This document shows, in pieces, positions 1 through 64,000 of a stretch of DNA of 64,000 bases; position 1 is the first letter of the stretch, and each line of letters begins with the position of its first letter. Source of the stretch: Crystallibacter degradans (GTDB lineage: Bacteria; Actinomycetota; Actinomycetes; Actinomycetales; Micrococcaceae); NCBI RefSeq assembly GCF_012952295.1, contig NZ_JABBCH010000001.1, positions 558,001 through 622,000 on the forward strand. Direction: 5' to 3'. The notes beneath the pieces were generated by a model. The model saw nothing but the letters and a program-made list of their open reading frames with translations. It was not told the origin of the DNA and made no database searches. A program made the translations under genes and the position numbers.

Positions 1-879
1 AAGATCAGCATCGTCGCATCCACGAACGTATACAGCGATATCGCGGAAGCCGTCGGCGGTGGGAAGGTGTCGGCCACGGCGATCATCGACAGCATTAGCC
101 AGGACCCGCACTCTTACGAAGGCACGGCCAGGGACCGTCTTGCTTTATCCGAGGCTGACCTCGTCATCCGCAATGGGGGTGGCTTCGATCCGTTCATGGA
201 ACAGCTCGCGGGAGACACGGACGTGGCAGCGGTGATCGATGCATTCGAAGTATCGGGACTCGATGCCGCCCATGAAGATGAGGCGCAGGCACACGAAGCC
301 CACGAAGATGAGCCCGCTGCCGCACAGCCCGACGAGCACGATCACAGCCACGGCGCGGTCAACGAGCACGTCTGGTATTCACTCCCGGCCATTTCCAGGA
401 TCGCCGATGAGATTGCCGCGCAGCTAACCAAGTTGGACCCCGAGAATACTTCCACATACGAGTCCAACGCGGCGGCGTTCACCGATGATCTCGGAGACCT
501 TGAAGGTCGCATGGCCGATCTACGCAAGGAGCATGAGGGCAGTGCCATCGCCGCCACCGCGCCGCTGGCTGAGCATCTCCTCACCGACATCGGGCTTGTC
601 GACAAGACGCCGAAGGGGTTCGTTGCCGCGATCGAAGCCGGGAACGACGCTCCCCCGGCCGAACTCAAGGAAGCGCGGGATCTTGTGACGTCAGGAAACA
701 TGGTCCTGCTGGCCTACAACAGCCAGGTGGAAGGTCCACAGTCAGAGAGTCTGAAGGCAATGGCCAAAGAGACGGGTGTGCCGGTGGTCGACTTCACCGA
801 AACCCTTCCCGAGGATGTCTCCTACGTGGAGTGGATGAGCGGCAACATCGACAAGCTTGAAGCAGCACTGGACTCCTGA
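1..879 (+). CDS. Metal ABC transporter substrate-binding protein, zinc/manganese type (5' end outside window)
   Basis: The frame is open from base 1, so the N-terminus with its signal peptide lies outside the window; the stop is at 877-879. The visible 292 residues fit the ZnuA/AdcA family (cluster A-I), which captures Zn or Mn outside the membrane for an ABC importer. Signs are the SQDPHSYEGTARDR stretch with a ligand His, a His/Asp/Glu-rich loop (HEDEAQAHEAHEDE, then DEHDHSHG) typical of zinc binders, and NEHVWYSLP at the usual second ligand site. The permease and ATPase are not downstream, because a strong hairpin and a convergent gene follow; they may lie upstream. Metal choice between Zn and Mn cannot be settled from sequence; the His-rich loop favours Zn. 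Confidence 0.88.
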   Translation, partial: KISIVASTNVYSDIAEAVGGGKVSATAIIDSISQDPHSYEGTARDRLALSEADLVIRNGGGFDPFMEQLAGDTDVAAVIDAFEVSGLDAAHEDEAQAHEAHEDEPAAAQPDEHDHSHGAVNEHVWYSLPAISRIADEIAAQLTKLDPENTSTYESNAAAFTDDLGDLEGRMADLRKEHEGSAIAATAPLAEHLLTDIGLVDKTPKGFVAAIEAGNDAPPAELKEARDLVTSGNMVLLAYNSQVEGPQSESLKAMAKETGVPVVDFTETLPEDVSYVEWMSGNIDKLEAALDS

Positions 880-896
880 AAACAGCACTATGCCTG

Positions 897-939
897 CCGA
901 GGGCAATGCTCCAGCTGGACGCTGGACCATTGCCCTCGG
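897..939. terminator. Bidirectional hairpin terminator
   Basis: A 12-bp perfect arm pair (897-908 with 928-939, CCGAGGGCAATG and its complement) continues inward after a C/C mismatch with a 6-bp stem TCCAGC/GCTGGA around a 5-base loop. It lies between the convergent metal-binding-protein and aldehyde dehydrogenase genes and can serve both. There is no long T run. Confidence 0.75.
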
Positions 940-974
940 AACTGCCCGTTTGAAGGCTGCTGCCGCTGCCCTTC

Positions 975-2354
975 CTAACCTGCGGCAGGCACCCGGATCA
1001 GCTTCTTGTTCACGAATTCGGCCATGCCGTACTTGGCCAGCTCGCGGCCGACGCCGGAGCGCTTGACGCCGCCGAAAGGCAAATCGGCCTGTGAATCTGC
1101 CACGGAATTGATAAACACCATGCCGGTGTCCAATCGGTCGGCAACTTCTTTGGCTTTCTCTACATCGGCGCTGAAAACGGCTCCACCGAGCCCGTAGGGC
1201 GACCCGTTCGCCAGTTCGATGGCTTCCTCGGCATCCCGCACCTTGTAGATGACGGCGGCAGGGCCAAAAAGCTCTTCCGAGTAGGCACGCATGCCGGGCT
1301 TCACGCCGGTGAGGACAGTCGGTTCCACGTAAGCTCCCGGTCCTTCGACAAGCTTGCCGCCCGTGAGCAGTTCAGCGCCCTTGTCGACCGCATCCTGAAC
1401 CTGTTCGATCAGTTCTTCGGCGGCACCCTGCGATGACAGGGGGCCGAAGCGCGTTTCGGGCTTCAGCGGGTCGCCCGGCTCGACCCTCGCCATCCGCTTG
1501 GTGAATTTATCCACGAATTCTTCATAGAGGTCCTCGACGATGATGAACCTCTTGGAGGCAGTGCAGGCCTGGCCGGCGTTGCTCATGCGCCCGCCGACAG
1601 CAGCCTTGACCGTTGCGTCCAGGTCCTCGGAGTCCAGCACAATGAACGGATCGCTTCCGCCCAGCTCGAGCACATACTTCTTCAGGTGGCGGCCCGCCAC
1701 CTCCGCCACCGCGGAGCCGGCACGCTCGCTGCCTGTCAGGGAGACGCCCTGGACGCGCGGATCAGCGATGATTTCGGCGACCTGCTCGTTGGTCGCAAAT
1801 ATGTTGACGTAGGCGCCGTCGAGCAGGCCGGCGTCCCGGAAGATTTCTTCCATCACGATCGCCGACTGCGGGCAGTTCCGCGCGTGTTTGAGCAGGATCG
1901 TGTTTCCCAGCATCAGGTTCGAAGCGGCGAACCGGGCCACCTGATAGTAGGGATAGTTCCAGGGCATGATGCCGAGCAGCACTCCGATCGGGGCCGAACG
2001 GACAACGGCCTCTCCGCCACCCTTGACGGTCAGCAACTCGTCGTCCATGAATGCCGGACCTTCAGTTGCGTAGTACTCGTAAATGTCCGCGACCAGCCCG
2101 ATTTCGCCCTTGGCCTGGCTGACCGGTTTGCCCATTTCCAAACTGATGATTCTTGCCAGTTCATCCCGGCGCTCCCGGTAGAGCTCGGCCACACGCAGCA
2201 GGACGGCAGTTCGCTCCGGAACAGCACTTTGCCGCCATGAATCATAGGCCGTCTGTGTTTTCTTGAGTGCCCCGGAAATTTCTTCATCGTTGGCAGCTGC
2301 GAATTCCTGCAGCGTTTCGCCGGTCGCAGGATTTATACTCTTGTAGTAAGTCAT
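975..2354 (-). CDS. NAD(P)-dependent aldehyde dehydrogenase, succinate-semialdehyde dehydrogenase type
   Basis: 459 residues. It oxidises an aldehyde to an acid using NAD(P). Start taken as ATG at 2354 (MTYYKSINPATGETL), the normal GabD N-terminus; the open frame runs 33 codons further upstream without family similarity. Visible motifs are PWNYPYYQ, the catalytic Glu in LELGGSDPF and the catalytic Cys in NAGQACTASKR. It is divergent from a GntR regulator gene (172 bp away) and its 3' end faces a hairpin. Next to an amine-oxidising operon the likely substrate is an amino- or semialdehyde (inference). Family assignment is sure, substrate is not. Confidence 0.88.
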   Translation of the reverse strand: MTYYKSINPATGETLQEFAAANDEEISGALKKTQTAYDSWRQSAVPERTAVLLRVAELYRERRDELARIISLEMGKPVSQAKGEIGLVADIYEYYATEGPAFMDDELLTVKGGGEAVVRSAPIGVLLGIMPWNYPYYQVARFAASNLMLGNTILLKHARNCPQSAIVMEEIFRDAGLLDGAYVNIFATNEQVAEIIADPRVQGVSLTGSERAGSAVAEVAGRHLKKYVLELGGSDPFIVLDSEDLDATVKAAVGGRMSNAGQACTASKRFIIVEDLYEEFVDKFTKRMARVEPGDPLKPETRFGPLSSQGAAEELIEQVQDAVDKGAELLTGGKLVEGPGAYVEPTVLTGVKPGMRAYSEELFGPAAVIYKVRDAEEAIELANGSPYGLGGAVFSADVEKAKEVADRLDTGMVFINSVADSQADLPFGGVKRSGVGRELAKYGMAEFVNKKLIRVPAAG

Positions 2355-2400
2355 GCTTTCAAAAATATCGGCAGGAAGACTGCATATCCAGCGAATTTGA

Positions 2401-2441
2401 GACATTTCTTGATATGTCGTAGTGATAATTGGATGATATGT
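2401..2441. promoter_or_regulatory. Candidate GntR operator repeats
   Basis: The divergent region between the aldehyde dehydrogenase and gntR genes holds two direct copies of TGATATGT (2410-2417 and 2434-2441) spaced 24 bp apart. The first lies within GACAT(8)ATGTC (2401-2418), an inverted repeat. Position suggests binding by the adjacent GntR protein. No experimental motif is known to me for it. Confidence 0.35.
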
Positions 2442-2526
2442 GGCAGCAACCATAAAGTAGAATGCTTCATAAGCGATTCGCCGGAAACCCGACGTCCAAC
2501 TGTCGCCCAGTAGAAGGGAGAAAATC

Positions 2527-3288
2527 GTGGCCTCACCGCCGGCGCTGCAGTCCCAGATTTATCGCTCCCTGCCCGAAAAGGAACGGTCCGAGGCGATAGT
2601 CCAGAGGATATCCACGGCGATTGCCCTGGGCATGCTCCGCGTCGGCGAGCGCCTGCCCGTGGAATCCGAGCTTTCCGACATGTTCGGCGTAGCGGGAGCC
2701 ACCCTTCGTGAAGCCCTCGCTGAACTAAGGGAACGCGGGGTGGTTGAAACACGGCGCGGCCGCAATGGCGGAACGTTTGTGGTCAAGTCCCCGCAGGCCC
2801 AGGAGCAGCAGCTGCGGAAGTACCTTCGGGACACTTCCATTGCGGACCTGCGGGATCTCGGCGACGAGCAAACTGCCGTGGCCGCAGCAGCTGCCCGGCT
2901 GGCATGTGACCGCGCCCATCCGAAGGATCTGGACCGGCTGGAACAGCTGGCCAAGGCGCTGGCCGACGCCGATTCCCCCGAAACACAGGCGAGATCAGAC
3001 AGCCGCTTCCACATAGAGCTGGCGGTGGTCGCCCAGTCTCCGCGGCTCACAACCCTTGAGATCCGCCTGCAATCCGAGGTCGGCCAGCTTCTGTGGAGCC
3101 CAATCGCCGGTGTGTTCGACCCCGCTACGGCCGCCCGTGAGCATGTGCGGATCGTGGATGCGATCAGGGCGGACGAACCAGACAACGCCCAGCGTTTGGT
3201 TGTCGAACATATCCGGCGGAACACTTACCACCTCATTGACACCAAGCTCACGCTTGCCCATGCAGGCGATGAAGAGGAGATCCCATGA
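2527..3288 (+). CDS. GntR/FadR-family transcriptional regulator
   Basis: 253 residues, GTG start preceded by AGAAGGGAG at ideal spacing. The N-terminal winged helix (about residues 15-85, with GERLPVESELSDMFGVAG and TLREALAELRERGVV) is the GntR DNA-binding domain. The rest is an all-helical FCD-type effector domain (SDSRFHIELAVVAQSPR and EHVRIVDAIRADE carry the usual metal/ligand residues). The stop overlaps the start of the Cache-domain gene (ATGA), so the two are translationally coupled. It probably controls the divergent aldehyde dehydrogenase and itself; effector unknown. Confidence 0.88.
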   Translation: MASPPALQSQIYRSLPEKERSEAIVQRISTAIALGMLRVGERLPVESELSDMFGVAGATLREALAELRERGVVETRRGRNGGTFVVKSPQAQEQQLRKYLRDTSIADLRDLGDEQTAVAAAAARLACDRAHPKDLDRLEQLAKALADADSPETQARSDSRFHIELAVVAQSPRLTTLEIRLQSEVGQLLWSPIAGVFDPATAAREHVRIVDAIRADEPDNAQRLVVEHIRRNTYHLIDTKLTLAHAGDEEEIP

Positions 3289-4001
3289 TTGCGCCCGCCT
3301 CACCCCGCGCCATCAGCAGTGCGACGGCCATCGAGGCATGGCTCAACGAGCTGTACCAGGACCTGTACAACACTGCCCACACGGTGGAAAAACAGCTCGG
3401 AGCAAAAATTCAGGCAGGCATAAAAATATCACCTAAAGACATTACCGGATTACGTGAAATATCCACCGCGTTCCTCAATTCCCATGACATTGTTGTCGGC
3501 GCGGGAGTAATCTTCTCGATCTCGGCAATCAAAGACGCTGAAGGAGTATTGGAATGGTGGTTCAGAACTGATTCGGGAAATATTGAAAAACTCGATTTTG
3601 ATTTAGCTCCCGAGGGCGAACGGTTTTACGATTACGAGCAGCTCCCCTGGTTTTCCATCGCTGCCAAAACCGGCCGGCAATCCATTGCGGGCCCCTATGT
3701 GGACTATCTCGGCTTCGACGAATACATCATGACCTGTACCGTTCCGACCTATGTCCATGGAACCTTCATCGGTGTAACCGGCTGTGACATCCGGATCCGC
3801 GACATTGAAAACAAGTTCATCCCGATTGTCCGCCGGATTCCTGGCGATGCCGCCATCCTGAATGGCCAGAACCGCGTGATCCTGGGCAACTCCGGACGTT
3901 TCATTGTGGGGGAACGGATCAAGGCAGCGCCGGAAGGATTCTGCTTCATACCGCTGAACGTCCCCAACCTGAACCTGCACCTGATCTGCACGGCCGGATG
4001 A
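3285..4001 (+). CDS. Cache (PDC-sensor)-domain protein without membrane segments
   Basis: 238 residues. The middle and C-terminal part looks like a Cache/PDC sensor fold: FYDYEQLPWFSIAAKTG, GPYVDYLG, then TCTVPTYVHGTFIGVTGCD, the classic Cache strand that contacts small ligands such as amino acids or amines. No signal peptide, transmembrane helix or output domain is visible, so it should be a soluble cytoplasmic ligand binder, unusual for Cache domains, which mostly sit outside the membrane. It overlaps gntR by 4 bp, so it may act as a ligand-sensing partner of that regulator (inference). The 3400-3600 part is richer in A/T than its neighbours. It ends 17 bp before the convergent amidotransferase gene. 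Confidence 0.65.
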   Translation: MIAPASPRAISSATAIEAWLNELYQDLYNTAHTVEKQLGAKIQAGIKISPKDITGLREISTAFLNSHDIVVGAGVIFSISAIKDAEGVLEWWFRTDSGNIEKLDFDLAPEGERFYDYEQLPWFSIAAKTGRQSIAGPYVDYLGFDEYIMTCTVPTYVHGTFIGVTGCDIRIRDIENKFIPIVRRIPGDAAILNGQNRVILGNSGRFIVGERIKAAPEGFCFIPLNVPNLNLHLICTAG

Positions 4002-4018
4002 CCGCGCAGATCAACTGA

Positions 4019-4846
4019 TCAGGCGTTGGCCGGCTCCTGCGGCCTGCCCGGCGCAGCCGCCGTATTCAGCCTGCTCTGGCGCACGAACTCTTCAAACAAC
4101 AGGGACCGATCATTCGCGTCCCCGTCCGAGTCCTCCGGATGCCATTGCACGCCGACCACCCAGGTCTTGCCCGGATGCTCCGTACCTTCAACCACACCGT
4201 CCTGTGCCAAAGCGGCAACCTGCAGTTCAGCTGCCACAGTTCCCACCGCTTGATGATGCCCCGAGCGCACGGTGACCGTTGGACGGCCAAGGATGGCCGC
4301 CACCTTCGAGCCGGGAGCCAGGTTCACCTTCTCGTCCAGGAACATCGGTTGTCCCGGTCCCCCGCGGTGCAGATGCCAGGGGTCCAGATCAGGGATCAGC
4401 GTGCCGCCACAAGCTACGTTGAGCAGCTGCGACCCCCGGCAGATGGCGAGCAGCGGCTGGTCCCGCTCCAGCACACCGCGGATCAGTTCCAGACAGTACT
4501 GGTCCGCCCGCAGATCGACTCCGTAGGAATTCCGTACCGGCCCAGTATGGCCATACAACGACGCGTCCACATCGCCGCCGCCCAGAAAGAGGACTCCGTC
4601 GTACTTTGCCAGCTCCGCTTCGGGAGTCAGTTGTTCCGCACCACTGTCCACCAGCTCGGCCCGGGCACCGGCTGCCAGCAGTGTTTCAAACGCGACACGC
4701 GTAAAGCGTTCCATCAGTTCCAGTGTCTGCTGGGTCATCCCGGGGAACGTCAGTGAAACAACGACGGCGACGCGCGGCGCGTCCGCGGGCAGGTGTTCGA
4801 AGGCGGCGGGAACCACGTCCGCGGGGTTGACCCGCAGCCCACTCAC
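4019..4846 (-). CDS. Gamma-glutamyl hydrolase, class-I glutamine amidotransferase type (PuuD-like), copy 1
   Basis: 275 residues, GTG start overlapping the previous stop by 4 bp (GTGA). Peptidase C26 family: nucleophile Cys in LLAICRGSQLLNV, catalytic His-x-Glu in VQWHPEDS, oxyanion Gly stretch in LFLGGGDVD. Family members cut gamma-glutamyl amides, as in 4-(gamma-glutamylamino)butanoate hydrolysis by PuuD of the putrescine pathway. Last gene of the eight-gene amine operon, where a glutamine-synthetase-like ligase could make the gamma-glutamyl substrate. The C-terminus RPQEPANA is an unstructured extension. Confidence 0.85.
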   Translation of the reverse strand: MSGLRVNPADVVPAAFEHLPADAPRVAVVVSLTFPGMTQQTLELMERFTRVAFETLLAAGARAELVDSGAEQLTPEAELAKYDGVLFLGGGDVDASLYGHTGPVRNSYGVDLRADQYCLELIRGVLERDQPLLAICRGSQLLNVACGGTLIPDLDPWHLHRGGPGQPMFLDEKVNLAPGSKVAAILGRPTVTVRSGHHQAVGTVAAELQVAALAQDGVVEGTEHPGKTWVVGVQWHPEDSDGDANDRSLLFEEFVRQSRLNTAAAPGRPQEPANA

Positions 4847-5577
4847 CGGGCACCTGCCAGTTCTGCGGCGACAGCCACGTCACGGCGCTGTCTGGCCGCG
4901 TCGACAACCCAGACAAACAGCGCGTGGTCGGCGGGATTGGTCTCTGCGGTGTCTTCCGGATGCCACTGGACAGCGAGCATGGAAGCTTCCGGCGCTTCGA
5001 GCGCTTCCACCACGCCGTCCGCTGCGATCGCCGTCACTTCCAGGCCTTCACCGAGCGCACCCACGGCCTGGTGGTGGTACGAGGAGACATCCACCTGCCC
5101 GCTGCCGACCACCGTTGCCAACAATGACCCTTCCGAAACCGCAACCGGATGTATCGCATCCTTATGCTGCACGGTTCCCGGCTCCAGATGCTGAAGCAGC
5201 GTGCCGCCACGGGATACGTTGAGCAGCTGCAGGCCGCGGCAGATCGCCAGCAGCGGCACTCCCGCTTCGATGCAGGCGGCCATAATGGCCGATTCATACG
5301 CGTCCTGGCCAGAGTAGTCGGTGGGCCAATAATGTTCGTCCGGTTCTGCTCCGTAAAGCTCGGGCGCCACGTCGGCACCGCCGGGAAGCAGCACGCCGTC
5401 GAAACGGGCAACCTGCTCGGCGGCGCTGTCGCCGCTTCCCGGGAACATCACGACCGGCTCACCGCCGGCAGCGACGATGCAGCGCAGCACCTTGGCTGCC
5501 ACGGCAACGCCATCGAAGCGCAGGCCGTGGACGGAGTTGGACCACATGCCCGGAACGCCGATTAAGGGGCGGCTCAT
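4843..5577 (-). CDS. Gamma-glutamyl hydrolase, class-I glutamine amidotransferase type (PuuD-like), copy 2
   Basis: 244 residues; start taken as ATG 5577 (MSRPLIGVPG), which overlaps the upstream stop as ATGA; the frame extends further only into that gene. Same C26 fold as its downstream neighbour: LLPGGADVAPELYG, nucleophile Cys in LLAICRGLQLLNVSRGG, SSYHHQAV, and VQWHPEDT. The two tandem copies share the core motifs but differ elsewhere, so they are old paralogues with perhaps different gamma-glutamyl substrates or a heteromeric role. Membership in the amine operon is clear from the 4-bp overlaps on both sides. Confidence 0.86.
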   Translation of the reverse strand: MSRPLIGVPGMWSNSVHGLRFDGVAVAAKVLRCIVAAGGEPVVMFPGSGDSAAEQVARFDGVLLPGGADVAPELYGAEPDEHYWPTDYSGQDAYESAIMAACIEAGVPLLAICRGLQLLNVSRGGTLLQHLEPGTVQHKDAIHPVAVSEGSLLATVVGSGQVDVSSYHHQAVGALGEGLEVTAIAADGVVEALEAPEASMLAVQWHPEDTAETNPADHALFVWVVDAARQRRDVAVAAELAGAR

Positions 5578-6302
5578 ACTGCTACCTCCGCCGCCAGCGG
5601 GTACGGCAGGTGCGGCATCCACTTGGTCCAGACCCGCTCCAGCCGCCCGTCCGCCACCACCGTTGCCAGTGCCGCGTTGAGCTCGGCCAGCAGGAACGGG
5701 TTGTCCTTGGCCACCCCAATCCCCCACCGGTTACCCGTGGGGTGCGTGAAGGCGACATCGTACGCGGGCTCTTCCCCAAGCGGCACGGTCACGACGTCGT
5801 CGTCCACCATGGCATCCACCTCACCGTTGCGCAGGGCCGCCAGCATCTCCCCGAACACGTCCGCGCCGTTGAAGGCGACCGGTTCGGCTCCCTCGAAGGT
5901 GACAGCCAGTTTCATGTTGGCGCTGCCCTCGATCGCCGCGACCTTGTAGCCAACCAAGTCCTCCGGCGAGCGGGCCGGATCGCCCTTGCGCACCAGCACG
6001 GTTTCGTCGAACACGGCGTACGGGTCGGTAAAGTTCACCACGGCCTGGCGTTCCGGGATGATGCCCTGGCCGCACCAGACCGCATCCACCCGGTGGTCGC
6101 GCACGGCGGGGAGCATGTCGTCCCAGTCCAGGTACGTCCACTCGATGCGCAGGCCCAGCACGGAGGCGACCAGCTCGGCCGCCTCCGGCTCGTACCCGCG
6201 GCGGTTGCCGTGGTCGTCGGCCAGGTTGAACAGCGGCGGCGCCTCGGAGTCGATACAGGCCAAACGCAGGATGCCAGCTGAAAGAGTCTCGACGCGGCTC
6301 AC
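5574..6302 (-). CDS. Solute-binding-protein family 3 fold protein lacking a signal peptide
   Basis: 242 residues from GTG 6302, which overlaps the upstream stop as GTGA; an 11-codon longer frame exists but would lie inside the upstream gene. It matches the amino-acid-type periplasmic binding fold (SBP_bac_3): LACIDSEAPPLFN, GYEPEAAELVASVLG, DDMLPAVRDHRVDAVW, FTDPYAVFDETVLVRKGD, GYKVAAIEGSANMK. No signal peptide, lipobox or partner ABC genes are present, so it is probably cytoplasmic. Some proteins of this fold are enzymes (cyclohexadienyl dehydratase) or sensors; an enzymatic or ligand-buffering role in the amine pathway is possible but unproven. Confidence 0.78.
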   Translation of the reverse strand: MSRVETLSAGILRLACIDSEAPPLFNLADDHGNRRGYEPEAAELVASVLGLRIEWTYLDWDDMLPAVRDHRVDAVWCGQGIIPERQAVVNFTDPYAVFDETVLVRKGDPARSPEDLVGYKVAAIEGSANMKLAVTFEGAEPVAFNGADVFGEMLAALRNGEVDAMVDDDVVTVPLGEEPAYDVAFTHPTGNRWGIGVAKDNPFLLAELNAALATVVADGRLERVWTKWMPHLPYPLAAEVAV

Positions 6303-7732
6303 GGAATGGTCTCCCAGTACATCTCGCGGTCCCATTCAGTGATGGCGCCGCAGTAGCGGGCCCACTCCTCCTGCTTCAGTTGGGTGTAGATCGATACCAG
6401 GTCCGCCGGCAGTGCCGACGTGAGGTACGTATCAGAGACGAAGGCGTCGATCGCGTCGCCCAAGGTGAGCGGCAACTGGCCGCCGAGGGCCGGAACGTCC
6501 GCACCGCCGTCGTCGGCCATACCTGGATCCAGCCGGCGGTTCAGTCCGTCCTCCATCGCGGCAATGAGCAGCGTGTGCGACAGGTACGGGTTCACGGCGG
6601 CGTCCGGAACCCGGTACTCCATCCGGCCGTTGGAGGAGATGCGCACCAGGCAGCCGCGGCTATCCAAGCCCCAGTTTGCGGTGCTGGGGGCGAACTGGCC
6701 GGCGTCCCAGAACCGCTTGTAGGAGTTGACGGTGCTGGCCATGACCGCCATCGAACCGGGAGCATGTGTGAGCAGACCGCCGATGGCGTGCCTGGCCGTC
6801 TCGGAAACGTGCAGTTCCACCCTGCCGTCGTCCTCGATGACGTTGGTGTTCCCGTCCCAGAGGCTCAGGTTGTGGTGGCAGCCGTTGCCCATCTGGCCGT
6901 TGTAGGGCTTGGGCATGAAGCTGGCGGTGACGCCGAATTCGCGGGCCACCTGCTTACAGATTTGGCGGTAGGTGACCAGCCGGTCTGCGGTGTTTTCCAC
7001 CCGGTCGTACATCCAGTTGAGCTCAAGCTGGCCGTCGTCTTCGTAGTCTCCCTCGATCATGTCCAGGCCCATGGCCTTGGCGTAGGTAACCAGTTTCTTG
7101 TAGATCGGACGCATCCGCTCCAGGTTCTCCACCTGGTAAGCCGGGCTGGTGCCGGGCTTCTTGACCACCTCGAGACCTGGGCCTTCCCAGGTCATCTCGG
7201 GTTCGGTTCCGGAGCGGACCTCGAAGCCAGTGCGGGCGGTGAAGGCCTCGTGCGAGCGGATCAGCAGTGAGCGGGTGTCGATCGGCAGGAGGCGGCCGCC
7301 GACTTCAGGCAGGTGCGGGGGCTCGTAGGCGGTGCAGAAGATCCGCGCCACCGAGGTGTCCCAGGGCAGCACCACAAATGTATCCGGCTCCGGCAGTGCC
7401 CAGAATTCGCGGGCCTCGATGCCGCCGCCGATCAGGTTACCGTGGCGGTCATTCTGCAGGTCGGACAGCGCCGTCCGGTGGAAGCAGATGCCCTTTTCCA
7501 AGTTGCGCTTGAAGTGGTTGGCCGGGACCATCTTGGCCACCATGCGGGAGCCGATGGTCGGCAGCGCGTAGTACACATACTCGACGCCGGCCTCCTCGAT
7601 CTTGCGGCCGAGGTCGCGCACGGTTTCGGGACGCAGGTTGCGCTCCTGGTGCCGCGCAAAGGCGCCGCGGTCGTTGAGGGATTGCTGCAGGTCGTTGGCG
7701 GCCAGGTCGGGCCGTACGGGGGTGAGTGTCAT
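6299..7732 (-). CDS. Glutamine-synthetase-family ligase (gamma-glutamyl-amine synthetase type)
   Basis: 477 residues. Members of this family condense glutamate with ammonia or an amine using ATP. Active-site landmarks are EGDYEDDGQLELNW (metal/glutamate ligands), NGQMGNGCHHNLSLW, NSYKRFWDAGQFAP and NGRMEYRVPDAAVNPY. It lacks the adenylylation-tyrosine region expected of housekeeping GlnA and resembles GlnA-like enzymes that gamma-glutamylate alkylamines or polyamines. From memory, a GS-like gene also accompanies the morpholine/piperidine P450 genes of mycobacteria. It sits 34 bp downstream of the ferredoxin reductase and overlaps the binding-fold gene by 4 bp. The amine substrate is not known. 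Confidence 0.88.
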   Translation of the reverse strand: MTLTPVRPDLAANDLQQSLNDRGAFARHQERNLRPETVRDLGRKIEEAGVEYVYYALPTIGSRMVAKMVPANHFKRNLEKGICFHRTALSDLQNDRHGNLIGGGIEAREFWALPEPDTFVVLPWDTSVARIFCTAYEPPHLPEVGGRLLPIDTRSLLIRSHEAFTARTGFEVRSGTEPEMTWEGPGLEVVKKPGTSPAYQVENLERMRPIYKKLVTYAKAMGLDMIEGDYEDDGQLELNWMYDRVENTADRLVTYRQICKQVAREFGVTASFMPKPYNGQMGNGCHHNLSLWDGNTNVIEDDGRVELHVSETARHAIGGLLTHAPGSMAVMASTVNSYKRFWDAGQFAPSTANWGLDSRGCLVRISSNGRMEYRVPDAAVNPYLSHTLLIAAMEDGLNRRLDPGMADDGGADVPALGGQLPLTLGDAIDAFVSDTYLTSALPADLVSIYTQLKQEEWARYCGAITEWDREMYWETIP

Positions 7733-7766
7733 GATGGTCTTCTTTCTCGTCAGTGTGCGAAGCCGG

Positions 7767-9020
7767 TCAGACGGCAGCCAGGTCGGCGCCGGCGGGGATG
7801 CCGGATTCGTTCACGAGCTTGCGGTAGTGCAGTTGGCGGTCAGCCGGCAGAGCGGCGGTCACCGCGCCGATCAACCGGCCGTCGCGGTAGTAAGCCAGGG
7901 CGGTTCCCTCCCAAGGGCGGGAAGGGTCGCCTTCGAGAACCTCGATGGTGTCGGCCAGAGCGGGGCTGCCCACTCCTTGGATTCGGGTCTTGAAGATGTC
8001 GGTCCAGAAAGACGGCATCGGTGCCGCCGGCTGAGGAACAACGTCGCCCTTGAGGCCCGCCACCAGTGCCGGCGCGGCGATTTTGGCCGTATCGGCCGGA
8101 GTGGCCCAATGCTCGACGCGGCGGGCAGGTCCGCCGGCGCGACGATCCGGATACCGGGCTACGTCGCCCACCGCAACCACATGTTCCGCTCCGAGCACCT
8201 GGAGGTGTTCGTTGCAGAGCGCACCGTCGCTGAGGTCCAGCCCGTTTCCCGCCAGCCACTCGACGTTCGGCAGCGAGCCGACGGCCTCAATAACGACGTC
8301 GGCGGCTACTTCCGTACCGTCCTCGAGCCGGACACCTGCACAGCGCCCGGAGCCTTCGGTGTAGGTTCCGGGCACGTCCAGGAACTCGGTGACCCGTTTG
8401 CCGGCCACACAGTCAATGCCGTGCGTCTGCAGGAAGGTCCGGATGCCCGCGCTCAGTTCGTGACCGAGCGGGCGCTCCATCGGACCGCCGGCCCCCTCGA
8501 TGAGCGTGACCTTGCAGCCGAGGGCGGCAGCTGTCGCGGCCGCCTCGCATCCGATGAAACCGGCGCCGATGACCGCCACCTTGGACCTGGACGTCAGCTC
8601 GCCGTGCAAGGCCAGAGTGTCCTCGAGACGGCGAATCACGTGGCGTCCGGCGGTGGGTCCCGGAACGGGTACTCGCCTGGGTCGGAGCCCGGTGGCAATC
8701 ACCAGTCCGTCGTAGACAAGTTCTTCGCCGCTATCCAACGTCAGTGTGCGGGCCGCGAGATCTGCCGCAGTAACCGCGCATCCGAGCCGCCATTGAATAT
8801 CGGTGGCCGTGCGGCGTTGCCGAAGCTGTACCGCGGCAAGCGCATCCTCGCGGGATCCGGGTGCGGCGAGCAGGTCCTTGGACAGCGGCGGTCGGTTATA
8901 GGGCGGGTGGGTCTCATCGCCGACGACGACGATCTCGTCCTCCCAGCCGGCCGCGCGCAACTGTTCGGCGGCGCGCAGTCCTCCCATCGAGGCTCCGGCG
9001 ATGACTATTCTGCGGCTCAT
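7767..9020 (-). CDS. NAD(P)H:ferredoxin reductase of the P450 electron chain (FAD)
   Basis: 417 residues from ATG 9020 (MSRRIVIAGASMGG), one base past the ferredoxin stop. Flavoprotein of the putidaredoxin/rhodocoxin reductase class: N-terminal FAD site GASMGGLRAAEQL, RPPLSKDLL, second dinucleotide site VIGAGFIGCEAAATAAALG for NAD(P)H, and FAD-binding AVGDVARYP. It passes electrons from NAD(P)H to the adjacent 3Fe-4S ferredoxin for the P450. The C-terminal reductase domain (SFWTDIFKTRIQGVG) is complete. The arrangement P450-ferredoxin-reductase is a full class-I system. Confidence 0.9.
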   Translation of the reverse strand: MSRRIVIAGASMGGLRAAEQLRAAGWEDEIVVVGDETHPPYNRPPLSKDLLAAPGSREDALAAVQLRQRRTATDIQWRLGCAVTAADLAARTLTLDSGEELVYDGLVIATGLRPRRVPVPGPTAGRHVIRRLEDTLALHGELTSRSKVAVIGAGFIGCEAAATAAALGCKVTLIEGAGGPMERPLGHELSAGIRTFLQTHGIDCVAGKRVTEFLDVPGTYTEGSGRCAGVRLEDGTEVAADVVIEAVGSLPNVEWLAGNGLDLSDGALCNEHLQVLGAEHVVAVGDVARYPDRRAGGPARRVEHWATPADTAKIAAPALVAGLKGDVVPQPAAPMPSFWTDIFKTRIQGVGSPALADTIEVLEGDPSRPWEGTALAYYRDGRLIGAVTAALPADRQLHYRKLVNESGIPAGADLAAV

Positions 9021-9021
9021 G

Positions 9022-9213
9022 TCAGTCCTTGAGGAAGATAGCCTGGACCGGACAGACGTCGATGGCTTCCTCCACCTCGTCCAGCAGTGCGTCGTCGAAA
9101 GTTGCCTCGTACTCGAGCTCGCCGTCGGCATTCATCCGGAAAACGTCCGGCGCGGCGATAGCGCACTGGCCGTGGTTGTCGCAGAGGGTGCGGTCTACGT
9201 CGATGGTCTTCAT
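9022..9213 (-). CDS. 3Fe-4S ferredoxin of the P450 system
   Basis: 63 residues, start ATG 9213. Three cluster cysteines are visible: C11 and C17 in CDNHGQC and C54 in DVCPVQAI. The usual second Cys of the first motif is replaced by His (H14), the signature of single 3Fe-4S ferredoxins that serve actinobacterial P450s. It is acidic, as expected for docking to reductase and P450. It lies 40 bp downstream of the P450 gene and 1 bp upstream of the reductase gene. Confidence 0.92.
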   Translation of the reverse strand: MKTIDVDRTLCDNHGQCAIAAPDVFRMNADGELEYEATFDDALLDEVEEAIDVCPVQAIFLKD

Positions 9214-9253
9214 CGGTGTTGTCCTTCCTAAAGTATTGCTGTGTTCAGGGCCG

Positions 9254-10453
9254 CTAGGACCGCTTGGTGAAGCCGATGGGCAGCCGGATCGGACCGGTGT
9301 TGCCCGAGTCCGGCAGCCACTCGTCCCCGCCGGTCAGGTACGGCTGGGCAATGCGGCTGGCCAGCAGCGGCAACGCCTCGCTCATGTCCGCGCGGGCCAC
9401 GAAGTGCCCCAGGCAGTGGTGGACTCCGCCGCCGAACCCGTAGTGCGGAGCGTGCTCGCCGAGCAGGTCCATTTCCGGGTTGGGGAAAGCCTTCGGATCA
9501 GTGCCTGATGACTGGGTGAACAGGTGGACCGTGGTGCCTTTTTCGATGAACAGGTCCTGGTAGGTGAAGTCCTCGACTGCTTCCCGGGTCACCCAAGTAA
9601 CCGTGGGATTGATCCGCATGACTTCTTCGACGGCCTTGCCGCCCAAGTCCGGGCGTTCAGCCAGCAGCTCCCACTGCTCCGGGTTGTGCATGAAGGACTG
9701 CATGGCCAGTCCAAGCTGGTTGCGCGTGGTGTCCATGCCGCCAAAAATCAGCAGGACCAGCGCGTTGCGCAGCTCCTCGTCGCTGAGCCGGTCTCCGTCC
9801 CGGTTGGCCAGTACCAGGCGGCTGACGAAGTCTTCGCCCGGATTGGCCTGGCGGTCCTTGATCAGTCCCTCGGCGTATTCATAGAGCTCGGCGACGGCGG
9901 CGTCCACCTTGTCCAAGTCCTGCTTGAAGGTCACGCCCAGCGCCAGCCCCACGGTGGAGGCCAGCCGGGCGATCGTCGGCCATTCGCTTTCCGGAATGCC
10001 CAGCAGGATGGTCAGCACCCGCGTGGCATAGGGTTCGGCGAAGTCCCGGATGAACTCGCATTCGCCCTTGTCGATGAAGGAGTCGATCAGCTCGTTCGCC
10101 AGGACTTGGAAGCGCGGCACCAGGTCCTTGATCAGCCGGGGAGAGAAGGCCGGGTTGAGCAGGCGCCGGATCCGGTGGTGGTCCTCGCCCTCCAGTACCA
10201 GCAGGTTCTTGGTCCACCAGTCGTAGAAAAGCCCGCCGTGGACGCCGTTGTGCGCCGGCCACTTGGCGCTACCCTGCGAGAGCTTGGGACTCTTGAGCAG
10301 CTTGCTGACCTCGTCATACCGCAGCACGGCGATGCCGTAATTGGTCCGTGCGTACCAGCTCTGCTCCCGGGCTGCCCGCAGCTCTTCGGACTGCATGGCG
10401 AACGATGGATCCGAGATGTTCAGGTAGGGAACCTGGACGGTAGGCGTACTCAT
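9254..10453 (-). CDS. Cytochrome P450
   Basis: 399 residues from ATG 10453 (MSTPTVQVPYLN); the open frame upstream of this is not P450-like. Soluble bacterial P450: I-helix GGMDTT (238-243), ExxR pair E277/R280, heme-ligand motif FGGGVHHCLG with Cys347. It is a monooxygenase fed by the neighbouring ferredoxin and reductase. Linkage to a GS-like ligase and a downstream 5-aminovalerate/glutarate pathway suggests hydroxylation next to nitrogen of a (cyclic) amine, as the CYP151/MorA enzymes do for morpholine, piperidine and pyrrolidine; membership of that subfamily has not been checked. Confidence 0.92.
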   Translation of the reverse strand: MSTPTVQVPYLNISDPSFAMQSEELRAAREQSWYARTNYGIAVLRYDEVSKLLKSPKLSQGSAKWPAHNGVHGGLFYDWWTKNLLVLEGEDHHRIRRLLNPAFSPRLIKDLVPRFQVLANELIDSFIDKGECEFIRDFAEPYATRVLTILLGIPESEWPTIARLASTVGLALGVTFKQDLDKVDAAVAELYEYAEGLIKDRQANPGEDFVSRLVLANRDGDRLSDEELRNALVLLIFGGMDTTRNQLGLAMQSFMHNPEQWELLAERPDLGGKAVEEVMRINPTVTWVTREAVEDFTYQDLFIEKGTTVHLFTQSSGTDPKAFPNPEMDLLGEHAPHYGFGGGVHHCLGHFVARADMSEALPLLASRIAQPYLTGGDEWLPDSGNTGPIRLPIGFTKRS

Positions 10454-10508
10454 GATGTGGAACCTGTTTCTTTCTTTGCTGTTGGAACTGAAAGGCGCGG
10501 CAGCCGCG

Positions 10509-12023
10509 TTAGGGCTTGAGGGAATGTGCCGGCGCGGCGGGGACCGCATCGCCGAAGGGTGCGTCGCCCTTGAGGTAGGGCTTCTTCCACGCCATGTAGA
10601 CCAGGCCGATTACGACGACGCCGACCGCAGAGATCAACACGATGTAGTTGGAGAACCAGCCGGCTTCCGGGGTCCGCGGCCAGGCCATGTTGACCATGCC
10701 GAGCACACCCCAGGTCAGTGCCGCTACGTAGATGGGGGTGCCCCAGGCGCCCAGCTGGAAGGCACCGCGTGGCTTCCAGCCCTTGAGCCGTGCACGCAGC
10801 GCCGCGAGCACCACCATCTGGAAGCCCATGTACATACCCATGGCGGCGAAGGAAATGATGGTGATCAGGGCATCCTCGGAAACCTTGGAGCCGATCACGA
10901 TCAGTGCCGGAACCAGGCCGGCCAGCAGCAGGGCATACGGCGGAACGTGGCGGGTTTCGCTGAACTTGCTGAGCAGTTTGCTGGCGGGAAGAATGCCGTC
11001 ACGGGCCATGGAGTAGGCCAGGCGGGAGGATGCCGCCTGCAGGCTCAGGACGCAGGAAACAAAAGAGATGAGCACGACGGCGAGCACTACCTTGAAGCCG
11101 ACAGGTCCGAAAGCCGAGAGCAGCACGTTGCCGACCGGATCGGCGTCGGCGCCGCTGATCACTGCGCCGAAATCGGGAACGGCAAGGATCAGGGACAGGC
11201 AGACGAACATCGCCGCGAAGCCACCAATGTAGATGGTCATCCGCATAGCCTTCGGGATGGTGCGTCCGGGGTTCGGGACCTCTTCAGCGACGTCGCCGCA
11301 GGCCTCGAACCCGTAGTACTGGTAGATGCCGATCAGTCCCGCCGCCGCAAAGGCGATGAAGTAGTTGCTACCTTCGCCTGCCCCGAAGCTCTGGAACAGT
11401 ACGCCCAGATCGTGTTCGCGGGCCGCCACCATCAGCCAGATACCGACTACCAAAGCGCCGCCCAGCTCGGCGAGCAGGCCGAGCATGGCGACCTTGTTCA
11501 GGACTTTGGTGCCGCCAAGATTCAGCAAGGTCGCCAGCAGGATGACGGCCAGGGCAGCCATGATCACGGAGTTGACACTGCTCTCCATCCCCAGCAGGGA
11601 GCTGAGGAAGGGGCCGGAGCCGTAGGCAACACTGGCAATGGTTGCCAGCAGTGCGCACAGGTACACCCAACCGTTCATCCAGCCCCACTTGCGGCCCCAC
11701 AGTCGGCGGGACCACGGGTACACCCCGCCGGCCACCGGGTAGTTGGAAACAACTTCCCCGAAGACCGTGGCGACCAGCAGCTGGCCGACGCCGACAATGA
11801 TCAGCGACCAAAACATCGGCGGCCCGGCGATTCCGAGCGAGGCTGCGAACAGCGAATAGATACCAACAACGGGGGACAGATAAGTGAAGCCCAGGGACAC
11901 ATTCCCCCAGAACGTCATTTCGCGCTTGAATTGCTGATCGTACGAGTAACCGAGGCTGGCGAGGTGTGCGGCATCTTCATCGATGCCGGTCTCCCCAGCA
12001 GGCTTCGTCATTTCGGCAGACAT
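10509..12023 (-). CDS. APC-family amino acid/amine permease
   Basis: 504 residues, ATG 12023 behind GAGAAGGAGAG. About 12 hydrophobic segments begin after MTFWGNVSLGFTYLSPVVGI; the APC motif GxAGPPMFW is present (SLGIAGPPMFWSLII) and YYGFEACGDVAEEVPNPG is the family loop. Imports an amino acid or amine across the inner membrane, likely with protons. First gene of the eight-gene operon running to 4019; the 55-bp gap to P450 shows no terminator. Being first, it probably brings in the operon substrate. A palindrome lies 84 bp upstream. Confidence 0.88.
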   Translation of the reverse strand: MSAEMTKPAGETGIDEDAAHLASLGYSYDQQFKREMTFWGNVSLGFTYLSPVVGIYSLFAASLGIAGPPMFWSLIIVGVGQLLVATVFGEVVSNYPVAGGVYPWSRRLWGRKWGWMNGWVYLCALLATIASVAYGSGPFLSSLLGMESSVNSVIMAALAVILLATLLNLGGTKVLNKVAMLGLLAELGGALVVGIWLMVAAREHDLGVLFQSFGAGEGSNYFIAFAAAGLIGIYQYYGFEACGDVAEEVPNPGRTIPKAMRMTIYIGGFAAMFVCLSLILAVPDFGAVISGADADPVGNVLLSAFGPVGFKVVLAVVLISFVSCVLSLQAASSRLAYSMARDGILPASKLLSKFSETRHVPPYALLLAGLVPALIVIGSKVSEDALITIISFAAMGMYMGFQMVVLAALRARLKGWKPRGAFQLGAWGTPIYVAALTWGVLGMVNMAWPRTPEAGWFSNYIVLISAVGVVVIGLVYMAWKKPYLKGDAPFGDAVPAAPAHSLKP

Positions 12024-12338
12024 TGCTCTCCTTCTCAACGGTGAGTCAAAGCAGTAAGTCGGATGGAAGCGGTCTGTACCCCAACGCGGAACCCCCATGT
12101 CCCTTCGTGATGCACATCACGTGACCGCGATCACTGAAAAACTCTACTAATGAATGTTTATTCTGGCAAGGGCTGGATCTCGCGCCATCGACCAAGACGG
12201 AAGCAGCGGGCTTCTTCTCGCGTGGAATCAGAGGACTTTCAAAGGCGAGGGACCCGGAAACGGCGCACATTTGCAGCCGCAGACCGGACCAGCAAAAAGC
12301 TTCGCTTCCGACGTATTTTCCCTATCGCTGCATGGATT
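12024..12338. promoter_or_regulatory. Operon leader with palindromic operator candidate
   Basis: Upstream region of the amine operon. It contains GTGATG-CA-CATCAC (12107-12120), a perfect 14-base inverted repeat, followed by a looser CGTGACCGCGATCAC. These would lie near the promoter of the permease gene and are a natural operator for a GntR- or MarR-type protein. The part 12150-12338 contains only overlapping frames without recognisable product. Confidence 0.45.
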
Positions 12339-13229
12339 TCAGAGCACCGGCCAGGCGCGGCGGCTCAGATCGTAGGCTTCCCAGGCACGGGGAACGAGGT
12401 CGAAGGCGGCGTCGCAGATCCGGCGGAGCTGCTCCATACTCCCGGCGGGAAGCTGCTCCGGGCCAGGCACCCGGTCTGGATCGGGATAGCTGTTCCCGAT
12501 GGAAGCAGCCCACTCCAGCCCATGTGAGTACCCGCTGCAGAACTGCCAGACAAAGATCAGCTCGGCCGGCACATCGCCGTCGGAACGCAGGTCCTTCAGG
12601 ATGGCCGTCTGCGTGCGGTTCTTCGTGGCATAGCCCCAGTTACCGCTCGCCTTCCGGCTAAAAACCGGCGGCAGCAGCATCGACTCCGCCGCGTCATTGA
12701 CCGCTTGGCGCAGCCCGTCGAAGTACTCCACGGCGTGGGCATGCTCGCCGGGCCGGAACTCTTCGAGGTAAGCGTCCCAAAAGGACGAGGCATTGAAGAC
12801 CTCCCGAGCGATGAGGACCAGGCTCCGGCGGGAACGTTCGCGCCCATCTTCCGGCAGCAGCGCCCAAAGCACTGTCGTCGCGCACTCGATGATGGTCCGC
12901 ACCAGCGAGTAGGGGGCATGGGTATTCTGCCGGTAATAGACGGGTCCGCCGGGATCTTCGACGAATACCAGCCGCCGCAGCGCGTTGGCGTTGTCCGTGA
13001 CGGCGGCCAGTGACTGCCGGACGATGCGGCTGACACTGTGCGAGGGGGCGAACCGCTCGTCGAGCAGGAACAAGGGAGACTTGGGCTCAATCCGGTCGCC
13101 GTCCGACTCCCGGCACAGCAACGGCGCCAGCTCCCGCAGGCGCGCCAGGATGGCCTGCGCTGCGAGGCTTTCCGCATCCGCCCCGTCCAGCCGGCCCGCA
13201 CAATCAGGGGGAACCTGCGCGTCCTGCAT
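12339..13229 (-). CDS. Conserved-looking hypothetical protein
   Basis: 296 residues. ATG 13229 is preferred because AGGA lies 8 bases upstream; a TTG two codons earlier is the alternative. I do not recognise the family. The sequence is soluble, mostly helical and mildly acidic, with DERFAPSHSVSRIVRQS, YYRQNTHAPYSLVRTIIEC and FVWQFCSGYSHGLEW. No signal peptide, membrane helix or known catalytic motif. It is transcribed toward the amine operon leader and diverges from the permease at 13344, so it sits between the two amine clusters without clear membership in either. Confidence 0.72.
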   Translation of the reverse strand: MQDAQVPPDCAGRLDGADAESLAAQAILARLRELAPLLCRESDGDRIEPKSPLFLLDERFAPSHSVSRIVRQSLAAVTDNANALRRLVFVEDPGGPVYYRQNTHAPYSLVRTIIECATTVLWALLPEDGRERSRRSLVLIAREVFNASSFWDAYLEEFRPGEHAHAVEYFDGLRQAVNDAAESMLLPPVFSRKASGNWGYATKNRTQTAILKDLRSDGDVPAELIFVWQFCSGYSHGLEWAASIGNSYPDPDRVPGPEQLPAGSMEQLRRICDAAFDLVPRAWEAYDLSRRAWPVL

Positions 13230-13269
13230 GGGCAAAATCCTAGTCCCTCGGACAGTCTGACCAGCACGC

Positions 13270-13284
13270 TGGACAATTCATCCA
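13270..13284. promoter_or_regulatory. Candidate PucR operator in front of the second APC permease
   Basis: TGGACAATTCATCCA, an interrupted palindrome (TGGA/TCCA ends) 59 bp upstream of the permease start. The complement of the site at 17740-17754 (TGGACAAACTATCCA) is nearly identical, and that one lies directly between pucR and gabT. The match suggests that the PucR protein at 16118-17668 controls this permease too. Confidence 0.5.
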
Positions 13285-13343
13285 ATTCGGCCTGTGTTTC
13301 AGGTCACTAGGCTTGGGCGCAGTCAAAACAAAAGGATGGAACC

Positions 13344-14795
13344 ATGACCGAACGGCTGGTTGTCAAAACAGCACGGGCCCCGGAAGCCAAGCTCAAGCGC
13401 GTCCTCAGCCACTGGGACACCTTGGCCATCGGCGTCGGCGCGATGATCGGCTTCGGCTGGGTTGTCCTGACCGGCGGCTGGATTGAAGGGGCCGGCACGT
13501 TCGGCGCGGCGGCCGCGATGCTTGCCGGCGGCATCATCATGGCCGTCGTCGGGCTGACCTACGCCGAGCTCGTCGCCGCCATGCCGTTTGCGGGCGGCGA
13601 GCACAACTACCTGCTCCGGTCGATGGGCGCGCGCTGGTCCTTCATCGGGTCCTGGGCGATCACGGGCGGCTACATCACTATTGTGGCGTTCGAGGCGGTG
13701 GCGCTCCCGCGGACCGCGCTGTATCTCTTTCCGGAGCTGAACAAGGTCCGTCTCTGGGAAGTTGCCGGCGCCGAGGTCTATCTCAGCTGGGCGCTGGTAG
13801 GCGTGATTGCCGCCGTCGTTATTACGGCCATCAACATCCTGGGTGTCAAGATCGCCGGCACGGTCCAGCTGTTCGTCATCCTGTTCCTCTTCGCGGTAGG
13901 CGCCCTGCTCCTGTTCGGCTCCACCACTGGCGGCAGCGCGGACAACATGGAACCGTTCTTCAACAACGGCTGGGCCGGTTTCTTCGCCGTACTGGTCATT
14001 GTGCCGTTCATGTTTGTGGGTTTCGACGTGATTCCACAGTCCGCCGAGGAAGTGAACATTCCAGCGAAGAAGGTTGGCAAGCTGGTGGTCATCTCCGTGC
14101 TGATCGCGGCTGTCTGGTACGTCGCCGTCATCCTGACCACCTCGTCGGCCATGCCCGGGTCCGAACTGGCCGCAACGGAACTGGCCACTGCGGATGCCAT
14201 GGGCGCCCTGTTCAACTCCGATCTCATGGCCAAGGTCCTCATCGCCGGCGGCATCGCCGGCATCCTGACCTCATGGAACTCGCTGCTGATGGGCGCATCC
14301 CGACTGCTCTACGCCATGGCGAACTCGGGCATGCTCCCGGCCTGGTTCGGCAAGCTCCATCCGAAGTTCCGCACCCCGGTCAACGCGCTGCTCTTCATCG
14401 GCGGCCTCTCCGTCCTGGCCCCGTTCTTCGGCACGGCGATGCTCGGCTGGCTGGTTGACTCCGGTTCCCCCAGCATTGTCATTGCGTACCTGCTGGTCGG
14501 CATCGCCTTTGTCATCCTGCGCCGGAAAGAGCCGCAGATGGACCGGCCGCTGCGTGTCGGCGGAAAGCGCAACGGCGGCATCTGGATTGGCGGCGCCTCC
14601 GTCCTGCTGTGTGCCGGGCTGCTGAGTCTCTACATCCCGGGAATGCCCGCTGCCATCGGCGGCGCCCCGTGGACCTTGTTCGGCCTATGGTGGGTCCTCG
14701 GTGCCATCTTCCTGTTCCGCATTCCGGCCGGCATCAAGGGCGGCCCGAACGCCGAAGACGAACTGCACGCAAGGCTGGCCGCACGCCGTCGCTGA
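13344..14795 (+). CDS. APC-family permease, probably for 5-aminovalerate/GABA or related amino acid
   Basis: 483 residues, ATG after AAAGGATGGA. Hydrophobic throughout with about 12 membrane segments; typical first-helix APC motif AIGVGAMIGFGWVV, and LTYAELVAAMPFAGGEHNYL in helix 2-3. Cytoplasmic-membrane secondary transporter. It is followed 55 bp later by a CaiB-type CoA-transferase and belongs by context with the GabT/GcdH genes. The substrate is inferred from those neighbours, not from residues. Confidence 0.86.
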   Translation: MTERLVVKTARAPEAKLKRVLSHWDTLAIGVGAMIGFGWVVLTGGWIEGAGTFGAAAAMLAGGIIMAVVGLTYAELVAAMPFAGGEHNYLLRSMGARWSFIGSWAITGGYITIVAFEAVALPRTALYLFPELNKVRLWEVAGAEVYLSWALVGVIAAVVITAINILGVKIAGTVQLFVILFLFAVGALLLFGSTTGGSADNMEPFFNNGWAGFFAVLVIVPFMFVGFDVIPQSAEEVNIPAKKVGKLVVISVLIAAVWYVAVILTTSSAMPGSELAATELATADAMGALFNSDLMAKVLIAGGIAGILTSWNSLLMGASRLLYAMANSGMLPAWFGKLHPKFRTPVNALLFIGGLSVLAPFFGTAMLGWLVDSGSPSIVIAYLLVGIAFVILRRKEPQMDRPLRVGGKRNGGIWIGGASVLLCAGLLSLYIPGMPAAIGGAPWTLFGLWWVLGAIFLFRIPAGIKGGPNAEDELHARLAARRR

Positions 14796-14850
14796 CCCGC
14801 ATGCTGGCTCCCGACACCAGACCTACCGCCGCCCCGGCAGAAGGAATTTC

Positions 14851-16035
14851 ATGAATACCACCGGCTCCCCCGACCCCACGACATCCGGCAAGCTGCCCCT
14901 CGACGGGATCGTCGTCGCGGACTTCTCCCGCGTCCTCGCCGGCCCGCTGGCCACCATGACCCTGGCTGACCTCGGCGCCCGGGTGATCAAGGTGGAACGG
15001 CCCGGGGCCGGGGACGACACCCGCACATGGGGTCCGCCGTACTCGGCCACGGGGGCGACGTACTTCGAGAGCGTGAACCGGAACAAGGAGTCCGTCTGCC
15101 TCGACCTGACCGACGACGGCGACCGCGTGCTGGCGCGGAAGCTCGCCGCCCGGGCCGACGTCCTCGTAGAGAACTTCAAACCGGGCGGGATGGACAAACT
15201 CGGGCTCGGCTATGAAGAACTGAGCCGCGAAAACCCGGGGCTGGTCTACGCCTCCATCACCGGGTTCGGCAGCAGCGGCGGCGCGGACCTGCTCGGCTAC
15301 GACTTCATTGTCCAGGCGCTCGGCGGGCTCATGAGCATCACCGGCGAGGCGGACGGCGGCCCGATGAAGGCCGGCGTCGCCCTGGTGGACGTGCTCACGG
15401 CGAAGGACACGACCATCGGCGTACTGGCGGCGCTGAATGCCAGGGCCGCCACCGGACGCGGTGCGCATCTGGAGCTGAACCTGCTCTCCAGCCTGCAGGG
15501 CGCACTGGCCAACCAGGCCCAGGCGTACCTCGGAGCGGGCAAGGTCCCGGGCCGGATGGGCAACGGGCACCCGTCCATCGTTCCGTACCAGTTGCTCCAG
15601 TGCGAAGACGGGCCGTTGGCGGTGGCGTGCGGCAACGACGGCCAGTTCCGGAAGCTCGCGGCCGTAATCGGTTCGCCCGGGCTCGCCGACGACGAGCGGT
15701 TCGCCACCAACAGCGCCCGCGTGGCCCACCGCGAGGAACTGGTCACGATCCTGGAGGCAGCCCTCGCTACCGCCGGCGCGCAGATCTGGCAGGACAAGCT
15801 CAACAGTGCCGGCGTACCGGCCGGACACGTAGCCGGTATCGACGACGGCCTGCAGTTCGCCGAGTCCCTGGGCCTGAACCCGACCATCGAAGTGCACACG
15901 CCGGACGGCACTCCGGTGGGCCGCCAGGTCCGCCACCCAGCCACCTGGACTCCCCCGCTGCCGCCGCGCACCGCCGCGCCGCCCCAGCTGGGCGAACACG
16001 ACGACGCCGTCCGGGCCTGGCTCGCGGAGAACTGA
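14851..16035 (+). CDS. CaiB/BaiF-family (class III) CoA-transferase, probable glutarate CoA-transferase
   Basis: 394 residues from ATG 14851 (MNTTGSPDPT), SD AGAAGGAA; the longer open frame overlaps the permease and is not used. Family features: LPLDGIVVADFSRVLAGP at the N-terminus, ADLGARVIKVERPGAGDDTR, and a VALVDVLTAKD stretch containing the expected nucleophilic Asp. These enzymes move CoA between acids. With glutaryl-CoA dehydrogenase and a GabT/DavT enzyme nearby, the best guess is glutarate activation from succinyl-CoA, as the mammalian SUGCT does (inference). Ends before a strong hairpin facing pucR. Confidence 0.86.
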   Translation: MNTTGSPDPTTSGKLPLDGIVVADFSRVLAGPLATMTLADLGARVIKVERPGAGDDTRTWGPPYSATGATYFESVNRNKESVCLDLTDDGDRVLARKLAARADVLVENFKPGGMDKLGLGYEELSRENPGLVYASITGFGSSGGADLLGYDFIVQALGGLMSITGEADGGPMKAGVALVDVLTAKDTTIGVLAALNARAATGRGAHLELNLLSSLQGALANQAQAYLGAGKVPGRMGNGHPSIVPYQLLQCEDGPLAVACGNDGQFRKLAAVIGSPGLADDERFATNSARVAHREELVTILEAALATAGAQIWQDKLNSAGVPAGHVAGIDDGLQFAESLGLNPTIEVHTPDGTPVGRQVRHPATWTPPLPPRTAAPPQLGEHDDAVRAWLAEN

Positions 16036-16053
16036 CCCCGCACCTAGCGATGG

Positions 16054-16087
16054 ACGACGACGGCGGGGCGCCACCCGCCGTCGTCGT
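16054..16087. terminator. Strong hairpin between caiB and pucR ends
   Basis: Perfect 14-bp stem: 16054-16067 ACGACGACGGCGGG pairs with 16074-16087 around a 6-base loop. It separates two convergent genes. Immediately after, the 14-base GTCGTCGTTCTGGC is directly repeated (16080s and 16100s), perhaps the trace of a slippage event. Confidence 0.8.
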
Positions 16088-16117
16088 TCTGGCGTTAACG
16101 TCGTCGTCGTTCTGGCT

Positions 16118-17668
16118 TTAACCCGTGCGGCGCAGGGCCAGCCAGAGGTTGGCCGCCACGTCCGGATCATCCAGGTCCGCATCGATCAGCTTGGCCGCGA
16201 TCGAGATCCGGTGCCGCAGCGAGTTGCGGTGCAGGTTCAGCTCGCGCGCCGTGATCTCCCATTGGCCCCGGTTGCGCAGGTAGGAGCGGACCGTTTCGAC
16301 CAGGTCCGCGCGGGAATACCCGGCGAGCGCGGCCACCCATGCCTCGGCCCGGGCATCGAGCCCGCCCTTCACCTGCGCGAGCACGCCGTCGTCGGCACGC
16401 CGCGCCGCAGCAACTACCTCGGCCACCGCAGTGGAAGCCTGCTCCAGCGGCAACGGCAGGCTGATCGCGGCAGACATGCCTTCCGGCGGTGCTTCCTGCG
16501 AACCGGGCGAAGTGCCGGGCCCTGTTTGGCTGCCGGCCCGGCCCTCCTGACCGGCCTCGCTACCGGCACGGGCCTCACTGCCGGCCCCGGCGTCGAGCAG
16601 GAAATAGGTGAGCCCGTCGGCGGTGTAGCGCAGGCGGCAGTTCCGGACGGCCGCGGCCAGACCGGGCCATGCTTCCTCTTCGTGCAGCGTTGTCACGGCG
16701 GCCGCGGCATCGCCCGGGCCCCCGGATTCCGGTTGGCTTCGGCGCAGGACCAGCAAGCGGACCTGCCCCGGCATGCCGTCCAGCTCCAGGTCGGCGGCGA
16801 GGGCGCGCGCCGCATCCACATACCCCTTCAGCACCAGCTTGGCCACGGCCGCACCCATCATGGCCGACGCGCCGGAAGCCTCCTGGTCCTGCTGTGCCTT
16901 GAGCGAGAGCAGCACGCAGACGGTCAGGATGATCTGCCGGTCCGTCTTGCCCAGCTTCCGGCCTGCGCCGATCGCCAAGTACCCCGCGGTGCGCCGGCCT
17001 ACCAGCACGGGGTATTCCACCACGTCCGTGCCGTAGAGCTGGAAGGTCGCGGCGGACTGGGTTCCGGCCATGTTGAATCGGGCGGTTTCTTCACGCAGTT
17101 GCGGGACCACGCCGCTGACCGTGTCCGGCCACAGCGTTTCCGCTCCCCCGTCTGCCGGCAGGTAGACCACCCAGCCGCCGAGCGCCTGCGCAAGCGCCTT
17201 GACCACGGAAGCCAGCGCGTCCGGCCGGGTAGCCGCGCGTGCCAGCGCTGTCTGCGTGCCCAGGCTCGCCGCTAGGTCCGCCTGCCCGCCCTTGCCCACC
17301 AGATCCCAGTAGGCGCGCGAGACGTTCATGAACGGGGTGCCGTCCGGAACGAGCAGCAGCGCCAGCCCTGCCTCGGCGCAGGTTTCTGCGAGCGGCTCCG
17401 GGACCTCGTCAACCCCGGCGCCCAGGCCCAGGCCGAGCGCGGCCACATTCCGCTGCACCAGCCGCCGGACGTAGGCACCGGTCTTTTCGGCTCCGGCCGA
17501 GACCGGAATGCCGGTGGTCAGCAGCAGCTCGCCGCCTTCCAGATACGGCGTGGGATCCTCAAGCTCTGAAATGTGCACGCCGGAAATCTGCCGCCGCGGC
17601 ACGGCTCCGCCGCCTTCCGGCACCAGGTCGCTTCCCAGCTGCCCGCACAGCTGCGCCAGACTGATCAC
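16118..17668 (-). CDS. PucR-family transcriptional regulator
   Basis: 516 residues from GTG 17668, chosen for the GAAGGGAG site 6 bases upstream; the open frame extends 29 codons further without family similarity. N-terminal PucR ligand domain (ISLAQLCGQLGSDLVPE to about residue 120), a middle GGDEF-like/CdaR region, a Gly/Pro/Glu-rich linker (EAGQEGRAGSQTGPG), and a C-terminal helix-turn-helix (VETVRSYLRNRGQWEITARE, LHRNSLRHRI). Such proteins activate nitrogen-compound catabolism on binding a pathway ligand. It is divergent from gabT with two operator-like sites between, so it most likely controls gabT-gcdH-davD-hbd and the permease/caiB pair. Confidence 0.88.
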   Translation of the reverse strand: MISLAQLCGQLGSDLVPEGGGAVPRRQISGVHISELEDPTPYLEGGELLLTTGIPVSAGAEKTGAYVRRLVQRNVAALGLGLGAGVDEVPEPLAETCAEAGLALLLVPDGTPFMNVSRAYWDLVGKGGQADLAASLGTQTALARAATRPDALASVVKALAQALGGWVVYLPADGGAETLWPDTVSGVVPQLREETARFNMAGTQSAATFQLYGTDVVEYPVLVGRRTAGYLAIGAGRKLGKTDRQIILTVCVLLSLKAQQDQEASGASAMMGAAVAKLVLKGYVDAARALAADLELDGMPGQVRLLVLRRSQPESGGPGDAAAAVTTLHEEEAWPGLAAAVRNCRLRYTADGLTYFLLDAGAGSEARAGSEAGQEGRAGSQTGPGTSPGSQEAPPEGMSAAISLPLPLEQASTAVAEVVAAARRADDGVLAQVKGGLDARAEAWVAALAGYSRADLVETVRSYLRNRGQWEITARELNLHRNSLRHRISIAAKLIDADLDDPDVAANLWLALRRTG

Positions 17669-17708
17669 GGTTCTCCCTTCGACTCGGACGCGCCAATGCG
17701 GCCAAGGT

Positions 17709-17754
17709 TGGATAGTAGTGACTATAGAATCCGGGTTTCTGGATAGTTTGTCCA
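17709..17754. promoter_or_regulatory. PucR operator candidates between pucR and gabT
   Basis: TGGATAGT occurs at 17709-17716 and again at 17740-17747, 31 bp apart (three helical turns). The second is part of TGGATAGTTTGTCCA (17740-17754), a palindrome with TGGA/TCCA arms, also seen as TGGACAATTCATCCA before the permease at 13344. It is a short divergent region of 121 bp. Confidence 0.55.
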
Positions 17755-17789
17755 ATGAACCGCATGCCGCGAGTGACTAGTTTTGTCCC

Positions 17790-19217
17790 ATGACTTCCAG
17801 CCTCACTCCGCTCCCCCAGTCCCGCCACCTGGCCACGGCCATTCCAGGTCCCCGTTCGCAGGCCCTGCATGCCGAACGCCAGGCCCACGTGACCGATGGC
17901 TTCGGCATCGCCCTGCCGGTCTTCATCGACCGCGCCGACGGCGGCATCCTGCAGGACGTGGACGGCAACCGGCTGATCGATTTCGCCTCCGGCATCGCCG
18001 TGACCAGCATCGGCGCCAGCAACCCGCGCGTCCGCGAGCGCGTTGCCGCGCAGCTGGAGCGCTTCACGCACACCTGCTTCATGGTCACCGAGTACGAGTC
18101 CTTCACCCAGGTGGCCAAGTGGCTCAACGAGCACACGCCCGGCGACTTCGAGAAGCGCACCGCCCTCTTCTCCACCGGCGCCGAGGCCGTGGAGAACGCG
18201 GTCAAGATCGCCCGCTCCGCCACCGGCCGCAGCAAGGTGCTGGTCTTCGATGAGGCCTACCACGGCCGCTCGCTGATGACCATGGCGATGACCGCCAAGG
18301 AGACCCCCTACCGCCTCAACTTCGGCCCGTTCCCCACCGAGGTGGTGCGCGCAGCCTCGGCCAACCCGCTTCGCCCCGCCACCGCTACAAACACAACCAA
18401 CGACGACGGCGTTCCCGCCTCGGGCGCGGACGTCGCCGCCGCGGCACTCGCCTCAGTCGAAGCAACGCTGGCCGAGCACGGCCCGGAGAGCTTCGCGGCC
18501 ATGGTCATCGAGCCTATCCAGGGCGAGGGCGGTTTCATCGTCCCCGCCCCCGGTTTCCTGAAAGGTCTGCGCGAGATCGCCACGAAGCACGGCATTGTGC
18601 TGGTGATCGACGAGATCCAGGCCGGCATGGGCCGCACCGGCACGCTCTTCGCCAGCGAGCACGAAGGCATCGCCGGCGACATGACGCTCAGCGCCAAGGC
18701 CCTGGCCGACGGTGTCCCGCTGAGCGCGGTCACCGGCCGCGCGGACCTGATGAACGCGGTCCACGCCGGTGGCCTCGGCGGTACCTACGCCGGCAACCCG
18801 CTGGCCTGCGAGGCGGCGCTGGCCGTTTTCGAGGCGTTCGAGGACGGGACGCTGCTGACCAACGCCCGTTCCATCGAAGCCACGGCCCGCGAGGTGCTCG
18901 AACCGCTGGTCGCGGAGACCGACGTGGTCGCCGAGTTCCGTGGCCGCGGCGCCATGCTGGCCCTCGAGTTCGCCGACCGCGGCACGCTGGAGCCCCGGGC
19001 CGACTTGGCCAAGGAGATCTCCGCCCGCTGCCACGCCCAAGGCGTGCTGACCCTGACCTGCGGCACCCACGGCAACGTGATCCGGCTGCTGCCGCCCCTG
19101 GTCATCGGCGACGAACTGTTCCGCGACGGGCTGGCGGTCCTGCGCCAGGCCATCGTCGATGTCGCTGCCGGCCGCGACGCAACCACCGCGGAAGCCGCCG
19201 CTCCGGCACTTGCCTGA
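17790..19217 (+). CDS. gabT: Class-III aminotransferase, GABA / 5-aminovalerate aminotransferase type
   Basis: 475 residues. PLP-dependent transfer of an omega-amino group to 2-oxoglutarate. Motifs: FASGIAVTSIGASNP, STGAEAVENAVKIAR (phosphate pocket), FDEAYHGRSLM, IDEIQAGMGRTG (Asp for the PLP pyridine N), and the PLP lysine in SAKALADGVPLSAVTGR. GabT-like enzymes act on GABA and 5-aminovalerate; the adjoining glutaryl-CoA dehydrogenase favours a DavT role giving glutarate semialdehyde. First gene of a tight operon with the next three genes. A Thr/Ala-rich insertion after NPLRPATAT is unusual. The symbol gabT is by family; davT may be functionally better. Confidence 0.88.
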   Translation: MTSSLTPLPQSRHLATAIPGPRSQALHAERQAHVTDGFGIALPVFIDRADGGILQDVDGNRLIDFASGIAVTSIGASNPRVRERVAAQLERFTHTCFMVTEYESFTQVAKWLNEHTPGDFEKRTALFSTGAEAVENAVKIARSATGRSKVLVFDEAYHGRSLMTMAMTAKETPYRLNFGPFPTEVVRAASANPLRPATATNTTNDDGVPASGADVAAAALASVEATLAEHGPESFAAMVIEPIQGEGGFIVPAPGFLKGLREIATKHGIVLVIDEIQAGMGRTGTLFASEHEGIAGDMTLSAKALADGVPLSAVTGRADLMNAVHAGGLGGTYAGNPLACEAALAVFEAFEDGTLLTNARSIEATAREVLEPLVAETDVVAEFRGRGAMLALEFADRGTLEPRADLAKEISARCHAQGVLTLTCGTHGNVIRLLPPLVIGDELFRDGLAVLRQAIVDVAAGRDATTAEAAAPALA

Positions 19218-19263
19218 CCCCCGCCGTCGTTTGTCCCTAGACTCTGATCAAAAAAGGAAACCC

Positions 19264-20424
19264 ATGTCCCAGGATCATGACCTGATTGCCCTCGACTCCC
19301 TGCTGACCGAGGAGGAGCGGCTGCTGCAGAAGAACGTCCGCTCCTTCGTTGACTCGGCGATCAAGCCCAACATCGCCGGCTGGTACGAAAAGGCCGTTTT
19401 CCCGCTGGAGATTGTGCCGGAGATGGCCAAGCTCGGCCTGCTCGGCATGCACCTGAAGGGCTACGGCTGCGCCGGGCGCTCCGCGGTGGAATACGGCATC
19501 GCCGGCGCCGAGCTTGAAGCCGGCGATTCCGGCCTGCGCACCTTCGTCTCCGTGCAGGGCTCGCTGGCGATGAGCGCCATTTACAAGCACGGCTCCGAAG
19601 CGCAGAAGCAGGAGTGGCTGCCGCAGATGGCCGCCGGCGAAGCCATCGGCTGCTTCGGCCTCACCGAACCCACCGCCGGCTCGGACCCGTCCAGCATGAA
19701 GACCTTCGCCCGCCGAGACGGCGAAGACTGGATCCTCAACGGCTCCAAGCGCTGGATCGGCCTCGCCTCCGTGGCCAAGGTCGCCATCATCTGGGCCCAG
19801 ACCGACGACGGCGTCCGCGGCTTCGTGGTCCCCACCGAAACCGCCGGGTTCAAGGCCACCCCGATCGAGCCCAAGCTCTCCATGCGCGCCTCAATCCAGT
19901 GCGACATCGAACTCACCGACGTCCGCCTGCCCGCCGACGCCGTCCTGCCGGACGCGAAGGGGCTGCGCGGCCCGTTCGAGTGCCTGAACGAAGCCCGGTA
20001 CGGCATCATCTGGGGCGCCATGGGCGCCGCCCGCGACGCCTGGCAGGCCGCCGTGGACTACTCGAAGGAACGCCTGCAGTTCGACAAGCCGCTGGCCGGC
20101 TACCAGCTCACCCAGGAAAAGCTGGTCAACATGGCGCTGGAGATCAACAAGGGCTTCCTGCTCGCCCTGCACCTGGGCCGGCTCAAGGACGCCGGGCAGC
20201 TGCAGCCGCACCAGATCTCCGTGGGCAAGCTCAACAACTGCCGCGAGGCCATCGAGATCGCCCGCGAATGCCGCTCCATCCTCGGCGGCAACGGCATCAC
20301 CTTGGACTACTCGCCGCTGCGGCACGCCAACAACCTCGAATCCGTGCGCACCTACGAAGGCACCGACGAAGTCCACACCCTCATCCTGGGCCAGAAGATC
20401 ACCGGCCTCCCCGCCTTCCGGTAG
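19264..20424 (+). CDS. gcdH: Acyl-CoA dehydrogenase, glutaryl-CoA dehydrogenase type
   Basis: 386 residues from ATG 19264 with AAAAGGAAA upstream. FAD enzyme that oxidises and decarboxylates glutaryl-CoA to crotonyl-CoA. GcdH-like features: LLTEEERLLQKNVRSFVD, FVSVQGSLAM, CFGLTEPTAGSDPSS, SLGxxxL-type core, and near the C-terminus NGITLDYSPLRHANNL then the catalytic Glu in TYEGTDEVH. Among acyl-CoA dehydrogenases this combination is characteristic of glutaryl-CoA. 46 bp after gabT, 63 bp before the dehydrogenase. It fixes the pathway: an omega-amino C5 acid or lysine to crotonyl-CoA. Confidence 0.9.
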   Translation: MSQDHDLIALDSLLTEEERLLQKNVRSFVDSAIKPNIAGWYEKAVFPLEIVPEMAKLGLLGMHLKGYGCAGRSAVEYGIAGAELEAGDSGLRTFVSVQGSLAMSAIYKHGSEAQKQEWLPQMAAGEAIGCFGLTEPTAGSDPSSMKTFARRDGEDWILNGSKRWIGLASVAKVAIIWAQTDDGVRGFVVPTETAGFKATPIEPKLSMRASIQCDIELTDVRLPADAVLPDAKGLRGPFECLNEARYGIIWGAMGAARDAWQAAVDYSKERLQFDKPLAGYQLTQEKLVNMALEINKGFLLALHLGRLKDAGQLQPHQISVGKLNNCREAIEIARECRSILGGNGITLDYSPLRHANNLESVRTYEGTDEVHTLILGQKITGLPAFR

Positions 20425-20487
20425 CCGGCTGCCGCACCATACGGTCCTCCCATCCATCACGTCCCTCCGCTACTTCAAGGAGCGAGC

Positions 20488-21957
20488 ATGACCTCTCCGG
20501 TACAGCTTCAGCACTACATCGACGGCGCCTGGGTTCCCGGCACCGGCTCCCCCATCACCAGCTACAACCCGGCCCGCCCGGACGAGGTTGTGGCCCAGGG
20601 CCTGCAGGCCGGAGCAGCCGAGGTGGAGCAGGCCATGACCGCCGCAGTTGCGGCCAAGCGCGAGTGGGCCCGCACCCCGGCGCACGAGCGCGGCGCCGTG
20701 CTGCTCCGTGCCGCCGTCGTTATTGAACAGAACGCGGAAGCCTGGGGACTGGAGCTCGCCCGCGAGGAGGGCAAGACCCGGGCCGAGGGCCAGGGCGAGG
20801 TGCTGCGGGCGGCGCAGATCTTCCGTTACTACGGGAACGACGGCGACCGTAGCGCCGGCGAGATCTTCTCCTCCCCGCGGCGCGGCGAGAAGATCCTCAT
20901 CACGCGCAAGCCGCTCGGCGTGGTCGGCGTGGTCACCCCGTTCAACTTCCCCATCGCCATTCCGGCGTGGAAGATCGCCCCGGCTCTCGCGTACGGCAAC
21001 ACCGTGGTCTGGAAGCCCGCGAGCACCGTGCCGCTGCTGGCGCTGCGGCTGGCCCAGGCGCTGGACACCGCGGGCCTGCCGGCGGGCGTGCTGAACCTGC
21101 TGATCGGCCCGGGTTCCATGGGCAACTCCATCGTGGAGCATCCGGCGCTGGACGGGCTGACTTTCACCGGTTCCACCGGCGTGGGCCGTCGCCTGGCCGC
21201 CGAAGCAGCCGGCCGGGGCGTTCCGGTGCAGGCCGAGATGGGCGGCAAGAACGCCGCCGTCGTCCTCGCCGACGCCGACCTCGAACTCGCCGCCGAACAG
21301 GTCATGCTCGGCGCGTTCCGCTCCACCGGGCAAAAATGCACCGCTACTTCGCGCCTCATCGTGGCCGAGGCCATCGCCGACGAATTCCTCGCCACCCTGG
21401 CCGAACGCGCCAACGCGCTGGCGGTCGGAGACCCGGCCGATCCCGCCATGCAGATGGGCCCGGTGGTCAATGACGGCGCCCGCAAGTCCATCAGTGACGG
21501 CATCGACACCGCGCTCTCGCAGGGTGCGCGGCTGATCGCCGGCGGGCAAAAGTACGACGACGGCGACCTCGCCACCGGTTACTTCATCCCGCCGACCATC
21601 CTGGAACTCCCCGCAGATCAGGAGCTCGATGTCTGGCGCGAGGAGCTCTTCGGCCCCGTGCTGGCCGTTCGCCGGGCCGCCACCGTGGAGCAGGCCTTCA
21701 ACCTCGCCAACGACAGCGAGTTCGGGCTCTCCGCCGCCCTGTTCACCCAGGACGTCACCCGTGCCCTGGACGCGATCGACGACCTGGACGTCGGCATCCT
21801 GCATGTGAACTCCGAATCCGCCGGCGCCGACCCGCACGTGCCCTTCGGCGGCGCGAAGAAGTCCGGCTACGGTCCCAAGGAACAGGGCGCCGCTGCCAAG
21901 GAATTCTTCACCCACACCACCACCGTCTACCTGCGCGGCGGAACAGCCGGAGTCTAA
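20488..21957 (+). CDS. Aldehyde dehydrogenase, probable glutarate-semialdehyde dehydrogenase
   Basis: 489 residues, SD AAGGAGCGAGC before ATG. NAD(P)-dependent aldehyde oxidation; signature VVTPFNFPIAIPAWK, catalytic Glu in AEMGGKNAAVV, catalytic Cys in STGQKCTATSR, and VPFGGAKKSGYGPKEQG near the end. It resembles the ketoglutarate-semialdehyde branch of the family as much as GabD, so substrate is judged from context: between glutaryl-CoA dehydrogenase and 3-hydroxyacyl-CoA dehydrogenase, 5-oxopentanoate (glutarate semialdehyde) is the natural one (DavD role). Seven bases separate it from the next gene, so co-translation is likely. Confidence 0.88.
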   Translation: MTSPVQLQHYIDGAWVPGTGSPITSYNPARPDEVVAQGLQAGAAEVEQAMTAAVAAKREWARTPAHERGAVLLRAAVVIEQNAEAWGLELAREEGKTRAEGQGEVLRAAQIFRYYGNDGDRSAGEIFSSPRRGEKILITRKPLGVVGVVTPFNFPIAIPAWKIAPALAYGNTVVWKPASTVPLLALRLAQALDTAGLPAGVLNLLIGPGSMGNSIVEHPALDGLTFTGSTGVGRRLAAEAAGRGVPVQAEMGGKNAAVVLADADLELAAEQVMLGAFRSTGQKCTATSRLIVAEAIADEFLATLAERANALAVGDPADPAMQMGPVVNDGARKSISDGIDTALSQGARLIAGGQKYDDGDLATGYFIPPTILELPADQELDVWREELFGPVLAVRRAATVEQAFNLANDSEFGLSAALFTQDVTRALDAIDDLDVGILHVNSESAGADPHVPFGGAKKSGYGPKEQGAAAKEFFTHTTTVYLRGGTAGV

Positions 21958-21964
21958 GGAACTT

Positions 21965-22837
21965 ATGAACCCCTCGATCGAGAACATCAAGCACATTCTG
22001 GTCATCGGATCCGGCGCCATGGGCTCGCAGATCGGCATGGTCGCCGCCCTCGCCGGCTACCGCGTCACCGTCCAGGACATCGCCGAGGACATGCTCGCAC
22101 GGGCCAAGGAGCAACTGACTTCCCGGATGCAGGCGAACGTGGCCAAGGGCCGCGCCAGCCAGGCGGACGCCGACGCCGCACTCGGCAGGCTCTCCTTCAG
22201 CACGGACCTCGCCGCCGCGGCAGCGGATGCCGACTTCGTCATCGAGGCCGCCACCGAACGCCTCGAACTCAAGCAGCACATCTTCACCCAGCTCGGCGAA
22301 CTCACACCGGCCCACGCCATCCTCGCCACCAACTCGTCCACCCTCGGCTCCTCGAAAGTCGCCGAAGCCAGCGGCCGGCCCGAGCAGGTCTGCAACATGC
22401 ACTTCTTCAACCCGGCCCTGGTGATGAAGTGCGTGGAAGTCGTGCGCAACGAGGCAACCTCGCAGGCCACCGTGGACACCACCCTTGAACTCGCCCGGCG
22501 CTTCGGCAAGGAACCCGTCCTGATCAACCGCGAGATCCCCGGCTTCGTCGCCAATCGCCTGATGGGCGCCATCCAGAAGGAAGCCCTCGCCCTGCACGCC
22601 GCCGGCATCGCCACCCTCGAAGACATCGACACCACCGCCAAGACCGCGCTCGGCCACCCCATGGGACCGTTCGAGCTCATGGACATGGTTGGCCTGGACG
22701 TAATCGACTTCATCGCCCAGGCAACCTACGCCGAAACCAACGACGACGCCGACCGCCCGGACCCCGCCATCACGGACCTCGTCGAACAAGGCCGCCTCGG
22801 CCGCAAGTCCGGTCGGGGCTGGTACGACTACAGCTGA
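21965..22837 (+). CDS. 3-hydroxyacyl-CoA dehydrogenase (3-hydroxybutyryl-CoA type)
   Basis: 290 residues. NAD-binding site GSGAMGSQIGMVAALAGY, then ILATNSSTL, HFFNPALVMKCVEVV (catalytic His) and the C-terminal dimer domain starting GFVANRLMGAIQKEAL. Converts (S)-3-hydroxybutyryl-CoA to acetoacetyl-CoA, the step after crotonyl-CoA hydration. Last gene of the operon; no enoyl-CoA hydratase or thiolase is present in the window, so those steps rely on genes elsewhere. Single-domain form, normal length for Hbd/FadB2. Confidence 0.9.
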   Translation: MNPSIENIKHILVIGSGAMGSQIGMVAALAGYRVTVQDIAEDMLARAKEQLTSRMQANVAKGRASQADADAALGRLSFSTDLAAAAADADFVIEAATERLELKQHIFTQLGELTPAHAILATNSSTLGSSKVAEASGRPEQVCNMHFFNPALVMKCVEVVRNEATSQATVDTTLELARRFGKEPVLINREIPGFVANRLMGAIQKEALALHAAGIATLEDIDTTAKTALGHPMGPFELMDMVGLDVIDFIAQATYAETNDDADRPDPAITDLVEQGRLGRKSGRGWYDYS

Positions 22838-22951
22838 GGACCGGAAACCAGCGATGGGTCCGCGCTTGGGTATATCGCAATCTGTCCCTGACGTGTATCG
22901 TATAACCGCACGCATCACGTGCATTGGGGTTATCAAGTTTGGGGACTTGTT

Positions 22952-23605
22952 ATGTTGGGGAAACTTCTTGCTGCCGTTGTGGCAGCCCTTCTTCTGGTTG
23001 CAGGACTCGCGATTCCGGCCGAGGCGGCCACTGTCTATAAGGCATCACTGCGATCGGCTGCACGTTCGCTGCCGGTGGCCGTGGAGCGGAACACCGGTTA
23101 CGACCGCGACCGCTACTTCGGCTCCTGGAAGGACACGAACCGGGACTGCCAGACCACCAGGGCCGAGGTCCTGATCCAGGAGTCCAAGGTCCGGACCAAG
23201 TACACCACTGCCAAAGGCTGCACGGTCCGCACGGGCAAATGGGTAACCAACTGGGACAACCGCACGCATTACTCGGCGTCGGCAGTCCAGATTGACCACC
23301 TTGTCCCGGTGCATGAAGCCTGGGGATCCGGGGCGCGCTACTGGTCCCAGACCCGTCGTGTCGCCTTCTACAACGACCTGGGCGACGGCCGGGCACTCAG
23401 CGCCCAAACGTCCGCTCTGAACTCGGCCAAACAAGCCAAGGGTCCGGAAGCCTGGATGCCGCCGAAGAACCGCTGCAAGTACGTGGCTGACTGGGTTGCG
23501 ATGAAGGTCCGCTGGGGGCTCAAGGTGGACAGCACCGAGAAGAAGGCCCTGATCAAGCACGCCGACTCCTGCGCCGCGTCAACCATCACCGTCACCAAGG
23601 TCTGA
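22952..23605 (+). CDS. Secreted HNH endonuclease family protein (DUF1524/GmrSD C-terminal type)
   Basis: 217 residues from ATG 22952; a longer frame starting 33 bases upstream would spoil the signal peptide. The signal peptide is LGKLLAAVVAALLLVAGL with a likely cut after AEA (about residue 26). The mature part carries the HNH-type core QIDHLVPVHEAWGSGA, FYNDLGDGRAL, ALNSAKQAKGPEAWMPP and CKYVADWVAMKVRWG, as in DUF1524-type secreted nucleases of actinobacteria. Four cysteines may form disulfides. Probably an extracellular DNase for nutrient use or competition. Monocistronic. Confidence 0.85.
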   Translation: MLGKLLAAVVAALLLVAGLAIPAEAATVYKASLRSAARSLPVAVERNTGYDRDRYFGSWKDTNRDCQTTRAEVLIQESKVRTKYTTAKGCTVRTGKWVTNWDNRTHYSASAVQIDHLVPVHEAWGSGARYWSQTRRVAFYNDLGDGRALSAQTSALNSAKQAKGPEAWMPPKNRCKYVADWVAMKVRWGLKVDSTEKKALIKHADSCAASTITVTKV

Positions 23606-23622
23606 TGATGAGCGTACTTGCG

Positions 23623-23645
23623 AAAGTCGCGCTGGACCGGACTTT
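23623..23645 (+). terminator. Weak hairpin after the secreted nuclease gene
   Basis: AAAGTC (23623-23628) pairs with GACTTT (23640-23645) and is followed by TTGGG. Short stem; a tentative terminator. Confidence 0.3.
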
Positions 23646-23817
23646 TGGGTCAATAAAGCGGCAGTTGGATTGGGTGAAGCTGTGAATTAAGTACCTGTTT
23701 AGCCGAAGTAGGCTGAGTGCAGACGGATTTGGCCCCGCTCAGGGCCGACCGACGGCTGCGCCACAGAACGCGCCGAGCAGCGTTATGTGTGTCAGCTCCA
23801 CGCGCTAGGATTAGCTG

Positions 23818-24807
23818 GTGACTGCGATGGGGAAAGTGGAGTTCGGACGGCTCACGGAGGCGTGGAAAGGTGAGGCTTCTGACTTCACGCCGCTGCTAGC
23901 CGAGCGTCTCGACGAAATCGGCGCTGCCATCGGGGTGGATCTCGTCGCGATCGGCAAGACCGAGGTTCCGACGATCGGCGGACGCCGAATCGACATCGTC
24001 GCCGAATGTGTCGACGGAACCTCGTTCGTGATTGAGAACCAGTACGGTCGCGCTGACCACGATCATCTGACCCGCGGTCTCGCATACGCGGTTGCGCCCC
24101 CACGTGCCCGCGGCCTCGTGGTCATCGCTGAGGAACATCGCGATGAGTTCCGTGCCGTTGCCGAATACCTTAATGACCTGGCTGAACTGGACCCGGACAA
24201 GGGCATCAAAGTGTGGCTGGTCGAAGCGCGGGCCGTCCGGATCGGCGACAGCCCCTGGGCGCCGCTGTTCGACACCATCGTGCAGCCGAATACCTTCACC
24301 ACAAGCGTCGGCGCAGTCAAGCGCAACGCAGACCTTGCCGCTGCCGACGAGTTCTGGTCTCGATTCACCGACTCCTCACTACGACAAGTGGTCGAGCAGA
24401 TCATCAGTCGGTGGAAGTCGTTGGGCCACGGGGTCTGGTACTACCGGGATGGCCACGCGACGCTAACTGCCCGCGCACCCGTAACGGGCGGGTCCGGCCA
24501 ACGCTCGGTGGTCGCACTGTACCCGGACGGACACGTCGGCATCCCATTCAGCTCCTACGCCGGCAGCAACAGTGGCTTTGCTGTTCCGGCGCTGACGACA
24601 GACTCGTTCCGCAACCGGGCGAATGCGCTCTTCGGTTTCGATGGCAGGGAACAGCGGGCCAAGACCGGCCCCGGTTGGATTTCCGAGGCCGGGATCGACG
24701 ACCTGATCACGTTCTCGACGGAAGTCGCCGAGGCCTATCGGGCCGAGGTCGAGCGGATGACCGCTGACACAGGCGAGCAACTCGTTATCCCACACGGCGA
24801 CGGCTGA
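23818..24807 (+). CDS. PD-(D/E)XK-like protein related to DUF4268 proteins
   Basis: 329 residues; GTG 23818 fits AGGA 7 bases upstream, ATG 23827 is the alternative. The N-terminal half shows a nuclease-like core: RRIDIVAEC with Asp59, then FVIENQYGRADHDHLTRG with E73-N-Q75, where Gln replaces the usual Lys, as in DUF4268/ENQ-type proteins. The C-terminal half (SLGHGVWYYRDGHATLTARA onward) looks like the DUF4268 domain that may recognise DNA. Such genes are common in mobile and defence regions. It stands alone, next to an IS remnant; function unknown, and a nuclease activity is inference. Confidence 0.65.
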   Translation: MTAMGKVEFGRLTEAWKGEASDFTPLLAERLDEIGAAIGVDLVAIGKTEVPTIGGRRIDIVAECVDGTSFVIENQYGRADHDHLTRGLAYAVAPPRARGLVVIAEEHRDEFRAVAEYLNDLAELDPDKGIKVWLVEARAVRIGDSPWAPLFDTIVQPNTFTTSVGAVKRNADLAAADEFWSRFTDSSLRQVVEQIISRWKSLGHGVWYYRDGHATLTARAPVTGGSGQRSVVALYPDGHVGIPFSSYAGSNSGFAVPALTTDSFRNRANALFGFDGREQRAKTGPGWISEAGIDDLITFSTEVAEAYRAEVERMTADTGEQLVIPHGDG

Positions 24808-24831
24808 GCGCAGGCGGACTCCAGCGCAGTC

Positions 24832-24942
24832 TCACAGGTACTCGAAGCAGGCATGTTCGGTGCTGAACCAGTCCTGGAACTGCCCGAGCGTCTTCGGGTA
24901 GTCCACACCCGCCCGCGGCATCCGCTGCGACAAATCGGCCAT
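24832..24942 (-). pseudogene. IS1595-family transposase, N-terminal remnant
   Basis: 36 codons beginning MADLSQRMPRAGVDYPKTL and ending CFEYL then TGA. This is the conserved start of IS1595-type transposases, which normally continues with a zinc-ribbon and a DDE domain of about 300 residues. Everything after the first helix is missing, so the element is dead. It marks a past insertion beside the DUF4268-like gene. Confidence 0.72.
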
Positions 24943-25053
24943 GGAGCATTCAGAGCCTACTTCAGCTAAGCAGATACCTAATAGCTGTGATCTATAGAGA
25001 GACCAGCAGACAGGGCACCGGCAGTCATACCCAGATAAGACGGCGGCTCAACG

Positions 25054-25515
25054 ATGGTCGAAGCGATCGACTCTACGGCAATCGAACTCGCTCCTGCTCT
25101 GGAATCGGCGCGGGCCGCATACGGCCACTATGACGAAATCACCAAGGGGAACGAAACAAGGCTAAAGACACTGCGGAGCGCCGACGAGAAGGATCCCCGT
25201 GTCCCCGGATTGCTTGAGACCGGAACGAAAATGCTCAACACCGTTGGGTCGAACCGGGAATTTTGGTGTGTTCGGTACTGCCGGGAACTAGAACGGACCA
25301 ACAAACTGGAAGTCGTGCGCGAGCAGCTTCTCGCTGCTCGCTATCGGCTGGAGGTGGCCCAACAACCGGCTGAGGGACACGCTCATCTGGCCTCGCTCGC
25401 CGCTGTTGCGGAACCGCTGACAAGTGCGGCGAATACTGATCAGCCCGAACTGCGCGAAGCGCTGCGGCCGGTTCGCGAAGCTGAAGCCTTGGCGGAACTG
25501 AAAGAGCGGTCATGA
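25054..25515 (+). CDS. Hypothetical helical protein
   Basis: 153 residues. No family recognised. Sequence is mostly charged helix (LESARAAYGHYDEI, LRSADEKDPRVPGLLETG, LVAARYRLEVAQQ-like region), compatible with a coiled coil; no membrane segment. Its stop overlaps the start of the next small gene (ATGA at 25512), so both are made together. The pair follows the IS1595 remnant and is likely accessory DNA. Confidence 0.6.
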   Translation: MVEAIDSTAIELAPALESARAAYGHYDEITKGNETRLKTLRSADEKDPRVPGLLETGTKMLNTVGSNREFWCVRYCRELERTNKLEVVREQLLAARYRLEVAQQPAEGHAHLASLAAVAEPLTSAANTDQPELREALRPVREAEALAELKERS

Positions 25516-25877
25516 CAGAACAGAGAAATCTGAGCGACGCCGTTGAACCTACGGTGGCCGCCGTGGTCTGTCTCCCGGTCCGCAGAACCACTGGCGGAAT
25601 GGACGGGATGAAGCTCCTCTCCGTGGCAACTGTCATCTGGCTTATTGCTTCCGCAATCGCCGGTGTACCTGGTGCCGTTTGCATCCTGATCCTCATTTTG
25701 CTCTTGACCCTTGCTGGCCTGGGTTTCCTCAAGCTAAGGAAAAGGAGCATCACGCGCTACGAAACCACCGTCAACGAAGCACTACACCGCGACCTTCACA
25801 GCAATCTACGGATCTCGTATTTTCGAGCGTCGCTGCTCCGCGCGGGACAGTTAATCAGGCTGCAGGACGGCAGCTAA
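25512..25877 (+). CDS. Small membrane protein
   Basis: 121 residues, 4-bp overlap with the preceding gene. Two adjacent hydrophobic helices (VATVIWLIASAIAGVPG and AVCILILILLLTLAGLGFL, about residues 38-75) followed by a basic segment KLRKRSITRYE and a soluble tail. No known family. Together with its coupled partner it could be a helical protein anchored to the membrane; no function is assigned. Confidence 0.58.
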   Translation: MTEQRNLSDAVEPTVAAVVCLPVRRTTGGMDGMKLLSVATVIWLIASAIAGVPGAVCILILILLLTLAGLGFLKLRKRSITRYETTVNEALHRDLHSNLRISYFRASLLRAGQLIRLQDGS

Positions 25878-25892
25878 AGCTTCACGATCATC

Positions 25893-26015
25893 ATGGGGAG
25901 CTTGGCTGCGGGAAGTCCGACCGGCGCTGATACTCAAGTCACAATTACCGCCATGCACGGCGACCTTGGCCTGTCCGCGTTCAATGACATGGTCCGTGCC
26001 GTCATCGGACGTTAG
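25893..26015 (+). other. Possible 40-codon ORF or gene remnant
   Basis: ATG 25893 to TAG 26013-26015 encodes a 40-residue peptide ending DLGLSAFNDMVRAVIGR with codon use like the neighbours. No ribosome site is clear and the family is not recognised; it may be the tail of a lost gene. Confidence 0.2.
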
Positions 26016-26034
26016 CCCCAGGGAGGCAGCGAGG

Positions 26035-26787
26035 CTACTGCTTCGCTGCCGGTTCGCCGGCCGGACGGTCCAACTGCACGATGGACCAACGCATGAAGAA
26101 CTGTGTGAAGGGTCCGATCAGCAGCGCGTAGGCCAGGGTGCCGAAACCAACGATGCCGCCAAGCAGCCAACCGGCGCCCAGGACAGCAAGCTCGATGCCG
26201 GTGCGGACCAACCGCAGGCTGAGTCCGGTGCGCTGGTGCAATCCGGTCATGAGCCCGTCGCGCGGCCCGGGGCCAAACTGGCTGCCGATGTAGAGCGCTC
26301 CGGCCAGTCCGTTGAACACCAGCGCCACTGCGAACAGGCCCCATTGGCTGGCGGGATGATCTGCCGCGGGAATGAAATACAGGCCTACGTCCGTGGCGAC
26401 ACCGATCCAGACGACGTTGGCGACGGTACCGAGACCCGGCCACTGCTTCAGCGGGATCCAGAGCAGCAGGACCAGGAAGCCCACAATAATGACCACGGTG
26501 CCGAGGCTGAGGTTGACTCGCTCCGCGATGCCGTAGTGGAAGACGTCCCAGGGATCCAGCCCGACGCCGGCCCGGACAAATGCCGCCATCGCCAGCCCGT
26601 AAAGGCTCAGGCCGATGAACAGCTGCACCAAACGGCGCGGCAGGCGCCCCGCCTTGAGCTGCTCCAGCGGGCTCAGGTTGCTGAGCTCGATGTTGCCGCC
26701 CCCGAAGCGCCGCTTGGCTGCGGCCGTCGTCGTCGTTGGCTGGGTATCTTGATCAGTGGTGGTGTCGGGGCTTGCTTCCGTGCTCAT
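26035..26787 (-). CDS. YczE/YitT-type membrane protein
   Basis: 250 residues. After a hydrophilic Thr-rich start (MSTEASPDTTTDQDTQ) come about five membrane helices: LVQLFIGLSLYGLAMAAFV, GTVVIIVGFLVLLLWIPL, TVANVVWIGVATDVGLYF, LFAVALVFNGLAGALYIGS, and the C-terminal pair. FVRAGVGLDPWDVFHYG and FGPGPRDGLMTGL are the hallmark of the YczE family, often encoded next to a MocR regulator (YczR), exactly as here. The family may export or import something related to PLP-sensing regulation, but its substrate is unknown to me. Confidence 0.85.
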   Translation of the reverse strand: MSTEASPDTTTDQDTQPTTTTAAAKRRFGGGNIELSNLSPLEQLKAGRLPRRLVQLFIGLSLYGLAMAAFVRAGVGLDPWDVFHYGIAERVNLSLGTVVIIVGFLVLLLWIPLKQWPGLGTVANVVWIGVATDVGLYFIPAADHPASQWGLFAVALVFNGLAGALYIGSQFGPGPRDGLMTGLHQRTGLSLRLVRTGIELAVLGAGWLLGGIVGFGTLAYALLIGPFTQFFMRWSIVQLDRPAGEPAAKQ

Positions 26788-26848
26788 GGCATCAATACTC
26801 CCTCAAAGTGGCCTTCAAAAAAATAGCCAATTGCGAGAGAATGGCCAC
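26788..26848. promoter_or_regulatory. Divergent yczE/mocR promoter with MocR-site candidates
   Basis: The 61-bp region between divergent genes contains GTGGCC (26808-26813) and its complement GGCCAC (26843-26848), 35 bp apart, with an A-rich spacer and a related TAGCCA between. MocR proteins usually bind such spaced repeats in the divergent promoter. The right site abuts the mocR start codon, suggesting autoregulation. Confidence 0.4.
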
Positions 26849-28267
26849 ATGGATTTACAGAACCGGCGGGTCTCCGCCACAAGGCTGCACTCGATGATCG
26901 GCCCGCTGGCGGAGGAAGGACCTGCTTACGCCTCGCTGGCCCGCGGCATCCGCCGGTTGGTGGCCAATGGACGGATGCTCCACGGAACAGTCCTTCCGAG
27001 CGAGCGCGAACTGGTCACGGAGCTGGGCCTGAGCCGCACCACGGTTTCGCGGGCCTACTCGGAACTGCGGGACCGCGGCTTCGCTACCGCACGCCAGGGA
27101 TCCGGCACCGTCATCACGGTTCCCGGCGGTCCGGCGTCGGGCGGCCAGGAACCGATGCCCGACGGCGGGATCGAGCTGGAAGCAATCGGCCGCCACGCGG
27201 TGGATCTGACCTGCGCCGCGCCGTCCGCTCCTGTCGGCATGGTGGAGCACTACGAAGCGGCCATGGCTCAGCTGCCTGCCTATATTTCGGGCATGGGCTA
27301 CTTCCCGCTGGGTTTGCCCGAGCTGCGCAGCGAGATTGCCCGGATGTACGGGCAGCGCGGACTGGAGACCTCGCCGGAACAGATTGTCGTTACCAACGGT
27401 GCTCTGGCCGGCTTCGCCGCCGTGATCCGCGCGGTGCTGCCTCCCGGCTCCCGGGTGCTGGCGGAAAGTCCCAGCTATCCAAACAGCATCGCGTCGCTGC
27501 GGCACCACGGCGCGCGGGTGGCTGCTGTTCCCATCGGCCCGGACGGAACGGATCTTGAGGCGGTGGGCCAGGCGTTGCGGCGGGTCCAACCGGCGGCGAT
27601 GCTCTGCCTGCCCGATTTCCACAACCCCACCGGAACCCTGCTGGACAACACAGGCCGCGAACGTTGGGCACGGCAACTGGATGCTGCCAAGACCGTGGGC
27701 ATCGTCGATGAGACCGCGGTGGATCTCTGGTGGGACACCGAGCCCGACGTCAAACCGATGGCCGTTTACTCGGATCGCATCATCTCCATCGGCAGCGCCA
27801 GCAAATCCCATTGGGGAGGTCTGCGGCTGGGCTGGATACGCTGCCCCAGGTCATTGCAGGGCGCAGTGACCACCATGCGTACCTCACTGGATCTCGGCGC
27901 GCCCGTGCTCGAACAGCTGGTCCTCACCCGCATGCTGCAGACCGGAAGTGGATTGCCCGAGGAGTCCCGTACCCGTATCCGCGCGGAGCGGGACTGGCTT
28001 CATGCCACGCTCACAGACCAGCTTCCCGGTTGGAAGGCGAACCTGCCTGCCGGTGGACTGTCGCTCTGGTGGAACCTGCCCGCGCCCCGGTCGACCGTCC
28101 TGGCCGAGGCCGCCGCACGGCGCGGAGTCCTGCTGGCTCCCGGCTCTGTGTTCGCCGTCGAAGACCATGGACTGGAGCACTGGATCCGCACCCCGTTTGC
28201 GCTTCCGCACGAGGAACTCGAAAGGGCTGTTCCCGGCATCGTGGCGGCCTGGAACGAGGTGGCCTGA
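26849..28267 (+). CDS. MocR-type regulator: GntR helix-turn-helix fused to a class-I aminotransferase domain
   Basis: 472 residues from ATG 26849. N-terminal winged helix (about residues 25-90: YASLARGIRRLVANGRM, LPSERELVTELGLSRTTVSRA). The remaining 370 residues form a fold-type I PLP domain: LPDFHNPTGTLL, IVDETAVDLWW, and PLP lysine in SIGSASKSHWGGLRLGW. MocR proteins sense PLP or an amino-acid adduct and control the neighbouring gene; yczE is the divergent partner (YczR/YczE pair). Upstream in-frame codons run into yczE and are not used. Confidence 0.9.
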   Translation: MDLQNRRVSATRLHSMIGPLAEEGPAYASLARGIRRLVANGRMLHGTVLPSERELVTELGLSRTTVSRAYSELRDRGFATARQGSGTVITVPGGPASGGQEPMPDGGIELEAIGRHAVDLTCAAPSAPVGMVEHYEAAMAQLPAYISGMGYFPLGLPELRSEIARMYGQRGLETSPEQIVVTNGALAGFAAVIRAVLPPGSRVLAESPSYPNSIASLRHHGARVAAVPIGPDGTDLEAVGQALRRVQPAAMLCLPDFHNPTGTLLDNTGRERWARQLDAAKTVGIVDETAVDLWWDTEPDVKPMAVYSDRIISIGSASKSHWGGLRLGWIRCPRSLQGAVTTMRTSLDLGAPVLEQLVLTRMLQTGSGLPEESRTRIRAERDWLHATLTDQLPGWKANLPAGGLSLWWNLPAPRSTVLAEAAARRGVLLAPGSVFAVEDHGLEHWIRTPFALPHEELERAVPGIVAAWNEVA

Positions 28268-28284
28268 CCCGGAAGCTCTCCGGG
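28268..28284 (+). terminator. Short hairpin after mocR
   Basis: CCCGGA (28268-28273) pairs with TCCGGG (28279-28284), directly after the mocR stop. Only 6 bp and no T run, so weak. Confidence 0.3.
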
Positions 28285-28410
28285 TACGGGACTGCGTTGT
28301 GCGCATGGAGGGTCCGGAGGAACATATAACGTACCGCGGCCGCTGGGGGCTCCGGCACGGGAAGTCATCAGTCCGCCGACCTGGTCGGCACGGCCTCGAA
28401 GGACAATCCC

Positions 28411-29640
28411 ATGACCACCACACAATCCGGTGTACAAGCTTCCGGGGCACCGGGAACTGCAGCTTCACAACGTGCCGCGGCCATCGCAGCCATTCCGTCG
28501 TACCAACTGATCAACACTTTCCTGAACAACTCGCTCTACGCGCGCCGTAAATTCGAGCCGACCGCCTGCGATTTCGGCTTCGGCAATCCCCACCAGATGC
28601 CCCAGGACGAGTATGTTACCGCGCTGCGGGACGTGCTGACACCACGGAACAACGAATGGTTCGCGTACAAGACCAACCTGCCGGAGGCGCAGGATGCTGC
28701 GGCGGCTTCGCTGCAGCGGCTCTTGGACGTGCCCTTCGAGCCCGAGCACATCTATCTTTCAACCGGAGGCTTCACCGCCATCGCGTTGGCGCTGAAGGCC
28801 GTAACCGATCCGGGCGACGAGGTCATCTATAGCCTGCCGCCGTGGTTCTGCTATGAACCGATCCTCGTGGAGTCCGGCCTGACACCGGTGAAGGTAAAGA
28901 TCAACACCGAGACCTTCGACCTCGACCTGGAGGCGATCGCCGCGGCCATCACGCCACGGACCCGTGTGGTCATCGTCAACTCGCCCAACAATCCCACCGG
29001 CCGCATCTACCCGCCGGAACTGCTGGCCAGGCTGGCCGCGCTGCTGGAAGAGGCCTCGGCCCGCAACTCCCGCCGCATCTACCTTGTCTCCGACGAGGCC
29101 TACAACCGGATTGTCTACGACGGCCTGCGCTTTCACAGCCCGGTGGAGTTCTACCCGTTCACGCTGCTGGCATATTCGTATGGCAAGACCCACCTCGCGC
29201 CCGGCGAGCGGGTCGGTTACCTCGCTCTTCCGCCCACGATGCCCGACCGGGACCAGCTCCAGGCTGTCATCCAGGCACTGCAACTGGCCACGGGCTGGGT
29301 CTATCCCAACGCCACCCTGCAATATGCGCTGCCGAAGCTGGAAACGTTCTCCATCGACGTCGGCCGGTTGCAACGCAAACGCGACGTCATGGCCGATGCG
29401 TTGGCCGGGATGGGGTACAAGGCGAAGAGGTCGGAAGGATCCTTTTACCTCTACATGGAATCCCCCGTGCCCAACGACCTGGCTTTCACCGAGAGACTGG
29501 CAGCCAAGGATGTCTTTGTCCTTCCGGGCATCATGTTCGAGACGCCGGGATTCTTCCGTATATCCCTGACGGCAAACGAAGACATGATCGAACGCAGCTT
29601 GCCGATCTTCCGCACTGTTATCGAGGAGGCGGGCGGGTAG
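28411..29640 (+). CDS. Class I/II pyridoxal-phosphate aminotransferase
   Basis: 409 residues. Fold-type I enzyme with VNSPNNPTGRIYPP, LVSDEAYNRIVY (Asp and Tyr to PLP) and the PLP lysine in LAYSYGKTHLAPGERVGYL. The N-terminal FGFGNPHQMPQDEYVTAL resembles the aspartate-type subgroup. Amino donor cannot be told. It is downstream of mocR by 143 bp with a weak hairpin between, so it may or may not be under MocR control. A strong terminator follows. Confidence 0.85.
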   Translation: MTTTQSGVQASGAPGTAASQRAAAIAAIPSYQLINTFLNNSLYARRKFEPTACDFGFGNPHQMPQDEYVTALRDVLTPRNNEWFAYKTNLPEAQDAAAASLQRLLDVPFEPEHIYLSTGGFTAIALALKAVTDPGDEVIYSLPPWFCYEPILVESGLTPVKVKINTETFDLDLEAIAAAITPRTRVVIVNSPNNPTGRIYPPELLARLAALLEEASARNSRRIYLVSDEAYNRIVYDGLRFHSPVEFYPFTLLAYSYGKTHLAPGERVGYLALPPTMPDRDQLQAVIQALQLATGWVYPNATLQYALPKLETFSIDVGRLQRKRDVMADALAGMGYKAKRSEGSFYLYMESPVPNDLAFTERLAAKDVFVLPGIMFETPGFFRISLTANEDMIERSLPIFRTVIEEAGG

Positions 29641-29641
29641 G

Positions 29642-29682
29642 CAGCACCGCATTCCGCACGGTGTGCGCGGAACGCGGTGCTG
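29642..29682 (+). terminator. Rho-independent terminator after the aminotransferase
   Basis: Arms 29642-29657 (CAGCACCGCATTCCGC) and 29667-29682 pair over 16 positions with one A/C mismatch around a 9-base loop; GTCTGTTTTC follows. One of the clearest terminators in the window. Confidence 0.85.
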
Positions 29683-30026
29683 GTCTGTTTTCACCAATCC
29701 CAAGCTTTAGTCATCTGAATTCACCCTTTCGACGGGTTCTGGGAGACCGCGAACGATATCCCGTGAAATGTATAGCGGTCCGCCTCAGAACGCGGACGAG
29801 AATCGATTGCCTCGCAGGCACTTCAGGCAGACGGCCGGTACGGCTGTAACAAGAGGTGGTGTGGGCACGATGTAGCGACTGATGGATATCCAGGGCTTCT
29901 ACAAGCGCCGCCAAAAGAAGGACGTTCAGCTGCTCAGGCCGGTTGGGGCGACGACATGCATGTGGGCGCAAGGGATCGCGCTGCAAGAAACCGGCCGCCG
30001 GAAAGCCCGGCGCAGCAGGAAGCAGA
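29683..30026. other. Gene-free stretch
   Basis: 344 bp between the aminotransferase terminator and the end of the exported protein gene. Short overlapping frames only, all with poor codon use. No RNA structure or repeat recognised. Confidence 0.5.
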
Positions 30027-31253
30027 TCAGTCAGGCGTGGAGCCGGGATCAAAAGCCGGCGATGCGGGCAGGGCTGTGGATTCGGTCCTGTAGGCCAAGG
30101 TGGCGGCAAGCCACTGGTACTGCCCGCTCGTCAGGTAAGCATCCGCCGAACCGTGGCCCGCGGATCCACCGCCACCGCCACCACCGGAAGAACCACCGTT
30201 CGTGACGGGGAATGAAGACACCGGTACGGGCCCTCCAGTTGGGGACGGAACCTCTGCTCGGTTGAGGCTGGCGTTGCTGTCGGGGGCCGGGGAAACGCCC
30301 ATAGCAGGAAAGTGGTTCTGGCCGGGAGACTGTGCTTGAAGATCGATGGTCTCCGCCGTCGTTATGCGTCCGTCCTGACTCTCTGATGGGAACGCAATGC
30401 CCTCGCCTGTCGTGCGGCCGGGTGCGTCTTCGACTGCAGGGGAGCCAAACCGCTCCTTCGGGCTCACAGCGGCTGCGGCGGGTGTTGTCACCTCAGCCTG
30501 CGAGGCAGGTTCCTGGCCGGCAGGCACGGGGTCGGCGGCAGGCGCGGCCGGTGCCGGCTCGACGGGTTCAGGCTCAGAGTCCGTGACCGGAACGGCAGGA
30601 GGCTCGGGCAGAATCGGGACAGCGGGGCGGAGTTTATCGGTCACAGGTTCAAGCACCTGTTCAACAGGAGCGGTGACCACCTCGATGGGAGCGGTGACAA
30701 CGTCAACAGCTTCATCCAACTGGCCGACGACGGCGTCAGTGACGGTCGCAAGGGGCTTCTCCGGGAGGACGGAGGGCAGGCCCGCGTCCTGCACCGCAGC
30801 GTCGAGGTGCTCTACGGCGACATCCAGTTCCTGGACCACGGCCTCCGCCGCCGGTACCACCGCTTCGACGACTTCCGCCGCTGGCACCACCGCTTGGACC
30901 ACTTCCGTCGCCGGGGCCTCGATAACGGGTGCGGCAGCCTCGACGACAGCACCGAGTTCCTGAACTACACCAAGATCAGTCGGAGCCGGTTGAACCGCAG
31001 GCGCCGCAGCCCCAGTTAAACCAGAAGTGGCTTGACCTAGTACTGCGTTGACGGCTGCAGCTGCGGGGTCCTCCAACTCTGCGGCTGGTTTTTCCACTGT
31101 TTGAAGCGTCGCTTCGAGCGCGGCCAGACCCGCGGATTCGTCGGAGGCAGCCGCCGTCGTTGTCGAAAAGAACGTCCATCCCAGCGCGCCGAGACCGGCG
31201 GCGAGGAGAACGCGGGCAGAGACAGCAACTGGCTTCGCTAGGTGGTTTCCCAT
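30027..31253 (-). CDS. Exported proline/alanine/valine/glutamate-rich protein
   Basis: 408 residues from ATG 31253 with GGGGGAGGGGG upstream; longer frames lack a ribosome site. The N-terminus is a signal peptide: basic start, then ARVLLAAGLGALGWTFF and a cut near TTTAAAS. The mature chain is low-complexity: helical AVVEAAAPVIEAPATEVVQ-like repeats (residues about 90-200), a PEP/PVT proline stretch (about 210-280), and a Gly-rich GSSGGGGGGGSAGHG part before the C-terminus. No sortase or membrane anchor. Probably an envelope or secreted structural protein; similar low-complexity proteins are common in Arthrobacter-like genomes. Function unknown. Confidence 0.75.
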   Translation of the reverse strand: MGNHLAKPVAVSARVLLAAGLGALGWTFFSTTTAAASDESAGLAALEATLQTVEKPAAELEDPAAAAVNAVLGQATSGLTGAAAPAVQPAPTDLGVVQELGAVVEAAAPVIEAPATEVVQAVVPAAEVVEAVVPAAEAVVQELDVAVEHLDAAVQDAGLPSVLPEKPLATVTDAVVGQLDEAVDVVTAPIEVVTAPVEQVLEPVTDKLRPAVPILPEPPAVPVTDSEPEPVEPAPAAPAADPVPAGQEPASQAEVTTPAAAAVSPKERFGSPAVEDAPGRTTGEGIAFPSESQDGRITTAETIDLQAQSPGQNHFPAMGVSPAPDSNASLNRAEVPSPTGGPVPVSSFPVTNGGSSGGGGGGGSAGHGSADAYLTSGQYQWLAATLAYRTESTALPASPAFDPGSTPD

Positions 31254-31300
31254 GGCTGCCCCCTCCCCCACATGGAACGTGTAATCAATGTAAGCATGCT

Positions 31301-31310
31301 TCACATGTGA
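31301..31310. promoter_or_regulatory. Palindrome upstream of the exported protein gene
   Basis: TCACATGTGA, a perfect 10-base palindrome 48 bp upstream of the ATG, flanked by TTACATCACATG-type half sites reading toward the gene. Candidate operator; the factor is unknown. Confidence 0.3.
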
Positions 31311-31488
31311 TGTAAATAACACGTCACTGCATTCCGGATATCCGGTCTAATTAGAGCTATTCGCCAGCAAATTCCTATTGCCGGGGCAACGACTCGCCGG
31401 TCGGCGGCTAGCCTTGCCACATGGAACGGCGGGGCTCGTCGTCAGTCCCGGTCTAAGCAGAAACCACATTCAAATAGGGGGAACCGTT

Positions 31489-32094
31489 ATGGCTTCAAAT
31501 AGTCTGGCTTCACTGAAAACGTCTGCCTCTGAGAAGCTGGCGAAATACACCTCCACGAGCTTGGGTTATGCCTTTAATGCTTATGACCACAGGGGTGATA
31601 TCGATGCACCGCTCGCGCCTTCCGACGTTTTGATGGCCAACCTCCTGAGCCTTCAACTGAGCGGCCGTGACGTCATCCCGCTCTTTTCCGAAGGAGACGG
31701 ACCGGCGCAGCGTCTTCGGCATGCTCTCGACAACGCCCTGGTCAATCTCCAGGGAGCACGATCATTCGAATCGTATGAAACGTTGGAAGAGCTCGAACAG
31801 TCTCTCGAGAGTTTGGCCCAAGCCAACACTGCTGCTATTCCGGTCAAGTGGTGGACGGCCGTAACCGTGTCGAAGGTGCTGCATCGCCGCCGACCCCACA
31901 TCGTGCCGCTCATCGACTCCCGCGTACGTGACTTCTATGGCACGAGGCGTCCGGAGCACATCAGGCGGGCGCTCTGGGAGGACATCCGGGAAAACCTCGA
32001 GTGGCTCACCGACCTAGCAGCTACTCGGAATACCCCTGACGGACACCAATTGTCCGTCCTTCGGCTCGCCGACATTCTCATCTGGACGCCATAG
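31489..32094 (+). CDS. Hypothetical protein
   Basis: 201 residues from ATG 31489, AGGGGGA site 6 bases upstream; the longer frame is non-coding. Cytoplasmic, helical. Notable stretch VKWWTAVTVSKVLHRRRPHIVPLIDSRVRDFYG, where the His/Arg/Asp cluster could be a conserved core; I think this belongs to an uncharacterised actinobacterial family (possibly DUF6308) but cannot confirm. Monocistronic. Next to it lies a broken amidase, so the neighbourhood has been rearranged. Confidence 0.65.
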   Translation: MASNSLASLKTSASEKLAKYTSTSLGYAFNAYDHRGDIDAPLAPSDVLMANLLSLQLSGRDVIPLFSEGDGPAQRLRHALDNALVNLQGARSFESYETLEELEQSLESLAQANTAAIPVKWWTAVTVSKVLHRRRPHIVPLIDSRVRDFYGTRRPEHIRRALWEDIRENLEWLTDLAATRNTPDGHQLSVLRLADILIWTP

Positions 32095-32160
32095 CCCTAC
32101 ACCCAGGTAGAAGACGCGGCTCAGGAATGACTTGATCAGGCCGCGGCTGAAGATCAAGGC

Positions 32161-32595
32161 CTACAGCGGCGGCAGCTTGCCGGCCCAGGGGCGGGCCTGC
32201 TCCACGTCGGCGCCGATGCGGAAGACCGTGAGGTCGTCATAGGGGTGGCCGACGATCTGCACGCCGGTGGGACCACCGATGTCGGACAGTCCGCTGGGTA
32301 CGGCGAGCACCGGGCAGCGGTTGTTGATGTTGAACGGCGCGGTCATGCGCGTCTGCCAGTAGTGGTCCAGGTGCGCTCCCCCGACATCGATCCCGTCAAG
32401 GTAGTCCTCGTCGGCCTTGAGCGTCGAGACCGCGGAGGCGGGACACATGAGGGCATCAAACCCGTCCATGGCACTGGCCAGCTGCGCCTAGATACGCGTT
32501 TCCGCCTTCAGTCCGTCGAGCAGGCTGTTCCGGGTAGCAGCGGCACGGGCATCGGCCACGAAGCGGCGGGTGTAGGCGGCGAGTTGATGATCCTC
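32161..32595 (-). pseudogene. Amidase (amidase-signature family), C-terminal remnant with stop codon
   Basis: The minus strand encodes the last third of an amidase: EDHQLAAYTRRFVADARAA, then LLDGLKAETRI, an in-frame TAG at 32488-32490, then AQLASAMDGFDALMCPASAV, NINNRCPVLAVPSG and GPTGVQIVGHPYDDLTVFRIG to TAG-type end at 32161. The catalytic Ser-Ser-Lys part is missing: homology starts abruptly at about 32595, at the start of the gntR gene. Both truncation and nonsense mutation make it non-functional. Confidence 0.8.
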
Positions 32596-32597
32596 GC

Positions 32598-33365
32598 ATG
32601 AGCAAGCTGACCTTCACGCCGCCCGTGCCCACGCTGACCTACGAGCGCGTGGTGCAGCAGATCGAAGAGGCCATCCTCTCCCGGGAGATCGAGCCGGGCC
32701 AGCACCTTCCCAGCGAACGTGAACTCATGGTGCAGTTCTCGGTCAGCCGCCCCATCATCCGCGAAGCCCTGCGTGTTCTGCAGAGCCAGGGACTGATCGC
32801 GTCCCGTCCCGGCGGACGCAGCGGGCCGGAAGTCCTCGCTGTCTCACCCGACAGCCTCGGACGCTCCTTCACCACCATGGCCCGCATCGCCTCGCTGTCC
32901 CTTTCGGAATTGGTCCAGTTCCGCATTGTGCTGGAGAGCTCCGCCTGCCAGCTGGCCGCGGTCCTGCACACAGAGGAACAAGCCGAGAAAATGCGCGACG
33001 CCGTCGAGCGCATGGAAGCGGAAGTCGCCAACGGCTCGGACAGCTTCAACCGCGCCGACCTGGACTTCCACACTGCAGTCTGGGAGGCAAGCCACAATTG
33101 CCTGCTGCGGATCTGCGGCGAAGCCGTCGCCGGTTCCATCCTCAACCTCATGAACGACCGGATGGAACGCTCCGGAAACTCCACGGCCGCCATGGAAGGA
33201 GTCGTCGAGCGGGACCGCGCCATTTTCCAGGCCATCGCCGCCGGCGACGCCGCGGCCGCCGGCAACACCGCCCGTAACGCCATCGCCGCCTACTTCGCCG
33301 ACTACCTCGACGAAGAAGGCGCACGCGGGCTTAGCGCCCTGACCGGCGCAGCCGACACGGCCTAA
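32598..33365 (+). CDS. GntR/FadR-family transcriptional regulator
   Basis: 255 residues. Winged helix at residues 12-80 (YERVVQQIEEAILSREIEPG, LPSERELMVQFSVSRPIIREAL), then an FCD helical domain with NRADLDFHTAVWEASHNCLL and metal/ligand-type His and Asp. The start codon lies exactly at the breakpoint of the amidase remnant and no ribosome site is visible, so its original promoter may have been replaced. Target genes are not obvious; it may have controlled the lost amidase operon. Confidence 0.83.
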   Translation: MSKLTFTPPVPTLTYERVVQQIEEAILSREIEPGQHLPSERELMVQFSVSRPIIREALRVLQSQGLIASRPGGRSGPEVLAVSPDSLGRSFTTMARIASLSLSELVQFRIVLESSACQLAAVLHTEEQAEKMRDAVERMEAEVANGSDSFNRADLDFHTAVWEASHNCLLRICGEAVAGSILNLMNDRMERSGNSTAAMEGVVERDRAIFQAIAAGDAAAAGNTARNAIAAYFADYLDEEGARGLSALTGAADTA

Positions 33366-33476
33366 TGTGCTCGATGCAGCAGTCTGCTTCCGCCAGCCGG
33401 GCGTAGCCGGCCAAGTGTCCCGCCGCCGCGGCCGATTCCGTGATGCCAGATGGCTGGTTCTGCGGTACGCCGGAGG

Positions 33477-33638
33477 TCAGCCCGCCAGCCCGAGGAACGC
33501 CATCAGAGCGCGCTCGGCTTCAACGAGCTGAGCAGTGGGAGGCAGCCGATCCGTTCCTGGACGTTGGAACGGCGGACTGTGGTGAGCTTGTCGATCATGA
33601 CGTAGCTGGGCTGCCGGTCCAAATATCGCGCGGTTCAC
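33477..33638 (-). pseudogene. MazF-type toxin, decayed
   Basis: It begins GTG AAC CGC, overlapping the antitoxin stop by 4 bp as intact mazF genes often do, but only 53 codons remain where about 105-110 are normal. In shifting frames one reads DIWT from the N-terminus, then SYVMIDKLTTVRRSNVQERI, then QLVEAERALMAFLGLAG at the end. So an internal segment of about half the gene is deleted and the middle is out of frame with both ends. No active toxin is expected. Confidence 0.7.
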
Positions 33639-33838
33639 TCGTCCCAGGCGATCGACACAGCTTCAATGAAGTCCTGGTCGTCGTTGTCCCTGCTGGCGGC
33701 TGCAACGGCGGCGGACTGCCGATGCGCCTCGTCGGCGAACTGCTCGGTTCGCACGTCGGGCACCCACAGCTGGACGGGGCGGTATCCCTGCTCCCGCATC
33801 CGACGCCGATAGTCGTTGACCTTGTCGCGGTCTCGCAT
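33635..33838 (-). CDS. MazE-type antitoxin (DUF3018)
   Basis: 67 residues, start ATG 33838 (MRDRDKVNDYRRRMREQG). Matches the short antitoxin family seen in actinobacteria: YRPVQLWVPDVRT, FADEAHRQSAAVAAAS, DDQDFIEAVS then W-D-E at the end. The N-terminal part binds DNA, the C-terminal part should wrap the toxin. The coupled toxin gene is decayed, so this is an orphan antitoxin that may persist for autoregulation or protection against a related toxin (inference). Confidence 0.78.
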   Translation of the reverse strand: MRDRDKVNDYRRRMREQGYRPVQLWVPDVRTEQFADEAHRQSAAVAAASRDNDDQDFIEAVSIAWDE

Positions 33839-33985
33839 ACAATCCACGTTACCTGTGACGCTGTGGACATGCTTTCGTACGTCCGCGGGCAGCTGCGTCC
33901 ATGAACAGATCAACAGCGTGCGGTCTATGTCTCGCTCACATAGTCCTGCTTTGTTTCCAGACATTCAGCCCACGAGAATAAGTGT

Positions 33986-36397
33986 GTGTTCGATGACGAT
34001 ACCGTTGCTGACGGCCAGGCCACCCTGCCGCTCCTCGACGGCCTGGGAGACGTGACTCTGGCCCATGAGCTCAAAGAGCTCCGCCTTGACAACGCACGAC
34101 TGCGCAAATTGCTTGAGCTTAGCGAAGAGGAAGCCAGAGCCGCGCACAGGGATCAGCCAACCCTGTCGCTGGAAGGCCCTGCAGGCCCAGTGACCAAGAC
34201 TTCGCCGCCGGAGCTGAGGGTGCGGTTTTTCCAGGACCTGTTCCGCGCACGCACCGACATCTTTGCCCTGCGCTGGGAGAATCCCAAGGACGGACGATCC
34301 GGTTGGGTTCCCGCCGTCGCAGGCGGCTGGCGCAAGGGAATGAAGCGTGAGTCGGCCGACTATCTTCGGCTCACCCCCGCCGTCGTCGACGCCCACCTGC
34401 GCGGCCAGCAGCACATCGGCCTGTATCCGCTCGCCGAGGACGATACTTGCTGGTGGGTCGCGGCCGATTTCGACGGCGCGGCAGCCATGCTCGATGCCCT
34501 CGCCTATGTCAAGGCCGCCCGGTTCCGAGGTATCCCGGCCGCCCTCGAGGTCTCCCAGTCCGGGCGCGGCGCCCATGCCTGGATCTTCTTCGCCTCCGCT
34601 ATCGCGGCGGCGAGCGCCCGCGAGCTGGCGACCGGCCTGATCCACGAGGCCATGGGTCTGCGTGGCAGCATGAGCCTTTCCAGCTATGACAGACTATTTC
34701 CGTCCCAGGATATGCATTCGGGCAAGGGGCTGGGGAATCTGATCGCGGCCCCGTTGAACGGTCAGCGGCGCCAGCATGGAACAACCCTGTTCGTGGACAC
34801 CACTACCCTTGAACCCTACGAGGACCAGTGGGCGTACCTATCCAGCTTGGAAAGGTTGTCTTCTGGCGCCGTAGCTCGCCACGTCCGCGCTCTGCCAGCG
34901 GTCCGGTTCGGCCACGACGTACGGCGTCTCGAGTTGCCGAAATCGTCGAAGATCGTTCCGCGTCCGGCACTGATCATCCACGCCAAATTCGACGCCCGGC
35001 TGACGGTCACCGCGACCGAGCTGGGCCCGGCAATGATCTCCGCAGTGAAACATGCCGCATCGATGCCCAATCCAGAGTTCCAGGCCCGCCAGCGCCAGCG
35101 CAGGTCAACATGGAATATCCCACGCTTCCTGCGCAGTTACGATGAAACGCTCGACGGCGACCTGGTCCTGCCTCGCGGCCTACTGCCGTTGCTCGGCCAG
35201 CTGGTAGATTCCTCCGGCAGCTCACTGCGTATCGAGGACCAGCGCTCGTCCGGCACCGCCTACGCGTTCAGCTGTGCAGCCACCCTGCGGCCGGACCAGC
35301 AACAGGCAGTTGAGGACTTGACCCCGAGCGAGCACGGCGTTCTGGTCGCACCTCCGGGCACAGGCAAGACGGTAATCGGTTGCGCCATGATGGCTGCCCG
35401 CGGCGTCTCGACCCTGATCCTGGTGGATCGCAAGGCCCTGGCCGAACAGTGGCGCAAACGCGTCGGCGAGCTGATGGGCGAAAAGTGCGGCCAGATCGGC
35501 GGCGGCCGGACCAAGACCACAGGACGGATCGACGTCGCTCTCCTGCCCACGCTGGCCAGGCGGGAGAGCATCGGCGAACTGACCAAAGAATACGGATTCG
35601 TCATCGCGGACGAGTGCCATCATGTCCCGGCTGCCGCATTCAGCCAGGTCATGGATCAAATTTCGGCGCGCTACTGGCTCGGCCTCACTGCCACTCCGTA
35701 CCGGCGGGACCGCTTGGACGAGCTGATGTTCCACCAGTTGGGCCAGGTGAGACACACCATGGCGCTGCAGGATCCTGAAAAGTTGCCCCGCGAGGGCAAC
35801 GAGATTCCGTCGCCGGTTCTGTCGCTGAAGGTCCATCCGACGTCGTACACCTACAGCGGCGACGCCGATCCAAGCGCGCCGGGCGGGATCTCCAAGATCT
35901 ACAAGGATCTTGTCGCCGACGAGGCGCGACTGCAGCAGATTGTCGACGACGTCATGGCGGCGCACCAACAGCAGGCCAAGATCCTGCTGCTCACCACGTG
36001 GAAGACTCACTTGGACCAGTTCGCCGAGCGCTTCCGGGCGGCCGGTCTGGCTCCCTTGGTCTTCAGCGGAGCCATGAAGGCGAAGGCGCGGCAGGAAGCC
36101 GTCGCCCATTTGGCCGCGGTCGACAATGCCGGTCCCCTGCTGGTGCTCGGCACCGGCTCCTATATCGGCGAAGGCTTCGACTGCCCACAGCTGGACACCC
36201 TGTTCCTCGCCGCGCCAATATCCTTCAAGGGCAGGCTCGTCCAGTATGCCGGGCGCATCACCAGACCATATCCTGGCAAAACTGTGGCTACGGTCCACGA
36301 CTACCACGACGAACTCACGCCTGTGCTGGCCGCATCTTTGAACAGGCGCGCGCCGGGGTACGTATCGCTCGGATTCTCCGACCCGAGGAGGGCCTAA
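33986..36397 (+). CDS. Archaeo-eukaryotic primase (TOTE type) fused to a superfamily-2 helicase
   Basis: 803 residues, GTG start. A short coiled coil (HELKELRLDNARLRKLLELS, residues 28-47) leads to an AEP-type primase domain, about 75-330: LRVRFFQDLFRARTDIFALR, HIGLYPLAEDDTCWW, catalytic pair D161-F-D163, SQSGRGAHAWIFF with His197, SYDRLFPSQD and WAYLSSLERL. This is the primase of TOTE conflict systems as I recall them. The C-terminal part is an SF2 helicase: Walker A APPGTGKT (about 455), DECHH (about 541), GLTATPYRRD, and QYAGRITRPYPG (about 752). In family members I remember a Cys cluster after the first strand; it is absent here. Likely DNA repair or conflict role; no partner genes are visible. 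Confidence 0.82.
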   Translation: MFDDDTVADGQATLPLLDGLGDVTLAHELKELRLDNARLRKLLELSEEEARAAHRDQPTLSLEGPAGPVTKTSPPELRVRFFQDLFRARTDIFALRWENPKDGRSGWVPAVAGGWRKGMKRESADYLRLTPAVVDAHLRGQQHIGLYPLAEDDTCWWVAADFDGAAAMLDALAYVKAARFRGIPAALEVSQSGRGAHAWIFFASAIAAASARELATGLIHEAMGLRGSMSLSSYDRLFPSQDMHSGKGLGNLIAAPLNGQRRQHGTTLFVDTTTLEPYEDQWAYLSSLERLSSGAVARHVRALPAVRFGHDVRRLELPKSSKIVPRPALIIHAKFDARLTVTATELGPAMISAVKHAASMPNPEFQARQRQRRSTWNIPRFLRSYDETLDGDLVLPRGLLPLLGQLVDSSGSSLRIEDQRSSGTAYAFSCAATLRPDQQQAVEDLTPSEHGVLVAPPGTGKTVIGCAMMAARGVSTLILVDRKALAEQWRKRVGELMGEKCGQIGGGRTKTTGRIDVALLPTLARRESIGELTKEYGFVIADECHHVPAAAFSQVMDQISARYWLGLTATPYRRDRLDELMFHQLGQVRHTMALQDPEKLPREGNEIPSPVLSLKVHPTSYTYSGDADPSAPGGISKIYKDLVADEARLQQIVDDVMAAHQQQAKILLLTTWKTHLDQFAERFRAAGLAPLVFSGAMKAKARQEAVAHLAAVDNAGPLLVLGTGSYIGEGFDCPQLDTLFLAAPISFKGRLVQYAGRITRPYPGKTVATVHDYHDELTPVLAASLNRRAPGYVSLGFSDPRRA

Positions 36398-36472
36398 GAG
36401 ACAAGTCGGACTGACGGTGGTACTCCAGACCGGGATCAGGAAAGCCCACGTCGCCGGCGGCGCCCAGCTGCC

Positions 36473-36634
36473 TCAGAGCGGCTTTTTAGCCAACTCGCGA
36501 ATCCACTCAGGTGTTTCTTGTCCGAGCTTTCGGTCGGTGGTTACCCAGAGACGGGCAGCTCTGATCCTGATACGCTCCTGCTGCGGAGTTCTGGTCGCTG
36601 TAGACGCCGGCTTTGCCTTGCACTTGCGCGGCAT
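36473..36634 (-). CDS. Small basic protein
   Basis: 53 codons from ATG 36634 (MPRKCKAKPAST) to TGA 36473-36475, with codon use of a real gene and a hydrophilic helix QQERIRIRAARLWVTTDRKL. It follows the 144-residue membrane protein on the same strand after 63 bp, so the two may be an operon. No family recognised. Confidence 0.45.
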   Translation of the reverse strand: MPRKCKAKPASTATRTPQQERIRIRAARLWVTTDRKLGQETPEWIRELAKKPL

Positions 36635-36697
36635 AACGGTGCTCATTGATCGACCTCGATTCCTTCATCGTTGCATCCATTGTCTCTTGCCTTCAGG

Positions 36698-37132
36698 CTA
36701 CCGTCCAGAACGCCACCATCGCTTCCGCTGTGGCAACTCCGGCGCACGGAAATCGTTCTTAGCCACATTGTCCACTGCTGCCAGCTTGATGAGTGCGGCC
36801 TCCTCCTCGCCGGCCAGCTTGCTGCGGGCCAGCAGATCAAGCACGCCCAGGCCTGTCTCCTTGCGGAACGGATCATCGGACAAGGACGCGTCCAGGGCCC
36901 ACTGGGCACGCTCCCACCACTGCGACCGTTCGTCGGCCTCCGCCTTCTGTTCCAGAGCAGCGCGGTCCGCTTCCGCCTTCTGATCGAGGGATTTCCAGCC
37001 GATCCAAGCGGTGATCCCTGCGGCCAGCAGGACCGCCATTGGACCGAACGAAGCTACGATCTCCCACCATTGAGGGTGGCCATTCGAAACGATGACAACA
37101 TCGACCGGTTCGGTCACCTCCTGGAGGATCAT
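36698..37132 (-). CDS. Membrane-anchored coiled-coil protein
   Basis: 144 residues. One membrane helix (ASFGPMAVLLAAGITAWIGW, about 28-47) followed by a coiled coil rich in Lys/Glu/Ala (SLDQKAEADRAALEQKAEAD) and a helical tail LGVLDLLARSKLAGEEEAAL. No family known. Situated between the primase-helicase and the duplicated amidase scrap, in a mobile-looking area. Single-pass topology with the coil in the cytoplasm is most likely. Confidence 0.6.
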   Translation of the reverse strand: MILQEVTEPVDVVIVSNGHPQWWEIVASFGPMAVLLAAGITAWIGWKSLDQKAEADRAALEQKAEADERSQWWERAQWALDASLSDDPFRKETGLGVLDLLARSKLAGEEEAALIKLAAVDNVAKNDFRAPELPQRKRWWRSGR

Positions 37133-37214
37133 TGATTCATCCTAGGAGACTGGGGAGTCAGCCGCGGAAGACACACGAGCAGTTGTGCATAAGCTGTGAG
37201 AGCACTGTTTCGAG

Positions 37215-37450
37215 CTAGTACAAGCTACTTGGTCGAAACGAAGTTCCCGACCACCACCGCCCCATTACCTCAGTCTGCAGATCCACGCCTGCGAGCATGT
37301 CGTCGTCGTTGGTCAGTTCCTTCTCGTTGTGCGAGATGCCCTCAACGCTGGGCACGAAAAGCATGATCGTCGGGACGATGTCCTTCATGTTCGTCGAATC
37401 GTGCCCGGCCAGCGTGCGAACGGTTCCGTAGGGCAGTTCCAGCGCCCCCG
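37215..37450 (-). pseudogene. Duplicate of the C-terminal end of the M20 amidase
   Basis: Bases 37232-37450 repeat 38480-38697, the last about 72 codons of the carbamoylase gene at 38474-39757, with roughly 90 percent identity by eye (LELPYGTVRTLAGHDSTNMK and ISHNEKELTNDDDM are retained). Similarity stops sharply at 37450, and the last codons have shifted to a different end (GTSFRPSSLY). No catalytic region; a dead copy. Confidence 0.8.
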
Positions 37451-37552
37451 TTGGCCGCATAGGGAACTGCACCTCGGAAAATCAGACTCAGAATTTCGAG
37501 TCCAACTTTCGGGGTGCAGTTCAACGCCGGCGCTCTCCTCGTCTCGCCGTGG

Positions 37553-37969
37553 TTACAACTGAACGGCGCCAATCTGCTGCATCAGTTTCAGCATGTCCGT
37601 CGCTCCCCAATGCTCGACCACTTTGCCGTTCTGAACACGGATGATGTCGATGCCGGCGAACTCCACAGTGTTGCCGGTGGGGGCAGTCCCCATCAGTTCG
37701 CCCTGGTGGGTACCGGTGAGGACGACCCGGGCCGCCTCCAGGTCCCCATCAGTCATCGTGGGTTCGATAGTCTTCGCCTTGATGTCAGGGAAAGCCTTCC
37801 TGAAGGTGTCAACGTAGAATCTGATGCCGTCCAGACCTGACGGCTGCCCCGGCATGGGCTCCTCATGATCCGTGTAGCTCTCACTGCCCAGCTCGTCGAT
37901 CAGGTCCAGGTTCCCTCCCTCCATGATTTCCCGGTAGAACCGCTCGATAAGTCCTGATCCGCGTGCCAT
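37553..37969 (-). CDS. SnoaL-like / NTF2-fold protein (ester cyclase type)
   Basis: 138 residues from ATG 37969 with GAAGGAG 8 bases upstream. Small cone-shaped alpha+beta barrel family: LIERFYREIMEGGNLDLIDEL, YVDTFRKAFPDIKAKTIEPT, VVLTGTHQGELMGTAPTGN, VEFAGIDIIRVQNGKVVEHWG. Members are cyclases, hydrolases or ligand binders. It sits between the duplicated amidase ends, so it may have come with the rearrangement. Substrate unknown. Confidence 0.8.
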   Translation of the reverse strand: MARGSGLIERFYREIMEGGNLDLIDELGSESYTDHEEPMPGQPSGLDGIRFYVDTFRKAFPDIKAKTIEPTMTDGDLEAARVVLTGTHQGELMGTAPTGNTVEFAGIDIIRVQNGKVVEHWGATDMLKLMQQIGAVQL

Positions 37970-38131
37970 GATCCGCTCCTTCGCTGGCTGCAAATCCCCC
38001 GATTCGATGATCCCACCGGCGGCATGGCGACACGCCGCCGCAGGGGCGCGCTTTAGCTGCGGGTGTGAACGCTGACCGCTGGGACTACATCTTCTCCATG
38101 ATCAGCAACTTCCGGGCACGCCCACCAGTTT

Positions 38132-38142
38132 TCGTATTACGA
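38132..38142. promoter_or_regulatory. Operator-like palindrome at the RHH gene
   Basis: TCGTA-T-TACGA lies 8 bases upstream of the ribbon-helix-helix start codon. Small RHH antitoxins usually repress their own promoter from such sites. Confidence 0.35.
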
Positions 38143-38149
38143 TATTGTC

Positions 38150-38413
38150 ATGGATGCAGACGAGACAATCAATGGCGTTCCGGTCTCCGAGGAGCAGATC
38201 GCGCAATGGGCAGCCGAGGCCGAAGCTGGGTACGACGTCGACGCATTGAAGAAGCGGGGCCGAGGAAGGCCCGGGCGGGGCACAGAGCCATCGCAGGTCA
38301 TCGCGCTTCGTCTCACCTCGGAAGAGCTCGCCGCTATCGACGATCGGGCGGCATATGAAGGGAAGACGCGTTCCGAGGTCATCCGCGAAGCGCTGGCGAC
38401 GTTCGCTGCGTAA
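38150..38413 (+). CDS. Ribbon-helix-helix (CopG-type) protein, orphan antitoxin-like
   Basis: 87 residues. The acidic N-terminal half (MDADETINGVPVSEEQIAQW) precedes KKRGRGRPGRG and a C-terminal RHH fold: SQVIALRLTSEELAAIDDRA and TRSEVIREALATF. This architecture is typical of antitoxin-like regulators in actinobacteria, where a toxin gene usually touches it. None is found here: the next frame belongs to the convergent amidase and upstream is non-coding. Probably an orphan DNA-binding protein that autoregulates. Confidence 0.75.
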   Translation: MDADETINGVPVSEEQIAQWAAEAEAGYDVDALKKRGRGRPGRGTEPSQVIALRLTSEELAAIDDRAAYEGKTRSEVIREALATFAA

Positions 38414-38473
38414 CCGATCAGAGCGGCCTCCAGTACCTTCCGGCTCGCTACTACGGCGTCACGCGCAGCCTGA

Positions 38474-39757
38474 CTAAGGCGAAACGAAGTCCCCTAGCAC
38501 CACGCGCCCCAGCACCTCGGTGAGCAGATCCACGCCGGCGAGCATGTCGTCGTCGTTGGTCAGTTCCTTCTCGTTGTGCGAGATGCCCTCGACGCTGGGC
38601 ACGAACAGCATGATCGTCGGGACGATGTCCTTCATGTTTGTCGAGTCATGCCCGGCCAGCGTCCGGACGGTTCCGTACGGCAGTTCCAGCGCTTCGGCGC
38701 TCTTGGCGGCAAGGCGCATGCCGGCCTCGTCGTAGGCTTTGGCAGCCCAGACATGTTCGGCGCCGCGTTCGATCCGCACGCTCGCCTTCCGCTCGATCTC
38801 GGCGACCCGGCGGTGCAGTTCGGCGTCGGCGGCGGCCAGCACATCGGGGTCGGTGCTGCGCACATCGACAAGCAGCTCCACCCGGCTGGCCACCACCACG
38901 GGCGAGTTCGGGTAGACCGTGAACTCCCCGCAGGAGGTGATGACGGAATGCTCGTCGGTACTGAACTCGTCGGCGATCTCCCGCGCGGCGACCACCAGCG
39001 AGGATGCCCCGAGCAGCGCGTCATGCCGGTCGGCGATCACGGTGGCGCCGGTGTGCGCCTGCTCCCCGTGCACGATGAACTCGTACTTGTTCGCACCCCA
39101 GGTGGATTCGACCAGGCCGATGGTCAGTCCGGCGTCCTCGAGCGACCGGCCCTGCTCGATGTGGATCTCCACATACGCGGCAAGGTCCAGCGAGAAATCG
39201 CCGATGGTACCGATGGCCTCCAGCGCCTCGCGGACGGTGGTACCGTGCGGATCCGTGGTGGCCAGCACCTGCTCGGCGGGCAGCTTGCCGGTGAACACGG
39301 AACTGCCCATCATGGAGGGCTTGAACCGGCAGCCTTCCTCGTTGAACCAGTTGATGACGGCGATGTTGAACGCCGGCTCGGTGCCCTCTGCCGCCAGCCG
39401 TTGCTGCAGCCGGATCGCCGCATGAGCTCCGGCCAGCACACCATAAGCGCCGTCGAACCGTCCGCCCAGCGGCTGCGAGTCCAGGTGCGAGCCCACCGCG
39501 ATGTACGGGGCGCCGGGCTTCAGTTCAAGCAGCGCGAACTGGTTTCCCACCGCGTCGTAGCGGACGTCGAAGCCGTGGCCTTCCACCAGGCCCCGGAACC
39601 AGGTCCGCGTCTGGCCGTCGACCAGCGTCCCCGCCTGCCGGTCCACTCCCCCACCAGCCGTTGCCCCGAACGTGCTCATCGAGCGGAAGTCGTGCAGGAA
39701 GGCGCTGGCCTCGTCGCCGGAAACGGACGGGGCGGACTGCGCGGAGGTGGTGGTCAT
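38474..39757 (-). CDS. Zn-dependent amidohydrolase, allantoate/N-carbamoyl-amino-acid type (M20 family)
   Basis: 427 residues. Dinuclear-metal amidase of the hydantoinase/carbamoylase family: GSHLDSQPLGGRFDGAYGVL (metal Asp), VINWFNEEGCRF (metal Glu), YVEIHIEQGRSLEDA (metal His and Glu), GEQAHTGATVIADRHDAL for the lid domain, and SHNEKELT near the end. It hydrolyses N-carbamoyl, allantoate-like or N-formyl amino acids, releasing ammonia and CO2 or formate. Last gene of the MFS-ThDP-amidohydrolase operon on the minus strand (41-bp gap). Its C-terminal part is duplicated at 37.2 kb. Confidence 0.87.
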   Translation of the reverse strand: MTTTSAQSAPSVSGDEASAFLHDFRSMSTFGATAGGGVDRQAGTLVDGQTRTWFRGLVEGHGFDVRYDAVGNQFALLELKPGAPYIAVGSHLDSQPLGGRFDGAYGVLAGAHAAIRLQQRLAAEGTEPAFNIAVINWFNEEGCRFKPSMMGSSVFTGKLPAEQVLATTDPHGTTVREALEAIGTIGDFSLDLAAYVEIHIEQGRSLEDAGLTIGLVESTWGANKYEFIVHGEQAHTGATVIADRHDALLGASSLVVAAREIADEFSTDEHSVITSCGEFTVYPNSPVVVASRVELLVDVRSTDPDVLAAADAELHRRVAEIERKASVRIERGAEHVWAAKAYDEAGMRLAAKSAEALELPYGTVRTLAGHDSTNMKDIVPTIMLFVPSVEGISHNEKELTNDDDMLAGVDLLTEVLGRVVLGDFVSP

Positions 39758-39798
39758 GAGTGGAATCCTAACGGCTCGGTCTGACGTGTGGATGTTGA

Positions 39799-41586
39799 TC
39801 AGCGAACGACGGCGGCGCCCGGCTCGGGCGCGAAGAGAGACTCGGGTGCGGGGCTAGTAATGCGGCCGGACTCTGGGCCAGCAGCGGAGCGGGTCCTCGG
39901 GGCGGCAGCGGCGTCCGAAGCCGTGCCTGCGCCCAGCCTGTCGTAGCTGAATTCGCCGCCGACGATCGTGGCCAGCACCTGAAGGTCGGAGATGTCCGGC
40001 GCGTCCAGCGGCGACCCGGAGAGCACGGCGAAGTCCGCCAGCTTCCCCCGGCTCAGTGTGCCCTTCTGGTCGGCAGTGCCCGTGGCCCGGGCAGCCCAGT
40101 CCGTGTAGGTCCGCAGCGCTTCCTCGGCGGTGAGGCCCTCGGCCGCTCCCCCAAGGATCTTGCCCTGTTCGGTGCGCCGGTCCACCCAGGACTGCATCGC
40201 ACGCAGCACGTTGTTGTCGGCCACGGGCAGGTCGGAGCTGCCGGCCACGAGAATACCGGCGTCCACCAGCGAGCGCCCCCGGTACAGCCAGCCTTCGCGC
40301 TCCGGCCCTACCAGTGCGGCGAACTGGTCGCCGAGCGGACCGATGAACGCTGCCTGCGGGGCGACGGCGATCCCGGCGGCGGCGACAGGCGCCAGCTGGT
40401 CCGGCCGGGCGATGCCGAAGTGCTCGATCCGGTTGGGCAGGTGGTTCCGGCCGTAGCGCTCCTGGCAGCCAACAATAATCTCGGTGGCCAGGTCGATGGC
40501 CGCGTCGCCGATCGCATGCAGCGCGATCGGCCAGCCGGCCCGGTAGGCGGCGTCGACGCGTTCGCGGTAGGCCTCGGGCGAATCCAGCAGGTAACCGGTA
40601 TTGTGCTGGTGCCCGCAGTAGTCCTCGGTCACCGCGGCGGTCGCGCCCAGCAGCGAGCCGTCCATAAACACCTTCACCGGCCCCAGCGACACCCACTCGT
40701 CGCCGAAACCCGCCACGGCGCCGAGGTCCAGTCCGCGGCCGGAGCCGGTCCCGTGCATATCCGCCGCGTTTGCCTCGATCGGCCGCAGCGAATCCAGGGC
40801 GGGCATCAGCTGCGCGCGGGCGTGCAGCTTTCCGGACCGCTTGGCCGTCAGATACGCCTGCACTTCCACCGGGCTGTGCCCGATCCAGCCGCCGCCGATG
40901 CCGGCTTCGGTGAAGCTGGTGATGCCTTCGGCTGCGTAGCGCGTGGTCGCTGCGTCCAGCGCCTCGACAATCCGCTCCACCGGATACGGCAGCAGCAGGT
41001 TCTGAATCAGCTGCTGGGCGGACTCTTCAACCACCCCAGTTGGATACCCGTCGGCCCCGCGCAGCACGGCACCGCCGGTGGGGTCGGTGAAGCCGGGCTC
41101 GAAGACGCCGGCCAGCCGCAGCGTGGCGGAGTTGGTGATGGACAGATGTCCGGAGACGTGCCGCAGGTACAGTGGCCGGTCGCCGGTGATCTCGTCCAGC
41201 CGCCGAATGTCCGGGAAAGCCCCGCCGTGGTGCTTGTGGTTGAAGCCGGTGCCGTTAACCCAGGAGTCAGGGGCGCCGCCGGGCAACGCATCCAGCCGTC
41301 GCACCTCGGCTTCGAGCAGCGCGTAGAGCTCCTCAAGCCCGCGGGCCTGCTCCAGTTCAACGGCGCCCAGGCCCAGCCCCCACCACGTGGTGTGGCAGTG
41401 CGCGTCGATGAAACCGGGCACCACGGTGGCGCCGCCCAGCGAGACTTCCCGCTCGGCTGTGCACCCCTCAAGCTCCTCGTCGAAGCCGGCGATCCGCCCG
41501 CCGAGTACGCCCACGGAAGTGGCCCGGGGACGGTCGGCTTCAAGGGTGATGATGTCGGCGTCGCGCAGGATCAGGTCCAGTTTCAT
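39799..41586 (-). CDS. Amidohydrolase of the YtcJ type
   Basis: 595 residues; start ATG 41586 overlaps the ThDP-enzyme stop (ATGA). Metal-dependent amidohydrolase: metal His pair in PGFIDAHCHTTWWG, the middle AFPD/NGTGFNHKHHGG motif, HAIGDAAIDLATEI (His and Asp), NRIEHFGIARPDQL, and VAGSSDLPVADNNVL (Asp). The YtcJ/LAF3 branch hydrolyses amide or imide bonds; individual substrates are mostly unknown. Pro/Ala/Arg-rich C-terminal tail after residue 560 is unusual. In this operon it could act upstream of the carbamoylase. Confidence 0.86.
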   Translation of the reverse strand: MKLDLILRDADIITLEADRPRATSVGVLGGRIAGFDEELEGCTAEREVSLGGATVVPGFIDAHCHTTWWGLGLGAVELEQARGLEELYALLEAEVRRLDALPGGAPDSWVNGTGFNHKHHGGAFPDIRRLDEITGDRPLYLRHVSGHLSITNSATLRLAGVFEPGFTDPTGGAVLRGADGYPTGVVEESAQQLIQNLLLPYPVERIVEALDAATTRYAAEGITSFTEAGIGGGWIGHSPVEVQAYLTAKRSGKLHARAQLMPALDSLRPIEANAADMHGTGSGRGLDLGAVAGFGDEWVSLGPVKVFMDGSLLGATAAVTEDYCGHQHNTGYLLDSPEAYRERVDAAYRAGWPIALHAIGDAAIDLATEIIVGCQERYGRNHLPNRIEHFGIARPDQLAPVAAAGIAVAPQAAFIGPLGDQFAALVGPEREGWLYRGRSLVDAGILVAGSSDLPVADNNVLRAMQSWVDRRTEQGKILGGAAEGLTAEEALRTYTDWAARATGTADQKGTLSRGKLADFAVLSGSPLDAPDISDLQVLATIVGGEFSYDRLGAGTASDAAAAPRTRSAAGPESGRITSPAPESLFAPEPGAAVVR

Positions 41587-43286
41587 CGCGAAACCTCGTC
41601 CGCCGCAGCCAGACCGCCGTCGCCGGCGTCCGCAGCCCCAAAGCCGGCGACCTCCGCCAGCTCTTCCGGCGCGTTGGCAGTGCCCGGCGGCATCGTCTCC
41701 GGATCGGTCACCAGGTGCAGCAGTGCCAACTTTCCGCTGGACAGCGCACGCTCCAGCGCGGGCCCGAACTCTTCGGTCTTCTCCACCCGTTCGCCGTGTC
41801 CACCGAAGCTGCGGATCCAGTCGGCGAAATCCGGGTTGACCATCGAGGTGCCGGACGGCCGGTCCGGGTAGTGGTTGCGTTGGTGCAGCACAATAGTGCC
41901 GTAAATCCCGTTGTCCACCACGATCACCAGCGGAGCGGCACCGTGCGCCGCGGCCACGGCCAGTTCCTGCGCGTTCATCAGGAAGTCGCCGTCGCCGCAG
42001 ACAGCCACCACCTGCCGGTCCGGCTCAATCAAGGACGCGGCAACGGCGGCCGGAACGGCCAGGCCCATGGCCCCGTTGCGCGGCCCGATCAGCGAACCGA
42101 ACCCGTGGTGGGTCAGGTAGCGGTGGCCCCAGAGCGTCGCGTTGCCCGCGCCGTACGTGACCACCTTGTCCGCGGGCAGCCGCTCTTCCAGCACGCCGAA
42201 CGCCACGCCCAGGTCAACGCCCGGGCTGTTGTCCGGCCGCGGGGTGGCGTACCGGCGCTGGTCCTCGGCGAGCGCTTCCATCCAGCCGCTCCCCCGGCTC
42301 CCGCGCGCCTCCGCGGCAGCCGGCAAGGCCGCAACAAACGACGACGGCGACACCGCCAGATGCAGGTTGATCCGGCCGGAATGCGTCGCGGCATCCGGGT
42401 CCGGCAGCACCAGCACCGTCGGCGTGTTGAAGCCCTTGGTGTAGCCGTCGCTGAGCACGTCGGTCCGTCCGCAGCCGACGAACACCAGCAGGTCGGCCTC
42501 GTCCAGGCGGGCCGCCAGCGTGTCCGCGCGGCCGTAGCCCAGCCAGCCGGCCCAGGCCGGAGAACCGTGCGGCACGACGTCGTACGCCCGCCAGTCCGCG
42601 GCCACCGGAACCTGCGCCTCGGCTGCCCAAGACGCGAGCTTCCCGCCGTCGTCGCCCCAGCCGTCCCCGCCAACCACAACAAGCGGGCGGGCGGCGGCGG
42701 CCAGCCGGCTGGCCAGTTCCTCCATCGCGGCCGGCGGCGGCACGGCAGCGGCCAGCGAACGCGGCGGGACTACGTCGGCGTCGGTCATACGGACCAGCAC
42801 GTCCTCCGGCAGGCCGATCACCACCGGCCCGGGCCGGCCGGACACCGCCAGCTGCAAAGCCTCGGCCACGGTCTCCGCGGCGCGGTGTTCGTCGTCGAGC
42901 ACCGCCACGCGCTTGGCCGTGGTCGAGAACCATCCCTCCAGGCTGAACTCCTGGAACGAATCCCGGCCCCGGTCCGCCACGGGGATCAGCCCGACAAACA
43001 GCACCAGCGGCGTCGCATCCTGCCAGGCGGTGTGCACCGCGATCATCGCGTTCGCCGCGCCAGGCCCGCGGGTGACCATCGCGATGCCCGGAATGCCGGT
43101 CTTGCGCCCCTCGGCCAGCGCCATGAACCCGGCGCCGCCCTCCTGGCGGCAGACCACCGTGGACACGGGCGAATCGTGCAGCCCGTCCAGCACGTCGAGG
43201 AAGCTCTCCCCCGGGACGGAATACACACGGCGGACGCCGTGCGCCTCAAGCTGGCGGACTATCAGATGGCCGGCTGACTGGGACAT
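41583..43286 (-). CDS. ThDP-dependent enzyme, acetolactate-synthase-like
   Basis: 567 residues from ATG 43286 (MSQSAGHLIVRQLEAHGV); six codons earlier another ATG exists but without better context. Typical three-domain fold: catalytic Glu in VCRQEGGAGFMALAEG, VTRGPGAANAMI, AVLDDEH, then the ThDP-binding GDGDFLMNAQELAVA with DNGIYG about 28 residues on (usually NN). No regulatory subunit gene nearby, and the pairing with amidases points to a catabolic carboligase or decarboxylase rather than valine synthesis. Substrate unknown. Confidence 0.85.
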   Translation of the reverse strand: MSQSAGHLIVRQLEAHGVRRVYSVPGESFLDVLDGLHDSPVSTVVCRQEGGAGFMALAEGRKTGIPGIAMVTRGPGAANAMIAVHTAWQDATPLVLFVGLIPVADRGRDSFQEFSLEGWFSTTAKRVAVLDDEHRAAETVAEALQLAVSGRPGPVVIGLPEDVLVRMTDADVVPPRSLAAAVPPPAAMEELASRLAAAARPLVVVGGDGWGDDGGKLASWAAEAQVPVAADWRAYDVVPHGSPAWAGWLGYGRADTLAARLDEADLLVFVGCGRTDVLSDGYTKGFNTPTVLVLPDPDAATHSGRINLHLAVSPSSFVAALPAAAEARGSRGSGWMEALAEDQRRYATPRPDNSPGVDLGVAFGVLEERLPADKVVTYGAGNATLWGHRYLTHHGFGSLIGPRNGAMGLAVPAAVAASLIEPDRQVVAVCGDGDFLMNAQELAVAAAHGAAPLVIVVDNGIYGTIVLHQRNHYPDRPSGTSMVNPDFADWIRSFGGHGERVEKTEEFGPALERALSSGKLALLHLVTDPETMPPGTANAPEELAEVAGFGAADAGDGGLAAADEVSR

Positions 43287-43376
43287 AGTGTGGAGCTCTT
43301 TCATCAGGAAGTCGTCGTCGGGAGTTCGTCGGGAGGTTCAGTAACGTCGGCGGCAGGTCGTCGTCGTACGTTGAAT

Positions 43377-44699
43377 TTAGTGCTTGAAGCCGGGCAGGTC
43401 CACGCTCATGCGCGGGGCCACGGCACCGGCAACGGCGGTGAACAGGCTCAGGAACACCAGCATGGCGGCGGCCGGCCACCAGTGGTTTGCGGCGGCGGCC
43501 ACCATGCCCGTAGCCAGCAGCGGGACGAAGCCGGAGAGCATGCCGGCGGTGTTCTGCGCGAAGCCCACGCCGGTGTAGCGGGTGCGGGCCGGGAACAGGC
43601 CGGTCAGCACCGTGCCGGAGGCGGCGTACGGGAAGGACAGCGTTGCCACGGCGAGGACCATACCGACTACCACCAGCACGGGGTTGCCGCTGGCCACCAG
43701 CATGAAGGACGGAACCGCGGCAATGGCGGAGGCGATGCCGCCCACCAGGATCACGCGGCTGCAGCCGTAGCGCTCGCCCAGCCGGCCGCCCAGGATCAGG
43801 ATGGGGATTTCCACGATGGCGGCGATCATGCCGCCGAGCAGCATCAACTGCGCGGAGTAGCCCAGGATGGCCACGCCGTAGTAGACCACAAACGCGGTGA
43901 CCAGGTAGAAACCGCCCACGCCCAGCAGGGCCGCGGCCATGCCGATGATGATGTGCTTCCAGGACTCGCGCAGCGTGGTGCGGATGGGGGCCTTCTCCAC
44001 CTGGTCGTGCTCCATCAGCTCGGTGAAGACCGGGGACTCTTCGAGCCGGCTGCGGATGTAGAGCGCAATCAGCAGCATCGGGATGGCGGCCAGGAACGGG
44101 ATGCGCCAGCCGAACGAGTTGAAGCTCTCCTGCGAGAAGAACAGCGTCATCAGGAAGAAGCCACCCGAGGAGAGGATGGTGCCGATCGGCGAACCGATCT
44201 GCGGCAGCGCGGCGTAGCGGGCGCGGCGCTCCAGCGGCGCGTTCTCCACCACAATGGTCATCGCGCCGGACCACTCGCCGCCCACAAACAGGCCCTGGAA
44301 CACGCGCAGCAGCACCAGCAGCACCGGAGCGGCAATGCCGATGGCGGCGTAGGTCGGCAGCAGGCCGATCAGCCCGGTCACCGCGCCGATGCCCACAATG
44401 GTGACCATCAGGGTCTTGCGGCGGCCGATCCTGTCGCCCATGGCACCGAAGAACATGCCGCCCAGCGGACGGGCTACCAAGCCCACGCCGAAGGTGGCGA
44501 AGGAGGCCAGCGCCGCCGCCGTGGCGTTCTCGTTGGCGAAGTACTGGACGTTGAACACCAGCGCCGCCGCCGCGCTGAACAGGAAGAAGTCGTACCACTC
44601 CATCGCGGTGCCGATGAGGGCGCCCATGGAGACCTTCATCGCCTCCTTGTCGGTGATCTTCCGGGTGGCCCCGGCCTCGAGGTTCAGGGTCTGTGACAT
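43377..44699 (-). CDS. MFS transporter of the metabolite:H+ symporter (MHS) family
   Basis: 440 residues from ATG 44699 with GGAGG 5 bases upstream. 12 membrane segments. The MHS signatures are GTAMEWYDFFLFSAAAAL near the start and GDRIGRRKTLMVTI between helices 2 and 3. Family members import dicarboxylates, betaines, shikimate and similar. First gene of the four-gene minus-strand operon, 167 bp from the divergent PucR-type regulator and therefore its probable target. The 90-bp gap before the ThDP gene is rich in GTCGTC repeats. Confidence 0.87.
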   Translation of the reverse strand: MSQTLNLEAGATRKITDKEAMKVSMGALIGTAMEWYDFFLFSAAAALVFNVQYFANENATAAALASFATFGVGLVARPLGGMFFGAMGDRIGRRKTLMVTIVGIGAVTGLIGLLPTYAAIGIAAPVLLVLLRVFQGLFVGGEWSGAMTIVVENAPLERRARYAALPQIGSPIGTILSSGGFFLMTLFFSQESFNSFGWRIPFLAAIPMLLIALYIRSRLEESPVFTELMEHDQVEKAPIRTTLRESWKHIIIGMAAALLGVGGFYLVTAFVVYYGVAILGYSAQLMLLGGMIAAIVEIPILILGGRLGERYGCSRVILVGGIASAIAAVPSFMLVASGNPVLVVVGMVLAVATLSFPYAASGTVLTGLFPARTRYTGVGFAQNTAGMLSGFVPLLATGMVAAAANHWWPAAAMLVFLSLFTAVAGAVAPRMSVDLPGFKH

Positions 44700-44831
44700 G
44701 GTGCCTCCACGCTTGGTGTTCGGACTGCCCATTGCGCCGAACGGTGCGCAACGGACTGGGAATGAACACCAGCATTCCAGAGTGTGCCGCGTCACACCCG
44801 CACGAAAAGTCGCGGGTTTCGGCGGCTACAA

Positions 44832-44845
44832 TGTGCAAAAGCACA
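44832..44845. promoter_or_regulatory. Operator candidate in front of the PucR-type regulator and MFS operon
   Basis: TGTGC-AAAA-GCACA is a perfect inverted repeat 22 bp upstream of the regulator ATG and within the divergent promoter region. Good size for a dimeric HTH protein, most simply the neighbouring regulator. Confidence 0.5.
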
Positions 44846-44866
44846 AAAATCGGGGCGGATAACACC

Positions 44867-46048
44867 ATGGCAATACCCAGGAAACAAAAGAACGACGACG
44901 ACGCCGCGCAGGCCGCCCGCTGGAACGGCCTGCTGGACCAGTTGTCTGTGGACGCGCTGACGGACCTCTTCATCGAGCGCGTCCTGCAGCTCGACGACTA
45001 CCGCGACGGCGTCCTGCCGGCCAGCGAGATCCGCCGCACCGGTGCCGCCTCGTTCGAGGCACTGATCGAAAGCCTGCGCCCCGGCGCCGACAATGAACGC
45101 CTGATGGCCGAACGCCAGAACATCTCGCTGGACGTCGGTGTCTCCCGCGCCCGCGCCGGCATCCCCATCGAGTCGCTGATGACGGCCATCCGGATCGACT
45201 TCACCGTGATCTGGGGCGAGCTCATGGCGCTGGCGGATCCGGGCGACGCCGAGCTGCTGGTCCGCCGCGCCGAGACGGTCTGGCAGGTGGTGGACTCCTA
45301 CGCCGCGCAGACCCAGGCCACCTACATCGCCGAGCGCCAGCGCATGGCCCAGGAAGCGTCCTCCGTGCGGCAGGGCCACGTCGCCACCATGTTCGGACAG
45401 GTCAGCCCGGCGCCCGAAATGCTCGCCCGCATCGCCGACGAGCTGGGCATCAACGAAGACGCTCCCCTCGTCGTGGCGGCAGCAACAACGGACGACGCCG
45501 CCGCCCTCCGTGTGGTGATCGCCGCGGCTTCCCGCCGTGGTACAGAAGTGTTCACCCACCCGTTGCCGGACGGGCTGGTCGCGTTCTGGGCCGCGGACGA
45601 CCGCCCCGGCAGCGCCGTGCGCGAAGCCATCGAGCAGGTCCGGCAGATCAGGTGCGGCCTGGTGCAGCAGGTCCGCGGACTCGCGGACCTGCGCGTCGCG
45701 GCCCAGGCGGCCCGCGCCCTGGCATCCCTGGTCGAAGACACCGACCATCAAGCGCTCACCATGCGCAACGCCTGGGCACGCCTCGCCCGCCACCGCCTCT
45801 CGGAAACCGGCGTCCCCGTAGTCCCCGACGTCGAAGCAGCTCTGGCTCAAAGCGGACCAGCAGAAAGGGCGCGGCTGGAGGAAGCAGTCCGGTCCTACTT
45901 GGCCACCGGCAGTATCGCCCAGTCCGCCGACCTACTCTTCTGCCACCGCAACACGCTCATGAACCGCCTCCGCCGCTTCACCGACCTCACCGGCATCGAC
46001 GTCACCATCCCCCAACAAGCCGCCCGCCTCGTCGTCGCCTGGTCCTGA
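44867..46048 (+). CDS. PucR/CdaR-type helix-turn-helix regulator, full-length copy
   Basis: 393 residues from ATG 44867. N-terminal RsbRD/PucR-like helical domain (LLDQLSVDALTDLFIERVLQ to about 150), a central CdaR/GGDEF-like region, and the C-terminal PucR helix-turn-helix (EEAVRSYLATGSIAQSADLL, CHRNTLMNRLRRFTDLTGI). Probably activates the divergent MFS-ThDP-amidase operon in response to its substrate. Its last 311 codons recur at 50869-51801. Just after the stop, a 17-base unit TGGTCCTGAACGTAGTC is tandemly duplicated in this copy only (46040-46073). Confidence 0.85.
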   Translation: MAIPRKQKNDDDAAQAARWNGLLDQLSVDALTDLFIERVLQLDDYRDGVLPASEIRRTGAASFEALIESLRPGADNERLMAERQNISLDVGVSRARAGIPIESLMTAIRIDFTVIWGELMALADPGDAELLVRRAETVWQVVDSYAAQTQATYIAERQRMAQEASSVRQGHVATMFGQVSPAPEMLARIADELGINEDAPLVVAAATTDDAAALRVVIAAASRRGTEVFTHPLPDGLVAFWAADDRPGSAVREAIEQVRQIRCGLVQQVRGLADLRVAAQAARALASLVEDTDHQALTMRNAWARLARHRLSETGVPVVPDVEAALAQSGPAERARLEEAVRSYLATGSIAQSADLLFCHRNTLMNRLRRFTDLTGIDVTIPQQAARLVVAWS

Positions 46049-46114
46049 ACGTAGTCTGGTCCTGAATGCCGTCACCGTCGCAAGGCACAGTGCTCCGGCT
46101 GCATAGAATGAACA
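45116..46114 (+). repeat. Direct repeat, left copy (3' part of PucR-type gene plus downstream promoter)
   Basis: Matches 50869-51850 at roughly nine bases in ten by eye, with no indel over the coding part (932 bases between the same landmarks in both copies). Similarity continues past the stop to GCTGCATAGAATGAACA, which is the probable -10 region (TAGAAT) of the gntR gene. The left copy is 17 bases longer because of a small tandem duplication. Confidence 0.85.
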
Positions 46115-46138
46115 GGTGATTTCAAACCCGGGGCCCGT

Positions 46139-46852
46139 ATGAGTTCGCGCCTGCACAATCTGGTCATCGAGACGCTGGCGCAGCGCATCGTCTCGGGCGA
46201 AATGGCACCGGGAACCACCATGTACTCCGAGCATTTGGAGGAAGAACTAAACGTTTCCCGCTCGGTCGCCAGGGAAGCGGTGCGCGTGCTGCAGTCCCTT
46301 GGCCTGGTGGAGACGGTCAAACGCGTCGGCATCCGCGTGCTGCCCCGGGAACGCTGGCATGTCCTGGACCCTTCGGTGATCCGGTGGCGGCTGGCCAACG
46401 CGGGCAAGGGCACCCAGCTGCGGTCGCTGACCGAGCTGCGCTCCGCCGTCGAACCCGCGGCCGCGGAACTTGCGGCGCTGCACTCCCCCGAGGACCTCTC
46501 CGCCGAACTGCTGGCGGTGGCCGCGAAGATGCGCGCCGTGGGCCGGGCCGGAGACCTGCAGCAGTTTTTGGAGCTGGACATCCACTTCCATTCGCTGGTC
46601 CTGGCCGCCTCCGGCAACGAGATGTTCGCGCAGATGGACTCGATGATCGCCGAGGTCCTGCGCGGACGCACCGACTACGGGCTGATGCCGGAACATCCGC
46701 ATGAGGAGGCGCTGCAGCTGCATGTCGACGTCGCCGACGCCATTCAGAGCGGGCGACCGGAGGCCGCGCGGGAGGCGATGGACAAGATCATGCGGCGGAC
46801 CGTGGCCGAGGTCCAGGGCGTCTGGCAGCACGAGCCGCGCGTTTTTACCTGA
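46139..46852 (+). CDS. GntR/FadR-family regulator of the gluconate/idonate cluster
   Basis: 237 residues. Winged helix (residues 5-75: LHNLVIETLAQRIVSGEMAPG, YSEHLEEELNVSRSVAREAVR) and FCD domain (LELDIHFHSLVLAASGNEMF, EALQLHVDVADAIQSG). In actinobacteria such proteins repress gntK/gntP and idn genes until gluconate is present. It is convergent with idnD via a hairpin, and palindromes with the core ATCAAATCAGAT near gntK are candidate targets. Confidence 0.84.
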   Translation: MSSRLHNLVIETLAQRIVSGEMAPGTTMYSEHLEEELNVSRSVAREAVRVLQSLGLVETVKRVGIRVLPRERWHVLDPSVIRWRLANAGKGTQLRSLTELRSAVEPAAAELAALHSPEDLSAELLAVAAKMRAVGRAGDLQQFLELDIHFHSLVLAASGNEMFAQMDSMIAEVLRGRTDYGLMPEHPHEEALQLHVDVADAIQSGRPEAAREAMDKIMRRTVAEVQGVWQHEPRVFT

Positions 46853-46867
46853 ACCGTCCTTAACCGG

Positions 46868-46903
46868 GCGGAGCGGCCCCGGTGGGTACCAGGGCCGCTC
46901 CGC
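46868..46903. terminator. Bidirectional hairpin between gntR and idnD
   Basis: GCGGAGCGGCCC (46868-46879) pairs perfectly with 46892-46903 around a 12-base loop; 12 bp, located between convergent stops. Confidence 0.78.
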
Positions 46904-46915
46904 TCATTCGGCCGG

Positions 46916-47971
46916 CTAGTCCGCGGCGCCGAAACGCAGCAGCACCTTTCCGCTGCTGGCCGAGTCGCGGGCCATCCCGAATGCTTCCAGGGTGTCTTCG
47001 ATGTCGTACTCGTGCGTGATCACCGGATCGGCTTGCAGGGATCCGTCGGCCATGGCCGCGACCACCTCGTCGATTTCGTCGTTGAAGCGGAAGGAACCCA
47101 CCAGCTCGAGTTCGCGGGTGATGGCCAGCGAGACCAGCGCGGGCTGTTCGCCGGAGGGCAGCAGGCCGACCATAACCACGCGGCCGCCACGGGTGGCCCC
47201 GCGCACGGCCGAGGCCAGGCCGCGGTGGTTGCCGGAGGATTCGAAGCAGACATCGGCGTCGACGGCGGCAATCGCCTCCGCGTCCGTGGCGTGCAGCGTG
47301 CGCGTGGCGCCTACCGCGCGGGCAATCTCCAGCGGCTTGTCGTGCATGTCGACGGCGATGACCTCGGCCGCCCCGGCCGTGCGCAGCACCGCGACGATCA
47401 GCGCGCCGATCGGTCCGGCGCCGATGACCAGGGCGCGTTTGCCCTTGACGTCTCCGGCCCGCGAAACCGCGTGCCAGGCGACGCTCGCCGGTTCCACCAG
47501 CGCGGCCCGGCGCAGCGGCAGCTCCGCCGGAAGCGGGCGCAGCATCCGCGTCGGCAGGTTGATGTAGCGGGCAAACGCCCCTTCGGTATGTGGGAAGCGG
47601 GCGGCGCTGCCCAGGTAGGTGCAGCCCGGGGAAAGGTTGGGCCGTTCCGCCGGGTAGCGGGAACCGTCGCCGGGGCCGGGGGTGGCCGGATGGACGACGA
47701 CGGCGGTGCCAGCCGCCGGACCACTGCCGTCGGCAGCCTGCACGGCCACGCGGCCGGACACTTCATGACCCAGCAGCATCGGGGCCTTGAGGATGGACTC
47801 CCCCGCGGCGCCGTGCTGCCAGTAGTGCAGGTCGGAACCGCAGATTCCGCCGTAGACAATCTCGACGACGGCCTCGTTCGGCTTCGGCTCGGCGCGGTCG
47901 AACGCCTCGACCCGCAGGTCACCGGCGCCGTGGGCGACCACGCCCAGGGTCGAGGAGGGGAGCTGGTTCAT
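46916..47971 (-). CDS. idnD: Zinc-type alcohol dehydrogenase, L-idonate 5-dehydrogenase type
   Basis: 351 residues from ATG 47971. Medium-chain dehydrogenase: catalytic zinc ligands in YGGICGSDLHYWQHGAAGES and LLGHEVSGRV, coenzyme site VIGAGPIGALIVAVLRTAGA. The region that in IdnD normally carries four structural-zinc Cys residues reads TPGPGDGSRYPAERPNLSPG followed by CTYLGSAA, so only one Cys is left and the structural zinc site is lost. It oxidises L-idonate to 5-ketogluconate (from family and neighbours). Last gene of the gntK-gntP-idnO-idnD operon. Confidence 0.82.
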   Translation of the reverse strand: MNQLPSSTLGVVAHGAGDLRVEAFDRAEPKPNEAVVEIVYGGICGSDLHYWQHGAAGESILKAPMLLGHEVSGRVAVQAADGSGPAAGTAVVVHPATPGPGDGSRYPAERPNLSPGCTYLGSAARFPHTEGAFARYINLPTRMLRPLPAELPLRRAALVEPASVAWHAVSRAGDVKGKRALVIGAGPIGALIVAVLRTAGAAEVIAVDMHDKPLEIARAVGATRTLHATDAEAIAAVDADVCFESSGNHRGLASAVRGATRGGRVVMVGLLPSGEQPALVSLAITRELELVGSFRFNDEIDEVVAAMADGSLQADPVITHEYDIEDTLEAFGMARDSASSGKVLLRFGAAD

Positions 47972-47999
47972 TGCAGCAGGTTCCTTTCGGCTGGTCTGG

Positions 48000-48773
48000 T
48001 CAGACAACGGTGGTCATGCCGCCGTCGATGAAGACGACCTGCCCGTTGACGAAGTTGGAAGCATCCGAGGCCAGCCAGAGCGCGGGGCCGATGATGTCCT
48101 CAACCGTGCCCCAGCGGTGGGCGGGAGTACGGCCCAGGATCCAGCTGTTGAACGCCGGATCATCAACCAGGTTCTGGGTCATTTCGGTGTGGATGTAGCC
48201 CGGGGCGATGGCGTTGATCTGCAGGCCGGATGCGGCCCACTCGGCGGTCATGGCCCGGGTCAGGTTTCGGATGCCGCCCTTGGACGCCGTATACGGGGCA
48301 ATGGTCGGGCGGGCCAGGTCGGCCTGCACCGAGGCAATGTTGATGATCTTCCCCTCGCCCCGGGGAATCATGTGCCGGGCGGCTTCACGGCCCACGAGGA
48401 ACGCGCTGGTCAGGTTGGTGCGCAGCACCCGCTCCCAGTCGGCCACGTCCAGGTCCAGCATCGGCACGCGGTGCTGCACTCCGGCGTTGTTGACCAGGAT
48501 GCGCAACGATCCGATTTCGCGCTCGACCCAGGCAACGCCGTCGGCCGTTGCTTCGGCGTCGGTGACGTCGAAGGCCTTGGCGAAAATCCGCTCCGCCCCG
48601 ACCTCGGCGGCCAGCTTTTCGCGGGCGGCTTCCAGCCGGTCCGGGTCCAGCCCGTTGAGGACTACGGTGGCGCCGGCAGCGGCGAGCCCCCGGGCAATGG
48701 CGTTGCCGATGCCCCGGCTGGAGCCGGTCACCAGGGCTACCCGGCCGGTGATGTCGAACATGTTCACAGACAT
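48000..48773 (-). CDS. idnO: Short-chain dehydrogenase, 5-keto-D-gluconate reductase type
   Basis: 257 residues. Rossmann enzyme: TGSSRGIGNAIARGLAAAG (coenzyme), LVNNAGVQHRVPML, catalytic Ser in INIASVQADLARP, YTASKGG with the Tyr-x3-Lys pair, and a C-terminal NFVNGQVVFIDGGMT. Interconverts gluconate and 5-ketogluconate. 28 bp upstream of idnD, preceded by a 27-base hairpin that follows gntP and may modulate expression of the two idn genes. Confidence 0.86.
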   Translation of the reverse strand: MSVNMFDITGRVALVTGSSRGIGNAIARGLAAAGATVVLNGLDPDRLEAAREKLAAEVGAERIFAKAFDVTDAEATADGVAWVEREIGSLRILVNNAGVQHRVPMLDLDVADWERVLRTNLTSAFLVGREAARHMIPRGEGKIINIASVQADLARPTIAPYTASKGGIRNLTRAMTAEWAASGLQINAIAPGYIHTEMTQNLVDDPAFNSWILGRTPAHRWGTVEDIIGPALWLASDASNFVNGQVVFIDGGMTTVV

Positions 48774-48788
48774 AAGTTTTCCTTGCAG

Positions 48789-48815
48789 GGCGGGGGCGGT
48801 GCTGCCGCCCCCGCC
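48789..48815 (-). terminator. Intercistronic hairpin between gntP and idnO
   Basis: GGCGGGGGCGG (48789-48799) and CCGCCCCCGCC (48805-48815) form an 11-bp all-GC stem with a 5-base loop. No T run follows, so it may be an attenuator or an mRNA-stabilising element within the operon rather than a full terminator. Confidence 0.55.
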
Positions 48816-48824
48816 GCGGGGTTG

Positions 48825-50228
48825 CTAGACGGACGAGGCGATCATGAAGATGGCCAGGGCCAGGACGAAGCCGATCACGCCGATGAGTGCCTGACCGACC
48901 GTCCACGTCTTCAGGGTGGTCTTGGTGTCCATGCCGAAGAAGCGGCTGACCAGCCAGAAGCCGGAGTCGTTGACGTGGCCGGCGAACACGGAGCCGGCGG
49001 CCAGGGCCAGCACGATCGCTGCCAGTTCCACCGGGTTGTAGCTGGCGTTGCCGGCCACCACCGGCTGGACCAGTGCCGCGGCCGTGGTCAGCGCGACGGT
49101 AGCCGAGCCCTGCGCCACGCGGACAATAGCGGCGATCACGAAGCCGGCAACGATGACCGGCAAGCCGACCGCATCCAGCGAATCCGCCAGGGCGTTGCCG
49201 ATTCCGCTGGCGCGCAGCACGCCGCCGAACATACCACCGGCACCGGTGATGAGAATGATCGAGCAGACCGGGCCGAGGGCGCTGTCCACCACGGTTTCGG
49301 TGAGGCTGTGCTTCTTGCCCTGGCGGTGGCCGAGCATCCACATGGCGATGAACACGGTGATCAGCAGCGCCACAGGCGTTTCGCCGAAGGTGCGCACAAT
49401 CTGTACCCAGGTGTCATCCAGCGAGACGACGCCTGCTGTGGCCAGCATGTTCAGGCCGGTGTTGAGGAAGATCAGCACCAGCGGCAGGAGCAACAGGAAC
49501 ATGATGGTGCCCAGCTTGGGCGCGGAGCGGAACTCGGACTCGGCCGAACCCTTCGGCGCGTCCAGGATGTCCGGCACCGGCACCTGGATGCGCCGGCCGA
49601 GGAACTTACCGAACAGGTAGCCAACCACGTACCAGGTGGGCAGGGCGACAACCAGGCCAAGGACCAGGACCAGCCCGACGTCGGCGCCGAGCAGGCCTGT
49701 TGCGGCCACGGGGCCGGGGTGCGGCGGCACGAAGATGTGCATGACCGAGAACGCAGTGGCTGCCGGGAAGGCGTAGAGCAGCAGCGATCCGCCCAGCCGG
49801 CGGGCCACGGTGAAGATGATCGGCAGCATGACCACAAGGCCGGCATCGAAGAAGATCGGGAAGCCGAACAGCAGCGACGCCACGGACAGCGCCAGCGGAG
49901 CCCGCTTTTCCCCGAAGCGGCGGATCAGCGCACTGGTGAGCACGTCCGCACCGCCGGAGACCTCCAGCATGCGCCCCAGCATCGCACCGAGGCCGACCAG
50001 CAGCGCAACGCTGCCCAGAGTAGTGCCGAAGCCGCCCAGCAGCGTCGGCACGATGTCCGCTGCGGAGATGCCGGTAGCCACAGCGGTCAGCAGGCTGACC
50101 ACGATCAGCGCCAGGAAGGCATGCACGCGGAACCGCATGATCAGCACGAGCAGCAGCGCGATCGCTGCCGTGGCCACGCCCAACAGGGCAGGCGTACCCA
50201 ACGTCCAGTTGAGTTCGAGATCCGTCAT
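48825..50228 (-). CDS. gntP: GntP-family gluconate:H+ symporter
   Basis: 467 residues with about 12-14 membrane segments. Family marks: LVGLGAMLGRMLEVSGGADVL, FVPPHPGPVAATGLLGADVG and GHVNDSGFWLVSRFFGMD near the end. Imports gluconate or idonate with protons across the membrane. Only 5 bp separates it from gntK upstream, so both are one translation unit. With idnO and idnD the operon would take up L-idonate or gluconate and deliver 6-phosphogluconate. Confidence 0.9.
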   Translation of the reverse strand: MTDLELNWTLGTPALLGVATAAIALLLVLIMRFRVHAFLALIVVSLLTAVATGISAADIVPTLLGGFGTTLGSVALLVGLGAMLGRMLEVSGGADVLTSALIRRFGEKRAPLALSVASLLFGFPIFFDAGLVVMLPIIFTVARRLGGSLLLYAFPAATAFSVMHIFVPPHPGPVAATGLLGADVGLVLVLGLVVALPTWYVVGYLFGKFLGRRIQVPVPDILDAPKGSAESEFRSAPKLGTIMFLLLLPLVLIFLNTGLNMLATAGVVSLDDTWVQIVRTFGETPVALLITVFIAMWMLGHRQGKKHSLTETVVDSALGPVCSIILITGAGGMFGGVLRASGIGNALADSLDAVGLPVIVAGFVIAAIVRVAQGSATVALTTAAALVQPVVAGNASYNPVELAAIVLALAAGSVFAGHVNDSGFWLVSRFFGMDTKTTLKTWTVGQALIGVIGFVLALAIFMIASSV

Positions 50229-50233
50229 TTGTC

Positions 50234-50782
50234 CTATCCGTTCTTCGGTTTGATCGGCGACTGATTGCCGGCGTCGCCGAGGGCGTCTGCCACGGCCTCA
50301 GCGATGTCTTCGGGCGAACTGGCTACATCGAGCCTGATCCCGGCCTCGTCCGCTTCCAATGGTTCCAGCGTTTGAAACTGCGAATCCAGCAGCGCGGGCG
50401 GCATGTATTCGTGGTTGCGTTGGCTGAGCCGGGCCGCGATCAATTCCTGCGGCCCCTGCAGATGCACAAACCGAGCTGTCGGCGCAAAGGAACGGATCTG
50501 GTCGCGGTACCGGCGCTTGAGTGCCGAACAAGCAATGACCCGGGCTTCGCCCTGTTGAATTCCCTCTGCCAAGGTACGCCCGACGGCGTCCAGCCACGGC
50601 TCACGGTCCGCGTCGGTCAGGGGATTTCCGGCCGCCATCTTCGCCTTGTTGCTCGCCGAATGCAGATCGTCGCCGTCAATGAAGGGCAGGCCAAGGCGGT
50701 CGGCTATGGCCATGCCAGCCGTCGATTTGCCGCACCCTTGCACACCCATCACTACAAATGGGGGTAGGTTCTGTTCTGCCAC
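50234..50782 (-). CDS. gntK: Gluconokinase
   Basis: 182 residues, GTG start. P-loop kinase: Walker A VMGVQGCGKSTAGMAIAD, gluconate-specific FIDGDDLHSASNKAKMAAGN, PLTDADREPWLDAVG and ACSALKRRYRDQIRSF. Phosphorylates gluconate to 6-phosphogluconate for the pentose phosphate pathway. First gene of the minus-strand operon; palindromes upstream are operator candidates. Confidence 0.92.
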   Translation of the reverse strand: MAEQNLPPFVVMGVQGCGKSTAGMAIADRLGLPFIDGDDLHSASNKAKMAAGNPLTDADREPWLDAVGRTLAEGIQQGEARVIACSALKRRYRDQIRSFAPTARFVHLQGPQELIAARLSQRNHEYMPPALLDSQFQTLEPLEADEAGIRLDVASSPEDIAEAVADALGDAGNQSPIKPKNG

Positions 50783-50808
50783 TGGCCGAACTCCTCAGAC
50801 GCGTCGTT

Positions 50809-50850
50809 ACATCTGATTTGATGTGGCCCAGCCGACAATAAATCAGATTT
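50809..50850 (-). promoter_or_regulatory. gntK promoter operators
   Basis: ACATC-TGATTT-GATGT (50809-50824) and AAATC-A-GATTT (50840-50850) are two palindromic sites 27 and 58 bases upstream of the gntK start. Read on the minus strand, the first is ACATCAAATCAGATGT. They fit the size of a GntR/FadR operator pair; the regulator at 46139 is the natural binder. Confidence 0.55.
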
Positions 50851-50868
50851 GTCTCGAATAAGATAGCA

Positions 50869-51801
50869 CAGAACATCTCCCTGGACGTCGGCGTCTCCCG
50901 CGCCCGGGCCGGCATCCCGGTGGAGTCGCTCATGACCGCCATCAGGATCGACTTCACGGTCACCTGGGGCGAGCTCATGGCCCTGGCCGGTCCGGGCGAC
51001 GCCGAGCTGCTGGTGCGCCGGGCCGAGACGGTGTGGCAAGTGGTGGACTCCTACGCCGCCCAGACCCAGGCCACCTACATCGCCGAGCGCCAGCGCATGG
51101 CCCAGGAAGCGTCCTCCGTGAGGCAAGGCCACGTCGCCACCATGTTCGGCCCGGTCAGCCCGGCGCCGGAAATGCTCACCCGCATCGCCGACGAGCTCGG
51201 CATCGACGAGGACGCTCCCCTCGTCGTGGCCGCAGCAACAACGGACGACGCCGCCGCCCTCCGAGTGGTGATCGCCGCGGCTTCCCGCCGTGGTACAGAA
51301 GTGTTCACCCACCCGCTGCCGGACGGGCTCGTCGCCTTCTGGGCAGCCGACGACCGCCCCGGCAGCGCCGACCGCGAAGCCGCCGAGCAGGTCCGGAACA
51401 TCAGGTGCGGCCTGGTGGAGCAGGTACGCGGCCTCGCGGACCTACGCGTCGCGGCCCAGGCCGCCCGCGCCCTGGCCTCCCTGGTCGAAGACACCGACCA
51501 GCAAGCCCTCACCATGCGCAACGCCTGGGCACGCCTCGCCCGACACCGCCTATCGGAAACTGGCGTCCCGGTCGTCCCCGACGTCGAAGCGGCGCTTGCT
51601 CAAAGCGGACCGGCAGAAAGGGCACGGGTCGAGGAAGCTGTGCGCTCCTACCTAGCCACCGGAAGCATCGCCCAATCCGCCGACCAGCTCTTCTGCCACC
51701 GCAACACGCTCATGAACCGCCTCCGCCGCTTCACGGACTTAACCGGCATAGACGTCACCATCCCCCAACAAGCCGCCCGCCTGGTCGTCGCCTGGTCGTG
51801 A
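50869..51801 (+). pseudogene. PucR/CdaR-type regulator, truncated second copy
   Basis: Corresponds to residues 83-393 of the regulator at 44867-46048. Codons before 50872 belong to the gntK promoter and give no ATG; translation could begin at GTG 50920 (VESLMTAIRIDFTVTW) without a ribosome site, giving 293 residues. The N-terminal sensory segment is lost while the helix-turn-helix (ATGSIAQSADQLFCHRNTLM) is intact. Either non-functional or a DNA-binding decoy. It is in the same orientation as the full copy. Confidence 0.7.
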
Positions 51802-51850
51802 TCACCGCTGCCATCGCGGGCCATGATGCTTCGACTGCATAGAATGAACA
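50869..51850 (+). repeat. Direct repeat, right copy
   Basis: Partner of 45116-46114. Left boundary is abrupt, 19 bases after the second gntK operator. Right boundary follows ACTGCATAGAATGAACA. The two copies enclose about 4.75 kb carrying gntR, idnD, idnO, gntP and gntK. Confidence 0.85.
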
Positions 51851-52227
51851 AGCCCCCAGCCCAAAACGCCGCGGGTTTCCTGCACCTTAGTCAGCGTCAG
51901 CAGGGACACGACCGCTGCCCGCCGCGGAGTCAATAGGCCGGCGAGCACGATCCCTGTGGCGTTGACTAGCGGGGGCGCCCACGGCCGGGGCAGTACCGCC
52001 GAAGATCGGGCAACCGAGATTGTAGCTGATCGCGGTCGATCTGAAGTTTCTCAAATTCAGAGATGTACTTATCTGCTCATGCCCAGCTCGTCATCCTATG
52101 GACGAGTCCTTTCCTGACGTTGTCCAACTTCGCCAGTCAACTCAATTATTCGTCAACATGACACCGAACCACCGAATAAATCAACGGCGCGTGACCTAAT
52201 CCACAGCGACTGCTACTCATAGTCTGT

Positions 52228-52241
52228 CGACTTATAAGTCG
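52228..52241 (+). promoter_or_regulatory. Operator candidate of the XRE gene
   Basis: CGACTTATAAGTCG, a perfect 14-base palindrome with a TATAA centre, 67 bp upstream of the preferred XRE start. Size and position fit an autoregulatory site of an XRE dimer overlapping the promoter. Confidence 0.5.
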
Positions 52242-52251
52242 CAATCGCATC

Positions 52252-52262
52252 AAATCAGATTT
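52252..52262 (+). promoter_or_regulatory. Second palindrome of the gntK type before the XRE gene
   Basis: AAATCAGATTT, identical over 11 bases to the gntK operator at 50840-50850; with flanks GCATCAAATCAGATTTGT it also matches the complement of the other gntK site. Could be a copied operator or chance palindrome. Confidence 0.4.
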
Positions 52263-52307
52263 GTGCAATTCACCAAGCAAACCGACACGGACTACTTCGA
52301 TTCCGCC

Positions 52308-52514
52308 ATGAGCGCGCTAGGAAATAACGTAAAGCAAGCTCGCTCACAGTTGTCCCTTTCTCAAGAACAGCTCGCCGAAAGATCTGGACTTCATCGCACT
52401 TATGTCGGTGCAGTCGAGCGAGGTGAAAGAAATCCGAGCCTAACTTCCATGCTGCGTCTCTCTGATGGGTTGGGAGTCCCGTTGAGTGAGCTCGTAAGAG
52501 GCATCGGGATATGA
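52308..52514 (+). CDS. XRE-family helix-turn-helix regulator
   Basis: 68 residues from ATG 52308; an in-frame GTG at 52263 would add 15 residues but directly touches a palindrome. HTH core LGNNVKQARSQLSLSQEQLA, ERSGLHRTYVGAVERGERNP, SMLRLSDGLGVPLSEL. Overlaps the nuclease-helicase gene by 4 bp (ATGA). Small coupled XRE proteins like this control restriction or other defence genes so that the toxic partner is not made too early. AT-rich codon use compared with the core genes. Confidence 0.85.
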   Translation: MSALGNNVKQARSQLSLSQEQLAERSGLHRTYVGAVERGERNPSLTSMLRLSDGLGVPLSELVRGIGI

Positions 52515-54541
52515 CGCTTACGACTCCCACTGAACATGTAGCGCAGGAATCGGTTCATTCCCCCATTGCCATCAGGGGACGAGGCAAACGCTCTTTGTAC
52601 AGTAATTCCATCGAACAATTCATGCGGACTGAAACTGCGTCGGTAGTCGGGCAACTGACATATTTTCATGGTTTTGATACGAATTCGGAACAGGCTGACG
52701 CATGGGCGATTGAGATTGAGCTGCTGAAGGAGCAACTCATCAATCTCCAGCAGGGGACCGTATTTATCGAATTCATGATTCCCCGCATGGGCAGAAGAGC
52801 AGACGCCGTCATCATTCTTGCAGGAAGTATTTTCGTAATCGAATTCAAGGTTGGCGCGAACCACTTCGACATACAAGCACTCGAGCAGGCATATGGGTAC
52901 GCCCTCGACTTGAAGTATTTCCACAAGACAAGTCATCTGCTTCCGATTGTTCCTGTAGTAATCGCTACAGACGCTCCTAGTCAAATAGCTGAAGTGCACT
53001 GGGACGACGAGGCAGTCGCTGTCCCAATTAAAAGCAATGGCAGCAATCTCGGCGCAATTCTGCAGATGATTCAATCTCAGGAAACTAGAGTAGAAATGAT
53101 TGATGCTGAATTATGGGCTGATGGTAGGTATTATCCTTCCCCAACCATAGTGCAGGCAGCCCAAGCCCTCTATGCCGGGCACGATGTTGCTGATATTACT
53201 CGATCAGAAGCAGATGAAGCGGGCCTTCGAGAAACGAGCAACTACGTTCAACAAGTAATCCACTCGGCTCGGCTAAATCGTGAAAAAGCTATCTGCTTCG
53301 TCACAGGAGTTCCCGGAGCAGGCAAAACACTCGTCGGACTGAACATTGCGACAGCCACCCAAGCGTCCGACGCTGAACACGCTGTGTACCTGTCCGGCAA
53401 CGGCCCTCTTGTCTCTGTCCTACAAGAAGCACTGGCCCGAGACGAATCTGGACGGCTGGGATGTCGCAAGTCCACTAGCTATCGACGCGCCGCTGCCTAC
53501 GTCCAGAACATTCACCATTTTCGAGATGAGTATGTATTTGACTCGGGTTCCCCCGCCGAACAGGTGGTCATATTTGATGAGGCCCAGCGCGCATGGAACC
53601 GCGAACAGACTTCAAAGTTCATGCGAACGAAGAAGCGGCAGCCCGGATTCGACCAATCCGAACCCGAGTTCCTCATCAGCGTCATGGACCGACACGACGA
53701 CTGGGCGGTAATAGTCGCTTTGGTCGGCGGTGGCCAAGAGATTAATGCCGGCGAGGCAGGACTCGATGGCTGGCTTCGAGCCCTAAACCAGAGCCATGCG
53801 AGCTGGAGCATATACCTCGCACCTGAGGTCGAGGACCCGACGTCTATGGGATCTGCCGTAAGCCTAGTTGATTATTCAGATCTAAGCATTGAAATATCGA
53901 CAGACCTGCATTTGAAGACGAGTCAACGGTCATTTAGAACAGAACTTATATCCGAAGGAGTACATCATCTCGTTCACGGCGATTCGGATGCGGCGTCGAA
54001 AATATTTAGACAGACAGAGAATCTTTTCCCAATAACTGTAACACGTGACTTGGAAGTGGCAAAAGCTTGGGTTCGTGAGCACCGAAAGGCGACTGAATCA
54101 AGTGGACTACTCGCCTCTTCCAAAGGATACCGGCTCCTTCCGGAAGGAATATTTGTAAAAAATAAAATCGATCCGGCCGTATGGTTTCTCAATGAAACAG
54201 ATGATGTTCGGTCATGCCATGCGTTAGAACTCGTTGGAACCGAGTTCGATGTTCAAGGCTTAGAGCTTGATTGGACTATCGTAGCCTGGGACGCCGATTA
54301 TAGATGGAATGGGTCCGAATTTGAACACTGGAAGTTTTCCGGCACAAAATGGCAACACATCAACAAGCGCCTAGATCAAGATTTCCTGCGCAACGCATAC
54401 AGAGTCCTGCTGACAAGGGCACGCCAGGGCATGATCATTTTCGTGCCGCATGGTACCAACGATGACCCGACACGAAACCCGGATTGGTATGCGTCCGCTG
54501 CCAGTTACTTAAAGCGTGCCGGCTTGAAGATCATTACATAA
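52511..54541 (+). CDS. Nuclease-helicase protein: PD-(D/E)XK-like domain fused to a DUF2075 SF1-type ATPase
   Basis: 676 residues. N-terminal half holds a restriction-nuclease-like core RRADAVIILAGSIFVIEFKV (Asp about residue 96, Glu-Phe-Lys about 111-113) followed by ALEQAYGYALDLKYF. Then the DUF2075/SF1-like ATPase: Walker A VTGVPGAGKTLVGL (about 266), Walker B QVVIFDEAQRAWN (about 355), ALVGGGQEIN (motif III-like), FDVQGLELDWTIVAWD, and the C-terminal RVLLTRARQGMIIFVP. Nuclease plus helicase under an XRE switch is a common layout of bacterial anti-phage genes. GC is near 50 percent, so recently gained. I do not know a named system for this exact pair. Confidence 0.78.
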   Translation: MTLTTPTEHVAQESVHSPIAIRGRGKRSLYSNSIEQFMRTETASVVGQLTYFHGFDTNSEQADAWAIEIELLKEQLINLQQGTVFIEFMIPRMGRRADAVIILAGSIFVIEFKVGANHFDIQALEQAYGYALDLKYFHKTSHLLPIVPVVIATDAPSQIAEVHWDDEAVAVPIKSNGSNLGAILQMIQSQETRVEMIDAELWADGRYYPSPTIVQAAQALYAGHDVADITRSEADEAGLRETSNYVQQVIHSARLNREKAICFVTGVPGAGKTLVGLNIATATQASDAEHAVYLSGNGPLVSVLQEALARDESGRLGCRKSTSYRRAAAYVQNIHHFRDEYVFDSGSPAEQVVIFDEAQRAWNREQTSKFMRTKKRQPGFDQSEPEFLISVMDRHDDWAVIVALVGGGQEINAGEAGLDGWLRALNQSHASWSIYLAPEVEDPTSMGSAVSLVDYSDLSIEISTDLHLKTSQRSFRTELISEGVHHLVHGDSDAASKIFRQTENLFPITVTRDLEVAKAWVREHRKATESSGLLASSKGYRLLPEGIFVKNKIDPAVWFLNETDDVRSCHALELVGTEFDVQGLELDWTIVAWDADYRWNGSEFEHWKFSGTKWQHINKRLDQDFLRNAYRVLLTRARQGMIIFVPHGTNDDPTRNPDWYASAASYLKRAGLKIIT

Positions 54542-54684
54542 CGCATATATAGTCGCTGAAGGCAACTAGGGTATGCATGACTAACCACTATTCAGCCGGC
54601 ACATTCGCAATTTGGAGGCCTCGGTCAGAAATCGGCCGACGCACAGTCGATTCGGTAGAGGATTGCCTGCTGTTCTGGAAGCAC

Positions 54685-56988
54685 TCATGCCAACTTCGCG
54701 AACAGTTCCTCCAGATCTTCGTCAGATCCGCCGGGAGCTGCACTTGGAATGTACGGCTGCCAACCAGCATTAGAGTCTTCCCCGTCTGGGTCGCTCAATT
54801 CGTCAATCTTCTCGATAATCGAATCAAAATCAATGTCGAGTCCAAGCTCGTAGGCCACAGATACCAATTCATCCAAAAGTTGTTGCATTAGCTTGGCATC
54901 CTCTTGTTGATTGATTGCTTCCATTTCCCATTCGACGGCTTGCATCAGAAGTTCCTCGCCCTTCTTCTGATAACGCCCGTTGCGGAACCATTCAGGCACT
55001 TCATGGAACGCCAAAAGATCGCTCGCTTGTTCCACGATAAAGAACGCGCTCGAGAGAATTTCCTCCGCAGCATCTAGAGCCCAGTCGGGACCATCCGGGG
55101 TTGCGAGGTAAGCTGCCAGGTGGAAGAGGGCTGTTGCTTCCGGACGGACAGACCCGCTCAAGAGCTCCAGCAGCAAGGTCACGTTCTGCTCAAGCAACTC
55201 TGCAGTAGCTGGCAAGCGGAGCGAAGTGCCGAAAGCCAGGGCAGCGAGGTCCGATACCAGTTCGACGCGCTCTGTAAGTCTCTCTGGATGCCACGGAAAC
55301 GCCTCAGCTTTTTCCGCTTCACTCAGGGTTCTGCGGGCTTGCTCCCGCGTTTCTGCGATCTCGAGCTGCGTAGCGGCAACTCGCATCGTATGCCCGTCCA
55401 GGTCGGGAAGAAGTTCGGCCAGGCTGGCCCTTAGCTCCGGACGCGGCCTCTCTGAAGAGCCTATAATCCGATCGTCCAAATACCCAGCCAGCCTTAGCAA
55501 GTAGGCGATCTGTGCACACTTCATCAGACGTGGCCAGAGTGCTTGAAGATGGTGCGCCTCGTCTATACGACGCAGCAAAAAATCCTTGCGGCTGGCGTCA
55601 AACAATGAGGTGTACTGTGCGTGGCCAGTTTGAGGTGTTAGACGAATCCATGTATCTTCCAGAACCTTTAACGCGGGGATCCAATTGCGTTCGTCTTCCA
55701 TCGATACAGCGCGCCTGATGTCATCTAATGGGACAAGAACACCAGGATCAGCAACTAATTGAAACAAGATGTCGACAGCAAGTCTTGGCAACTGCCGGAA
55801 ACTCCCAGACCAAATCGCGTCAGGATTGTCTAGTGCGCCGAGAATTTCTTCATAAAATTCATCGATTTTTTCGTGCCTGGTCAACATTGTAACCGACTCT
55901 AAAATTCGCGGATTAAAAGATTCGTGATCGACCACTTTGCGATAGCGAAGATCTTTCGCAAAGCCGGTACGGAATGACTCATGTTCGAATGCAAAATAGA
56001 GATGATTAAATAGCATCTCCGCTTTTGCTTGCCGCCCAATATCAGACAGGTTGATCTTCAGTCTCGCATGATCATCGCCAAGACGACGAAGTCGATCATC
56101 GGGTCCACTGATGGCTTCACCGAATAGCTGTTCGCGGCTTGTCATGATTAGTCTATAGTGCCCATTAGATCGCCGAATCTTCTCGAGAAGGGCGGCAATG
56201 CTGTTTGCTTCATTTTTTTGCAGTTCGGCCGTGCTGGTTTGACCAAGAAAATCATCATAGAAAAAAATGGTATTTTCCTCGCTCAATTGACGCCAGGCTT
56301 CCTGAACATCTGACGTGACGTTTACCACCCTCCATCCTTGATGCCAATGCCTCAACAACAGCATCTCAGCTAAAGTGCTTTTTCCAACACCTGGTGAGCC
56401 AGTAATAATCAGTAGATTCTCTTCGTCTAGAACATCAGAAGCTTGGCGATAAGCAGGGGTGTGGACGAAAAGCCTGGCACGATCGATTACACGTCGAACC
56501 AGCTCTTCGCTCCGCTGCCATTCGGCACTATTCACCATGCGGTGTAGAGCAGTAGAGCTCGACAACCACAGTTTGAAATGCCTTTCTTCCACTTTGGCGT
56601 GCTTCGTCAAAGCTTGATTAAGTTTGCCCCTGTGCCACACTTGCCGCGTCTGGGCATCGATACCGTTCAAAATCTGCAGGATTTCGTTTTCAGCTTCAGG
56701 CGACAGCGCTGCCGACACAACCAATAAATACTTACTTAGCCTCATGCCTTGCAACTTCTGAACTTCTCCTGCAGCTGCACTCTTCAATGAAGCTTTTTGG
56801 GCGTCAGGACGATGCTTACACTGTACGACTACAGGCAATGAGCAGGACATCGTGTCACGTAGATCTATTCCGCCGTCGGGGCCAACCGCAAAAGTGACCA
56901 ATTCCAAACCCAGATCGGCATTTAGTAGATTTCTCGCAAACTCTTCAAAATCTATAGGGGAAAGAGATCGAAAATCGTAGTCAGTCAC
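54685..56988 (-). CDS. Mrr-like restriction endonuclease fused to an nSTAND3 NTPase
   Basis: 767 residues from GTG 56988 (TAGGA 9 bases upstream); a longer frame to 57123 has no family similarity. N-terminal Mrr-type nuclease: DFRSLSPIDFEEFARNLL, then GPDGGIDLR with Asp42 and VVVQCKH with Gln56-x-Lys58. Middle nSTAND3 ATPase: HTPAYRQASDVLDEENLLII, Walker A TGSPGVGKSTLAEMLLL, Walker B ENTIFFYDDFLGQT, RLIMTSREQLF. C-terminal third is helical, likely a sensor for a phage product as in Avs-type proteins. Probably a single-protein abortive defence system; low-GC and facing the XRE/nuclease-helicase pair. Confidence 0.82.
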   Translation of the reverse strand: MTDYDFRSLSPIDFEEFARNLLNADLGLELVTFAVGPDGGIDLRDTMSCSLPVVVQCKHRPDAQKASLKSAAAGEVQKLQGMRLSKYLLVVSAALSPEAENEILQILNGIDAQTRQVWHRGKLNQALTKHAKVEERHFKLWLSSSTALHRMVNSAEWQRSEELVRRVIDRARLFVHTPAYRQASDVLDEENLLIITGSPGVGKSTLAEMLLLRHWHQGWRVVNVTSDVQEAWRQLSEENTIFFYDDFLGQTSTAELQKNEANSIAALLEKIRRSNGHYRLIMTSREQLFGEAISGPDDRLRRLGDDHARLKINLSDIGRQAKAEMLFNHLYFAFEHESFRTGFAKDLRYRKVVDHESFNPRILESVTMLTRHEKIDEFYEEILGALDNPDAIWSGSFRQLPRLAVDILFQLVADPGVLVPLDDIRRAVSMEDERNWIPALKVLEDTWIRLTPQTGHAQYTSLFDASRKDFLLRRIDEAHHLQALWPRLMKCAQIAYLLRLAGYLDDRIIGSSERPRPELRASLAELLPDLDGHTMRVAATQLEIAETREQARRTLSEAEKAEAFPWHPERLTERVELVSDLAALAFGTSLRLPATAELLEQNVTLLLELLSGSVRPEATALFHLAAYLATPDGPDWALDAAEEILSSAFFIVEQASDLLAFHEVPEWFRNGRYQKKGEELLMQAVEWEMEAINQQEDAKLMQQLLDELVSVAYELGLDIDFDSIIEKIDELSDPDGEDSNAGWQPYIPSAAPGGSDEDLEELFAKLA

Positions 56989-57251
56989 GTGCTCAATCCT
57001 ATAATCTTCAGGGCCCAAACAAGGAAAAGGAGAAGCCGTGTGGGTACGCCCTGCGTACGGTCGGAGCGCAAGCTGCCCGCGGTGCCCCACGGTGCCACAG
57101 GGGAAGCCCTCTGCGAGTGCCAATCATCAGGGCGCCACTGGCGATCTGGAGGGTCTTCTCTCAGCAGTCCGTCCGCCAGCCACATTAGATGCATAGAGGT
57201 GCCACACACGGAGCCCCAGATCTATTATGCCGCTCAGCTATGGTGGGTAAC

Positions 57252-57839
57252 ATGGCACGGGGAGACAGCGAACAGAGCTTCAAAGCGGCCGCCGCTTCGG
57301 ACGGCATTCCGCTAACGCAAAACTACTCGTTTTCCTGGCTGAATGAGCGGGGACATTTCGGCCTCCCTCCGGAGGCGTCCGAGGTAGCCGCCTCCCTCCA
57401 CGGGATCTTTCTGGCTCTTGAGGGTGATGCTATTCCGTATGCCGCCGGACGGACCAACGTGTTGCGCGGCGATCTCCTCCACGAGCCGAGCGGCACCATA
57501 ATCGAAGTCGATGAATTCCAGCACTTCTCCAGTTGGCGGCTAGTCGCCCTGGACGCCTACCCTTTGGATGCGGCCCTCGGGTTCGACCGCGACGAATACC
57601 GTTACCTGTGCCGTCGCAACGCCAATCGGGCCGACACCTTCCGCGCCTCCAAGCTCGCCAAGGGATTCCCCAATCCAGGCTCAAGGACAAGGCAGCGCGC
57701 CTACTACGACTCGCTACGTGACTTGGCCGCCTCGGCTATGAGCCTGCCACCGATCATTCGTGTGCCGGCCATCGACGACGACGGAGCTCACGCGTACCGA
57801 ACCCATAGGGACAAGATAGCTGGAGCTCTCGGCATATAA
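57252..57839 (+). CDS. Hypothetical protein, possibly nuclease-like
   Basis: 195 residues from ATG 57252 (MARGDSEQSFKAAAASDG). Family not recognised. The centre GTIIEVDEFQHFSSWRLVAL has E-x-D-E-x-Q-H residues that would suit a PD-(D/E)XK-like or metal site, and NVLRGDLLHEPSGT precedes it; FDRDEYRYLCRRNANRADTF follows. No membrane segment. It stands beside the STAND gene in opposite orientation and shares the accessory setting. Confidence 0.6.
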   Translation: MARGDSEQSFKAAAASDGIPLTQNYSFSWLNERGHFGLPPEASEVAASLHGIFLALEGDAIPYAAGRTNVLRGDLLHEPSGTIIEVDEFQHFSSWRLVALDAYPLDAALGFDRDEYRYLCRRNANRADTFRASKLAKGFPNPGSRTRQRAYYDSLRDLAASAMSLPPIIRVPAIDDDGAHAYRTHRDKIAGALGI

Positions 57840-58226
57840 ATAGGTACTCTGGCCGTACAGAGTGTAGCTTGGCAAAGCCTGCTGTTCTCCAGCTCTCGCC
57901 CACGGGTGGCGAGGGCGGCGAACGCCCACTTCATCATGGACGCCCGGATGGAGGGCTAGAGGAGAAGGTCCAGTCACTGCGCGCGGCAACCAGCGACTGA
58001 ACGCCGCCGTCGCACGCTCGCCGTTCAGGTCCACTTCAAAGGCCGGTCAGGTGGAAGAGTTCCCTCTTCGCGTGCAATTGCTCCTCGTTCAGACGTTTCT
58101 GTATGCTGACGGGAAACCAAGGCATACACGTTCCACGTCCGATGAAATCCGCATGGATGCGAGTAGCCCCCCAGCGGCCTCAACGACGCGTTCAGTGGTC
58201 TCTGGGTTGTTAGCTAAGGTCGTGCT
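57840..58226. other. Gene-free stretch
   Basis: 387 bp with only short frames in conflicting directions. A GCGAGGGCGGCGAACG-type GC block near 57920 returns to core-like composition. No repeat or RNA recognised. Confidence 0.45.
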
Positions 58227-58643
58227 GTGAATATCGCCGGAATCTCTATGAGCCTTCTTTACTTGGCAGGAGGCGTACTGCCGCTCTACGCCATTCTTCA
58301 CGCCCTGCGGCGGGTATATCCGCCCGGACACCGATACAAGGTTCGACAAGACTACATAGCTGCTCTCCGCGGCGTCTGCGAAGACCTATTCGTCGCTTCA
58401 GATGATTACCCGGAAGCGGAAAGCGACGGCACCGCATGGATAACTCAGGAACTACATGAATCAGACCCTTGGGGTGTCCCCTATAACCAATCCGATTTCT
58501 ACTTTGGAACCTCCAGTCACGGACAGGACAGTTATCAGTCATCCCGGAAACTTCTAACAGAGTTGCTGTTTGTAGGAGGCGGCCTGATTTGCGGAACGGC
58601 TGCCAGCATCTGGTCTGTCCTGGCCTCGATCCCGGAAACGTAA
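58227..58643 (+). CDS. Small membrane protein, hypothetical
   Basis: 138 residues, GTG start, AAGG site 7 bases upstream. One membrane helix at each end (AGISMSLLYLAGGVLPLYAIL and LLTELLFVGGGLICGTAASIW) with a soluble middle rich in Asp, Tyr and Ser (SDDYPEAESDGTAW, FGTSSHGQDSYQSS). No family recognised. It stands alone in the accessory region. Confidence 0.58.
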   Translation: MNIAGISMSLLYLAGGVLPLYAILHALRRVYPPGHRYKVRQDYIAALRGVCEDLFVASDDYPEAESDGTAWITQELHESDPWGVPYNQSDFYFGTSSHGQDSYQSSRKLLTELLFVGGGLICGTAASIWSVLASIPET

Positions 58644-58958
58644 GATGCGCTATCCGGTCCCGGGTAGGCATCCTCGAGACACCAACCGCCGTGGGCGACG
58701 GCGCGGCCAGACTTGCGCGCTGTCGGACCGAAGCAACCTGGGCGCAGACGTCCTCGGGGTGAAGGCGACGAGGGTGACTTCTATGGGATCCCCGGAATTA
58801 AATCCGAGAGCTTGATTCGCTGAGCGGCTGGAGAGTGCCGTCGGTTAGGGGAGACATTGTTTTCCGGGCCGGTGAGGAGTCCAGGAAGTACATCGAATAG
58901 AGGAATGGATCGGTTACTTCCCTGTTAGGGGCCAGGTCAAAAGTGCTCTTCCAAGTGA
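58644..58958. other. Stretch with a possible broken ORF on the minus strand
   Basis: The minus strand at 58798-58983 reads TFDLAPNREVTDPFLYSMYF and on to TLQPLSESSSRI then TAA, with plausible codon use, but its 5' side ends where the hydrolase fragment on the other strand begins. Probably the tail of an unrelated truncated gene; not identified. Confidence 0.3.
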
Positions 58959-59564
58959 TGCGTTTCCTCCGAGGGCGACACATCGCTGTTCGGCACCGAA
59001 GTCCTCGCCGAAAACGAGGACTTGGCCGAGAACCGCCGGCACTGGCAGGTTCCCGGCACGCCGCACACGGACGTCAGTTCCCCCGTCACGCCCGCCAATG
59101 AAGAGGTCTACCGCAGCGGCCGGCTCCCCCGCCTGATGGACCAGGAGTTCATCGACGCGCTCAACCCGTACCCGCTGGAGCCGACCATCATCGCCGCCAC
59201 CGAGTCCTTGGTCGATCGGGCCAAGGACGGCGAGCCGGCGGCGCCGTCGCAATCGTTCGAAATGAACGACGACGGCGAACTGGTCCGCGACGACCACGCC
59301 AACGTCACCGGCGGTGTCCGCTACGGGCTGTTTGACTACCCGCTGGCCACGTTCATCGGTGCTTCCGCCCCGGGATCGGTGTTCGGCAGCTACTCGCTCA
59401 TCTCGCAGGAGGAGTTCGAGCAGACCTACGGCTGCCGCGAGGCCTACCTGAAGCTGATTGAGGATTCCAACGCTAGCCAGATCGAGGCCGGCTACCTGAC
59501 CGACTCCGGTGCCGCGCAGATGATCCCGGTGGCCAACGACCTGCTGGACCGCCTCGGTATTTGA
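58959..59564 (+). pseudogene. Alpha/beta-hydrolase-domain protein (Abhydrolase_10 type), C-terminal fragment
   Basis: About 200 codons open from 58959, with no normal start: SLFGTEVLAENEDLAENRRH, WQVPGTPHTDVSS, GGVRYGLFDYPLATFIGASA, and ASQIEAGYLTDSGAAQMIPV to TGA 59562-59564. This is the last part of the about 450-residue alpha/beta-hydrolase-domain family; the nucleophile part is missing. A genuine strong terminator follows, so the 3' end is original and the 5' side was cut by rearrangement near 58960. Confidence 0.7.
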
Positions 59565-59599
59565 GGTGACGGCCTGACGTTCCACTTGTCATAAATATT

Positions 59600-59639
59600 G
59601 AAGGGACTGTGCCCGGTTTATGCCGGGTACAGTCCCTTC
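59600..59639 (+). terminator. Rho-independent terminator of the hydrolase fragment
   Basis: GAAGGGACTGTGCCCGG (59600-59616) pairs with CCGGGTACAGTCCCTTC (59623-59639) over 17 positions with one G-T pair; loop TTTATG; preceded by TATTGAAG. Typical strong actinobacterial hairpin. Confidence 0.82.
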
Positions 59640-59664
59640 TACGTTCACGAGTTTTTTGCAGTAT

Positions 59665-60045
59665 TCAGGCGGTGCCGAAGGGGTTGTCGATCACGTAACG
59701 CCATCCGTGCTGCTCGTCGTAGACAGCTACGTCGGCGGTGGTACCCGCCATCGCTATTTCCGATCCGTCGGGCCCGGTACCGTTGATCGTCCAGTCAGCG
59801 ATTGCAAGGCCGGTGTTGCCGGTCTGGAAGACGTGACGGACCGTCAAATCGATCGGTAAGTTCAGGCCGAGAAACTGCTCAAGCGCGCCACGAACCGTTT
59901 CCTGACCTTCCACGGACTGCCCCGGTGCCGGAACGAAGACGACATCATCGACGGTGAGCGCCATCAGGCCGTCTACATCGCGCGCGTTGAAGCGGTCTGC
60001 GAATGCAAGATTGAGTTGATCAAGGGACGTAACGAGGGTAGCCAT
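59665..60045 (-). CDS. SnoaL/YybH-like NTF2-fold protein
   Basis: 126 residues. NTF2 fold: LNLAFADRFNARDVDGLMAL, TVDDVVFVPAPGQSVEGQET, LEQFLGLNLPIDLTVRHVFQ, WTINGTGPDGSEIAMAGTTA, W-R-Y at the end. Small-ligand binder or isomerase-like; function unknown. Monocistronic, divergent from the truncated MFS gene that follows; such genes are often next to drug exporters. Confidence 0.78.
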   Translation of the reverse strand: MATLVTSLDQLNLAFADRFNARDVDGLMALTVDDVVFVPAPGQSVEGQETVRGALEQFLGLNLPIDLTVRHVFQTGNTGLAIADWTINGTGPDGSEIAMAGTTADVAVYDEQHGWRYVIDNPFGTA

Positions 60046-60175
60046 AGGAGCCAGTCCTTTCAGCGTGACATCACGGGACTAACGGTACCTTTCACGCACC
60101 CGTTCAGGCACCCCTAATCGGCGGCAATCACATGCGTTGGTCGCTACCGTAAAACCGTATGCCGTCGTCGTCGTG

Positions 60176-60398
60176 AATCCTCGCTAAAGTTGGGGCAGCG
60201 CTTTGCCGCGGCGTCCCGACGGCGGCTCCGGTAATGGGTCCGAAAGCGAGGCAGGAATGAACAAGCGTTCCCGCACGGAGCGCAAGGCAGCCGTCAACCT
60301 CGATCCTGCGCTCCGTCCCGTGCTGTGGGTCGCGATCCTGGCCTCCTTCGTGGCATTCCTGGACGGCGCGATTATCAACGTTGCGCTGCCCGCGATGA
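60176..60398 (+). repeat. Direct repeat, left copy (MFS promoter and first 47 codons)
   Basis: Near-identical to 63724-63948 apart from a small indel around 60210 and scattered substitutions. Contains the promoter region AAGTTGGGGCAGCGCTTTGC, ribosome site GAGGCAGGA and the first 142 bases of an EmrB/QacA-type gene. Confidence 0.85.
60257..60398 (+). pseudogene. EmrB/QacA-type MFS transporter, N-terminal fragment
   Basis: ATG 60257 after GAGGCAGGA. MNKRSRTERKAAVNLDPALR leads to the first membrane helix LWVAILASFVAFLDGAIINVA, then the frame is cut at 60398 by transposase DNA. The corresponding full gene starts at 63807. Non-functional. Confidence 0.85.
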
Positions 60399-60772
60399 GT
60401 AGCCGATCCGGTCCGGACCCCAACGCAGGCTCACACGGCGGCTGATGATCCGGCGTTCCCGTTTCATGGTTACCCGGTTCGGTGACCGGTACGGGCGGCT
60501 GGAACGGTCGGTCATGCCGGCTTCGCCATGGTCACGGTAGCGGCTGGCCCAACGGGCTGCAGTGGTCACGGCAACTTGGAATCTTTCCGCGGCGCGTTGC
60601 AGCGTCCAACCCTCGTCGACCACGCATTTGGCCAGTTGGAGACGTCCCTTGGGAGCGAGAATGGCGTTAGGGTGGGACATGAAGACCTCCGTTTGTGGAA
60701 CTGGACTCTCGACAAGCCCCACTCCACCCGGAGGTCTACTTCATGTCACCCTGCCAGGCCGAATATCACTAA
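60399..60772 (-). mobile_element. IS481-type element remnant
   Basis: Encodes the transposase N-terminus on the minus strand from ATG 60680: MSHPNAILAPKGRLQLAKCV, TLQRAAERFQVAVTTAARWA and RYRDHGEAGMTDRSSRPYRS, then RRVSLRWGPDRIGY, after which the frame runs into the MFS fragment. The DDE catalytic part is missing. The upstream end (near 60772) carries a terminal-looking TGTCACCCTGCCAGGCCGAA. The right boundary given is approximate. Confidence 0.75.
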
Positions 60773-60864
60773 CGTCCGCCGATCGAATACATGCCCCACA
60801 GGTCCTTTGGGGACCTCTGGGGCGTGTTGCATTCCTCTGTATCACCCCAAGGCAGCAGGTGTCG

Positions 60865-61386
60865 CTAGGTCGCCCCGTGACCCTTCTTTTTGATTTCCCC
60901 CAGCCTTTTCCTAATCTTCGATGCTGTTTGACTTGCAAGTCGAACATTCTCAAGCTGAATCGCAGTAAGAGGCTTCGGGCTTTCAGCGTCGTCGACCGTC
61001 GGAGGGGCCATGCCCTTGGCCTCACCAACCTGTCCGCTCAGTTCAGTAATTAACCGGCATAGCCTCTTGTCGGAAAGTTCGCCCCTTATTTCCTTCATTG
61101 CTTCGATCGCAACGCCAATGGCTGGAGTCCAGAGGCGTTGAGCGGCAGAAGAACTTTGTTCTGCTTCAGCCAACACCTCAGACACCTCCTTCAGTGGTGC
61201 TCCCAATCCTCGGCTTTGCTCTGCACGACGGCGCCAAACTTTCGGCCGCGCCGTGAAAAAGAAGCACGCGGTAGTCACAACATACCCAAACAGAGCCATA
61301 ACTCGCGCCCAAAGGTCCACGGTTGCGGTGGCCTGCGTCTCGGCTGGCGCGGCCGAAAGCAAATGGCAACAGGCATCGACTATCAA
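60865..61386 (-). CDS. Hypothetical membrane-anchored protein
   Basis: 173 residues if TTG 61386 is the start (AGGGG 9 bases upstream); GTG 61320 would give 151. One membrane helix (WARVMALFGYVVTTACFFFT, residues about 26-45) is followed by charged helices: EQSRGLGAPLKEVSEVLAEA, MKEIRGELSDKRLCRLITEL, and a basic end RKRLGEIKKKG. No family known. Divergent from the sce7726 gene and possibly its companion. Confidence 0.5.
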   Translation of the reverse strand: MIVDACCHLLSAAPAETQATATVDLWARVMALFGYVVTTACFFFTARPKVWRRRAEQSRGLGAPLKEVSEVLAEAEQSSSAAQRLWTPAIGVAIEAMKEIRGELSDKRLCRLITELSGQVGEAKGMAPPTVDDAESPKPLTAIQLENVRLASQTASKIRKRLGEIKKKGHGAT

Positions 61387-61415
61387 ACGACCATCACCCC
61401 TGGAGGACTAACATA

Positions 61416-62018
61416 GTGAACATGCGAGACATTGAGATCCGCTCGGCGCTCATTGATCAGCTTCGTAGCGAACATCCAGACCCTGTTGACAACCGAGTCT
61501 GGTCCGAGCTGTCTTTGTGTCTCGGAGCCTCTCGAGTGGACGTCTGCCTCATTAATGGCGCCCTTACCGGCTTCGAGATTAAGTCGCCGAGAGACAACTT
61601 GACGCGTCTGCCTAGCCAGATCGAACACTACAATTTGGTACTGGACTTCGCATCCATAGTTTCTACTGAAAAGCATGCGAACAAGGCGATGGGCGCTGTT
61701 CCCGAATGGTGGGGCGTAATGTGCGCCACTCAAGACGCGGACTCCAGGGTGCGGCTCCACTGGGAGCGCGAGCCCCAGCACAACCCGAAGATCGACCCCC
61801 TGGCAGTTGCACAGTTGCTTTGGCGAGACGAAGCATTCGAAGAGCTTAGCGAGAGAGGTCTTCACAAGGGACTCTCAAAAGCTACCAGATGGGTACTGTG
61901 GGACCGCCTGGTGGAGATGCTTCCGTTAGACGAGTTGCAGGCAGCGGTTCGCGCTCGACTCAAGGCGCGCCCGTCTCGGACAACCGACGAGATACATAGG
62001 CCATGTGGTGTGAAGTAG
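61416..62018 (+). CDS. sce7726-family protein
   Basis: 200 residues; GTG 61416 is favoured by GGAGG with a spacing of 9 (ATG 61422 is alternative). Family signature: IEIRSALIDQLRSEHPD, SRVDVCLINGALTGFEIKSP with Asp, Glu-x-Lys of a PD-(D/E)XK-like core, then NLTRLPSQIEHYNLVLDFAS and GAVPEWWGVMCA. Biochemistry unknown; the family is often next to beta-family (sce7725) proteins, as here, and is thought to belong to mobile or defence cassettes. Its 3' end overlaps that of the convergent beta-family gene by 59 bp. Confidence 0.82.
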   Translation: MNMRDIEIRSALIDQLRSEHPDPVDNRVWSELSLCLGASRVDVCLINGALTGFEIKSPRDNLTRLPSQIEHYNLVLDFASIVSTEKHANKAMGAVPEWWGVMCATQDADSRVRLHWEREPQHNPKIDPLAVAQLLWRDEAFEELSERGLHKGLSKATRWVLWDRLVEMLPLDELQAAVRARLKARPSRTTDEIHRPCGVK

Positions 62019-63096
62019 CGATTGCTCGCCACGTCGACGCGTTTCCGGGTCCTACAGGCGACGATGGTGCAAGCCGTTCAAGCTCCGGCAAGGGATTTAC
62101 CGCCTGACGCGCCGCCTGATGAATTCGTTCGTCCCCCCAGGAGACATCGTAGTCGGGGGCCGATCTTCCAGCCTGTCGCAGGACTTCGGCGCATATATCG
62201 AAGAATTGAGCATGTCCACGCCGATCCTGTCGGCGCCCCTTCGCTACGAGCCACCTATCCTCTAGGGTGTACCGCAATTGCGGAGCAGCCGCGAATGGAA
62301 CTCCTACGGGAATCAATGGATGCGTAACGGCATAGTCTCCGAAGTGAATCTGAGTTCCGATTTTGAACGTTTGAAGGCTATGCCATAGGCGCAAGTCAAA
62401 GCGCTCGAGTTCTGCCACCTTATTTGGTGAGACTTCCGAGAGGTTGACGGGGAATGCGCCACTGGCCACAACGATCGATCGCCAAGTTCCGTCCGCCAAC
62501 TGAGGTAGAACGAATCTTGCCAGCCGCGCCGCCATAGCGGCGGTAGCGTCGTCATTTACCGCCCCGAAGTCCAGGATGATGTCCAGTTTTCTTGGATGAA
62601 TTCGAATATTGTCGGCGACCCTAAGCGCAAGGTCTCCTAGGGGTGTCGCCGTGTCGTCTAAATCCTCCGCCGTTATCCGGATTGCGCCTCGCTCCATGGG
62701 CGACTCGTAGTGAATGTCAGCAAGGCGCCGTGTATATGCGTCTCCGGCGGACACCCGAACGACCGGCGCCACGTTTACAAGCTCTCGACGCAATTGACGC
62801 AACATCTCCGACAGGACGGGGGTGCGAGCTGATGATTCCCAACCGTTCTCTGGGTCCCTCTCAGCGGAAGCGGCATCGAGCAGCATGGTTGCACGTTTGC
62901 CCGCCCAGGACTTTCCAATTCTGGAGACGGCCTTCCTGATTTCTCCGCCATCATCCCCATCGATGTCGTCGTCCCGCTCCCATGGGACGACCTCCACGAG
63001 GGGGGTAGTGTTTGGGAAGTCGGAATCCCTCCAAGACTGAAGAGCACTAAGTTCGCCTTGCTTCGCCTTTAGAATCGGAACATACTGCAGTGACAC
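61960..63096 (-). CDS. Beta-family (T4 beta protein, sce7725-like) protein
   Basis: 378 residues, GTG 63096 after CGGGGGT. Starts SLQYVPILKAKQGELSALQS, the hallmark of the phage T4 beta-protein family, then TTPLVEVVPWERDDD, LDIILDFGAVND, LARFVLPQLADGTWRSIVVA, RHAQFFDICAEV-like region and a Trp/His-rich end TWRAIATSHHMAYVSRRL. Cytoplasmic. The family is linked to sce7726 proteins; the pair may be a two-part defence or conflict module (inference). Here the two genes are convergent rather than in a row. Confidence 0.82.
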   Translation of the reverse strand: MSLQYVPILKAKQGELSALQSWRDSDFPNTTPLVEVVPWERDDDIDGDDGGEIRKAVSRIGKSWAGKRATMLLDAASAERDPENGWESSARTPVLSEMLRQLRRELVNVAPVVRVSAGDAYTRRLADIHYESPMERGAIRITAEDLDDTATPLGDLALRVADNIRIHPRKLDIILDFGAVNDDATAAMAARLARFVLPQLADGTWRSIVVASGAFPVNLSEVSPNKVAELERFDLRLWHSLQTFKIGTQIHFGDYAVTHPLIPVGVPFAAAPQLRYTLEDRWLVAKGRRQDRRGHAQFFDICAEVLRQAGRSAPDYDVSWGDERIHQAARQAVNPLPELERLAPSSPVGPGNASTWRAIATSHHMAYVSRRLSETGAP

Positions 63097-63315
63097 ATCT
63101 ACCCCCGTGATTACGATTACAGTCGTGCCTCAACCCTATATTCGATTTCGATATGACCAAGCAGCGGCACCATGTGTGTCCATTCAGCCTCGTCTCAGCT
63201 TGGGGTATCCGCGACCTTCCGGTAGAGGCCGGATAGGCCAACGAGTAGGCACCCAGCTGGTCTGGAGGCTGGAAAGTACTCCTGACTTTGGCCAGTACAA
63301 CGGCATCCCCTTTCC

Positions 63316-63696
63316 TCAGTCCGGGCGGACGACAGTGAGGCAGAAGGGGTGGCCGACGGGATCGACGAGCACGCGCCACTGGTCCGGTGCGGGCTGGTGC
63401 TCCGCCTCCGTGGCGCCCAGCGTGAGGGCACTCGCGACAGCCGGCTCCAGCTCGCTGACGGCAACATCCAGGTGGAATTGCTGATGCTGCGGACCTTCCG
63501 GCCAGGAAGGCGGGACATAGCTGTCCACCCGCATCAGCGTGAGCATGGGCCCTGCTCCAGAGAGTGCAACGACGCCGCGATCCGGAGTGGCGAATGCTTC
63601 CTCAAGGCCCAGGAGTCGGGAGTAGAAGGCTGCGAGTTGATCGGTATCCGGGCAGTCGAGCGAGATTGATGCAAGTTGTCCTACGCGTTCTGTCAT
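63316..63696 (-). CDS. VOC (glyoxalase/bleomycin-resistance fold) protein
   Basis: 126 residues. Paired beta-alpha-beta-beta-beta modules: ISLDCPDTDQLAAFYSRLLG, RGVVALSGAGPMLTLMRVDS, and QFHLDVAVSELEPAVASALT, VLVDPVGHPFCLT at the end. Possible metal ligands His (QFHLDV) and Glu are present. Substrate unknown; often a fosfomycin- or toxin-modifying enzyme or a binding protein. Divergent from the MFS exporter. Confidence 0.83.
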   Translation of the reverse strand: MTERVGQLASISLDCPDTDQLAAFYSRLLGLEEAFATPDRGVVALSGAGPMLTLMRVDSYVPPSWPEGPQHQQFHLDVAVSELEPAVASALTLGATEAEHQPAPDQWRVLVDPVGHPFCLTVVRPD

Positions 63697-63723
63697 GACG
63701 ACAAGTTAGCAGGTTGGGTTCGC

Positions 63724-63948
63724 GAACCCTCGCTAGAGTTGGAGCAGCGCTTTGCCGCGGCATTTTGGCCGACGGCTCCGGTAAAGGGTCCGAAAGCGAG
63801 GCAGGAATGAACAAGCGTTCCCGCATGGGGCGCAAGGAAGCCGTCCGCCTCGATCCCGCGCTCCGTCCGGTGCTGTGGGTCGCGATCCTAGCCTCGTTCG
63901 TGGCATTCCTGGACGGCGCGATTATCAACGTTGCGCTGCCCGCGATGA
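63724..63948 (+). repeat. Direct repeat, right copy (MFS promoter and first 47 codons)
   Basis: Partner of 60176-60398. The match includes upstream DNA back to GAACCCTCGC and ends at the point where the left copy is cut by the IS remnant. Confidence 0.85.
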
Positions 63949-64000
63949 CGGACGATCTGGGCGGTGGACTGGCGCTGCAGCAGTGGGTTGTTGATGCCTA
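63807..64000 (+). CDS. EmrB/QacA-type MFS drug exporter (3' end outside window)
   Basis: 64 codons visible from ATG 63807, with GAGGCAGGA 3 bases upstream. MNKRSRMGRKEAVRLDPALR, first membrane helix LWVAILASFVAFLDGAIINV, then ALPAMTDDLGGGLALQQWVV, the normal helix 1 and loop of 14-helix DHA2 exporters. Gene continues past base 64000. Same promoter as the broken copy at 60257. Confidence 0.88.
   Translation, partial: MNKRSRMGRKEAVRLDPALRPVLWVAILASFVAFLDGAIINVALPAMTDDLGGGLALQQWVVDA

Follow-up and report, generated by a model that had tools for sequence, protein, structure and literature searches.

The stretch of Crystallibacter degradans DNA that we analysed (the window, 64,000 nucleotides) carries an operon of eight genes on the minus strand at 4019-12023. 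From the first gene to the last, these encode an APC amino-acid/amine permease (10509..12023; Pfam AA_permease_2, 2.1e-42), a CYP151-like cytochrome P450 (9254..10453; Pfam p450, 3.3e-27), a 63-aa ferredoxin (9022..9213; Pfam Fer4_15/Fer4_13), an FAD-dependent ferredoxin reductase (7767..9020; Pyr_redox_2, 4.3e-56; Reductase_C at 23.7 bits, just under the cut-off of 25), a predicted GS-like gamma-glutamyl ligase (6299..7732; Gln-synt_C, 9.1e-71), an SBP3-fold protein (5574..6302; SBP_bac_3, 8.8e-28) and two Peptidase C26 enzymes of the gamma-glutamyl hydrolase type, C26a (4843..5577; 4.2e-54) and C26b (4019..4846; 1.3e-42). The intervals between successive genes, calculated from the coordinates, are 55, 40, 1, 34, -4, -4 and -4 bp, the three 4-bp overlaps being those of GS/SBP-fold, SBP-fold/C26a and C26a/C26b. 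The gene number, tight same-strand spacing, overlaps and GS-like ligase beside the P450 given in the initial annotation are all borne out.

Ahead of the permease we found two candidate tandem CRP-like sites, GTGA-N6-TCAC (12107..12134, no strand assigned). They are the only two matches in the 64 kb, where 0.66 would be expected, and two were reached in 12 of 100 shuffles. A palindrome of this type was present in 9 of 12 permease upstream regions. We also looked for a 9-mer common to the GntR and permease upstream regions, and none recurred.

The functional unit extends beyond 4019-12023, to a GntR-cache gene pair, to glutarate-branch genes within 13344-22837 and probably to an aldehyde dehydrogenase gene.

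A GntR-cache pair with putative amine-motif positions

The pair lies on the plus strand and consists of a GntR/FCD regulator (2527..3288; family matches) and, overlapping it by 4 bp, a putative stand-alone dCache-type sensor protein (3285..4001; PF22673, 6.6e-12). The cache gene was directly 3' of the GntR gene in 68/68 loci containing both. Structures nearest to the predicted model of the cache protein were amine receptors. The dCache_1AM amine motif comprises W155, F188, Y189, M215, S217 and D235 of PctD and does not include the carboxylate Arg. Its counterparts here would be W91, W122, F123, I148, T150 and D168, by our own mapping on position and spacing, in which the R103-D133 pair was not located. 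On the same position-based mapping W91, T150 and D168 were invariant in 34/34 proteins, and the carboxylate-Arg position was L or M in 30/34.

A CYP151-like class I P450 chain

The best solved relatives of the P450 were 3p3l (244 bits), which we take to be AurH, and 3p3o (242 bits), followed by a CYP125-type sequence at 163 bits. AurH is listed as CYP151A in PMC7369989. The best NCBIfam model, a terpenoid synthase, reached 117 bits against a cut-off of 700. A steroid or terpene P450, the grouping that the initial annotation had named as speaking against an amine operon, was set aside on these two results. Membership of a CYP family follows from more than 40% identity to a named member, here of CYP151. 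Among mycobacterial genomes, 24 of 198 had a match at E<=1e-75, the full-length ones being 58-66% identical, and a search of 14 named genomes at E<=1e-60 gave a single match per genome at 62-68%, the six remaining matches being at 33-35%. Four Gulosibacter P450s were 53-59% identical to ten mycobacterial P450s in our analysis. According to PMC9477822, Gulosibacter P450s share about 53% identity with PipA and 52% with MorA. The P450 is thus CYP151-like (PipA/MorA type) by transitive identity, through a chain of mycobacterial and Gulosibacter P450s and the values of PMC9477822.

Separate genes for a ferredoxin and an FAD reductase adjoin the P450, as in a class I system, in agreement with the initial annotation. 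The CxxHxxC...CP pattern of the ferredoxin presumably marks the 3Fe-4S type. GntR regulator, P450, ferredoxin and GS-like gene occur together, which is the layout of a pip-type locus; PipR of pip loci is a GntR-type regulator. The proposal of an amine operon stood as far as the PipA/MorA-kind class I chain and the adjoining GS-like ligase are concerned, and the substrate is likely to be an amine.

The GS-like ligase and the SBP-fold protein

The closest solved relative of the GS-like ligase was a glutamate-methylamine ligase (9qur), the gamma-glutamylmethylamide synthetase GMAS, whose partners differ from those here. The FDGSS ammonium-site motif was missing in the ligase and in 74 aligned members, whereas both further GS genes in this genome have it. 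A gamma-glutamyl chemistry, and its order, are suggested by protein families and gene order.

The SBP-fold protein is apparently cytosolic and non-secreted, as judged from its gene. The distance from the GS stop to the first conserved Cys codon of the SBP-fold gene was at most 83 nt in 72/72 loci measured, and the window protein had low N-terminal hydropathy. By these two measures it appears to lack the secretion signal or lipobox of ABC solute-binding proteins, and no ABC permease or ATPase genes were found among the eight genes of the operon. As the gene leaves too little space for a signal peptide and ABC genes are missing from the operon, we set aside a part in an ABC importer. The AlphaFold model (pLDDT 92.5) had amino-acid binders as its nearest structures, and the protein retains the amino-acid clamp residues.

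Conservation of the cluster

The eight genes were found in the same order in 8 of the 9 same-genus genomes listed; in the ninth the contig starts inside the reductase and the remaining genes are in order. We then considered the best 80 P450 relatives, 60-99% identical to the window P450, and the operon genes largely recurred across their loci. Recurrence in both sets is more than chance would give. It also corrects the initial annotation, which knew no such layout with a binding-fold protein and two hydrolases: the layout recurs in the closest relatives. Among the 80 loci, a C26 hydrolase was present in 70, the GntR-cache pair in 68 and a permease relative in 65. The SBP-fold gene lay directly 3' of the GS-like gene in 73 of the 75 GS-containing loci, and in the two exceptions the contigs end inside GS.

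In Halomonadaceae, GS-SBP and P450 are on opposite strands with some kb between them. One locus (L103) had the P450 and an SBP match without GS, and another (L108) the P450 alone. Seven more distant P450 relatives on plasmids included four with GS (Gordonia, Paracoccus, Streptomyces clavuligerus and Ruegeria) and none with the SBP-fold gene; those with neither were from Rhodococcus opacus and two Streptomyces with ectoine-type genes. One SBP relative, from a distant actinobacterium (L146), had no P450 or GS relative within the 18 kb taken. GS-SBP pairing is therefore not absolute, given this SBP relative and the 7/7 plasmid loci without SBP. Absences in the phylum sample and in the mycobacterial search are soft, as only the top 4 to 9 candidates per genome were scored. 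A lead in Paracoccus sp. TOH yielded no substrate.

A putative 5-aminovalerate/glutarate branch adjoins the operon

The genes beside the operon appear to encode a 5-aminovalerate/glutarate branch. An SSADH-like aldehyde dehydrogenase lies on the minus strand (975..2453; NF006915 at 508.7 bits, under the cut-off of 730), with a relative at >=49% identity in 22 of the best 80 P450 loci. Beyond the permease follow, on the plus strand, a second APC permease (13344..14795; family matches) and a CaiB-type CoA-transferase (14881..16035, start approximate) whose nearest model is succinate-glutarate CoA-transferase (NF052585 at 351 bits, under the cut-off of 750). Its solved relatives include the succinate-hydroxymethylglutarate CoA-transferase 9br6 (280 bits), with a CaiB protein and a formyl-CoA transferase ahead of it. 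After a PucR-family regulator on the minus strand (16118..17755; family match), the plus strand carries a GABA/5-aminovalerate-type transaminase (17790..19217; NF004714 at 614.7 bits, under the cut-off of 639; solved GabT relatives) and a glutaryl-CoA dehydrogenase (19219..20424, start approximate). The latter's two best solved relatives are so named (549 and 521 bits), and no NCBIfam model exceeded its cut-off (GlutCoADH_Des, 183 of 470 bits). Next come a candidate glutarate-semialdehyde dehydrogenase (20488..21957; 25 ALDH families among the matches listed, all under cut-offs) and a 3-hydroxyacyl-CoA dehydrogenase, probably 3-hydroxybutyryl-CoA dehydrogenase (21965..22837; Pfam 3HCDH; NF004474 at 284 bits, under the cut-off of 408). 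NCBIfam equivalog cut-offs were not reached by the CoA-transferase, the transaminase, the glutaryl-CoA dehydrogenase or either aldehyde dehydrogenase. We identified no enoyl-CoA hydratase among the genes scanned.

A CoA-transferase relative was present in 23, a glutaryl-CoA dehydrogenase in 19 and at least one of four branch genes in 29 of the best 80 P450 loci (several of the 29 being close kin), compared with 0/20 control stretches in each case. In the other 51 loci the branch genes were out of reach, some contigs being short and others long yet without the branch. All 25 genomes searched had a CoA-transferase relative at E<=1e-50, so solely its position counts as evidence; in 14 of 25 cluster-bearing genomes the best match was no more than about 27 kb away from the cluster. 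Co-location of the branch recurs in Arthrobacter, Specibacter, Streptomyces, Microtetraspora, Nocardioides, Gulosibacter, Zimmermannella and Mycolicibacterium. A branch of this kind next door points to a C5 ring, that is, to piperidine.

Discussion

We propose, with a probability of roughly 55%, that the cluster serves to break down a cyclic secondary amine, here most likely piperidine, and combines ring opening by the P450, gamma-glutamylation, release by C26 and a glutaryl-CoA route. What we observed is gene content, families, conservation and co-location; from these we infer which substrate is used and how it is sensed, every reaction and its place in the pathway, and what the SBP-fold protein does. 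The permease would take up the amine and the cache-GntR pair would sense it. Electrons would pass via ferredoxin reductase and ferredoxin to the P450, which would hydroxylate the carbon adjacent to N, and the hemiaminal would open to 5-aminopentanal. The GS-like ligase would join glutamate to the freed amino group in an ATP-dependent step and so prevent re-closure to a cyclic imine. Oxidation by an aldehyde dehydrogenase would then give gamma-glutamyl-5-aminovalerate, from which one or both C26 enzymes would release glutamate and 5-aminovalerate. The adjoining branch would lead on through glutarate semialdehyde, glutarate, glutaryl-CoA and crotonyl-CoA to acetoacetyl-CoA. The SBP-fold protein would act in the cytosol as partner of the ligase by binding the gamma-glutamyl intermediate.

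The same pathway could run in another order, with the ring amine first converted by the ligase to its gamma-glutamyl amide, which the P450 would then hydroxylate beside N. Puu and methylamine routes begin with the ligase, the relationship to glutamate-methylamine ligase fits such an order, and the SBP clamp residues would suit a gamma-glutamyl amide. Recombinant MorA with its partners, however, oxidized free morpholine, according to PMC9477822, and we regard a ligase-first order as unlikely.

Similarly doubtful is a reading in which the operon acts on pyrrolidine, morpholine, azepane or an acyclic amine instead, the glutarate branch serving lysine or 5-aminovalerate and being adjacent for other reasons. 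PipA is linked to piperidine, MorA to morpholine and a Gulosibacter relative to growth on molinate (PMC9477822), and the four branch genes were out of reach in most P450 loci; against this, their co-location recurs in the eight genera named above and in none of the controls. In favour of the proposed amine island, PMC9477822 reports that Gulosibacter bioI, a PipA/MorA-like P450, had a log2FC >6 on molinate (which yields a 7-ring amine), with rich medium as the baseline. By the same source and baseline, GS genes numbered beside both PipA-like P450s were overexpressed on molinate; against the proposal, the second P450 (called pipA) was not significantly so. The Gulosibacter molinativorax loci share with ours PipA/MorA-like P450s with GS genes of adjacent number, a comparison made through that paper. 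There the GS is interpreted as ammonium assimilation, unlike here. For the window this role for pathway-released nitrogen is very improbable and we set it aside, because the genome holds two other FDGSS-bearing GS genes; this GS family lacks the motif and stands alongside C26 hydrolases. Just as improbable is a biosynthetic cluster whose P450 tailors a small N-heterocycle, which the relationship to AurH and two plasmid relatives inside ectA-ectB-ectC-type clusters would favour and against which stand the two hydrolases, the aldehyde dehydrogenase, the permease, the amine-motif sensor and the adjoining catabolic branch.

The proposed catabolic island for piperidine has counterparts among known systems. 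With the E. coli Puu putrescine pathway it shares a permease, a GS-like ligase, an aldehyde dehydrogenase, a C26 hydrolase and a GABA-type transaminase, whereas a P450 chain replaces the flavin amine oxidase PuuB; scores stayed under the Puu NCBIfam cut-offs (PuuA, 195 of 650 bits; PuuC, 248 of 850; PuuD, 74 and 94 of 266). Aniline operons hold GS-like and amidotransferase-like genes (AtdA1/A2) and thus combine ligase, hydrolase and oxygenase as here, with a dioxygenase where the P450 stands. The pip/mor loci of mycobacteria (CYP151 PipA, MorABC) share the P450, ferredoxin and GS-like gene, and PMC10516948 mentions CYP151-pipA, fdx and glnA operons in Mycobacterium. Extra here are the SBP-fold gene, the two C26 hydrolases, the amine-motif cache protein and the C5 branch. 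A literature search on a gamma-glutamyl step in CYP151 loci, confined to open-licence papers, turned up no description of SBP, C26, cache or C5 branch for CYP151/pip/mor loci, which is weak evidence of absence. An RDX paper (PMC10820124) and a CYP151 paper (PMC10301208) had no bearing on function here.

More tentatively, and with the odds somewhat against it, CYP151-type amine loci may contain an unrecognized gamma-glutamyl shunt in which the cytosolic SBP-fold protein is the ligase's dedicated partner, either serving the gamma-glutamyl intermediate as carrier or regulator, or acting as an enzyme with a binding-protein ancestor, like cyclohexadienyl dehydratase. The four plasmid loci with GS but without the SBP-fold protein weaken the idea of a dedicated partner.

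If correct, the proposed pathway would explain why morpholine/piperidine-type P450 genes have a GS-like gene at their side, and it would trace, gene by gene, the whole way from a ring amine into central metabolism. It would open to experiment the puzzle of a conserved binding-fold protein that is apparently not secreted, and it would help to judge from their genomes how far soil actinobacteria can degrade cyclic amines.

Organization and conservation of the operon

The eight minus-strand genes placed by the initial annotation at 4019-12023 were all found there, including the three 4-bp overlaps. Their products fall into the Pfam families APC permease, P450, ferredoxin, FAD reductase, GS catalytic domain, SBP_bac_3 and, twice, Peptidase C26. 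Convergent with the operon on the plus strand are the genes of a GntR/FCD regulator (2527-3288) and a cache-domain protein (3285-4001), which overlap each other by 4 bp, and an aldehyde dehydrogenase gene is located past this pair. Upstream of the permease, at 12107-12134, lies a tandem pair of CRP-like GTGA-N6-TCAC sites, the sole two in the window (0.66 expected; two or more reached in 12 of 100 shuffles). Palindromes of this form occur in 9 of 12 permease upstream regions, and we infer a CRP-type control of the operon.

A search of 118 genomes, the window's own and those of relatives, found the GS-like protein in 16 (E<=1e-80), among them every one of the nine same-genus genomes listed; gene order was the same in eight of the nine, and the ninth contig starts within the reductase gene. 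Scanning named genomes for the P450 yielded 193 relatives, the best 80 of which were retained, and locus counts cover those 80 only. The closest named loci belong to Arthrobacter sp. VKM Ac-2550 (99%) and A. mangrovi (93%), on which basis the source of the window is taken to be an Arthrobacter. Among the best 80 of 193 loci, 75 contained GS, 75 an SBP match, 62 the ferredoxin, 45 the reductase, 65 the permease, 69 the GntR regulator, 69 the cache protein and 70 at least one C26 gene. Of the 75 GS-bearing loci, 73 have the SBP gene immediately downstream of GS in the same orientation; in the other two, L050 and L052, the contig terminates within GS, and the SBP match of L050 is weak (25% identity) and apart from GS. 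Five loci had no GS: the contigs of L055, L061 and L084 stop shortly past the P450 or reductase, while at L103 the P450 is accompanied only by an SBP match and at L108 it stands alone. A flavodoxin-like gene, named by reading the sequence, was present in 13 of the 80 loci in which neither ferredoxin nor reductase was found, for example in Leucobacter and Gulosibacter. In L076, L088, L093 and L094, from Litchfieldella, Aidingimonas and Chromohalobacter (Halomonadaceae), the P450 is on the strand opposite GS-SBP, some kb away; the rest of the 80 are named as actinobacteria or come from MAGs assigned to that phylum.

Separately, six Leucobacter loci (L091, L095, L106, L109, L112, L113) carry an agmatine-deiminase-like gene, likewise named by reading, near the P450 cluster. 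A 298-aa protein adjoining the operon (12339-13235), for which Pfam and NCBIfam searches gave no match, has relatives near the P450 in 4 of the 80 loci. Elsewhere in the window, an 803-aa protein (33986-36397) resembles XPB helicase and a primase-polymerase model, both under cut-off.

The P450 and its clade

The closest solved relatives of the P450 are 3p3l (244 bits), which we take to be AurH, and 3p3o (242 bits), with the next best far behind at 163 bits. AurH is listed as CYP151A in PMC7369989. One P450 match at 62-68% identity was found in each of 14 named genomes, three of which hold six more at 33-35%. With nine candidates scored per genome, 24 of 198 mycobacterial genomes had a match (E<=1e-75), the full-length ones being 58-66% identical. 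Four Gulosibacter P450s were 53-59% identical to ten mycobacterial P450s, a range of 51-59% once Zimmermannella and Leucobacter members were added. PMC9477822 gives Gulosibacter P450s 53 and 52% identity to PipA and MorA, the mycobacterial piperidine and morpholine enzymes. Our values agree with these figures, so that, by transitive identity, PipA and MorA are most likely members of the window P450's clade.

The same paper reports that in Gulosibacter molinativorax the P450 bioI and its reductase are up on molinate versus LB (log2FC above 6), and that a second P450 (pipA) shows no significant change. It also lists GS genes 438 and 3052 as overexpressed, their locus numbers adjoining those of P450 genes 437 and 3051; its authors read the GS as ammonium assimilation.

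The candidate ligase, the binding-fold protein and the candidate sensor

The GS-like protein (6299-7732, minus strand) has glutamate-methylamine ligase as its closest solved relative (200 bits) and met no equivalog cut-off in NCBIfam. The FDGSS motif, which belongs to the GS ammonium site, is present in both other GS genes of the genome and missing from 74 aligned GS-like family members, with columns matched by eye. The acceptor would be an amine or an amino-aldehyde.

In all 72 loci measured, no more than 83 nt (median 20) separate the GS stop from the first conserved Cys codon of the SBP-fold protein (5574-6302, minus strand), too little for a signal peptide unless it were encoded within the GS gene; the N-terminus of the window protein is not hydrophobic. 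R85, S127 and D167-D169 are invariant among 74 members, as are C77, Q79, W55, W60, E100, N129 and W193. In the alignment, R85, S127 and D168 fall on the Arg, Ser and Asp that form the amino-acid clamp of 4zv1, an ancestral binder. The structures nearest to the AlphaFold model (pLDDT 92.5) are amino-acid-binding proteins and AncCDT-1, whose entry describes a cyclohexadienyl dehydratase precursor; these neighbours would fit a binding as well as a catalytic role.

Hydropathy shows no membrane helix in the cache protein. Its model (pLDDT 92.1) best matches McpX, putrescine-bound McpU and PctD, with amino-acid receptors from rank 9 at E-values close behind; by sequence the best match, a weak one, is the amino-acid-type receptor 4xmq. 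The amine motif of dCache receptors, as defined in PMC10104139, includes S217-D235, and T150-D168 has the same spacing of 18 residues. All 34 members share W91, T150 and D168, and 30 of them have L or M at the position of the carboxylate-binding Arg; motif positions were mapped by spacing and PctA alignment only.

A putative C5 branch next to the operon

The region at 13344-22837 encodes a second APC permease, a CaiB CoA-transferase, a PucR regulator, a GABA-type transaminase, an acyl-CoA dehydrogenase, an ALDH (20488-21957) and a 3-hydroxyacyl-CoA dehydrogenase, putatively for 5-aminovalerate and glutarate. None scored above cut-off in NCBIfam; the nearest model of the CoA-transferase is succinate-glutarate CoA-transferase, and its solved relatives include 9br6 (280 bits, rank three). 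Solved relatives of the acyl-CoA dehydrogenase are named glutaryl-CoA dehydrogenase (549 bits), and that of the transaminase is GabT (487 bits). Near the best 80 P450 loci, relatives of the CoA-transferase occur in 23, glutaryl-CoA dehydrogenase in 19, ALDH in 13 and transaminase in 9, and any of the four in 29, versus 0 of 20 control stretches (1.37 versus 0.37 Mb), with identity limits chosen after a first look and several positive loci close kin. Each of 25 genomes that hold the cluster has a CoA-transferase relative, and in 14 of them the best one sits no more than about 27 kb from the cluster. Such C5 chemistry is expected downstream of piperidine, less of pyrrolidine or morpholine.

Plasmid-borne and distant relatives

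On the Gordonia KTR9 plasmid pGKT2 (L115:12476-19487), GntR, cache, a CYP151-like P450 (60%) and GS precede another P450, and the GS frame continues stop-free into an annotated FAD oxidoreductase gene before that second P450. We take these last two to be xplB and xplA of RDX degradation; the RDX locus seems to have been built onto a cluster like that of the window. Paracoccus and Ruegeria plasmids carry a P450 and two GS each, a Streptomyces clavuligerus plasmid a P450 and one GS, and a Rhodococcus opacus plasmid stretch a P450 with no GS match. In the Ruegeria stretch (L119:6379-19182), two transposase genes flank the P450, its two GS, an ABC transporter and a gene for a glutamine amidotransferase. 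On two Streptomyces plasmids (L120:8357-12092, L121:8385-12144), a CYP151-like P450, ferredoxin and reductase lie within ectA/ectB/ectC-type clusters, which possibly make a modified ectoine; a phosphopantetheine-binding protein gene is close by.

None of the seven plasmid P450 stretches had an SBP relative and their GS content varied. The full set is thus a feature of the closest relatives and becomes looser further out. In a phylum sample of 396 genomes, including the window's own, the SBP family occurred in four and the P450 in three, all three also with SBP, one of these SBP frames having an internal stop. For the fourth SBP relative (L146:8181-8870), the 18 kb examined contained neither a P450 nor a GS relative.

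Nature of the cluster

In the open-licence literature searched, we found no description of a gamma-glutamyl part in pip/mor-type clusters. The operon and its neighbours most likely form a conserved cluster of the pip/mor kind for breakdown of cyclic amines, which combines a predicted gamma-glutamyl part with, in this genome, a C5 branch; a cyclic amine is the likely substrate class, and piperidine the probable substrate.
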